In this document: piece by piece, positions 1 through 34,344 of the stretch
How positions within the stretch are numbered: position 1 is the first letter of the stretch
How the letters are laid out: each line of letters begins with the position of its first letter
Assembly: GCA_028287285.1 (NCBI GenBank)
Contig: JAQBPY010000309.1
Span: 1 to 34,344, forward strand
Reading direction: 5' to 3'
Length of the DNA stretch: 34,344 nucleotides
Origin: Gemmatimonadota bacterium
Lineage (GTDB): Bacteria > Gemmatimonadota > Gemmatimonadetes > Gemmatimonadales > Gemmatimonadaceae
Program-made: the position numbers and the translations under genes
Notes under the pieces: generated by a model
What the model was told of the DNA's origin: nothing
Databases searched by the model: none
The model's input: the letters and a program-made list of their open reading frames with translations, nothing else

Positions 1-50
1 CGACATCCTGCGTGTAAGGCAGGCGCTCTAACCAACTGAGCTATTCGCCC
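1..50 (-). tRNA. tRNA-Val (anticodon TAC), 3' part cut by window edge
   Basis: Read on the minus strand, the acceptor 5' half GGGCGAA is at 50-44. It is followed by TA, a D-arm (GCTC, loop AGTTGGTTA, GAGC), then the anticodon stem CCTGC/GCAGG enclosing the loop CTTACAC. The anticodon is TAC, which reads valine codons. The T-arm and 3' acceptor half lie outside the window, so the CCA end cannot be judged. I see no convincing dedicated promoter in the 88 nt upstream. It may be co-transcribed with the small membrane protein gene upstream or use an unrecognised promoter. Confidence 0.93.
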
Positions 51-63
51 GGCGACGTACTCA

Positions 64-95
64 GGCGAGCGAGGCCCTCGGCGGCCGCGCTCGCC
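64..95. repeat. GC-rich inverted repeat between small ORF and tRNA-Val
   Basis: GGCGAGCG at 64-71 is perfectly complementary to CGCTCGCC at 88-95, and inner GGCC segments can extend the stem past one mismatch. No T-run follows on either strand, so it is not a classical rho-independent terminator. It could terminate or attenuate transcription between the small gene and the tRNA, or be chance in GC-rich DNA. Confidence 0.4.
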
Positions 96-138
96 AGACT
101 GCTTCTCTTGTCAGTACAGCGTAGGGCTCGAACCGGTG

Positions 139-309
139 CTATTTCAGGATCGCCATTGGCACGAGCACACAGTACCCGATCACCAGAAGGATAGGTGCTA
201 TCGTCGTGCCACCGCGCGCCAGATCGGCATAGCCAAGCAGGATCGTTGCGACCGCGATTCCCCACCACATGAACTGGCGAGCCGGCGCCTGTGTATCAGT
301 TTGTGCCAT
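139..309 (-). CDS. Small two-helix membrane protein, function unknown
   Basis: This predicts 56 residues, beginning MAQTDTQAPARQFMWWG. Two hydrophobic stretches, roughly residues 13-27 and 35-54, are separated by a short polar turn (DLARGG), which suggests a small inner-membrane hairpin protein. An upstream in-frame start at 330 is possible, but a near-perfect promoter (-35 at 344-339, -10 at 321-316) puts the transcription start at about 309-310. The ATG at 309 is therefore the likely first codon of a leaderless mRNA, and there is no Shine-Dalgarno sequence. I do not recognise a family. Confidence rests on the promoter and the membrane profile, not on homology. Confidence 0.6.
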   Translation of the reverse strand: MAQTDTQAPARQFMWWGIAVATILLGYADLARGGTTIAPILLVIGYCVLVPMAILK

Positions 310-315
310 AAGGCT

Positions 316-344
316 AGTGTAGAGCGGCACTTGGGGGGTGTCAA
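316..344 (-). promoter_or_regulatory. Sigma-70-type promoter, TTGACA-17-TACACT
   Basis: On the minus strand TTGACA lies at 344-339 and TACACT at 321-316, separated by exactly 17 nt. The predicted transcription start is about 309-310, coinciding with the ATG at 309. It is the best consensus promoter I found in the window. It could serve the small membrane protein gene alone or that gene plus tRNA-Val. Confidence 0.75.
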
Positions 345-356
345 GCGAGTTGGCGC

Positions 357-368
357 ACGATTAATCGT
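357..368. promoter_or_regulatory. 12-bp perfect palindrome upstream of promoter
   Basis: ACGATTAATCGT is self-complementary and sits 12 nt upstream of the TTGACA box at 344-339. Its position and symmetry fit a binding site for a dimeric regulator acting on this promoter, but no regulator is identified and it could be chance. Confidence 0.35.
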
Positions 369-390
369 ATCGTAACCAGAACGCCCCGGC

Positions 391-426
391 CCTCGCCGAA
401 GGTGATGCCGGCATCGAGACCGAGGG
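391..426 (-). terminator. Possible factor-dependent terminator or hairpin downstream of the long operon
   Basis: The 345-469 interval follows the last gene of the long minus-strand operon and has no supported gene. It contains CCCTCG (391-396) and CGAGGG (421-426) flanking a perfect 12-bp palindrome, GATGCCGGCATC (404-415). This gives a stable nested hairpin in RNA from the minus strand. No T-run follows, so if it terminates transcription it is probably with Rho or by pausing. A 34-codon GTG reading frame at 445-341 crosses it, but I do not consider that a gene. Confidence 0.3.
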
Positions 427-469
427 GGTGTCGCCCGTCATTCACTGGCCTGCCTGGGCGGCGTCACAC

Positions 470-1528
470 TCATCGCTCTTCCTCCATGCGCCCGACGTCG
501 GGATCATGCTGTGATTCGCCAAGCAGGGCGGCAATCGCACTCTCCCGCTCGGCGCGTTCGGCCACGGCGTCGGCAATGAGCATCGCCTTCAACCGTTTCC
601 TGTCGCGAATGCGCCGCGCAACGAAAAACGGAAGAATCAGCAGCATCAGGACGAGTGCCGCGAGCGACATGTCCGCGAAGAGCGCGAGGCCGCCGTATCG
701 CTGGCGGGTGCGCTCCTGGAACCGTGTCTCGAAGGCACGCAACGTCAGTCCGAACGCCTGCCGTACCGCACCATCGAGCGACTTGCCATTTTCCCAGTAC
801 TGGAAGAACAACGTGAGGCCGCGCTGCGGATCGATCATGGCCAGCTCGGTCACGGCGCGGTAACTGAGCGCGTAGGCCGACTGCTCGGCCACGGCTCCGC
901 CACGAAAGCCGTCATCGAGCTCGTCGAGCGACGGCGTGCCCCGGAGCGCGAGCGCGACGTTCGCCGCAAGGACGTCGTCGCGGTGCCACTCGCGGGCGAC
1001 GACGCTCGCGTAGCCTTCGTCGAACCAGCGAGGCGGCTTGTTGCCCAGACGCTCGTGCAGCGCTAGGTGCGCGAGCTCGTGCCGGAGTACTTCAATTGGA
1101 TTTCCGGCGTCAGCGCTCGCCGAGCGGCCCTGCATGATGATGCGGCGCGAATCCGGGAACGCGAGAGCAGCGCCCCACTCGGGGGCGTCATCGCCTGCCC
1201 AGGCGTGAAACCGGGCGGCGTCCGGCGCGATGGCGATGAGCACGCGCTGCTGCGGGCGCGGCAGCCATGGAAAACTATCGTTCGCGACGGCGGCCTTGAG
1301 CAGCGAGTGCGCGAGCAGGTCGTCCTGCGGGAAGTACACGGCTGTAAAGCGGCCCGAGTCGAGGCGACGGGGGGCGTCGTCCTGGGCGGCGAGTGTGCCT
1401 GCAAAGGTGAGCGCAATCGCGAAAACAAGAAGCAGGTCCTTTGCTGCGCTCCTCAGGACGACACAGTGGGCTCTCGCCGCGCTCAGGGCTCTCCGCCCTC
1501 TTCCACCGTCTTCAGCACTTCGGCGCAC
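470..1528 (-). CDS. Secreted/membrane-anchored gluzincin-type metallopeptidase (peptidase MA-like)
   Basis: From the GTG at 1528 this is about 352 residues. A hydrophobic signal segment (LLLVFAIALTFAGTLAAQ) ends in an AQ cleavage-like site. The zinc-binding HELAH is at about residues 150-154, followed by WFDEGYAS, where E171 is the likely third zinc ligand. A C-terminal transmembrane helix (ALVLMLLILPFFVA) precedes a basic, charged cytoplasmic tail ending MEEER. This predicts an extracytoplasmic protease domain tethered to the membrane; the substrate is unknown. It is the last gene of the long operon and overlaps the 3' end of the upstream TPR gene. The start is uncertain: GTG codons at 1576, 1540 and 1528 are possible, and GGGGA precedes the one at 1528. 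The region coding for the start of the signal peptide looks like a dispersed repeat (1429-1465). Confidence 0.75.
   Translation of the reverse strand: MRRSAEDGGRGRRALSAARAHCVVLRSAAKDLLLVFAIALTFAGTLAAQDDAPRRLDSGRFTAVYFPQDDLLAHSLLKAAVANDSFPWLPRPQQRVLIAIAPDAARFHAWAGDDAPEWGAALAFPDSRRIIMQGRSASADAGNPIEVLRHELAHLALHERLGNKPPRWFDEGYASVVAREWHRDDVLAANVALALRGTPSLDELDDGFRGGAVAEQSAYALSYRAVTELAMIDPQRGLTLFFQYWENGKSLDGAVRQAFGLTLRAFETRFQERTRQRYGGLALFADMSLAALVLMLLILPFFVARRIRDRKRLKAMLIADAVAERAERESAIAALLGESQHDPDVGRMEEER
1429..1465 (-). repeat. SAAKDL-type dispersed repeat unit (single copy here)
   Basis: On the minus strand this reads TGTCGTCCTGAGGAGCGCAG and continues CAAAGGACCTGCTTCT; in frame it encodes VVLRSAAKDLLL. 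From memory, this closely resembles a short repeat (VILSEAKDL or VILRSAAKDL when translated) scattered through intergenic DNA of Acidobacteria, Gemmatimonadota and relatives. I see only one copy in this window, so the repeat status is recognition, not something shown here. It sits between the TPR stop codon at 1483 and the peptidase signal sequence. Confidence 0.5.
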
Positions 1529-2319
1529 TTCTTTCCCCACGGATTGAACTTGTTGGCCGTGAAGCCTTCCTGCCACGTCTGAAGTGCCTCGTCGCGCTGG
1601 CCGTTGAACCAGAATGCCTTGCCGAGCTCGTAGTACGCCTCGATGAGATTGGGTCCGAGCACGAGCGTCTTCTGGAAGAACGTCTGCGCATCCTCGAACA
1701 TGTCCCGCTCGAGGTACACCAGCCCCAGGTAGAAGTGCGCGTAGAGTGTTGCCTTGCGATCGCTGTCGAGACGAATGGCGCGCGACAGATGCTCGATGGC
1801 CTCGCCGAAGATGCGCTTCTTCAGGCAGATGTAGCCGAGGTTGATGCGGGCGAGCGCGTTGGCGGGCTCGCGCATCAACACTTTCTGGAACTGCATCAGT
1901 GCTTCGTCGTACTTCTCCTGCAGCATCTGCGCCCAGCCAAGCAGCGATTCGGCCTGCGGGTCATTGGGAACGAGCTGGAGCGCTTTCGTGAGCGACTCTT
2001 CTGCCCCGATGTAGTCGCCAAGCGAGATGCGGCTCCATCCCTTCTCGATGAAGGTGGAAGCGCCGATGTGATCGACAACCACGGGCCGCTCCGCACTGAA
2101 GCTCGGCGCGACGGTGCCCTGCAGGCTCTTCCACCGCTCCACGAGGGCTTTCGCCTCTTCCTTGAGCGACGTGAGCTCCGTGAGATCGTGCTCCAGCCCC
2201 TTGCCCAGCGCAATGAGCTCGGCGCGGATGGCATCGCGCTCGCTGGCAGCAGAGGGCGCGTCGAGACGCGCGGCCAGTGCCGTGACCCGCGCGCGATGTG
2301 CTTCAACCATCTCAGTCAT
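1483..2319 (-). CDS. TPR-repeat protein with N-terminal coiled coil
   Basis: This is 278 residues. The first ~65 are charged and helical with heptad-like leucines (LTELTSLKEEAKALVERW), probably a coiled coil. From about residue 105 come at least four TPR-like units, for example GDYIGAEESLTKALQLVPND, EKYDEALMQFQKVLMREPAN, RIFGEAIEHLSRAIRLDSD and DMFEDAQTFFQKTLVLGPN. It lacks a signal peptide and is probably a cytoplasmic scaffold. The ATG at 2319 overlaps the upstream cheW stop by 8 nt (ATGACTGA), indicating translational coupling; an ATG at 2310 is the alternative start. Its place directly after two cheW genes suggests a link to the chemosensory array. The partner is not evident. Confidence 0.85.
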   Translation of the reverse strand: MTEMVEAHRARVTALAARLDAPSAASERDAIRAELIALGKGLEHDLTELTSLKEEAKALVERWKSLQGTVAPSFSAERPVVVDHIGASTFIEKGWSRISLGDYIGAEESLTKALQLVPNDPQAESLLGWAQMLQEKYDEALMQFQKVLMREPANALARINLGYICLKKRIFGEAIEHLSRAIRLDSDRKATLYAHFYLGLVYLERDMFEDAQTFFQKTLVLGPNLIEAYYELGKAFWFNGQRDEALQTWQEGFTANKFNPWGKKCAEVLKTVEEGGEP

Positions 2320-2791
2320 TGGCCAATGCCTCTGCGCCCGCATCCTGGAGCGCGATCCGATCGGTGGACGAGAGCAGCTGCTCCACGTCCAGGAACATGA
2401 CAAGCCTGTTGTCGCGACGGACGATGCCCTTGAGGTACGTACCGGCAAGGCCGCGAAACAGCTTTGGCGGTGCGGACACGTCGGTGGGAAGAAATGGTGC
2501 GACTTCGGTGACGGCGTCTACCACGGCGCCAATCCATTCGCCGCTCACATTCAGAATGAGCGTCCGCATCTCTGCGCCCACCTCCATGGGAGGCAGCTCG
2601 AACCGGCGGCGAAGATTCACCACCGGCACCACACGGCCCAGGTAATCCATGACGCCTTCGATGTACGGAGGCATGTCGGGCACCGACGTGGGGAGCGAGT
2701 ACCGGAGCACGCGCTCCACGGCATGGACGTCTGCGGCAAAGTAGTCCTGACCGAGCCGGAAGGTGACGAGCTTCTCCGCAACGCTGCTCAT
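2312..2791 (-). CDS. cheW: CheW-type chemosensory coupling protein
   Basis: This 159-residue single CheW domain begins AEKLVTFRLGQDYFAADVHAVERVLR. The characteristic core includes IEGVMDYLGRVVPVVNLRRRF and IGAVVDAVTEVAPF. CheW couples receptors to the CheA kinase on the cytoplasmic face of the membrane. Its ATG overlaps the stop codon of the preceding CheW-domain gene (ATGA). It is one of three CheW-domain proteins in the window, which suggests more than one receptor array or a division of labour among couplers. Confidence 0.92.
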   Translation of the reverse strand: MSSVAEKLVTFRLGQDYFAADVHAVERVLRYSLPTSVPDMPPYIEGVMDYLGRVVPVVNLRRRFELPPMEVGAEMRTLILNVSGEWIGAVVDAVTEVAPFLPTDVSAPPKLFRGLAGTYLKGIVRRDNRLVMFLDVEQLLSSTDRIALQDAGAEALAND

Positions 2792-3468
2792 GCTGTCTCC
2801 ACAAGGACCGCGGTCTGGCAGGCGGCAATCAGGGCGTCTGCGTCAACGATAGCCACGAGCGCGCCCGCATGACGAACCACGCCGAGCACCACGTCGCTTC
2901 CATTGTTCATCGCCGGCGCATCGCGAAGGTCACGGAGATCGAGCGTCAACGCATCTTCGACATCGTCGATGAGCACGCCCACGCGCGAATGCCCGCTCCG
3001 AAAGATGAGCACCGCGTCGCGTTGCGCGAGGGGGACTCCCAATACCTGCTGCGGCGTGTACACCGGCGTCAACGACCCACGCACATTCACGACGCCAAGC
3101 ATGGCCGGCGGCATCTCGGGCACGTAATGAATGACCGGCAGGTCGATGACTTCGTCCACAGCCAGGAGTTCCACGGCGAGCAGCTCGGTGCCCACGCGGA
3201 ACATCAGCAGCTCCGCGATGCCGGATCGCGCGCGAATGCGATCGCGCATGCGAAGGTATGGCTCACTCTCGACCACGATAACGGCGGCCCGGACGTCGTC
3301 CTGCCTGCGTGCGGCGGCGAGCGCGCGGGCCAGATCGATGGGCGTGGAAACGCGCGCCGCTCGCTGCTCCACGATTTCTTCCGCCGCGGGCTGCTCCACA
3401 ACCGCCACGGCAGGTGGCGTGGGCCGCGAGACGAACTCGCTATATCGGATGCGCCGTTTCCTGTTCAT
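2788..3468 (-). CDS. CheW-domain protein with ~85-residue N-terminal extension
   Basis: This is 226 residues. The CheW domain spans about residues 86-220 (ELLMFRVGTELLAVELLAVDEV, then PPAMLGVVNVRGSLTPVYTP and RVGVLIDDVEDAL). The first ~85 residues are basic, then rich in alanine, proline and glutamate, with a short helical stretch (PIDLARALAAARRQDDVRAA), and match nothing I recognise. The start codon overlaps the ExeA-like gene stop (ATGA). The extension may carry a localisation or docking signal that separates this coupler from its two paralogues. It is likely cytoplasmic. Confidence 0.88.
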   Translation of the reverse strand: MNRKRRIRYSEFVSRPTPPAVAVVEQPAAEEIVEQRAARVSTPIDLARALAAARRQDDVRAAVIVVESEPYLRMRDRIRARSGIAELLMFRVGTELLAVELLAVDEVIDLPVIHYVPEMPPAMLGVVNVRGSLTPVYTPQQVLGVPLAQRDAVLIFRSGHSRVGVLIDDVEDALTLDLRDLRDAPAMNNGSDVVLGVVRHAGALVAIVDADALIAACQTAVLVETA

Positions 3469-4265
3469 TCCTGGTCGTCCGCCACGTCTGCCATCAGCTC
3501 CTCGTCTATTGACGACAGCGCACGCATGGCGCCCACGAATAGTGCCTGCGTCGCCAGTGTGTTCACGCGGCGCGGCACACCGCCGCTGCGCTCGGCCAGC
3601 ATGATGACGGCGCCCTCCGTAAATATCGGCACTCCGGCGTGGCCCGCCATAGCCAACCGGTGATTCACGTAGCCAGCCACGTCCTCCGCCTCCAGCGGGT
3701 CGACGTGGAAGCGGAGACTGACACGCTGGTCGATCTGTGGGCGCTTGCGCACGCGGTCGCGCAGCTCGGGTTGGCCCAGGAGCACCACGTGAATGTGCTT
3801 GTCCTGCCTGTCTTCATGGTTCGTGAGCAGCCTGATTTCCTCGAGCACCGAGGGCGTGGCCAGCTGCGCTTCGTCCACCACGAGCACCGGCTTGCGCCCG
3901 CTCGCATGAAGCGCGTGCAGCCGTGCGCCGACGGCCTCCACCATTGCCAGCTTGCCGCGCAGCAGGGTCTCGATGCCGATCCCGCGCGCCACCGTTGCGA
4001 GCAGCTGGGCTGGCGTGAGCTTGGGGTAATGCACCTGGACCACGTCACACGCCGAGCCGGCAAGCCTGTCGGCCAGCGCCTGCGCGAGCATGGTCTTTCC
4101 GCAGCCGATCTCACCGGTGATCAGCGAAAGACCGCCGCGCAGCTCCGTGGCGTCATAGAGCAGGCGCGCAAAGCCTTCGTCAAACGATGGAGAGCGATAG
4201 ACAAACGCCGGGTCCGGCGTATTGGCGAAGGCGCGGCGCTCAAGCTTCCAGTACTCCTCGATCAT
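3465..4265 (-). CDS. ExeA/GspA-type AAA ATPase (ATPase domain only)
   Basis: This is 266 residues. The N-terminus YWKLERRAFANTPDPAFVY followed by FARLLYDATELRGG is typical of the ExeA family. Walker A is GEIGCGKT (51-58), Walker B is VLVVDEAQ, and VVLLGQPELRDRV is the expected sensor-1 region. ExeA proteins in type II secretion also carry a transmembrane helix and a peptidoglycan-binding domain; both are missing here, so this is a soluble ATPase core. It lies between cheB and cheW with ATGA overlaps on both sides, which argues for a role in the chemosensory/polarity system instead of secretin assembly. A TniB-like or MSHA-biogenesis MshM-like role is an alternative, but no transposase or pilus gene is present. 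Confidence 0.85.
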   Translation of the reverse strand: MIEEYWKLERRAFANTPDPAFVYRSPSFDEGFARLLYDATELRGGLSLITGEIGCGKTMLAQALADRLAGSACDVVQVHYPKLTPAQLLATVARGIGIETLLRGKLAMVEAVGARLHALHASGRKPVLVVDEAQLATPSVLEEIRLLTNHEDRQDKHIHVVLLGQPELRDRVRKRPQIDQRVSLRFHVDPLEAEDVAGYVNHRLAMAGHAGVPIFTEGAVIMLAERSGGVPRRVNTLATQALFVGAMRALSSIDEELMADVADDQE

Positions 4266-5341
4266 GCGACGAATGCGCGACGCGTGGCCAGCAACTGCAC
4301 AACGGCGGGGGCCACCTCATCCAGCGGCGAAACACGATCCGCGCCGGCGCGCGCCAGCGCTGCCTGGGGCATGCCGTAAATCGTGGACGTGCGCTCGTCC
4401 TGCACCACGGCGGCGCCACCCGCGCTGCGAATGGCACGCAGACCCTCCGAGCCGTCCTTGCCCATGCCGGTGAGCACCACGCCCACGCTGTTGCGGCCAA
4501 ACTGCTCGGCCACGGAACGAAAGAGCGGGTCGGCCGCGGGCCGCACTCCCCAGATGGTCGGGCCGTCGTCGAGCAGGATCTGATGTCCGCCGCCCACGCT
4601 CGCCGCAACGCGCATGTGGTGGCCACCTGGGGCTACATAGACCTTGTTGGCCTCGACATTTTCACCGTCGGCGGCCTCGCAGACCTGCAGCGCGCTCATC
4701 GCATCGAGCCGGCTCGCGAGACTTCGCGTAAAACCCACCGGCATGTGCTGAACGACGAAGACCGCAGCATCCAGGTTCGGCGGCAGGTTGGGAATCAGCT
4801 CAGCGAGCGCGCGGGGCCCGCCCGTTGACGCAGCAATCGCGATTGCCGCGGTGGCCGCCGTACCGTATGCGCGACGCACGTTGGGCGCGGCGACGCGCGG
4901 CCGCATCGGCAGCTGGACGCCGCCAAGATTGACTTCCCGGGCCGCTCGAAGGGCATCCAGCAGGGTATCGCCGATTGTCGCCAGATCGAGACTGATGGGC
5001 CCGGAGGGCTTCTTCACGAAATCGACGGCACCGATCTCGAGGCAGCGCAGGGTGAGATCCACGCTTCCGTCGGTGCCCGCGGCGCTGAGCATGACCACGG
5101 GCCTGGGGGTCTCGCTCATGATGTAGCCGAGCGTCTGCAGCCCATCGAGCACCGGCATCTCGACGTCGAGCGTCACGATCTGCGGATCGAGCGCGTGGAT
5201 CTGTTTCAGTGCATCATGGCCGTTCCGCGCCGTGCCGATCACCCGGAAATCGGGCGATGCGTCGATGATCTGCGTGATGAGCCGGCGCATGAAGGAGCTG
5301 TCGTCCACCACGAGCACGCTCGCTTGCGCGCTAGATGACAC
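4262..5341 (-). CDS. cheB: CheB protein-glutamate methylesterase/deamidase, response regulator
   Basis: This 359-residue protein has an N-terminal receiver domain with acidic pair D13/D14, phospho-acceptor D59 (TLDVEMP) and a KKPSGP loop. A ~40-residue linker leads to the methylesterase domain. The catalytic triad is recognisable as the serine of IAASTGGP, the histidine of VVQHMPVGF and the aspartate of TGMGKDG. It removes methyl groups from receptor glutamates to adapt the signal. The GTG start at 5341 overlaps the cheD stop by 11 nt. The gene is full length and ends in an ATGA overlap with the ExeA-like gene. Confidence 0.96.
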   Translation of the reverse strand: MSSSAQASVLVVDDSSFMRRLITQIIDASPDFRVIGTARNGHDALKQIHALDPQIVTLDVEMPVLDGLQTLGYIMSETPRPVVMLSAAGTDGSVDLTLRCLEIGAVDFVKKPSGPISLDLATIGDTLLDALRAAREVNLGGVQLPMRPRVAAPNVRRAYGTAATAAIAIAASTGGPRALAELIPNLPPNLDAAVFVVQHMPVGFTRSLASRLDAMSALQVCEAADGENVEANKVYVAPGGHHMRVAASVGGGHQILLDDGPTIWGVRPAADPLFRSVAEQFGRNSVGVVLTGMGKDGSEGLRAIRSAGGAAVVQDERTSTIYGMPQAALARAGADRVSPLDEVAPAVVQLLATRRAFVA

Positions 5342-5828
5342 GATCGCCCTTCTTGAGGGAACGGACCTCGACGCGCCCGTCGTCCAGGTGGAAGTACACG
5401 CTTCGGCCGTAGTCCAGCCCTGTGTCTTCGGCGAGCAGCGGGATGCCTGCTTCGGCCAGCACCGCGCGGGTGGATGCCACGTTGCGCTCGCCCACGTTCA
5501 CGCCGCTTCCCGACACCAGCTGTCCGAACATGCTCGCACCGCCCACGATTTTCGCGCTGATGCGGGCCGCGGGCGCGGAACCGAGCTTGCGCATCTCGGC
5601 CACCATGAGCGGAATGATCGTCTCGGGGAATTTCGCGGGATTGCTCGTTTCGCGGGACATCGCGCGGTTGGGCAGCAGTATGTGCGCGAGTCCGCCAATC
5701 TGGGCGTCGCGATCGTAGAGCGCGATGGCGACGCAGGAGCCCAGCCCGATGGTGGCGATGACGAGGTCGCCCTGGCGGACCGCGTAATCCGCCACCTTTA
5801 CCCGCACCGGCGTGGCCGCGTCGCTCAT
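5331..5828 (-). CDS. cheD: CheD receptor glutamine deamidase
   Basis: This is 165 residues. The catalytic triad seen in Thermotoga CheD is present with the same spacing: T26, C32 (GLGSCVAIALYD) and H49 (GGLAHILLP). The C-terminal half contains the conserved KIVGGASMF and NVGERNV segments. CheD deamidates receptor glutamines and binds CheC, which also occurs in this operon, so a B. subtilis-like CheC-CheD feedback loop is likely. The start overlaps the cheR stop (ATGA). Confidence 0.96.
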   Translation of the reverse strand: MSDAATPVRVKVADYAVRQGDLVIATIGLGSCVAIALYDRDAQIGGLAHILLPNRAMSRETSNPAKFPETIIPLMVAEMRKLGSAPAARISAKIVGGASMFGQLVSGSGVNVGERNVASTRAVLAEAGIPLLAEDTGLDYGRSVYFHLDDGRVEVRSLKKGDRVI

Positions 5829-6643
5829 AGCGGCCGAAAAACCCGCTCGCGTCCGTCCACCGCGACGAAGCGCGTGCGCGCCGCTCCGAGCAGCGTCTCG
5901 ACCTTGCCGAGCACGAGGAAACCATCCGGCGCGAGCGCCGCGTGGAACTTGTCGAACAACTTTTCCTGCGTCTCGCGGTCGAAGTAGATGAGCACGTTCC
6001 GGCAGCAGATGAGATGATGCTCGCCCGGCGGCGGCGCTTCGGCAAGGAGGTCCCTCCGCTCGAACCGAACGAGCGACTTGACGTCGGGAATGATGGCGAA
6101 GGGCGCCGTCGATGCAAAATACCTGGCACGGAGATCAGGCGGGGTATCCGCGAAATCACCTTCCTCGAAGTGGCCGGCATTGGCGGCGGCGAGGCTCCGG
6201 GCATCGATGTCGCTGCCCAGCACCGACAGGCGGGAGGCCAGTTGCGGGAGCGCTCCGCTGCGCTCCGCGTGCCGGTGAAACAGCGCCGCGAGCGAATAGG
6301 GCTCCTCACCGGAAGAACAGCCTGCACTCCACACGTTGATATCCGGCAACGGTTTATCCCAGAGGGCCGGCACGACACGCTCGGCAATGACCGAATACGT
6401 CTCCCAGTTGCGGAAGAGCTTCGTGACGTTGATGGTGAGCGCGTCGAGCAGGCGCTCGTATTCGCTGTTGTCGGCGTCCAGGATGCTGGCGTAGTCGGCA
6501 TACGTATGGACGCCGCGCGCGCGCATGCGGACGGCGATCCGGCGGCGCAGGCACTTTTCCTTGTAGCTCGCGCACCCGAATCCTTTGTCACGCGCAATCT
6601 TGTCCGTGAGCGCCACGAAGCCGGGATCGATCAGCTCGGTCAC
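5825..6643 (-). CDS. cheR: CheR chemoreceptor methyltransferase
   Basis: This is 272 residues. The N-terminal helical domain contains KEKCLRRRIAVRMRARG and TINVTKLFRN. The SAM-binding domain has VWSAGCSSGEEPYSLA, LGSDID and ICCRNVLIYFD, all CheR hallmarks. It methylates receptor glutamates using S-adenosylmethionine. The start is GTG at 6643, directly abutting the TAA of the DUF4388-TPR gene (TAAGTG). No TPR extension is present, unlike many Myxococcus-type CheR proteins, but a separate TPR protein is encoded just upstream. Confidence 0.96.
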   Translation of the reverse strand: MTELIDPGFVALTDKIARDKGFGCASYKEKCLRRRIAVRMRARGVHTYADYASILDADNSEYERLLDALTINVTKLFRNWETYSVIAERVVPALWDKPLPDINVWSAGCSSGEEPYSLAALFHRHAERSGALPQLASRLSVLGSDIDARSLAAANAGHFEEGDFADTPPDLRARYFASTAPFAIIPDVKSLVRFERRDLLAEAPPPGEHHLICCRNVLIYFDRETQEKLFDKFHAALAPDGFLVLGKVETLLGAARTRFVAVDGRERVFRPL

Positions 6644-8263
6644 TTACAGCACCTGCCGGACAGCGTCGAGATTGGTACGCACGATTGCGTTCGTGGGATC
6701 CAGCGCCAACGCGTGCTCCCAGCACTGCACCGCCTCGTCGCGCTCCTGCCGCTTGAAGCGAATGTTGCCAAGCTTCATGTAGACGTCGTCGCCGAGGTCC
6801 GGGGTGAGCTTGATGGCGCGCAGGTAGCACTCCATCGCATCGTCATAGCGCGCTGCGCGGTAGTGGCAGTCGCCGAGGTTCTTGTGAATCTGCGCGAGTC
6901 CCGTGTCTTCCTGAAGACCGCGCTCAGCCGCTTGCAGCGCATCCGGGTGATACCCGCGGCGCTCCTGCACCGCGGCCATGTTGTTATACAGCGGCGCGGC
7001 ATGCGGATGGGCACCGATGCCCTCGAGGAGCACGGTGTGTGCGCGCTCGAGATCGCCCAGCAAGGCTGCCGTGAGCGCGGAATAATGATACCACGGCGCC
7101 GTTGGCGGCTTGGTGCCGAAGAGTGTCCGGGCAACCTGAAAGGCCGCGTCCGCGGCCGACACGTCACCCGCCCTGAGCGCGACGACGCCGAGTGACGTCT
7201 GGATGCGTGGGTCCTTGGCGCCGCCGCGGCGCATCGCTCCGTCCAGCGCACTCTTTGCTTCCTCGTACCGGCCCAGGCGCTCGAGGGCGTGCGCCAAGTT
7301 GTGAAAGGCCGCGGGCCGCGCGCCGGGATGGGACACACATTCCCGAAAGGCGGACACCGCTTCTGTCCACTTGTTCTGGCGCATGAGCGCGAGTCCCACG
7401 TAGAAGCGCGCTTCGGCGTCGTGCTCGCGCAGCTCCGTGACGCGGCGGAACTCGCGCATCGCCTCGTCGAGCATGCCCGTCTTGTAGAATGCGATGCCCA
7501 GGTTGCGATGTTCGTCGACGCGCGCGTCGCTCACGGAGGGCTCCACGCCGCGCGACTTGCCCACGCGCTGCGTGAAGCCGGCGGTGACCAGGCCGTAGAT
7601 GACCTTTCCCACCTCGAACTCGCCGAGCCCCGAGTCTTCGATGATGGCGGTCACGTCGCGCCGCCCGTCGAGCAGCGACACGACCACCTTCTGCTCGCGC
7701 GTGAGCTCCACGCCTGTCTCGGCGAGCTTGGCGGTGTCGACGTCGAATACGAGGTCGAGGCTCGGAATCTTCTTCTCGATCAGGCTCCATTCGTCGAGGC
7801 GCCGCGCTCCCTCGAGCAGCAGCGACTCCGGATGGATGGACACGAGCAGGTCCTGCTCTTCCGGGTAGACGTCGGCCTCGAAGTTGAACGTCCCCTGGGT
7901 CCATGTAAAGAGATAGTAAACAGCCTCTTCGATCTGAATGCGGATCTGTGCATGCAGCGCTTCACGGGAAATCGAGCCCTGCGCCACCAGCAGCTCCCCG
8001 ATCCGCTTATCGCGATGTAAAGACTGCGCCTCGATGGCCGCGTCCAGCTGCTGCTGGGAAATCGCCCCCGCCTTGAGCAGGATGTCCCCGATTCGGTCCC
8101 GCCGGTTGACGATGGACGCGTACGAGATGAGCCCCTTGTTGAAGTAGACGTACCCGAAGTTGCTCCGGTGCGTCACCGCAAGGCAGCCCGTCTTCTTCCC
8201 CATGGCCAGGAGCTGCAGCACATCGGGGAGACTGGCCTCCTTGAGACTGCCCTTGATGGCCAT
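6644..8263 (-). CDS. DUF4388 (PATAN-like) protein with C-terminal TPR array
   Basis: This is about 539 residues starting MAIKGSLKEASLPDVLQLL. Residues ~1-130 form a DUF4388 domain: LLAMGKKTGCLAVTH, then GYVYFNKGLISYAS and IGDILLKAGAIS. A second conserved region (LLLEGARRLDEWSLI, GEFEVGKVIYGLVTAGF) follows. The C-terminal ~280 residues are TPR repeats such as GMLDEAMREFRRVTELREHD, ARYDDAMECYLRAIKLTPD and ERDEAVQCWEHALALDP. DUF4388/PATAN proteins occur in cyanobacterial and myxobacterial signalling linked to pili and gliding. The ATG overlaps the stop of the tandem DnaA-like gene (TGATG), so the two are probably made together. It shares its middle region with the gene at 12470-13522, pointing to duplication. 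Confidence 0.88.
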   Translation of the reverse strand: MAIKGSLKEASLPDVLQLLAMGKKTGCLAVTHRSNFGYVYFNKGLISYASIVNRRDRIGDILLKAGAISQQQLDAAIEAQSLHRDKRIGELLVAQGSISREALHAQIRIQIEEAVYYLFTWTQGTFNFEADVYPEEQDLLVSIHPESLLLEGARRLDEWSLIEKKIPSLDLVFDVDTAKLAETGVELTREQKVVVSLLDGRRDVTAIIEDSGLGEFEVGKVIYGLVTAGFTQRVGKSRGVEPSVSDARVDEHRNLGIAFYKTGMLDEAMREFRRVTELREHDAEARFYVGLALMRQNKWTEAVSAFRECVSHPGARPAAFHNLAHALERLGRYEEAKSALDGAMRRGGAKDPRIQTSLGVVALRAGDVSAADAAFQVARTLFGTKPPTAPWYHYSALTAALLGDLERAHTVLLEGIGAHPHAAPLYNNMAAVQERRGYHPDALQAAERGLQEDTGLAQIHKNLGDCHYRAARYDDAMECYLRAIKLTPDLGDDVYMKLGNIRFKRQERDEAVQCWEHALALDPTNAIVRTNLDAVRQVL

Positions 8264-10185
8264 CAGCGCAGCTCCTCCACCAGACGGCCCGCGACGTCGG
8301 GCCATTCCCAGATGATCTTCTCGTCGTCCAGAAAGAACGTATCCGCCGCCTGCCGCACGGCGAGTGGCGCGGTGGTTGGCGTCATTCCCGAGGGCTCCAG
8401 CACCTGCCGGCCAAGGGCAAGCGTGAGCGGACCTCCGTTGACCTCGACTCCCGCACGCAGGCGCTGCACCGTGCCCATCAGCTCCCGAACGCTCGTTGCC
8501 GGCCGGTCTGCCAGGTAGGAGATCAGCTCGGGTGCCGTGTTCAACCGCGCATCGGCCAGAAAACGCGAAAACAGCTTTTCACGCAGAATTCGATCCGGCG
8601 GGCCGAGCTCGGCGACCAGTCCACCTTCGAATCTGGAGCGCAGGCGATCTTCGAGCCCGTCAATGGCCTTGGGGGGCAGGTCGCCGGCAAAGACGAGCTG
8701 CTTGCCCGCGGAATGAAAATGGTTGAAGACGTGGAACAGCTCCTCCTGCGTCCGTTCCTTGGAGGCGACGAATTGGACGTCGTCGATGAGCAGCACATCC
8801 GCCGCACGGTAGCGCGCGCGAAAGCGCTCGATCGTGCCCTCCTGCAATGCGGCAATCAGCTCGTCCACGAACACACCCGCCCCAACGCATGCGATGCGTC
8901 CCGGCGTGCCGCTCCGCGATGCAAGCTCGTTGCCGATGGCGTTGAGCAGGTGCGTTTTGCCCACGCCGCTGGGGCCGTGCAGGAACAGCGGATTGTAGCG
9001 ATGGCCAGGTTCGGCGATGACTGCGTCCGCGGCGCGGACGGCCATCTGGTTGGAACTGCTCTCCTCGTACGCGGCGCGTGCGAACGCAGGCTGCGGCCCG
9101 CCAGGCGGCACGGCGCCCGCGAGTGCGTGCTCCACGAATGCCATCGTTTCGGACAGGCGCTCCGGATCACGAAAGCGCTCGTCGCCGCCGAGCTGCGGAT
9201 CCACCGTGGTGACCTGCCGCTCCAGCTCGCGCAACTGCTCCACTGCCTGGGCATAGCCGCGCAGCACCGCCTCGTAATTGGGCGGCGGCGCCGGTTCGGC
9301 CATCATCCGCTCGAGCGCCGTGGTGCGATACCCTTCGCCGCCCCAGTAAGCGACCGCCTCACCGACGCGCACCTTCCACGGCTCCACGTGCGCGGCAACG
9401 GCGCTCGCAATGTCCGTCAGGAAGCTGAAGAACTCGTCCGTCTCCACCGAGCTGCGCGCCGGTCGCGGAATGGGGCCGGGAATGCCCACGATGCCGCGCA
9501 CCATGGCCGGCGTGAGCGTGCCATCAACGGCCTGCTGTGCGCTGAGCTTGTTCATCGCGCCCTGGAGCTCGCGGATGTTCCCGAACTCCGCGCGCGCCAG
9601 CTCCTCGATCACGCCGGGCGCAAACACGAGCTTTCGCTCGTCACACTTCTCGCGCAGGATCGCCACCCGGGTCTCGTAGTCCGGGGTGCCGATGTCGACG
9701 ATCAATCCCCCACTCAGGCGGCTGATGAGCCGCTCGTCGACGTCGGGAATCTCGGTGGGGGGACGATCGCTCGTCATGATGATCTGTCGGCCGCTGCCCT
9801 GCAGCGTCGTCAACAGGCGCAGCAGCTCGGACTGCGTTTCACGCCGCCCCGTGAGGAACTGCATGTCGTCCACCAGCAGCACGTCCACCCGGCCGTACCG
9901 CTGCTTGAAGCGCTCGATCTGGCCTGCGGCGATTGCCGCATGCAGCTGCTGGACGAAATCCTCGAGTGCCACGTACTCGACCGTCGTTTCCGGCGCGCGC
10001 TGCTGTGCGTGGTTGCCGATGGCGCCGATGAGATGCGTTTTGCCCAACCCCGAGCTGCTGTAGATGAAGAGCGGGTTGTAGATCGCCCCGGGCGACTCCG
10101 CCACGGCTCGCGCGGCTGCGACGGCGAGGCGATTCGCCGAGCCGACCACGTAGTTGTCGAACCTGGCACGCGGATCAACCTGCAT
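8263..10185 (-). CDS. Tandem DnaA-like AAA+ protein lacking the DNA-binding domain
   Basis: This 640-residue protein carries two complete DnaA domain-III-like AAA+ modules. Module 1 (about 5-235) opens like DnaA (RFDNYVVGSANRLA, YNPLFIYSSSGLGKTH at 36-51), with Walker B LLVDD (103-107), sensor 1 IIMTSDRPPTEI, DERLISRL (150-157) and sensor II GNIRELQGA (202-210). Its Walker A first glycine is serine (S43). Module 2 (about 368-600) has an intact GPSGVGKT (404-411), LLIDD (465-469), arginine-finger region LRSRFEGG (515-522) and SVRELMG (565-571), but sensor 1 is altered to FAGDLPPKAI. A ~130-residue helical linker joins them. The helix-turn-helix domain IV that binds DnaA boxes is absent from both. 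It sits 2 nt after the MglA-like gene and overlaps the DUF4388-TPR gene. The function is unknown; it should not be called chromosomal initiator. Confidence 0.9.
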   Translation of the reverse strand: MQVDPRARFDNYVVGSANRLAVAAARAVAESPGAIYNPLFIYSSSGLGKTHLIGAIGNHAQQRAPETTVEYVALEDFVQQLHAAIAAGQIERFKQRYGRVDVLLVDDMQFLTGRRETQSELLRLLTTLQGSGRQIIMTSDRPPTEIPDVDERLISRLSGGLIVDIGTPDYETRVAILREKCDERKLVFAPGVIEELARAEFGNIRELQGAMNKLSAQQAVDGTLTPAMVRGIVGIPGPIPRPARSSVETDEFFSFLTDIASAVAAHVEPWKVRVGEAVAYWGGEGYRTTALERMMAEPAPPPNYEAVLRGYAQAVEQLRELERQVTTVDPQLGGDERFRDPERLSETMAFVEHALAGAVPPGGPQPAFARAAYEESSSNQMAVRAADAVIAEPGHRYNPLFLHGPSGVGKTHLLNAIGNELASRSGTPGRIACVGAGVFVDELIAALQEGTIERFRARYRAADVLLIDDVQFVASKERTQEELFHVFNHFHSAGKQLVFAGDLPPKAIDGLEDRLRSRFEGGLVAELGPPDRILREKLFSRFLADARLNTAPELISYLADRPATSVRELMGTVQRLRAGVEVNGGPLTLALGRQVLEPSGMTPTTAPLAVRQAADTFFLDDEKIIWEWPDVAGRLVEELR

Positions 10186-10187
10186 GG

Positions 10188-10796
10188 CTACCGGCTTCCG
10201 CCCGCATTGCCGGTGCTCAGGCGACGAAGGACGATTTCGGATATCCCCCTGAGCGTCTCGAATACTCCCGGCCCATGAAGCGCATCCGCGGAAAAGTCGG
10301 GCACTCCCCGAAAATTGATCGCATCGGACAGCTCGGCCACCGGCAGGACGAGCTCGGGGGGCAGGTCCTGCTTGTTGTACTGCACGACCAGTGGCATGGC
10401 GCGCGGATCGATGCCTTGGTCGCCCAGGTTCGCATGCAGGTCCTGGAAGCTCTCGATGTTCTCGTCGAGCTGGCGCGCCTGGCTGTCGGCCACGAACACC
10501 ACACCGTCCGCACCCTGCAGCACGAGCTTTCGTGTTGCCTGGTAGTACACCTGGCCCGGCACCGTATACAGCTGGAATTTGGTCGTGAACCCCGAGATGG
10601 AGCCCAGGTCCAGGGGCAGGAAGTCAAAGAACAGGGTGCGATCGGTTTGCGTGGCGAGCGAGACCATCTTGCCGCGCCGGTCTTCCGGGACCTGGCCGTA
10701 GATGTAATGCAAATTCGTCGTCTTCCCCGAGCGGCCTGGCCCGTAGTAGACGATCTTGCAGGTGATCTCGCGCGTGGCGTAGTTGACGAGCGACAC
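10188..10796 (-). CDS. mglA: MglA-type small Ras-like GTPase
   Basis: This is 202 residues. The start VNYATREITCKIVYYGPGRS matches the MglA family. The P-loop is GPGRSGKT (19-26). Switch regions follow as ATQTDRTLFFDFLP and YTVPGQVYY, the latter with TVPGQ in place of the Ras DxxG, as in MglA. The base-recognition motif is NKQDLP. MglA of Myxococcus is a polarity switch that sits at the leading cell pole and directs gliding and type IV pili; roadblock-fold MglB is its GAP. Roadblock genes lie directly upstream here. The gene starts with GTG 27 nt after the roadblock stop, the largest gap in the operon, and ends 2 nt before the tandem DnaA-like gene. Confidence 0.93.
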   Translation of the reverse strand: MSLVNYATREITCKIVYYGPGRSGKTTNLHYIYGQVPEDRRGKMVSLATQTDRTLFFDFLPLDLGSISGFTTKFQLYTVPGQVYYQATRKLVLQGADGVVFVADSQARQLDENIESFQDLHANLGDQGIDPRAMPLVVQYNKQDLPPELVLPVAELSDAINFRGVPDFSADALHGPGVFETLRGISEIVLRRLSTGNAGGSR

Positions 10797-10823
10797 GAGG
10801 CAGACAGGTAGCGCGGGAGCGGC

Positions 10824-11297
10824 CTAGGCGCGGCCAAAGAGAACTGCGAGGTTGCGATTCAGGTCCTGCTCGAAGTGCTCGGCCAGCGCTGGCGCTGGTG
10901 TTGCTCCTTCGGGTGGCGCGGCAGCGACGAGTCGTGCGGCCAATTCGTCAAAATAGAGGCGAACCATGCCGATGGAGCTTTCCGCGCCGAACACCGTCAG
11001 GAAAATGTACGCTCCGCGCCGCGAGCGTGCTTCCGCCAGGAAGATCTGGCGGCTTACACCCACATGGTGCAACCCGGCAAACGGACGCTCGTCGAGCATG
11101 CGGCCAAGCTCATCGCTCGTTGCATGAATTCCCGCAGCAAGCGCGCACGCCGACATCACGTCAACCGAACGGGCGAAGCCGTGCTGGGCCAGCACCTGGC
11201 CGCTGGGATGCAGGAGCAGCGCGAGCTCCACGCCGGCATCGTCCACAAAATGGCGCAGCGGCGTTTCGATCCACGACTCCACCACACTGGTGATCAT
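10824..11297 (-). CDS. Roadblock/LC7 protein, MglB-like candidate
   Basis: This is 157 residues with a single roadblock/LC7 fold: ELALLLHPSGQVLAQHG, a central helix with CALAAGIHATSDELGRML, and GAYIFLTVFGAESSIGMVRLY in the last strand and helix. The order of these elements and the start of the final helix resemble MglB, the GTPase-activating partner of MglA. A proline/alanine-rich stretch and a C-terminal helix (ALAEHFEQDLNRNLAVLF) follow the domain. It is the gene directly before mglA. An MglB role is inferred from the fold and neighbour, not demonstrated. The start overlaps the previous roadblock gene (ATGA). Confidence 0.82.
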   Translation of the reverse strand: MITSVVESWIETPLRHFVDDAGVELALLLHPSGQVLAQHGFARSVDVMSACALAAGIHATSDELGRMLDERPFAGLHHVGVSRQIFLAEARSRRGAYIFLTVFGAESSIGMVRLYFDELAARLVAAAPPEGATPAPALAEHFEQDLNRNLAVLFGRA

Positions 11298-11662
11298 GTG
11301 GGCCGGCCCCCATACGCGGCGAGCTCACTGACGGCCCGCAACATGGCCACCCGGACCATGCCGACGTTCACGACCGACGCAGCAACCACGACAAGGACGA
11401 GATCGCCTGCACCGGCAGCGCAAAGGCGGCCGTGAGGCGCCTCGAGTTGCATGAACGAAACGGCGCCCAACCCCGCCGCCTGTGACGACAACCGGGCCTT
11501 GCGGTAGAGGGAGGCCGCAAGTGCCGCGACCCGATCGCCGGACTGACCGATCTGCACATTCGAGTCGACGACAATTCCGTCCTGCTCCAGCACGACGAGT
11601 GCGGCCGTGACCCCTCGCTGGCGCGAGATCGCCTGCAGCATGCTCGTGAATGGTGTGGACAT
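11294..11662 (-). CDS. Roadblock/LC7 domain protein
   Basis: This is 122 residues, essentially one roadblock/LC7 domain. VTAALVVLEQDGIVVDSNVQ forms the first hairpin, GDRVAALAASLYRKA the central helix and LCAAGAGDLVLVVVAASVVN the later strands. VGMVRVAMLRAVSELA is the final helix. Proteins of this fold dimerise and regulate Ras-like GTPases. It is one of three roadblock modules encoded in a row before the MglA-like GTPase. Start and stop overlap the flanking genes (TGATG and ATGA). Homo- or heterodimerisation with the neighbouring roadblock protein is plausible. Confidence 0.82.
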   Translation of the reverse strand: MSTPFTSMLQAISRQRGVTAALVVLEQDGIVVDSNVQIGQSGDRVAALAASLYRKARLSSQAAGLGAVSFMQLEAPHGRLCAAGAGDLVLVVVAASVVNVGMVRVAMLRAVSELAAYGGRPT

Positions 11663-12477
11663 CAGACGCCCGCCTCCAACCAGCCACGCGCACGCGCCGA
11701 GCAGTGATCGAGCAGCCGGCGGACCAGCCCGAGGGGCGTGGCACGCGACGTTGCGAGCACCAGGAGCCCATCCTGCGGCGACGGCGCCATTGCGACCACG
11801 GCGACCTCCGTCTCGAACACGATGGACGTCCAGTCTCCCATGGCGAGATGGCGCGTGGTACGCCGCGCCGCATCGGTCACCCCGCTCAACTCGGCGCCGA
11901 TATCCTGCGCAACGTCACGTCCATCGTCGGCCACATAGGCGCCCGCCAGCACGAGACCGTCGCGGTCGAGCAGCAGCGCCGTCTGGCCTTCGTCGCGGAG
12001 CACGTCCACGAAGAGAAAGCGGCTGTCATCCGGATATTCCGCAGCGAGGGCAACCTCCGTGGAGCGCCTGACCTCCGCATGCGCTTCGCGCACGTGCTGC
12101 AGCGCCGTCGTCACCTGGACATCGGTGGCCTCCGCTGCCGCGGCGGCCGCGAGATACCGCTCCGCGTCGATGAACCGCTCGCGCTGGAAGCAGATGAAGC
12201 CCATGCCCTTGAGCGCGCCGGCGTGGCCCGGCGAGAGCCGCAACACCATGTCCCATTCGTCGAACGCGCGCTCGATGTCGCCGCGATCGACGTAGATGCG
12301 CGCCAGCAGGTCGTGCCCTTCGGCAAGATGCGGGTGTCGCTCGAGACCACGTAGCGCCACCTTGAGCGCAAGCTCGTGCTGATGCTGCTGGCGAAGCGCT
12401 TCACCAAGTGGCACGAAGACCCTGCTCCCGGGCTCGTGCGCCAGCTCGTCACTCATGCGCCGCATGTCGTCACCCAT
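11662..12477 (-). CDS. TPR protein with C-terminal roadblock-like domain
   Basis: This is about 271 residues from the ATG at 12477; ATGs at 12465 and 12456 are alternatives. Residues ~20-130 form TPR-like helices (HELALKVALRGLERHPHL, GDIERAFDEWDMVLRLSPGH, RFIDAERYLAAAAAAEA). Residues ~145-270 look like a roadblock/LC7 domain: FVDVLRDEGQTALLLDRDGL, DIGAELSGVTDAARRTTRHL, SIVFETEVAVVAMAPSP and LGLVRRLLDHC. The combination suggests an adaptor that brings TPR ligands to the GTPase module. The start overlaps the DUF4388 gene by 8 nt, and the stop overlaps the next roadblock gene (TGATG). Confidence 0.8.
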   Translation of the reverse strand: MGDDMRRMSDELAHEPGSRVFVPLGEALRQQHQHELALKVALRGLERHPHLAEGHDLLARIYVDRGDIERAFDEWDMVLRLSPGHAGALKGMGFICFQRERFIDAERYLAAAAAAEATDVQVTTALQHVREAHAEVRRSTEVALAAEYPDDSRFLFVDVLRDEGQTALLLDRDGLVLAGAYVADDGRDVAQDIGAELSGVTDAARRTTRHLAMGDWTSIVFETEVAVVAMAPSPQDGLLVLATSRATPLGLVRRLLDHCSARARGWLEAGV

Positions 12478-13522
12478 TGGCGTGCGCCTCCGTGACGTGG
12501 AGCAGTCGTCCAAGTGCTTCGATCGCCTCGCGCACGCGGCTCACCTGCGACGAGGCGGGCGCGAGCCGGAGAAAATGCTCCCAGCTTGCGCGTGCGTTCG
12601 CGAAATCGCCCACACGCACCGCGGCGAATCCCAGCTCCAGGTGTACCTCCGGCGTGAGCGGATCTTCGCGCACGGCCCGCCGGAGCAGCTCCACCGCTTC
12701 CTGGTAGCGGGACGACCGCGTCAACTGGCGTGCCTCCTCCAACCGCGTGCGCGTCGAATCTTCGGCGCGAGTGATGGCCGCAATGGACGGGTTCGTGGGC
12801 CGTTCCGGAACGCCGATCTCAACTACACCTGTAGTTACAAGGCCGTAAACGATCTTGGCCACCTCGAATTCCCCGGCGCCCAGCGCCGCGGCGATGGCGC
12901 GAAGATCGCGGCCCCCGTCGATCATCATGAGCACTTCCCACTCGTGTGGCAGCAGGTCGAGCACGGATGCGCGGTCGTCCATCACGGGAGCAAGCATGGC
13001 GATGACACCGAGGCTGGGCACCTTGTCCGCGATGCGCGACCACTCATCGATGCGCCGCGCACCCTCCATGAGCAATGATTCCGTGGAAATCCGGATGCGT
13101 GCGTCAACGGAAGCGCTCGATACACTGCCCTCCTCGAACGAAAAGAACCCTTCGCGCCACGACATCAGCTCGAAGATGACGTTCTCGATGGCCTGCTTCA
13201 GCTGGCGTTCGAGCTCGCGCTGCGTGATGGCGCGGGCCAGCACGAGCCGGTCGCCCAGGCCAAGGCCCGAATCGTCCGCGATGGCCTTTGCGGCGGCGAT
13301 CTCCTCGTCGCTGATGCGGCCGGCCTGGCGCAGAATGCGCTCGATCGACGTGGGGTTGCTCTTGATGCTCGCATGAATCACGCGGCCGCCGTCGAACAGC
13401 ACATGTCCTTCGTCGTCACGCAAATCCGACGTGACCCGCAGCGCGCCCGTCTTCCTGCTCAGGTCGAGCAGCTGGAACACATCGTGGATGCCCAGCTCGC
13501 GCAGCGGCCCTTCAATCGCCAT
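12470..13522 (-). CDS. DUF4388 (PATAN-like) protein with short TPR tail
   Basis: This is 350 residues. The N-terminal DUF4388 domain begins MAIEGPLRELGIHDVFQLLD and includes LSRKTGALRVTS, GHVLFDGGRVIHASI and IERILRQAGRIS. The middle region LLMEGARRIDEWSRI with GEFEVAKIVYGLVTTG matches the paralogue at 6644-8263 almost word for word. The tail holds about two TPR units (SRYQEAVELLRRAVREDPLT, GDFANARASWEHFLRLAPAS). The start lies 2 nt after the stop of the 909-residue TPR gene. By analogy with PATAN proteins it may transmit signals to motility or pilus components; its target is unknown. Confidence 0.86.
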   Translation of the reverse strand: MAIEGPLRELGIHDVFQLLDLSRKTGALRVTSDLRDDEGHVLFDGGRVIHASIKSNPTSIERILRQAGRISDEEIAAAKAIADDSGLGLGDRLVLARAITQRELERQLKQAIENVIFELMSWREGFFSFEEGSVSSASVDARIRISTESLLMEGARRIDEWSRIADKVPSLGVIAMLAPVMDDRASVLDLLPHEWEVLMMIDGGRDLRAIAAALGAGEFEVAKIVYGLVTTGVVEIGVPERPTNPSIAAITRAEDSTRTRLEEARQLTRSSRYQEAVELLRRAVREDPLTPEVHLELGFAAVRVGDFANARASWEHFLRLAPASSQVSRVREAIEALGRLLHVTEAHANG

Positions 13523-13524
13523 GC

Positions 13525-16254
13525 TCAGCCGCCTCCCGTGGTGGCAAAGATGGCCTGCAAGTCGGCGGCAGTGCGTGCGTCACGACGCGCGCGCCGCGCG
13601 TATTCTCCACCCGGATCGATATCGAGCACCCGAGCCCAGCGTATCGCCGCATCGCGGTAGCGCTTCTGGTCGTTCAGCAACACGCCGTCGTAGTACAGCG
13701 CGCCCACGTGCGATGGATCGAAGCGCAGGATGCGACGGAAGGCGTTGCGCGCCTCCTCCGATTTGCCAAGCGCGATGAGTGTTTCACCGAGTGCGAGCAT
13801 GGCTTCGAAGTGATACGGGTCGCGCTCGAGCAAGGCGATGAGCTGTGAGAGCGCATCTTTCGCGTGGCCGGCCGCGCTGCGTACGGACGCCAGCTCGAGC
13901 GTCGCCTCCGCGTAGGTGGGAACGGCGTCGAGCGCGGCGATGAGCTGTTGCTCGGCTTCGCGCAGCTGCCCCTTTGAGCGCAGTACCCGCGCCAGCTGAA
14001 AGCGCACGACGGCGAGGTCACCGTCGAGCTCCAGCGCCCGCCTGTATGCTACGATCGCCCCCTCGTTGTCGCCAAGCGAGCGGGCGATGTCACCCATGCG
14101 CTGGTGGACGTCCGGCCGTTGCGGCGCGAGCATGCGTGCCTGCTTCAATGCCGCGAGCGCTGACGCCGGATCGCCCGTATCCGCGCGTGCCGCCGCGGCC
14201 AGCATCACGATGTCGACGTCGAGCGGCGCCGCCTCGAACAGCGCTTCCGCAATGGGGCTCGCCTCCCGCGCGCGGTGCATGGCAAGCAGGGACCACGCCT
14301 CGCCCTTTCGTGGCCGAACGGCATCCGGCGCGGCCATGCGAGCCTCGCGAAAGCGTTCGATGGCCTCACCATGCAGCCCCTGACGCGCGTAGATCTCGCC
14401 AAGGAGCGTATATCCCTCCGTGCTCGGTGCCCCGCGCGACATGGCCCGACTCACCTCCGCCGCGGCGCGGTCCATCATGCCCATTCCCAGGTAGTCCGCC
14501 GCCATGCCGTACGGATCGCTGCCCGATTCCGGGCGCGGTTCCGCCTCTCGGCGCGCTGTTGGCGCGAGCGAGACGAACAATGAATCGAGCACGTTCGCAT
14601 CGAACGCAAAATCCTCGACCGCATCAACCGTCCGCTCGATTGCGCCGACGTCGGGCTTGATGGAAAGATCCGGATTCTCGTACTCCAGGTCGATGGCGAG
14701 ATCGAACTTCTGCGAGACGTAGTAGGGATCGAGCTCCAATGCGCGCTTCGTCTCGCGCAGCGCACCTTCGAAGTCGCCGAGGTTGGAGAGTGTGAAGCTG
14801 AGGTTGTAGTGCGCTTCCGCAAAATCCGGCCTGGACTGCACCGCGCGCGCGAACGCATTTCGCGCGTCAGCGAACCGGCGGAGCTCAGCCAGCACCACGC
14901 CAATGCCGTTCCACGCCGACGCATCCTCCGGTGCGGCCTGGAGCACGCTGCGATAGGCTTCGAGCGCAAGCTGGAAGCGCCTGGCCTTGCTTAACAGGAG
15001 GGCCAGGTTGAGTCGGGCTTTCGCGAACGTTGGCTGATACCGCAGCGCATTCCAGAACGCGTCAATGGCGCCCTCGACGTCGCCAGTGTGGTACCTGGCA
15101 ACGCCAAGGTTGTTGTGCGCGAGCGAGTAGCTGTCGTCGGCCTGCACGGCGCGGTGATAACTCTCGAGCGCTTCGGCAAAAAGGCCCTCCTGATGCAGCG
15201 CCACGCCCCGCTCGTTCCACAGCTTGGGACTGATGGGGGTGAGCGCGAGCAGCTCGTCATACAGCACCACCGCGGCCTTTGGCTCGCGGCGCAGGAGGTG
15301 TACTTCAGCCATGGCCTGGAGCACCAGCTGGCGGTCTTCGCCGCGCTCCAGCGCCTTCGTGTATTCGCGGAGCGCTTCTCCGTAGTAGCCCTTTTGCCGG
15401 AAGGCGAGGCCGAGGTTGTATTGCGCGAGCTGTCCTTCGCGCATGACCTCCATGGCCTGTGCGCGCGCGGTGGAAACGCGCATCGAGGAGCGTACGGGTG
15501 TTTGGTGACTGTCCCTCGGACTGGCCCGGCGATCCTCGATGGCAAGGTTGGCCTGGGCGCGCGACAACGTGGGATTCAGCTGAATGGCACGGCGCGTGAC
15601 CTCGCGCGCTTCTTCATGCATGCCCAGGTCGCCGAGCACGAACCCCATGAGATAGTAGGCGTCGGGATTCTGCGGATTCAGCTCGACCGCGCGACGGAGC
15701 GCCGCCAGTGATCCCTCGCTCACGCCCCGGTTATACAGCACTTCGCCCACGTAGAAGCTCACCACGGAGCTCGCCGGATCGAGCGTGAGTGCGCGCTCGA
15801 GGTAGCTCAGTGCCTTGTCGAGATCCCCATTGGTCCGCTCGGCGAGGCCCAACTGCACCAGCGCACCGATATCGGTGGGATGATACCGCAACAATTCTGT
15901 GAATTCCTGTACGGCATCCGCCGTCTGGCCAAGCAGCGCATGCGTGCGCCCCAGCTCCCAGCGCGCCTCTCGGTCATCAGGGCGCGCACGAAGCCGTTCA
16001 ACCAGCTCCGCCACGCGCTTGTCGTAATAGCCCGTGTTGAAGTACGCGATCTCCAGGTTGCGCTGCGCCACCTGCATCTTTGCGTCCAGCTCGAGTGCGC
16101 GCATGAGCGCACTGACGGCTTCCTCGTAGAGGCCCTTCTTGTAGTACAGGACCCCAAGGTTGTTGTGCGCACCCGCGTCGGAAGGGTCGATACGCCGCGC
16201 GAACGACCGCAGGGCATCGCGGTCGCGCTCGGAGGTCATCACGGATGCGGTCAT
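13525..16254 (-). CDS. Large TPR-repeat scaffold protein (909 aa)
   Basis: This 909-residue protein is built almost entirely of TPR-like repeats. Examples are HNNLGVLYYKKGLYEEAVSA near the N-terminus, AQYNLGLAFRQKGYYGEALR near residue 300 and HNNLGVARYHTGDVEGAIDA near 380. ALGKSEEARNAFRRILRFDP lies near 850. Two interruptions without clear TPR signature occur, around residues 245-285 (serine/arginine-rich) and 535-600 (containing EYENPDLSIKPDVG). There is no signal peptide or transmembrane helix. It is probably a cytoplasmic scaffold for the chemosensory/GTPase proteins encoded on both sides. The ATG at 16254 lies 21 nt after cheC; an in-frame ATG at 16239 is an alternative. Confidence 0.87.
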   Translation of the reverse strand: MTASVMTSERDRDALRSFARRIDPSDAGAHNNLGVLYYKKGLYEEAVSALMRALELDAKMQVAQRNLEIAYFNTGYYDKRVAELVERLRARPDDREARWELGRTHALLGQTADAVQEFTELLRYHPTDIGALVQLGLAERTNGDLDKALSYLERALTLDPASSVVSFYVGEVLYNRGVSEGSLAALRRAVELNPQNPDAYYLMGFVLGDLGMHEEAREVTRRAIQLNPTLSRAQANLAIEDRRASPRDSHQTPVRSSMRVSTARAQAMEVMREGQLAQYNLGLAFRQKGYYGEALREYTKALERGEDRQLVLQAMAEVHLLRREPKAAVVLYDELLALTPISPKLWNERGVALHQEGLFAEALESYHRAVQADDSYSLAHNNLGVARYHTGDVEGAIDAFWNALRYQPTFAKARLNLALLLSKARRFQLALEAYRSVLQAAPEDASAWNGIGVVLAELRRFADARNAFARAVQSRPDFAEAHYNLSFTLSNLGDFEGALRETKRALELDPYYVSQKFDLAIDLEYENPDLSIKPDVGAIERTVDAVEDFAFDANVLDSLFVSLAPTARREAEPRPESGSDPYGMAADYLGMGMMDRAAAEVSRAMSRGAPSTEGYTLLGEIYARQGLHGEAIERFREARMAAPDAVRPRKGEAWSLLAMHRAREASPIAEALFEAAPLDVDIVMLAAAARADTGDPASALAALKQARMLAPQRPDVHQRMGDIARSLGDNEGAIVAYRRALELDGDLAVVRFQLARVLRSKGQLREAEQQLIAALDAVPTYAEATLELASVRSAAGHAKDALSQLIALLERDPYHFEAMLALGETLIALGKSEEARNAFRRILRFDPSHVGALYYDGVLLNDQKRYRDAAIRWARVLDIDPGGEYARRARRDARTAADLQAIFATTGGG

Positions 16255-16275
16255 GACATTTGTCGCAATGCCACC

Positions 16276-16896
16276 TTACGCGACGCGAATGGCGCGCATG
16301 ATGGCCTGCAGCGATGCCGGGTCCGGAAGCAGCAGGAAAAACCCCCGGAGCTTCTCACCCACATCGTGCATGAAGAATTCGCTCTCCACGCAGAACACGT
16401 AATCCTTGTCCGTGCCGAACTGGAGGTACGCCGTGGTGAGGACGGCGGTGCTCATGTCGATGGCGAGCGTTGGCGGCGACGGGAGCAGCATCATGCCCAT
16501 GAAGTCGCTGAGCGCATTCATGTACGCGCTGCTGAGGATATTCCCCGCCTCCTTGATGGCGGACTGCTCCATCTCCCCCAGCTCGGTGCTGGAGCCCGGT
16601 GGACGCCGGAGCATCATCTCGGCCAGACGGCTCGCGGTGGGTTTCGGGAATACGAGCAGCGTGCGGCCAGTGAGGTCGCCCATCATGTGCATGAGCACCG
16701 CGGCAACCGGCTCCTCCGGATCGGCGAGCTGCGGAGGCACCTCCTCGAGTCGCGTCACGTTGATCGTCGGCACGCTGATCATGATCGTGCTGTTGATCAT
16801 CTGCGAGAGTGCCGTGGCGGCGTGGCCGGCGCCGATGTTGGCGACTTCGCGCAACGCATCGAGCTGCAGCGCCTTCAGCGAGCGAATGTCTTCCAT
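16276..16896 (-). CDS. cheC: CheC-family CheY-phosphate phosphatase
   Basis: This is 206 residues. Two copies of the CheC active-site helix with conserved Glu and Asn are present: REVANIGAGHAATALSQM near residue 16 and AIKEAGNILSSAYMNALSDF near 112. CheC dephosphorylates CheY-P and, in B. subtilis, binds CheD and controls its activity. Both cheY and cheD are in this operon. The ATG lies 12 nt after the cheA stop, and the length is typical of CheC. No CheX-like truncation is seen. Confidence 0.94.
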   Translation of the reverse strand: MEDIRSLKALQLDALREVANIGAGHAATALSQMINSTIMISVPTINVTRLEEVPPQLADPEEPVAAVLMHMMGDLTGRTLLVFPKPTASRLAEMMLRRPPGSSTELGEMEQSAIKEAGNILSSAYMNALSDFMGMMLLPSPPTLAIDMSTAVLTTAYLQFGTDKDYVFCVESEFFMHDVGEKLRGFFLLLPDPASLQAIMRAIRVA

Positions 16897-16908
16897 GGAA
16901 GGGTTCCG

Positions 16909-18861
16909 TTAAAGGAGACTGCTGACATCGAGAATGAGCGCCGGTGCACCGTCGCCGAGAATTGTAGCTCCGCTGAAGAGCGAGCGGGCGTCCTGCGCGC
17001 CGTCGAATTGCTTGACGACGATCTCCTGCTGACCCACGAGTGCATCCACCACGAGCGCCGCGCGGCGCTCTGCCAGCTCCACGATGACGACCTGCTCCCG
17101 CCCCGTTGCGTCAGGGCCGGAATATTCCACCAATGTCCTCAACCGGAATATCGGCAGAACTTCGTCTCGTAGCACAAGCACGTTACTGCCTTGCAGCACC
17201 TGAATGAGCGCTGGCCGAAGCTCGACGGTTTCGCTGACGTGCGTCATGGGCACGGCGTACGTCTCGTCGCCAATGCGGGCAAGCAGCGACCTGACGATGG
17301 CCAGGGTGAGGGGCAGCCGAAGCGTGACGGTCGTTCCTTCGCCCGGCACGGAGCGGATGTCCACGGATCCGCCAAGCGCACGAACGCGATTGTACACGGC
17401 ATCCACCCCCACGCCGCGCCCGGAAAGGTCCGTCACCCGCTCAGCCGTGGAAAACCCGGCGCGCGAGATGAGCTTCATCAGCTCGTCGTCAGAGAGCTCC
17501 GTGCGGCTTTGCTCGATCAATCCGTGCTCCTGCGCACGAGCCAGCACCCGGGCGCGATCGATGCCGCGGCCGTCGTCGGTCACCCGAATGGCCACCGCCG
17601 AGCGATCGCGAAGCGCGCTCAGCGTGAGACGGCCGGCGGCCGGCTTGCCCTTCGCGAGCCGGTCTGCCGGCAGCTCGATACCGTGATCGACGGCATTCCT
17701 GAGCAGGTGCACGATGGGGTCGCCCACTTCATCCAGCATCGAGCGGTCGAGCTCCACTTCCTTTCCCACGATCGCGAAATCGACTTCCTTGCCCACCGAT
17801 CGCGCCGCATCGCGGACAAGCCGCGGAAAGCGATCGAATACCTGCCACACTGGTACCATGCGGCTGGTCATGATCTCGTCCTGCAGGTCGGCAATGAGGC
17901 GAGAGGCCTGGGCCACGGTATCCACGAGGACCGCGTCTTCACTCGCGCCCGCAATCTGCAGCAGGCGACCTCGCGTGATCACCAGCTCGCCAATGAGGTT
18001 CATCAGGTTGTCCAGCCTGCGCAGGTCGATGCGTACGCTGCGCTGCTGCCTGATGCCCGTGGGCTCCGGCACGGCAGCACCGGGCATGCTGAGTCCCGTA
18101 CCCTGTGCAAGCTCGGCGACGTTGAACTCCATGGTCTGATGGGGAATCTCCGTGGGCGGCTCATCCTCGCCCAGGCGGACTTCCTTCACATCGCCTGCCT
18201 TCTCGAGCACCGCACGCACATCCTCCAGCGACTCGGAGGTGTGCAGCCTGATCGCAAAGTCGTGATCGAAGTCATCGGCCTGCATCGCCTCGAGCGACGG
18301 CGAGCACGCCACCACATCGCCGAGCTTCTTCGCGGCCTGGACGGCGAGAAACGCGCGCACGCCCTTGAGTGGTGTGCCTTGCACCAGGCGAATGCGCACC
18401 AGCAGACCTTCTCCACCGGGAGCGACGGCCGACCAGCCGCTTTCCTCGGTAAGTGCGGCCATCGCGCGTGACTTCCGTGAATGCACGTCGGTGCTCTCGG
18501 CATGGAGCCGCTGGACCATGCCGCCAACGTCCGTATCGGCCTTGCCCTCCACCGAGTCTTCAATTGCGCGTTCCAGCAGGTCCGCCGACTGAAAGAGCAG
18601 CTCCATCAATACCGCATCGACGGCGCGTGTGCCGCGGCGCACGTTGTCGAGCAGCGTCTCCATCTCGTGCGAGAGCGTGGAGACGGACGTGTATCCCATC
18701 GTCGCACTCATGCCCTTGATCGTGTGCACGCCACGAAAGATCGCGCTCACCGGCTCGTCGCCACCCGTCCCGCGCTCGAGCGCCAGGAGCGAGTGGTTGA
18801 TGGCCGACACGTGCTCGCGACTCTCCGTAAGAAAGAGCTCGGCGTACTGTGCGTTATTCAC
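16909..18861 (-). CDS. cheA: CheA chemotaxis histidine kinase
   Basis: This is 650 residues with all five CheA domains in order. P1 has phospho-acceptor H46 (GVHTIKGMSATMGY) and P2 is a CheY-docking-like domain (~150-235). P3 is a dimerisation domain near RQQRSVRIDLRRLDNLMNLI. The P4 ATPase has N-box HLLRNAVDHGIELP, DDGRGID and GRGVGVDAV, and P5 is CheW-like (~520-650, ETYAVPMTHVSETVEL). It phosphorylates CheY and CheB under receptor/CheW control. The GTG start lies 12 nt downstream of cheY. No receiver domain is fused, unlike FrzE or many alternative-function CheA proteins, so this resembles a flagellar/B. subtilis-type kinase. Confidence 0.97.
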   Translation of the reverse strand: MNNAQYAELFLTESREHVSAINHSLLALERGTGGDEPVSAIFRGVHTIKGMSATMGYTSVSTLSHEMETLLDNVRRGTRAVDAVLMELLFQSADLLERAIEDSVEGKADTDVGGMVQRLHAESTDVHSRKSRAMAALTEESGWSAVAPGGEGLLVRIRLVQGTPLKGVRAFLAVQAAKKLGDVVACSPSLEAMQADDFDHDFAIRLHTSESLEDVRAVLEKAGDVKEVRLGEDEPPTEIPHQTMEFNVAELAQGTGLSMPGAAVPEPTGIRQQRSVRIDLRRLDNLMNLIGELVITRGRLLQIAGASEDAVLVDTVAQASRLIADLQDEIMTSRMVPVWQVFDRFPRLVRDAARSVGKEVDFAIVGKEVELDRSMLDEVGDPIVHLLRNAVDHGIELPADRLAKGKPAAGRLTLSALRDRSAVAIRVTDDGRGIDRARVLARAQEHGLIEQSRTELSDDELMKLISRAGFSTAERVTDLSGRGVGVDAVYNRVRALGGSVDIRSVPGEGTTVTLRLPLTLAIVRSLLARIGDETYAVPMTHVSETVELRPALIQVLQGSNVLVLRDEVLPIFRLRTLVEYSGPDATGREQVVIVELAERRAALVVDALVGQQEIVVKQFDGAQDARSLFSGATILGDGAPALILDVSSLL

Positions 18862-18873
18862 CCGCCGTCAGCG

Positions 18874-19236
18874 TTACCCCAACACGCGCTGCACGGCTTC
18901 GAGCACACGGCTCGGCTGGAATGGCTTGACGACAAAATCCTTGGCGCCCGCCTGGATCGCTTCGACCACGAGCGCCTGCTGGCCCATTGCGCTGCACATC
19001 AGCACCTTGGCGCCCGAGTCGAACTTGCAGATCTCCCGCACGGCGTCGATGCCGCCCATGTCCGGCATCACGATGTCCATCGTGACGAGATCCGGCCGCA
19101 GCTGCTTGTACTTTTCCACCGCCTGCACACCCGTTTCCGCTTCTCCCACGATCTCGAACCCTGCCTGCTGCAGGATGTCGCCGACCATGGTGCGCATGAA
19201 TATCGCGTCGTCGCAGATCAGAACCGTATGACTCAC
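18874..19236 (-). CDS. cheY: CheY single-domain response regulator
   Basis: This 120-residue receiver domain has acidic pair D9/D10, phospho-acceptor D54 (LVTMDIVMPD), S82 in place of the conserved Thr/Ser and K104 (VVKPFQ). The sequence strongly resembles B. subtilis-type CheY (FMRTMVGDIL, TGVQAVEKYK). It starts with GTG 11 nt after the upstream cheW stop, preceded by AAGGGGG as ribosome-binding site. It is the likely output of CheA, with CheC as phosphatase. The target, a flagellar switch or a polarity module, is not encoded here. Confidence 0.95.
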   Translation of the reverse strand: MSHTVLICDDAIFMRTMVGDILQQAGFEIVGEAETGVQAVEKYKQLRPDLVTMDIVMPDMGGIDAVREICKFDSGAKVLMCSAMGQQALVVEAIQAGAKDFVVKPFQPSRVLEAVQRVLG

Positions 19237-19247
19237 TCGATGCCCCC

Positions 19248-19703
19248 TTAGAGCAGTACCTGCGTCACCAACGCCTGAATGTCCACGACGATGACGACGT
19301 CGTCACCGAGCTGGCCCAACCCCCGTACGAGCCCCCGGGGCGCATCCACCGCGCCGCCGGCCGCCCCCATCTGTTCCTCCGTAATCGCCTGCACGTCCAG
19401 CACTTCGTCCACCGCCACCCCCACGACTCTTGCACCATGGGTCGCCAGAATGATGGAGCCATCCCGCACCATGGGCCGCGTTGCGTCGAGGCGCACACCG
19501 AGGTCGAGCACCGTGACGATCGTTCCCCGCAGGTTGATCAGCCCCTGCACGTGCGCCGGCGCACCAGGGAGGCGCGTGGCTCGCCGGTAGGGAATTATCT
19601 CCCGGACCGCCGCGATGTCACATCCATACGTCCGCTCGGCCACCCGGAACAGGAGTGTCCGTGCAGCCGCTCGTACCTCAGGAATCGTCTCGGAAGAAGC
19701 CAA
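19248..19703 (-). CDS. cheW: CheW-type chemosensory coupling protein
   Basis: This is about 151 residues from a TTG start at 19703. The CheW domain is clear: TLLFRVAERTYGCDIAAVRE, then HVQGLINLRGTIVTVLDLG and VVGVAVDEVLDVQ. The TTG lies inside the 3' end of rluD, 26 nt overlapping, with GGAG 4 nt upstream as ribosome-binding site. An ATG further upstream at 19739 is less likely because it adds non-conserved residues. It links the rluD end of the housekeeping block to the chemosensory block and couples receptors to the CheA encoded two genes on. Confidence 0.9.
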   Translation of the reverse strand: MASSETIPEVRAAARTLLFRVAERTYGCDIAAVREIIPYRRATRLPGAPAHVQGLINLRGTIVTVLDLGVRLDATRPMVRDGSIILATHGARVVGVAVDEVLDVQAITEEQMGAAGGAVDAPRGLVRGLGQLGDDVVIVVDIQALVTQVLL

Positions 19704-20673
19704 AGTACTCCAGCGGATCTGTATCGGCCAACACTGCATCCTCTCCGGCCGCACTCGCCAACGAGCGTCGCAAATCATCCGGCAAAAGCGACTTCAACTC
19801 CACCTGCTCTCCAGAGGCGGGATGACGAAACCGCAGCCACGCCGCATGCAGAAAATGACGCTTGGGCGGCAGGTCCACGAGCTTCCGGCCTCCCCCTCCC
19901 CCATATGTATCATCGCCCACCACCGGGTGGCCGACCGACGACAAGTGCACTCGAATCTGGTGCGTGCGGCCCGTATGCAGATGCGCCCGCAACAGATCCA
20001 CTGAATCGAACCGCGCCAGCCGCACAAAGTCCGTGCGCGCCGCCCTCCCCGTACTGACGATTGCCATCCGCTTTCGGTCTCGCGGATCCCGGGCAATGGG
20101 TTTGTCCACACTGAGGGTATCGGCATCCAGATGGCCCCACGAGAGCGCGGCATACCGTCGCACGATCTCCCGTTTTGCCATGGCGGCGCCCAGAATACGG
20201 TGCGCACGATCGGTCTTGGCCACCAGCAGCAGGCCGGACGTCTCCTTGTCGAGACGATGGACGATGCCCTCCCGATCCTCGCCGCCAAGCTCCGACAGCT
20301 CCCCGCCACGCCCCTTGAGGGCATTCACGAGCGTGCCGCTCCAGTTCCCCGGCGCCGGATGCACCACCATTCCGGCGGGCTTGTCCACAACCAGCACCTC
20401 GTCGTCCTCGAAGGCGATGGACAGCGGAATGTCCTCCGCAATTACTGGTCGTGCAGTAGGTGGGGCGATGTCCACGAGCACCCGGTCGCCGGACGCGGGC
20501 CTGTAACTCGCACGCTCGGCGTGGCCATTCACCGACACCTGCCCGTTGGCGATGAGCGTTGCCGACTGGGTGCGCGACAGATCGAGCGCACCGGCAATGA
20601 ACAGGTCCAGCCGTTGCGCGTCGGCCGGGGCCAGTAGCTCATGCCGGCCCGGCGAGGCGCCGGCGGCGCTCAC
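19678..20673 (-). CDS. rluD: RluD/RluA-family rRNA pseudouridine synthase
   Basis: This is 331 residues. The N-terminal S4 RNA-binding domain is QRLDLFIAGALDLSRTQSAT plus GQVSVNGH. The catalytic domain has VVDKPAGMVVHPAPGN, the active-site HRLDKETSGLLLVAKT with D142, and GRTHQIRVHLSSVGHPVVGD. It isomerises uridines in 23S rRNA; RluD acts on helix 69, but the exact site cannot be told from sequence alone. It follows lspA, the same order as in many bacteria (lspA-rluD). The start is GTG at 20673, overlapping the lspA2 stop (GTGA). Confidence 0.94.
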   Translation of the reverse strand: MSAAGASPGRHELLAPADAQRLDLFIAGALDLSRTQSATLIANGQVSVNGHAERASYRPASGDRVLVDIAPPTARPVIAEDIPLSIAFEDDEVLVVDKPAGMVVHPAPGNWSGTLVNALKGRGGELSELGGEDREGIVHRLDKETSGLLLVAKTDRAHRILGAAMAKREIVRRYAALSWGHLDADTLSVDKPIARDPRDRKRMAIVSTGRAARTDFVRLARFDSVDLLRAHLHTGRTHQIRVHLSSVGHPVVGDDTYGGGGGRKLVDLPPKRHFLHAAWLRFRHPASGEQVELKSLLPDDLRRSLASAAGEDAVLADTDPLEYFGFFRDDS

Positions 20674-21230
20674 GCGTCCGCCCTGGGCACGTCCGCGGCA
20701 ACAGGACGTTGCTCGGCAACGGCCATCGCCCGTCGCTGCTCCATGTCCTCGCGCGACAGGGACCACGCCAGCGCAATCGCACCCACGGTCACTGCGGAAT
20801 CTGCGACGTTGAACGTCCAGAACCGGATGTTGCCGTATCCGATGTCGATGAAGTCGACCACACCGCGCGGCGACCGGATCCTGTCGATGAGATTTCCCGC
20901 CGCCCCGCCCCATGCAAGTCCCAGCGCCATGATCCGCGCGCCGTCGCCGGCTCGCCCCGCCGATCCGGTCATGCGGTAAAGGCGCCAGAGAACCACCAGC
21001 GCCACTACGGCGAACGCGCCAAAGAGGATGCGTGAGTAGGCACCCAGCGAGATGCTGAATGCCGCACCGGTGTTGTACGCGAGCGTGAAGCGCACCACGT
21101 CCCCAATGATGCGATGCGGCACGTACCGCGGCGCAAGCATCTGCTCCGCGAGCAGCTTGGACAGCAGATCGATTGCGACGACGACCATTGCCGTGCTCCA
21201 GAACAGACGCGCCGGATGCCGGTCGTCCAC
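20670..21230 (-). CDS. lspA: Lipoprotein signal peptidase LspA, second tandem copy
   Basis: This is about 186 residues from GTG 21230. Four transmembrane helices are visible (FWSTAMVVVAIDLLSKLLA, LFGAFAVVALVVLWRL, IMALGLAWGGAAGNLI, ADSAVTVGAIALAWSL). The signature motifs YNTGAAFSIS, GNLIDRIRSPRGVVDFIDIG and FNVADSAVTVG are intact, including both catalytic aspartates. It cleaves signal peptides of diacylated prolipoproteins in the inner membrane. It starts 11 nt after the first lspA and overlaps rluD (GTGA). The upstream open frame beyond 21230 is only overlap with the first lspA. Sequence divergence from copy 1 implies an old duplication or acquisition. Confidence 0.9.
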   Translation of the reverse strand: MDDRHPARLFWSTAMVVVAIDLLSKLLAEQMLAPRYVPHRIIGDVVRFTLAYNTGAAFSISLGAYSRILFGAFAVVALVVLWRLYRMTGSAGRAGDGARIMALGLAWGGAAGNLIDRIRSPRGVVDFIDIGYGNIRFWTFNVADSAVTVGAIALAWSLSREDMEQRRAMAVAEQRPVAADVPRADA

Positions 21231-21241
21231 GTGCGGCGCGG

Positions 21242-21799
21242 TCAGACGAGATCTCCCTGCTCGGAGATGCCCGCCGCTGCCGGTACCGCCAGCGCCGCGC
21301 GTCTCTCGTTCGCCATGGCCACACGATCTTCCTGCCACAGGACCCACGCGAGCAGGATGGCGCCCACGCTCACGGCCATGTCCGCCACGTTGAACGTGGG
21401 CCAGCGTGCATCACCGATGCCTACGTCGAGAAAGTCCACCACGCCCATTTCCGAGCGCAGCCTGTCGAGCAGGTTGCCCAATGCCCCCGCGCACACCATG
21501 GAAAGTGCGAAGGTACGCGGCAGGTCGCCGCGCGTCGTGGAGAGATACAGCCTGCCCAGGATCACCAGCGCAATGATCGTGAGCGCGGTGAATATCCATC
21601 GCGACTGCGAGCCGAGGTTGAGCCCGAACGCCGCTCCCGGATTGTAGACGAGCGTCAGGCGCAGCCACGTACCGGCCACATCGTGCGGAATGCGTTGCGG
21701 CGACAGCATCCGCTCGGCCATTCCCTTGGTGACGACATCGGCAGTGGCGATGGCCGCAAGAACGGGCCAGAAGACCGTGCCGTTACTTCGACTTTGCAT
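21242..21799 (-). CDS. lspA: Lipoprotein signal peptidase LspA, first tandem copy
   Basis: This is 185 residues from ATG 21799, overlapping the dksA-like stop by 17 nt. Four predicted transmembrane helices carry the family motifs YNPGAAFGLNLG, GALGNLLDRLRSEMGVVDFL and FNVADMAVSVG, with both catalytic aspartates present. The reaction is processing of prolipoproteins (type II signal peptidase, globomycin target). A second complete lspA follows immediately. Both copies appear functional, so they may differ in substrate preference or act redundantly. Confidence 0.92.
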   Translation of the reverse strand: MQSRSNGTVFWPVLAAIATADVVTKGMAERMLSPQRIPHDVAGTWLRLTLVYNPGAAFGLNLGSQSRWIFTALTIIALVILGRLYLSTTRGDLPRTFALSMVCAGALGNLLDRLRSEMGVVDFLDVGIGDARWPTFNVADMAVSVGAILLAWVLWQEDRVAMANERRAALAVPAAAGISEQGDLV

Positions 21800-22211
21800 C
21801 TTCCTCGCGCTGCTTGCACTGGATGCAGAAGCGGGCGTGCGGCAATGCATCGAGTCGCTCGAAGGCGATGTCCTGGCCGCAGTTGTGACACTTGCCGAAC
21901 GTCTCGGGCGACCGGTACAGCCGGCGAAGCGCTTCGTCGATGTGCCAGAGGAAACGACCTTCCTGACTCGCAAAGAGGAACGCCTTTTCGCGCTCCATCG
22001 CGTCAGTACCCTGGTCGGCCATGTGGAACGAATAGCTGCTCAGGTCTCCATCGGCTTCCTGCGACGTTGCGCCAAACGCCTCATCGTAGTGGCCGAGCTC
22101 CTTGAGCACGCGCTTGCGCTCGTCCATCAACCGCTTCTCGAAGTGCTGCAGCTGCTTCTTGGGCATCGCCTTGGGCTTTGCCGCCTTGGTCGCGCTCTCT
22201 GACGTGGCCAT
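21783..22211 (-). CDS. DksA/TraR-family zinc-finger transcription factor
   Basis: This is 142 residues with a lysine-rich N-terminus (KAAKPKAMPKKQLQHFEKRL), a helical hairpin and a C4 zinc finger CHNCGQDIAFERL-CIQCK. The family binds the RNA polymerase secondary channel and modulates initiation, often with ppGpp. The coiled-coil region lacks an obvious DxxDxA tip as in E. coli DksA, so a general TraR/DksA-like or RNAP-binding role is safer than naming dksA. It lies 3 nt after ileS and overlaps lspA, a conserved neighbourhood (ileS-dksA/traR-lspA) in many bacteria. Confidence 0.88.
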   Translation of the reverse strand: MATSESATKAAKPKAMPKKQLQHFEKRLMDERKRVLKELGHYDEAFGATSQEADGDLSSYSFHMADQGTDAMEREKAFLFASQEGRFLWHIDEALRRLYRSPETFGKCHNCGQDIAFERLDALPHARFCIQCKQREEDAKSK

Positions 22212-22214
22212 GTG

Positions 22215-25200
22215 CTACTTGTCCTTGGTTAGGGCAAGGTCTGCATGGATCCCGTCGAGATCCACCGGCAGCCTCGCCAGCATGTCTGCATTTGCCTCTA
22301 TTTCGTCGCCAATCGCGACCGCCGTCGCGAGCACTTCATCGGCGATCCATGCGCGGTGCTCCCTCGCCGCTTCCAACACCATCTCATCGCCGCCAATCGT
22401 CACGCTGATCCGATCGCTGACGGCCAGGCCGGCATCCTTTCGCATACGCTGTACCCTGCTAATCACTTCGCGTGCCACCCCTTCGCGCTTGAGCGCCGGC
22501 GTGATGCCGGGATCGATCGCGGCAAAGAAGCCATGCTCCTCTTCCACGATGAGCGAGCCCGAGGCACGGCGCAGGATCGTCACATCATCGAGGTGAAGCC
22601 CATGCGTCTCGCCATCCACGGTAACGAGCAGCTCACTGCCCAGCTCGAACGCACGCAAGTGTGCGCTCGTGAACTTTGACACCGCTTCGGCAGCCAATGG
22701 TGTCTTTTTCCCGAATTTCTTGCCGAGCGCGCGGAAGTTGGGCTTTGCCTCGAGACTCACCAGTGTATCGCCACTCGAGGCAATGTCGATCGTCTTGATG
22801 TTCAGCTCGGCGGCGAGCACGGGGAGCAGTATCGACAGTTCTTCCGCCGTCACGTGCGGGGAAACACACACCATGCGCGACAGCGGCTGGCGCACGTTGA
22901 TCTTTGCCTGCTCACGCGCGGCGCGGCCAAGCGTCGCCAGGGTACGAACGCTCGACATCAGCGTCTCGAGGCGCGCATCCGGCGCCGCCGCGTTTTCGCG
23001 CACGTACGAGGCGAGATGCACCGACGTGCCCGTGAGCTCGCGATGCAGCTGATCCGTGACGAACGGCGCAATGGGCGCAAGCAGCCGGCAGACGACCACC
23101 AGCACTTCGTGCAAGGTCGCGAACGCGGCGTTGTTGTCGGCGGTAAAGACGTTTCCCTCCGCCCAGAAGCGCGCACGCGACTGCCGCACGTACCAGTTCG
23201 CGAGGTCGTCGTCCACGAACTCCATCACGGCGCGCGCCGCGGCGGAGACATCATACGCCGTCATGTTCACGTCGGCGTCCCGCTCCACGGTGGACAGCCG
23301 CGACAGAATCCAGCGGTCCATCACCGGGCGATCGGCCAGGGCCGGATCATTCGCCGACGGCGACCAGCCAAAGTTCGCGTACGTCGCAAACATGCCGCTG
23401 TAGATGTTCTTGAGCGTGCGTAAAAAGCGGCCGGCATTCTGCTTGAGGAGCGCTTCGTTGAACGCACGCGGTTCCCACGCCTTGCTGCTGCTCACGAGGA
23501 ACAACCGCGCCGCATCGGCGCCATTGCGCTGTACAACGCCAAAGGGATCGACCACGTTGCCCTTCGACTTCGACATCTTTTTTCCATCGGCATCCAGCAC
23601 CGTGCCGTTCACCATGACCGCGCGATACGGAGCGGCCGTGGCAGGCGCGTTGTTGGGCAGTGCATCGCCAAGCCCCGTCGCAATCGCGAGCAGCGAATAG
23701 AACCACCCGCGCGTCTGGTCCACTCCCTCCGCGATGAAGTCCGCGGGAAACTGGCGTGCCACTTCATCCGTGTTCTCGAAGGGAAAGTGCCATTGCGCAA
23801 ACGGCATCGAGCCCGAGTCGTACCAGGCATCGATGACTTCCGGAGTGCGATGCATCGTTCCGTCGCAGCTCGTCGCTGAGCATTTCCACGTATACGCGTC
23901 GATGAATGGCTTGTGCGGATCGAAATCGTCGCCAAGCGTCATCCCACTCCGCTCGGCAAGCTCCGCAAAGCTCCCTACGACGTCTACATGATCGCGGGAT
24001 GCATCGCACACCCAGAGCGGCAGCGGCGTGCCCCAGTACCGGTCGCGCGATACCGCCCAATCAATGTTGTTCTCGAGCCACTCTCCAAAGCGGCCTTCGC
24101 CAACATCCCTCGGGTTCCAGCTCACCCGTGCGTTGCGGGCGAGCATGTCATCCTTGTACGACGACGTCTTCACGAACCACGATGTGCGCGCGTAATAGAG
24201 CAACGGCGTACCGCAGCGCCAGCAATGCGGGTAAGAGTGGTTGAGCGTGCCCGCCTTCCACAATACGCCCCGCTTCTTGAGCTCTTCGATGATCTCCGCG
24301 TCGGCCGCCTTCACGAACTTTCCGCCAACCACAGGCATGTCCGCGTCGAACTCGCCACGCGACGTGACGGGAAGCAGGAATGCCAGATTGTGCCGGCGGC
24401 CGGCGGCATAGTCGTCGGCGCCAAAGGCCGGCGACATGTGCACCACGCCGGAGCCATCATCGGCAGAGACGAAGCTCTCGCCAATGATGATCTCGTGGTT
24501 CGTGCCATCGGGATACGCGAGCCAATCGAGGGGACGACGGTATTTCGCACCCACGAGCTGCGCACCCGTTACCGTGCCCACCTGCGTCCAGCGTGCGGTG
24601 TAATCGTCACCAAGCACCACGGGCGCGCGCGATGCGGCCATGATGATGGTGCGCGTGTCCGCGCTGCCGGTCTTTACCAGCTCCACGTACTCGAGCTCCG
24701 GATGCACGGCGAGCGCGGTATTGGACGGCAGCGTCCACGGCGTGGTTGTCCACACCAGGATACGGCGCGCGGTGCGGCCCGGCATGTCGGCCGCGTCCTC
24801 CACGACTTCTCCGCCTACCTGCCCCAGATCCAGCGCCAGGTACACGCTTGGATCATCGACGTCTTCATAGCCCTGCGCCACCTCATGGCTCGAGAGCGAC
24901 GTCTCGCATCGCGGACAGTACGGAAGGATCTTGTGGCCAAGGTACAGCAGGTCCTTTTTGTAGAACGTGGCCAATGACCACCACACGCTCTCGATGTAGT
25001 CGTTCTGGTAGGTAACGTACGGATGCTCGTAGTCGAGCCAATAGCCAATGCGCTGGCTCAGCGTCTCGAACTCCGCGCGGTACGTGAACACGCTGTCGCG
25101 GCACAGCTGGTTGAACTCCGCCACGCCGAGCTTCTCGATGTCTTGCTTGCCGCTGATGCCGAGCCGTTTTTCGACTTCGATCTCCACGGGCAGACCATGC

Positions 25201-25481
25201 GTGTCCCAGCCCGCCTTGCGCTCCACCCGGAATCCCTTCATGGCGCGATGGCGACAGAAAAGATCCTTGATCGTGCGTGCGAACACATGGTGGATGCCGG
25301 GCTTGCCGTTGGCCGTAGGCGGCCCTTCGTAAAACACGAACGATGGCTTGCCCCTGTGCTGCGCGATCGTCTGCTCGAACAGCCTCTCCTCGCGCCACCT
25401 GGCAAGGAGCAGCTCCTCGAGCTCGTTTGAATCCTGATCGGCCGGCACCAGCGCGAAACGGGGCGTCATGGCGTCGCTCAT
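22215..25481 (-). CDS. ileS: Isoleucyl-tRNA synthetase, type-2 group with GIHH signature
   Basis: This 1088-residue class I synthetase charges tRNA-Ile. The opening catalytic motif is GPPTANGKPGIHH (53-65). The usual HxGH signature is replaced by GIHH at 62-65, with positions 1 and 3 swapped. KMSKS is at 635-639 within GKKMSKSKGNVVDP. The editing (CP1) domain lies between, with WTTTPWTLPSNTALAV, and the anticodon-binding domain follows KMSKS. The length and PPTANGKPGIHH style fit the eukaryote-like type 2 group (IleRS2) known for mupirocin tolerance. The start overlaps the nucleoside phosphorylase stop (ATGA). MTPRF five residues in is an alternative start. Confidence 0.96.
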   Translation of the reverse strand: MSDAMTPRFALVPADQDSNELEELLLARWREERLFEQTIAQHRGKPSFVFYEGPPTANGKPGIHHVFARTIKDLFCRHRAMKGFRVERKAGWDTHGLPVEIEVEKRLGISGKQDIEKLGVAEFNQLCRDSVFTYRAEFETLSQRIGYWLDYEHPYVTYQNDYIESVWWSLATFYKKDLLYLGHKILPYCPRCETSLSSHEVAQGYEDVDDPSVYLALDLGQVGGEVVEDAADMPGRTARRILVWTTTPWTLPSNTALAVHPELEYVELVKTGSADTRTIIMAASRAPVVLGDDYTARWTQVGTVTGAQLVGAKYRRPLDWLAYPDGTNHEIIIGESFVSADDGSGVVHMSPAFGADDYAAGRRHNLAFLLPVTSRGEFDADMPVVGGKFVKAADAEIIEELKKRGVLWKAGTLNHSYPHCWRCGTPLLYYARTSWFVKTSSYKDDMLARNARVSWNPRDVGEGRFGEWLENNIDWAVSRDRYWGTPLPLWVCDASRDHVDVVGSFAELAERSGMTLGDDFDPHKPFIDAYTWKCSATSCDGTMHRTPEVIDAWYDSGSMPFAQWHFPFENTDEVARQFPADFIAEGVDQTRGWFYSLLAIATGLGDALPNNAPATAAPYRAVMVNGTVLDADGKKMSKSKGNVVDPFGVVQRNGADAARLFLVSSSKAWEPRAFNEALLKQNAGRFLRTLKNIYSGMFATYANFGWSPSANDPALADRPVMDRWILSRLSTVERDADVNMTAYDVSAAARAVMEFVDDDLANWYVRQSRARFWAEGNVFTADNNAAFATLHEVLVVVCRLLAPIAPFVTDQLHRELTGTSVHLASYVRENAAAPDARLETLMSSVRTLATLGRAAREQAKINVRQPLSRMVCVSPHVTAEELSILLPVLAAELNIKTIDIASSGDTLVSLEAKPNFRALGKKFGKKTPLAAEAVSKFTSAHLRAFELGSELLVTVDGETHGLHLDDVTILRRASGSLIVEEEHGFFAAIDPGITPALKREGVAREVISRVQRMRKDAGLAVSDRISVTIGGDEMVLEAAREHRAWIADEVLATAVAIGDEIEANADMLARLPVDLDGIHADLALTKDK

Positions 25482-26338
25482 AGCCGCTCCAGCACGCCGA
25501 CCACGAGCGCCGTCAATTTCGGCTCAGCACGGCCCGCAGTGGCAAGAATGGTCTCCAGAAGCGCTGGTTCCAACGCATCGGGCAGGCAGAGATCCGTGAT
25601 GATCGAGAGACCCAGCACCCGCATTCCCGCGTGTACGCCAACAGTCGCTTCGGGCACAGTGCTCATTCCGACGACGTCCGCTCCCAGCCTGCGAAGCATG
25701 CGGTATTCGCCGCGCGTCTCGAGGTTCGGACCGGCCACGGCGACGTACACCCCCTCCCGCAGCGTCGTCTGCTGCCGGGTGGCCACGGAACGCGTAAGTG
25801 CCCGTAGCTCTTCACTATACGGCGCAGACATGTCCGGAAATCGGACACCCAGGCGGTCGTCGTTTGACCCGATCAACGGACTATCGCCAAGAAAATTGAT
25901 GTGGTCGGCAATGAGCATGATGTCGCCGGCGGCCCACAACGGATTCATGCCGCCGCACGCGTTCGAGATGACCAGCGTACCGGCGCCGAGTGCGTGGAGC
26001 ACACGCACCGGAAAGGTCACCTGCTGCAGCGTGTAGCCCTCATACCGGTGAAAGCGCCCCTGCATTGCGGCAACGGTTTTTCCACCGAGCGTGCCGATCA
26101 GGAGCTTGCCCGCATGGCTCTCCACCGTAGACAGCGGAAAGCCGGGGATGTCAGCGTAGGAGATGGATTTATGAACGTCGATCTCGCGCGCGAGACCGCC
26201 CAATCCCGATCCGAGAATGATCGCGACTTCGGGTGCCGTGGTACAGCGCGCACGGATCACCGACACGGCCGCCTGGACCGCCTCCAGCGTGTGTGCGCTC
26301 GCGTCAGACGCGGCCGTCTCCAGCACGGACAACGTCAC
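25478..26338 (-). CDS. Purine nucleoside phosphorylase (trimeric PNP family)
   Basis: This is 286 residues. The family motifs are EVAIILGSGLGGLA for phosphate binding, HAGKLLIGTLGGKTVAAMQG, FHRYEGYTLQQVTFPVRVL, ISNACGGMNP, GPNLETRGEYRMLRRLGADV and GMSTVPEATVGVHAGMRVLG. It phosphorolyses inosine or guanosine to base plus ribose-1-phosphate in purine salvage. An hpt-type phosphoribosyltransferase is encoded a few genes upstream in a separate operon. The start is GTG overlapping the divIVA stop (GTGA). PunA-type PNP is most likely; MTAP is less likely because of length and the ACGGMNP form. Confidence 0.93.
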   Translation of the reverse strand: MTLSVLETAASDASAHTLEAVQAAVSVIRARCTTAPEVAIILGSGLGGLAREIDVHKSISYADIPGFPLSTVESHAGKLLIGTLGGKTVAAMQGRFHRYEGYTLQQVTFPVRVLHALGAGTLVISNACGGMNPLWAAGDIMLIADHINFLGDSPLIGSNDDRLGVRFPDMSAPYSEELRALTRSVATRQQTTLREGVYVAVAGPNLETRGEYRMLRRLGADVVGMSTVPEATVGVHAGMRVLGLSIITDLCLPDALEPALLETILATAGRAEPKLTALVVGVLERL

Positions 26339-26868
26339 GCAGAGTCCGGGGTGCCGGCCTGGAAGAAAACGCCGCTCATGCGAGGCGTCGCGGGGATCTG
26401 CGGCGCCGGAGCATTTTCCGCCGCCGAGATCTCCGCGAGCTGGCGTTCGACGGCCACGCGCATTTGCGTCAGATGGTTGCGACGTGCGCGATCCAGCTCG
26501 GCGAGGTGCAGTTCCAGCTTCCGCACTTCTCCCCGCGCCGCCTCGATCTGGCTTTCGCCTTCGGCACGCGCTTCGCGCACCAGGAGCGCCGCTTCCCGCT
26601 CGGCCGATTCCCTGATCTCGGTACGCAGCTGCTGCGCGCTTACGAGCGCCTCGTTCAACGCCTTGTCGCGCTCGCGAAACGCGCGGAGCTGCTCGTGGAA
26701 CCCTTTCGCTTTTGTCTCGAGGTCCTGCGACATGCGCGTCAGCCGCTCGAGCTCCTCGGCCACCTGCTCCCGAAACTGCTCCACGCGCTCCGGATCATAG
26801 CCGCGAAGCGATTTGCCGAAATCGTAGCGGCGGACGTCGAGCGGGGTGAGATGAAAGGTTTCGTCCAT
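26335..26868 (-). CDS. divIVA: DivIVA-domain coiled-coil protein
   Basis: This is 177 residues. The N-terminal DivIVA signature is FHLTPLDVRRYDFGKSLRGYDPERVEQFREQV. A long coiled coil follows to about residue 150, rich in Glu, Arg, Gln and Leu, with a short proline-rich tail. DivIVA proteins bind curved membrane and recruit partners to poles or septa. It starts with TAATG overlap to yggS and ends GTGA to the phosphorylase gene. A yggS-divIVA neighbourhood is common in bacteria. In this operon it is also followed by a polarity GTPase module, so a polar scaffold role is plausible but unproven. Confidence 0.9.
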   Translation of the reverse strand: MDETFHLTPLDVRRYDFGKSLRGYDPERVEQFREQVAEELERLTRMSQDLETKAKGFHEQLRAFRERDKALNEALVSAQQLRTEIRESAEREAALLVREARAEGESQIEAARGEVRKLELHLAELDRARRNHLTQMRVAVERQLAEISAAENAPAPQIPATPRMSGVFFQAGTPDSA

Positions 26869-27551
26869 TAGGCGGTTCTCGCTCCGAACAGCACGGTACC
26901 GAGGCGCACCAGGGTGGCGCCCTCTGCCACTGCTATCTCATAGTCGCCGGACATGCCCATCGAGACGTCCGATGCAGGATGCCCCTCTTGTTGCAACGCC
27001 TCCGCAGCCTCTCGCGCCCCCTGAAACACCCGGCGAAGCTCCGGCTCTGCAGCTTCAAACGGCGCCATCGTCATTACTCCACGAACCGTCAGACCCGCCA
27101 TTCCCCGGAGCCGCGCGGCCTCACGCGGCACGTCGCCGAGCGCATAGCCGCCCTTCGTACCTTCGCCCGACACATTCACCTGCAGCAGGACATTCACTGC
27201 ACTCCCGCGCGCTGCTCCATGCTCGGCCAACGCGTCGGCGAGCCGGCCGCTGTCCATGGAATGCACGAGATGAAATCCGTCGAGCTGCTTCACCTTGTTG
27301 CGCTGCACGTGCCCGATGAGATGCCACCGGAGACCAACCGGCACCTCCGACATCTTGGAGATGGCTTCCTGCACCCGATTTTCCCCGACGTCGCGCATCC
27401 CGGCGTTCCACGCCGCAAGCGGAGCGTCAGGGCCATACGTCTTCGTGACCGCAACGATCGTCACGTGTTGGCCGTGCCCACCACGCTCCCGAGCCCGCTC
27501 GATCCGCTCCGTTACCTCGGCGAGCCGAGCCGGCAGGTCCTGAAATGGCAT
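26868..27551 (-). CDS. YggS/PROSC-family pyridoxal-phosphate homeostasis protein
   Basis: This is 227 residues from ATG 27551; a GTG at 27578 is possible but would overlap the upstream gene and add non-conserved residues. Family motifs are TIVAVTKTYGPDA with the PLP-binding lysine, VGENRVQEA, WHLIGHVQRNKVKQLD, LLQVNVSGEGTKGG and MGMSGDYEIAVAEGATLVRLG. It binds PLP in a TIM-barrel fold and helps balance vitamin B6 and amino-acid pools, with no catalytic reaction assigned. It is coupled to divIVA through TAATG. Confidence 0.94.
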   Translation of the reverse strand: MPFQDLPARLAEVTERIERARERGGHGQHVTIVAVTKTYGPDAPLAAWNAGMRDVGENRVQEAISKMSEVPVGLRWHLIGHVQRNKVKQLDGFHLVHSMDSGRLADALAEHGAARGSAVNVLLQVNVSGEGTKGGYALGDVPREAARLRGMAGLTVRGVMTMAPFEAAEPELRRVFQGAREAAEALQQEGHPASDVSMGMSGDYEIAVAEGATLVRLGTVLFGARTA

Positions 27552-27562
27552 AACACGGGAAT

Positions 27563-29518
27563 TTACCGGAAGTTGCACCTTGATTCAAGCGAGTCCCGGC
27601 TCGCTCGCTGCGTTGCCGTCAGCGCGGTGATCCTGTGACATTCCAGCAGCGACATCATCATTGGTGCGACATCGTCCGGCTGTCGCAGCCTCCCTGACAA
27701 GGACATGGACCACCCTGACGGAATCACAAATGTGGTGTCGAAGGTCGGAGATGTGGAAATCGCACTTCGCGGACCGTGCGAAATGTACAGAAGGCCTCGA
27801 AGCTGCCACGCCGCGCCCAACAGGTTACGCGTACTTGCGGGAACCAGAACGGATGCGGCCACAGGCCGCCCCGCAGCGCGCGCCGCACTCGCGATGCGCG
27901 CCGCCAGTTCCTCGTGCTGCCACTGGGCACCTGGAATACGGTCCGCATTATTCCAGCGCCATCCCGACCGACGCGCTATCTCCTCGCCATACCACCCAGC
28001 CGGCAGCAGTGGAATCGTGACCACCGACACGTCGCGGCGGATGCCTTCTGTCTGCTGCAGGTACCAGAGGGGGTAGGTATCGTTGTCGCCTGACACGAAC
28101 ATGACCGCGTGCCGCGGCGCACTGGCGAGGAACGCGACGGCGACATCGTGCGCCGCAGTCGCTTCCGGCCCACGTGCGCGATCATTTACCGTCCAGTTGC
28201 CTGCCAGCGGAACTAGGGCAACGGCTGCGGCGAGCGTCGGTGGCCATTTCCGGACGCGTGCAATGGCCACGGCGCCGTACCCGGCAAAAATGCCCCATCC
28301 CCAGAAGCCCAGCACGAAGAAATAGTCCCGCTCGCGCGCCTCATGGGCGTCGTGCGGAACGAATCCGTACCCGATGGACCATCCCGCCTTGAGGTTGAGA
28401 TACACGCACACGCCAAGTGTCCCGCACACCACGAGCGTCGCAAGTGCCTCGGCCGTGACACGCGCGTCTCGCCGCATGGCGCGCCAGCCGGCGATGGCGA
28501 GCACGACGAATACTATGGTCGTGCCAATACGGGCCGGCGTGGTAAACACACCGTCGCCCCACGACATCGCAAACTGCCAGTCTACGTACTCCGCGAGTGT
28601 CGCCAGCTGGATCCAGGCGGGGGCCTGACGCGGCCACAGCGGAGCAACGTCGTACTGATGACGCGCGACGACGTCCACGAGGGCGGCGAACGTATCGGGG
28701 TTGCCCTGATTGATCGCCGGATCGTGCCTGGCACGAACGAGAAGGATCAGGAGCGCGCTCGACGCAATGGCCGCGAGCACGATCACCGTGATGCCGGCTT
28801 CTTTCCTTTTACCTCGCACGAGCACCGGCGCAAACGAGATGACGGCGCCGAGTGTGGCGAGCCACCACGACATGCGGCCTGCTCCTGCCGCTGCAACGAG
28901 CACGCCGCCCAGCAACGCAAGGCGGTCAATGCGCCACCGCCCCTCCGGCGTACGCGACGCGAGCACAATTGCCGCCGGCGCGCCTACCAGCGCACTGAGA
29001 TGCAGTGCGGGTGCGAGCGCGATGAGATATGCCGTAAGCAGCAGCCACCGGTCCTCATGTGCCCCGTTGCCAGGTGACGATCGTGCGGCGCAGGCGAGCA
29101 TCACGACCACGTGGACGAGCGAGATGGCGTAGACCTCGGTCTCGGTCGCATTCGCCCAGACGCTCGTCATCAGCCCCGCGCAGAGCGCACCGGCAATTCC
29201 TCCATACGGCGCGCCCACTGCGCCGTTGCCTCGCGTAACGAGCCATGCCGTCAAGCCACCAGCTGTGGATGTCGCGAGCACCGAGATGACATTCATGGCG
29301 CGTGCCGCCCCCAGCGTGCTCCCTGCGACGACGATCCACGCTCGTCCCAGCGCGACGAACAGCGGAGTGCCGGGTGGATGCGGAATGCCAAAGCTACTCG
29401 CCGCGGCAATGAACTCGCCGGCATCCCAGAATGTGACACCGGGTGCCATCGTCGCGAAGTACACAGCGGCGAGCAGCACACCAGATATCCACGTGGCGCG
29501 CACGGGCCAGCTGTTCAT
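27563..29518 (-). CDS. DUF2723 polytopic membrane protein, TMEM260-like glycosyltransferase family
   Basis: This is 651 residues from ATG 29518. It has about ten or more hydrophobic segments. The signature near the N-terminus, PGVTFWDAGEFIAAASSFG, with HPPGTPLF, is that of DUF2723, which includes human TMEM260 and bacterial homologues and is classed as GT-C glycosyltransferase, possibly protein O-mannosyltransferase. The C-terminal ~170 residues are soluble and extracytoplasmic (FVSGDNDTYPLWYLQQTEG, then VIPSGWSMSLSG). It is the first gene after the ftsH terminator and starts the long operon. There is no Shine-Dalgarno and a weak -10-like TATCTT (29530-29525) lies 6 nt before the ATG, so it may be leaderless. 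Confidence 0.85.
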   Translation of the reverse strand: MNSWPVRATWISGVLLAAVYFATMAPGVTFWDAGEFIAAASSFGIPHPPGTPLFVALGRAWIVVAGSTLGAARAMNVISVLATSTAGGLTAWLVTRGNGAVGAPYGGIAGALCAGLMTSVWANATETEVYAISLVHVVVMLACAARSSPGNGAHEDRWLLLTAYLIALAPALHLSALVGAPAAIVLASRTPEGRWRIDRLALLGGVLVAAAGAGRMSWWLATLGAVISFAPVLVRGKRKEAGITVIVLAAIASSALLILLVRARHDPAINQGNPDTFAALVDVVARHQYDVAPLWPRQAPAWIQLATLAEYVDWQFAMSWGDGVFTTPARIGTTIVFVVLAIAGWRAMRRDARVTAEALATLVVCGTLGVCVYLNLKAGWSIGYGFVPHDAHEARERDYFFVLGFWGWGIFAGYGAVAIARVRKWPPTLAAAVALVPLAGNWTVNDRARGPEATAAHDVAVAFLASAPRHAVMFVSGDNDTYPLWYLQQTEGIRRDVSVVTIPLLPAGWYGEEIARRSGWRWNNADRIPGAQWQHEELAARIASAARAAGRPVAASVLVPASTRNLLGAAWQLRGLLYISHGPRSAISTSPTFDTTFVIPSGWSMSLSGRLRQPDDVAPMMMSLLECHRITALTATQRASRDSLESRCNFR

Positions 29519-29542
29519 TCGACGAAGATAGCGGCTTCCGTG

Positions 29543-29579
29543 AAAAAGCGGCGCACCGGTGGGACTCGGTGCGCCGCTT
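29543..29579 (-). terminator. Rho-independent terminator after ftsH
   Basis: On the minus strand a perfect 13-bp stem, AAGCGGCGCACCG (29579-29567) and CGGTGCGCCGCTT (29558-29546), encloses an 8-nt loop. It is followed by T residues (TTTTT at 29547-29543). It begins 18 nt after the ftsH TAA and ends 24 nt before the DUF2723 start, so it separates the tilS-hpt-ftsH operon from the long downstream operon. There is no T-run on the plus side, so it is unidirectional. Confidence 0.93.
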
Positions 29580-29597
29580 GAATTCAGGGTTGCTGTC

Positions 29598-31585
<1,988 letters not shown>

Positions 31586-31586
<1 letters not shown>

Positions 31587-32143
31587 TACAGCAAGCTCGC
31601 GATATAAGGCAAGTGCCGGAAACTCTCGGCGTGATCCAGGCCGTACCCGACCAGGAACTCGTGTGGTGCGTCGTATCCGATGAACTTCGTATCGTATTTT
31701 AGCTCATCGGCAATGTGCTTGTGCAGCAGTGCGCAAATCTCGAGCGAACGTGGATTCCGCTCCTTGAGCAGGTCCATGAGGCGGTTCAACGTACGGCCCG
31801 TGTCAACGATGTCCTCCACCAACAGGATGTGCTTTCCCTCGAGCTTTGTCTCGGGATCATACACCAGCCGGACATTTCCGGACGATACCGTCCCTTCACC
31901 GTAGCTGGAAGCCACCAGAAAATCGACGTGCAGGGGCCGGTGAATGTGCCGGACCAGGTCGCTCAGGAAGATGAAGCTCCCCTTGAGCAGGCCAAGCACC
32001 AGCAGCTCGCCGTCGGGGTATGCCGCCGTGATGTCCGCGCCCATCTCCTGGACACGCTTCGCAATATCCGGTGCATCGAACACGATGCGACGGACTGCTC
32101 GGCCCTCCAGGCGTGGATCAGCGATCGATGCGTTCACAGACAT
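31586..32143 (-). CDS. hpt: Hypoxanthine-guanine phosphoribosyltransferase
   Basis: This is 185 residues from ATG 32143, overlapping the tilS 3' end by 26 nt; the longer open frame upstream is only tilS overlap. The family motifs are GLLKGSFIFLSDLVRHI, SSYGEGTVSSGNVRLVYD, the PRPP-binding LLVEDIVDTGRTLN and the C-terminal FIGYDAPHEFLVGYGLD. It makes IMP or GMP from hypoxanthine or guanine with PRPP. The position between tilS and ftsH is conserved in many bacteria. Confidence 0.96.
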
Positions 32144-33446
32144 AATGTCGAACCGGCCTGCCGGACCGATCGGTTGCCGCGTCACTGCGGCGCACTCCCG
32201 GAATCCAAACCACGTCGTCCCCAAGAACAACCACTGGCCACCCACTTCGTTCGCCACCGCGCAGACCGCTCTCCGAGAGATAGCGCTTCACGCGCCGGCG
32301 CGGCTGGCCTGCGGCAGGGGTCAGCCGATCTCCGTCTGCCCACCGCCGTACGATCGCGGCGCCTGACGGTACCTCAAATGATGCGCACCAGCCCGTGTCG
32401 CCGGCTTCACCTGCCGCCATGCTCTCCTGCACGTGAAAACGAAAACGCCCCCAATCCAGCGATCCCCGCACGGGCAGTATCGCCGGAGGTGCAACGGAGT
32501 CGTCTATCCGCCCTAGAATGTAGGTAGTGCGCGTGGCTTCCAGATACCATCCCCCCGCCAGCGGCATTCGTCCGCTGCCGCGCCGAGACGTTGTAAACTC
32601 GGCCAACCGTCGTGTTCCGCGCGCGTCGAGTGCAAGACCAATGCGTCCGGCGAGCGCATTCCACAGCACAGCAAGGGAATCCGGGCCATGGCCGGCCAGT
32701 TCCGCCGCAGCAACAACGAGCCGGCCCCCTGCCTCAACGTGCGTGTGCAACCCCGTCGCTACGAAGCATTCGATCTCACGGCGCAGCGTTGCCGCGCGCT
32801 CGGAGACATCCAGCAACCATGCATCCACCCCTGCATCCGTGCTCCGTAATGCAGGTAGGAGGTCATGCCGGACACGGTTGCGCAGGAACTCACGCGACGT
32901 GTTGCTCGGGTCTTCAACCCAGTCAACGCCGGTGGCACTGGCGTATCCTTCCAGCATGGTACGACGCAGGCCCACGAATGGACGCATGATTGGGCTTTCC
33001 GCGTAGAGGCCCGCGAGACCGCGAGCGCCGCTGCCGCGCATCACTCGCATCAGCACCGTCTCGATATGGTCATCCTCTGTGTGCGCCGTGACGACGCGAG
33101 CGCCGTGCGTGAGCGCCGCAGTGCGCAGGAAGTGATGCCGCGCCGTACGCCATCCATCCTCGCGCCCATTACCCATCGTCACCTGTTCTGCGCGCGTCGA
33201 GACGACCGGTAGACCCAGCCGGCTCGCCGTGGCCAGGACGAGGCCAGCGGCCTGCGACGCGGCGGCACCCGTTCCATGGTCAAACGTGGCGACGGCGGCA
33301 ATGTGCCGGGGTGCTGCCGCAGCCATCGCATGCAGCAGCACCATCGAGTCGAGTCCGCCCGAAACGGCCAGCAGCAAAGGCCGGCCCGCCTCCTCCGCGG
33401 CCCGGCGCGCTGCCTCCCGTACAGCTCGCACATCATCCTGGTGCAT
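32118..33446 (-). CDS. tilS: tRNA(Ile)-lysidine synthase
   Basis: This is 442 residues. The N-type ATP pyrophosphatase PP-loop SGGLDS is at 29-34. GARVVTAHTEDDHIETVLMR and RNRVRHDLLPAL are typical of TilS. The C-terminal domain (residues ~350-430) has GDRLTPAAGQPRRRVKRYLSE, fitting the TilS C-terminal substrate-binding domain. It converts C34 of tRNA-Ile(CAU) to lysidine so that it reads AUA and is charged by IleRS, whose gene is about 7 kb away. The start is ATG 33446, with no good Shine-Dalgarno sequence. It is the first gene of the operon, divergent from a small plus-strand gene. Confidence 0.95.
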   Translation of the reverse strand: MHQDDVRAVREAARRAAEEAGRPLLLAVSGGLDSMVLLHAMAAAAPRHIAAVATFDHGTGAAASQAAGLVLATASRLGLPVVSTRAEQVTMGNGREDGWRTARHHFLRTAALTHGARVVTAHTEDDHIETVLMRVMRGSGARGLAGLYAESPIMRPFVGLRRTMLEGYASATGVDWVEDPSNTSREFLRNRVRHDLLPALRSTDAGVDAWLLDVSERAATLRREIECFVATGLHTHVEAGGRLVVAAAELAGHGPDSLAVLWNALAGRIGLALDARGTRRLAEFTTSRRGSGRMPLAGGWYLEATRTTYILGRIDDSVAPPAILPVRGSLDWGRFRFHVQESMAAGEAGDTGWCASFEVPSGAAIVRRWADGDRLTPAAGQPRRRVKRYLSESGLRGGERSGWPVVVLGDDVVWIPGVRRSDAATDRSGRPVRHYVCERIDR

Positions 33447-33489
33447 TCCGAAATGTAGCGCCCTTGCCCTCTGGCTCGCCCCGGTACCC

Positions 33490-33496
33490 TATACTA
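33490..33496. promoter_or_regulatory. Candidate bidirectional -10 element between tilS and small gene
   Basis: TATACT (33490-33495, plus strand) is a near-consensus -10 box. Its reverse complement TAGTAT/AGTATA overlaps it on the minus strand, so one symmetric element could drive both the small plus-strand gene and tilS. Neither strand has a good TTGACA at 16-18 nt. Two 8-bp palindromes, GTTGCAAC (33507-33514) and ACTGCAGT (33515-33522), follow on the plus side and could be operators. The 105-nt interval 33447-33551 holds nothing else I can support. Confidence 0.45.
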
Positions 33497-33551
33497 TCTT
33501 CCCCGCGTTGCAACACTGCAGTACTGAAATCACGGCGACAGGAGCGTTCTC

Positions 33552-33725
33552 TTGGAAACTCATGGCCCGCTCGGCACCCTCTGGGTCGGTCTTGGCCTTT
33601 GCTGCTTTTATATTGCCCTCGTGTGGATCAACACGCTTCTGGGCGTCCTCACCACGCCGCTGTTCATCGTTCCGCTGACGTGGGTGCAGGACAAGCTGCT
33701 CGGCAAGAATCAGGTGCGTGGGTAA
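33552..33725 (+). CDS. Small membrane protein (57 aa), TTG start, function unknown
   Basis: The frame begins with TTG (METHGPLGTLWVGLGL) and ends KNQVRG before TAA at 33723-33725. AGGAG at 33540-33544 sits 7 nt upstream of the TTG, an excellent ribosome-binding site, and a TATACT -10 box lies 56 nt before the start codon. Two hydrophobic stretches (LWVGLGLCCFYIALVWINTL and GVLTTPLFIVPLTW) suggest a membrane hairpin or one long helix with a re-entrant segment. It is followed by a rho-independent terminator, so it looks like a complete one-gene transcription unit. No family is recognised. Confidence 0.72.
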   Translation: METHGPLGTLWVGLGLCCFYIALVWINTLLGVLTTPLFIVPLTWVQDKLLGKNQVRG

Positions 33726-33760
33726 CCCACGCGCGTATCGACAGTGGAATTGGCTTGGTG

Positions 33761-33798
33761 AGGGACGCATGCTGACGCATGCGTCCCTTCCCTTTTTT
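33761..33798 (+). terminator. Rho-independent terminator abutting the next start codon
   Basis: AGGGACGCATG (33761-33771) pairs perfectly with CATGCGTCCCT (33778-33788) around a 6-nt loop. The run TTTTTT follows at 33793-33798. It closes the small membrane protein unit 35 nt after its stop. The ATG of the following peptidase gene is only 3 nt beyond the T-run (33802), so the hairpin may instead act as an attenuator for that gene. Confidence 0.88.
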
Positions 33799-33801
33799 CG
33801 C

Positions 33802-34344
33802 ATGTCCTCACGCCGCGCCGTTCGCATTCTCCTTGCCGCCGGGTTGTTCACGGTGCCGGGCCTTCTGGACGCGCAGAGCCCCAGGCCGTGGCTCGACTGG
33901 TGGACCACGAACACGGAGCATTTCGCCTTCCACTACCCGTCGGCATACAAGGTATGGGCGTTGGCCCTTGCCGAACGGATGGAGGGTGTCCGAGCCCAGG
34001 TGGAACGAGTGGTTGGGTACGCGCCTCCGCAGCGCGTCAATATCGTCATTGACGACCCGAGCAACAACGCCGACGGCACCGCCTACACGCCGCTGGGCGC
34101 GCCAGCCATCGTGCTCTGGCCTACCCCGCCCGATCCGCGCGAGGAGATCGGCAACTTTGCCCAGTGGGACGAGCTCGTGGCAACCCACGAGTTTGCGCAC
34201 ATTGCACACCTGACCCGCCCCTCGCGGAACCACTGGCGCAGCCTGCTCCTGTCGCTTTCGCCGGTACCGCTGGGACCCATCGCCATCAACTCACCGCGAT
34301 GGGTCATCGAGGGCTACGCCACCTACGTAGAGGGACGCGTTACC
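33802..34344 (+). CDS. Secreted gluzincin-type metallopeptidase-like protein, partial (runs off window)
   Basis: The first 181 codons are present, with no stop before the window end. The N-terminus is a clear signal peptide (SSRRAVRILLAAGLFTVPG, cleavage near LLDAQ). The zinc-binding HEFAH is at 129-133, and WVIEGYATYVEGR provides a likely third ligand at E170. This resembles the peptidase-MA-like N-terminal domains of large Gemmatimonadota/Bacteroidota outer-surface proteins, which often continue into WD40-type beta-propellers; the continuation cannot be seen. No Shine-Dalgarno sequence precedes the ATG, which lies directly after a terminator hairpin. Confidence 0.85.
   Translation, partial: MSSRRAVRILLAAGLFTVPGLLDAQSPRPWLDWWTTNTEHFAFHYPSAYKVWALALAERMEGVRAQVERVVGYAPPQRVNIVIDDPSNNADGTAYTPLGAPAIVLWPTPPDPREEIGNFAQWDELVATHEFAHIAHLTRPSRNHWRSLLLSLSPVPLGPIAINSPRWVIEGYATYVEGRVT

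Follow-up and report, generated by a model that had tools for sequence, protein, structure and literature searches.

The DnaA-type AAA+ proteins characterised so far all have, to our knowledge, a role in replication. Hda, which lacks domain IV, has an N-terminal clamp-binding motif and inactivates DnaA-ATP. The family described here resembles Hda (NCBIfam TIGR03420) in possessing a DnaA-like AAA+ region without domain IV, and differs from it in usually having two modules, a linker and a tail, and in its gene context. With domain III of DnaA (TIGR00362; PDB 8bv3, 8btg) the protein shares the fold and, in both modules, the full AAA+ motif set; it differs from DnaA in lacking domain IV, in starting at domain III, in having two modules that fall in tree clades of their own, and in lying in a che/mgl operon. 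On the signalling side, the MglA-SgmX-FrzS-SopA pilus polarity system of Myxococcus xanthus combines MglA with a TPR effector, as does our locus, and the part of that report available to us describes no DnaA-type ATPase; a further difference from the system, as presented there, is that PATAN, MshEN and TPR are combined in a single Gemmatimonadota protein (PMC11580455). MglA has been recorded near PATAN genes before (PMC4316618, in the part available). The MshEN c-di-GMP receptors carry two tandem 24-residue motifs, likewise present in the partner protein of our locus, where, compared with the receptors in the accessible part of the report (PMC5013675; PDB 5htl), the pair is inserted in a DUF4388/PATAN domain, its spacer slightly exceeds 5 residues, and no PilB-type ATPase is attached.

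RESULTS

The window, that is, the whole stretch of 34,344 nucleotides analysed, contains the following features.

2312..6643, minus strand: CheR, CheD, CheB, ExeA-like ATPase and two CheW genes (by reading; ATPase with a Pfam AAA_22 match)
6644..8263, minus strand: DUF4388(PATAN)-MshEN-TPR partner gene (Pfam, NCBIfam)
7928..8104 (ends approximate), minus strand: MshEN-like c-di-GMP motif pair within the partner's DUF4388 domain (NCBIfam, motif scan, PDB match)
8263..10185, minus strand: putative DnaA-derived adaptor gene, double AAA+ module, 640 aa (Pfam, profile matches, AlphaFold)
8266..8334, minus strand: C-terminal tail (residues 618-640), proposed docking motif EKIIWEWPDVAGRLVEELR (alignment)
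8392..9084, minus strand: module 2 (residues 368-598), DnaA domain III, intact in the window protein; P-loop residues 404-411, Arg-finger box R514/R518 (Pfam, alignment, AlphaFold)
9112..9438, minus strand: linker (residues 250-358), helix motif EFxxFLxD(I/V) first, helical bundle next (AlphaFold, profile searches)
9487..10185, minus strand: module 1 (residues 1-233), DnaA domain III, conserved ATPase; Walker A residues 43-50, Walker B D106-D107, Arg-finger box R152/R156, sensor II R205 (Pfam, alignment, AlphaFold)
10188..10796, minus strand: MglA-like small GTPase gene (named by reading; Pfam Arf match of 23.5 bits, cut-off 22.3)
10824..11297, minus strand: Roadblock/LC7 protein (MglB-like match weak, scoring 28.1; NCBIfam cut-off 200)
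11294..11662, minus strand: second Roadblock/LC7 protein (Pfam)
11662..12471 (start approximate), minus strand: TPR and roadblock protein (Pfam)
12470..13522, minus strand: second DUF4388-TPR protein (Pfam)
13525..16254, minus strand: TPR protein, 909 aa (Pfam)
16276..19778, minus strand: CheC-like gene (Pfam), then CheA, CheY and CheW genes (by reading)

This gene list bears out the chemosensory/MglA operon setting and the adjoining DUF4388-TPR gene described in an earlier note made from the sequence alone; by reading, the partner gene's start codon shares one base with the stop codon of the DnaA-like gene. The two DnaA domain III modules and helical linker claimed in that note were also confirmed, on the minus strand at 10185..8263. 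Pfam PF00308 (Bac_DnaA) matches the protein twice (360.9 bits, cut-off 23), at 10176-9694 (E 3e-56) and 9066-8611 (E 3e-51), and AlphaFold predicts two well-folded modules (mean pLDDT 81.7; pTM 0.47, at which the module-to-module orientation is unreliable), a linker that is helical over about residues 260-358, and disorder in the tail from residue 599 to 640. Foldseek ranks domain III of B. subtilis DnaA first (TMt 0.92), phmmer against 8bv3 gives 188 bits, and Walker A/B, Arg finger and sensor II are all present; a DnaA paralogue is thereby supported. As had been noted, there is no DNA-binding domain: PF08299 (domain IV) is absent from the window protein at E <= 0.01. Domain I is missing as well, the open frame beginning at domain III.

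Our comparisons show that the double-module protein represents, by profile and tree, a widespread Gemmatimonadota family of its own, distinct from canonical DnaA, which with its PF08299 domain is separately present in 96/101 genomes. PF08299 had no match at E <= 0.001 in the window's own genome, a result that says nothing on its initiator because this genome is 84% complete. In a midpoint-rooted tree of 93 of 217 rows, from which 11 module-2 rows had been set aside beforehand (all those of lineages f4/f5, and L048), module 1, module 2 and canonical DnaA separate with supports of 100/98, 100/100 and 98/96, neither module grouping with canonical DnaA. Since the whole protein exceeds the TIGR00362 equivalog cut-off (511 against 343.9) and neither module alone does (276 and 240), automated annotation will probably call it DnaA, which would mislead, and such proteins may carry the label of initiator. 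In a scan for members outside Gemmatimonadota, the 80 loci retained among the matches listed comprised five family members (L106-L110) and 75 that match DnaA domain III. The linker profile, which found 25/30 Gemmatimonadota genomes (its five misses being two carriers of the mini form described below and three genomes without a match above canonical level), matched neither in 13 genomes nor in 148 genomes of another phylum. For a further phylum (118 genomes), no match among those listed for the full profile spanned both modules, five genomes had no match at all, and three of the top loci read end in domain IV-like sequence. These searches suggest that the family is absent beyond Gemmatimonadota. 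One frame of the further phylum (G364:C155, 437 aa) has two partial full-profile matches.

The earlier note had proposed an asymmetric pair of modules, with a degenerate P-loop in module 1. Asymmetry is supported, in the reverse direction: the conserved ATPase is module 1, and the module that decays in relatives is module 2. In a set of 58 proteins (30 best matches plus 40 loci chosen for spread, deduplicated from 70, hence not random), module 1 keeps the Walker A lysine and Walker B in 58/58, the Arg-finger pair in 53/58 and sensor II in 56/58. Its supposed degeneracy is no family trait, because the first Gly of the P-loop varies as S/G/A (27/27/4 of 58) and G48 and K49 are invariant (58/58). 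Module 2 (n=54) is intact in 41 proteins; seven lack Walker A and B, four lack Walker B only, with fingers retained, and two lack the finger pair. All seven without Walker A and B retain both arginine-finger residues, a count that is non-independent because the lineages are related (f5 contributes six and f4 one). The four proteins of the set with a single module retain the ATPase motifs. DnaA-like DNA binding by the family is unlikely, since the R245-equivalent is Glu in 48/58 module 1s and domain IV is absent; module 2, in which ISM-like K/R residues are retained, may still make some contact with nucleic acid.

The most persistent parts of the family are the helix motif at the start of the linker and the C-terminal tail, the latter a feature that the earlier note did not mention. 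The tail consensus, EKxxWxWPD..R(L/I)xEE, is conserved in the family, and Trp628 is found in 58/58 of the 58-protein set, which was assembled without selection for it. The tail Trp is also found in 72/72 of a set of distinct proteins, partly through selection because the filter for ORFs of the gene slot requires it; it is present in L216 and missing in L221. The slot survey covered 63 loci, six of them without a partner N-terminus (L211, L212, L219, L220, L224, L225); no slot ORF came from L037, L064, L216 and L221, and a wrong short ORF from L069 and L196. L037, L064 and L069, or proteins identical to them, belong to the 58-protein set, and L196, L216 and L221 were read separately. The 72 distinct proteins include, in the same slot, eight single-module forms, one linker-plus-tail form and eight minis of 65-81 aa. 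The minis, from two genera (g3/g13), are left with the helix motif and the conserved tail, the EF..F helix being found in 8/8 (seven by script, L196 by reading). The mglA gene and the partner gene remain beside the mini peptide in g3/g13, and also in g22 (L199), where the AAA+ part is lost. Pfam assigned no family to the window protein's linker at E<=0.05; on the linkers of 34 members it found ABC_tran_CTD in four (best 8.9e-5), and 12 further families were each matched by a single member.

The strictest coupling of the DnaA-like gene is to the DUF4388-TPR gene, directly downstream in 40/40 loci examined, and not to mglA, directly upstream in 34/40 (RluD in five, a contig edge in one). The conserved linkage to mglA that the earlier note had named as support for its reading is thus present within the class in those 34/40 loci. 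The five f5 loci with upstream sequence have the gene pair without a local che/mgl block. Weak cheY-like matches lie downstream of the pair in some f5 loci.

The partner is likely a c-di-GMP-sensing PATAN-TPR protein, judged by its motifs: it has two MshEN motifs of the form RLGxx..G..L...L..Q (NCBIfam 45.5 against a cut-off of 38), degenerate in some members, e.g. L109, and matches PDB MshE 5htl at E 5e-5. MshEN motifs are missing from the partner in 8/8 mini-form loci (seven by script, L196 by reading) and kept in 44/44 scored partners of longer forms (a regex for 43 of them, reading for L197). Because all seven minis in the partner tree fall into a single clade (L213, whose partner gene ends at a contig edge, is outside the tree), this co-loss of MshEN and linker was probably a single event. 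L199, a 204-aa form without AAA+, still has MshEN in its partner, and therefore the AAA+ modules themselves do not track MshEN.

DISCUSSION

The family protein is not a replication initiator, and our results suggest that a replication ATPase has been reused as a signalling adaptor. We consider it somewhat more probable than the contrary that the protein serves an MglA-type polarity module as an adaptor, derived from a duplicated DnaA domain III, whose assembly is under ATP/c-di-GMP control; for this adaptor we infer binding, ATP control and a pilus output. The tail, the linker or both would serve as docking segments for the DUF4388-TPR partner, which they may contact at its TPRs (a guess from adjacency in the case of the tail), and the EFxxF helix or the modules may face MglA or the roadblock proteins. 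Module 1 with ATP would self-assemble in the manner of DnaA domain III, and module 2 would provide an arginine finger completing or capping the module-1 site; in f5 and in one f4 protein, module 2 would be a P-loop-less pseudo-ATPase and finger donor. The ATP state and c-di-GMP, sensed at the partner's MshEN insert and relayed through the linker bundle, might set the amount of MglA/PATAN-TPR complex. That a DnaA-clade AAA+ protein left replication to become an ATP/c-di-GMP-gated polarity scaffold, with one ATPase module and one arginine-finger pseudo-ATPase, is a more tentative proposal, which we consider rather less likely than not.

Could the AAA+ modules serve another end? A remodelling role, in which the ATPase would build or take apart MglA/roadblock or Che complexes much as a helicase loader works, here with a protein as its target, would agree with the adjoining mglA and roadblock genes and with the lone single module of several lineages, intact in its ATPase motifs in four such proteins of the 58-protein set; we judge it unlikely, as mglA and partner persist where AAA+ is lost (L199) or only a mini is left (g3/g13). 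Distinctly unlikely, in our view, is an Hda-like or DnaA-titrating regulator in which module 1 or 2 would pair with domain III of canonical DnaA and so couple polarity to replication or to the cell cycle. The domain III fold, the intact ATP and Arg-finger sites, the shared lack of domain IV and the canonical DnaA of 96/101 genomes speak for it. Against it, the protein scores under the NCBIfam Hda cut-off of 194.8 (whole protein 168.5, modules alone 82.9 and 92.3), shows by reading no extension before domain III that could hold a clamp motif, and has its gene tied to the mgl/DUF4388 context, in a slot that persists despite AAA+ loss. The link between replication state and polarity raised in the earlier note likewise found no support: canonical dnaA and the DnaA-like gene are at separate places where both were located on one contig (e.g. 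in G019, C1:1217 against C1:1693244), and loss of both AAA+ modules occurs with the peptide still in place. The loss of modules across several lineages, together with the existence of minis, might instead mean that the modules are decaying passengers without an active role and that the tail peptide alone matters. This is very unlikely given the module-1 ATP site in 58/58 proteins, a 34-row family alignment extending to 33% identity with the window protein, and a mean majority conservation of 0.66 in module 1 against 0.28 in the 226-248 stretch.

If the adaptor reading is true, a family tied to mglA and to a c-di-GMP-type PATAN-TPR protein would show that a DnaA-type ATPase can be reused for cell polarity; on the more tentative scaffold proposal, the lineages stripped to a 70-residue peptide would reveal the minimal adaptor. 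The naturally shortened forms, which go from 640 aa down to about 70, are a ready dissection of the protein's purpose. The adaptor's likely output would be control of type IV pili, with the Che proteins as input. The pilT gene, over cut-off in 63/67 genomes, is near-universal and thus non-discriminating, and gives no pointer to pili. In favour of the adaptor reading, MglA in f5 is encoded elsewhere in 17/17 genomes with the DnaA-like gene and in 4/15 without a DnaA-like match above canonical level; against it, all nine f1 genomes without a full-length match possess MglA, and a reduced form was found in 4/9. The f5 MglA matches carry internal TGA flags, and in L201, the sole alignment read with a stop, the stop is at the C-terminal end.

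A paralogue of DnaA with two AAA+ modules

The gene under study is:

10185..8263, minus strand: gene of the proposed DnaA-derived adaptor, open frame of 640 aa

Its product contains two Bac_DnaA domains (360.9 bits in total against a Pfam cut-off of 23), and the Pfam search of the window protein did not find domain IV. The whole protein passes the NCBIfam DnaA equivalog model TIGR00362 (511.3; cut-off 343.9) and the single modules fall below it (276.3 and 240). Since a protein without domain IV exceeds this cut-off, automatic annotation may label the gene dnaA. The AlphaFold model (mean pLDDT 81.7, pTM 0.47), based on a 19-row alignment of the window protein, four double-module relatives and 14 DnaA domain-III fragments, consists of two compact modules, a helical linker at residues ~260–358 and a disordered tail (599–640) with one short helix; its best PDB match in Foldseek is domain III of B. 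subtilis DnaA (TMt 0.92).

A profile search matched at least 135 of 249 genomes of the phylum with E values no higher than 1.8e-64, as compared with roughly 1e-46 to 1e-62 in genomes that should have canonical DnaA only. A canonical DnaA with PF08299 occurs separately in 96 of the 101 genomes searched, and the adaptor gene is therefore a paralogue. PF08299 was not found in genomes G024, G092, G038 and G042 (94–98% complete), where an assembly gap may account for the absent dnaA, nor in G000 (84% complete). Domain III was compared in a tree of 93 sequences, midpoint-rooted for drawing only. It shows three separate groups: all canonical rows (98/96), module 1 (100/98), which takes in the single-module forms L072–L074, and module 2 (100/100). 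The record titles of five further family members name Gemmatimonadetes, Gemmatimonadaceae and Gemmatimonas sp., and no member was found in the small coverage of two other phyla (for one, among the matches listed) and 13 single genomes. A 437-aa frame from another phylum (G364:C155:1616-2233) matches two parts of the family profile, positions 2-60 and 459-577, and is probably one DnaA-like domain. Among the matches listed in PMC, taken by title and abstract start, no paper describes the adaptor protein, and none was found there on Gemmatimonadetes, MglA and DnaA together; subscription papers fall outside this scope.

The earlier note had called the module-1 P-loop degenerate, a reading that the relatives do not sustain: the serine concerned is S, G or A in 27, 27 and 4 of 58. 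The module-1 residues G48, K49, D106 and D107 occur in all 58 distinct relatives; 53 of these have the Arg-finger pair R152/R156, and 56 have sensor II. Walker A, Walker B and the finger pair are all present in module 2 of 41 of the 54 double proteins; Walker A and B are missing from seven, all of which keep both fingers, Walker B alone is missing from four, and two (L057, L059) keep Walker A and B without the finger pair. Judged from sequence, P-loop loss with finger retention is the pattern expected of a finger donor. The P-loop-less module 2s come from six members of family-level group f5 and one of f4, and thus represent few events. At the position of E. coli DnaA R245, an ssDNA-binding residue, 48/58 module 1s carry Glu and 50/54 module 2s carry Arg.

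Gene neighbourhood and partner protein

In 40 neighbourhoods picked for spread (L036–L075), the 3' gene is without exception that of a DUF4388-TPR partner, DUF4388 being the PATAN domain, and the 5' gene is mglA (34/40), RluD (5/40) or a contig edge (1/40). The recurrent order, with some losses, is cheA-cheC-TPR-DUF4388-TPR/roadblock-roadblock-roadblock-mglA-[adaptor]-DUF4388-TPR-cheR-cheD-cheB, and in the window the adaptor stop codon and the partner start codon overlap by one base, as found by reading. The five f5 loci with upstream sequence carry the adaptor/partner pair directly after ileS-rluD, without the che/mgl block, some with weak cheY-like matches (28–33%) downstream. MglA is encoded elsewhere in 17/17 f5 genomes with the adaptor gene and is present in 4/15 f5 genomes without a match above the canonical level, in 1/8 genomes of f7 (a marginal match), 0/2 of f8 and 0/4 of f10. 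The f1 genomes without a full-length adaptor match all have MglA (9/9), and four of them (G010, G047, G080, G159) carry a reduced adaptor form. At locus L219 (G084) an operon-type mglA is present, and no DUF4388-TPR N-terminus was detected in the 8.3 kb analysed.

An insert in the partner carries the MshEN motif twice (a c-di-GMP motif pair), in the form published in PMC5013675. Across 44 members the motif residues Arg, Gly, Leu and Gln occur in 43, 43, 44 and 41 first copies and in 36, 40, 43 and 42 second copies. The partner also passes the NCBIfam c-di-GMP MshE motif model (45.5 vs cut-off 38), and the insert segment matches PilF and MshE structures. In the partner model (5 rows, mean pLDDT 83.6) the insert forms four helices and the TPRs a superhelix.

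Reduced forms of the slot protein

We collected 72 distinct proteins from the slot directly 5' of the partner gene, with a filter that demanded the tail Trp. At least 580 aa are found in 55; eight of 330–420 aa have a single module (f6, f9, genus-level group g7 and, degenerate, g15); one, L199, consists of linker and tail only (204 aa); and eight are minis of 65–81 aa. All eight minis keep an EF..F helix resembling the linker start, and their tail is exemplified by LIVEWPNIADRMIEEMR. Where the tail motif search matched, the protein ends 12 residues past the motif, except in L068 (11), L074 (15), and L073 and L075 (17). A shortened form that lost the tail Trp is kept at L221 (G052). In the partner tree (FastTree, midpoint root, no insert columns), reduced forms occupy several separate branches (g7, g15/g22, g3/g13, f6 and f9).

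Each of the 44 longer slot forms is accompanied by a partner with the MshEN insert (43 by regex, L197 by reading), and the insert is absent from the partners of all eight minis (seven by script, L196 by reading). As the seven minis that could be placed in the partner tree group there as a single clade, this joint loss was probably one event. The partner of L199 keeps the insert, and because L199 has the linker and no AAA+ module, this fits a contact of the insert with the linker rather than with the AAA+ modules.

Proposed role

What could this protein do beside its partner? Its most persistent parts are two short segments, found beside the PATAN-TPR protein; the AAA+ modules, whose ATP site is intact at the sequence level, add a further layer. 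Since the two segments outlast all else, we propose that the protein is an adaptor, whose assembly would be set by ATP at the module 1 site, with module 2 or a neighbour supplying the finger, and also by c-di-GMP through the partner. The likely output, by analogy, would be pilus polarity: published work describes cyanobacterial PATAN-REC proteins that bind PilB1 (PMC9090330), an action of MglA on type IV pili via the TPR protein SgmX (PMC11580455), and MglA genes in the vicinity of PATAN genes (PMC4316618). The pilT gene is over the cut-off in 63/67 genomes, with or without the adaptor gene, so its presence is no test of this output.

Two further features of the loci were observed. An ExeA/AAA_22-type ATPase is encoded between cheB and cheW in the window (3465-4265, minus strand), with a relative in some loci only, e.g. 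L036, L038, L040 and L041. A yggS-ORF177-(pnp)-ileS-(lspA)-rluD block lies upstream of the adaptor gene in the window (19678-27578) and, in part or whole, in the f5 loci L067–L071, where the ORF177 counterpart of L068/L069 is DivIVA-like by eye.
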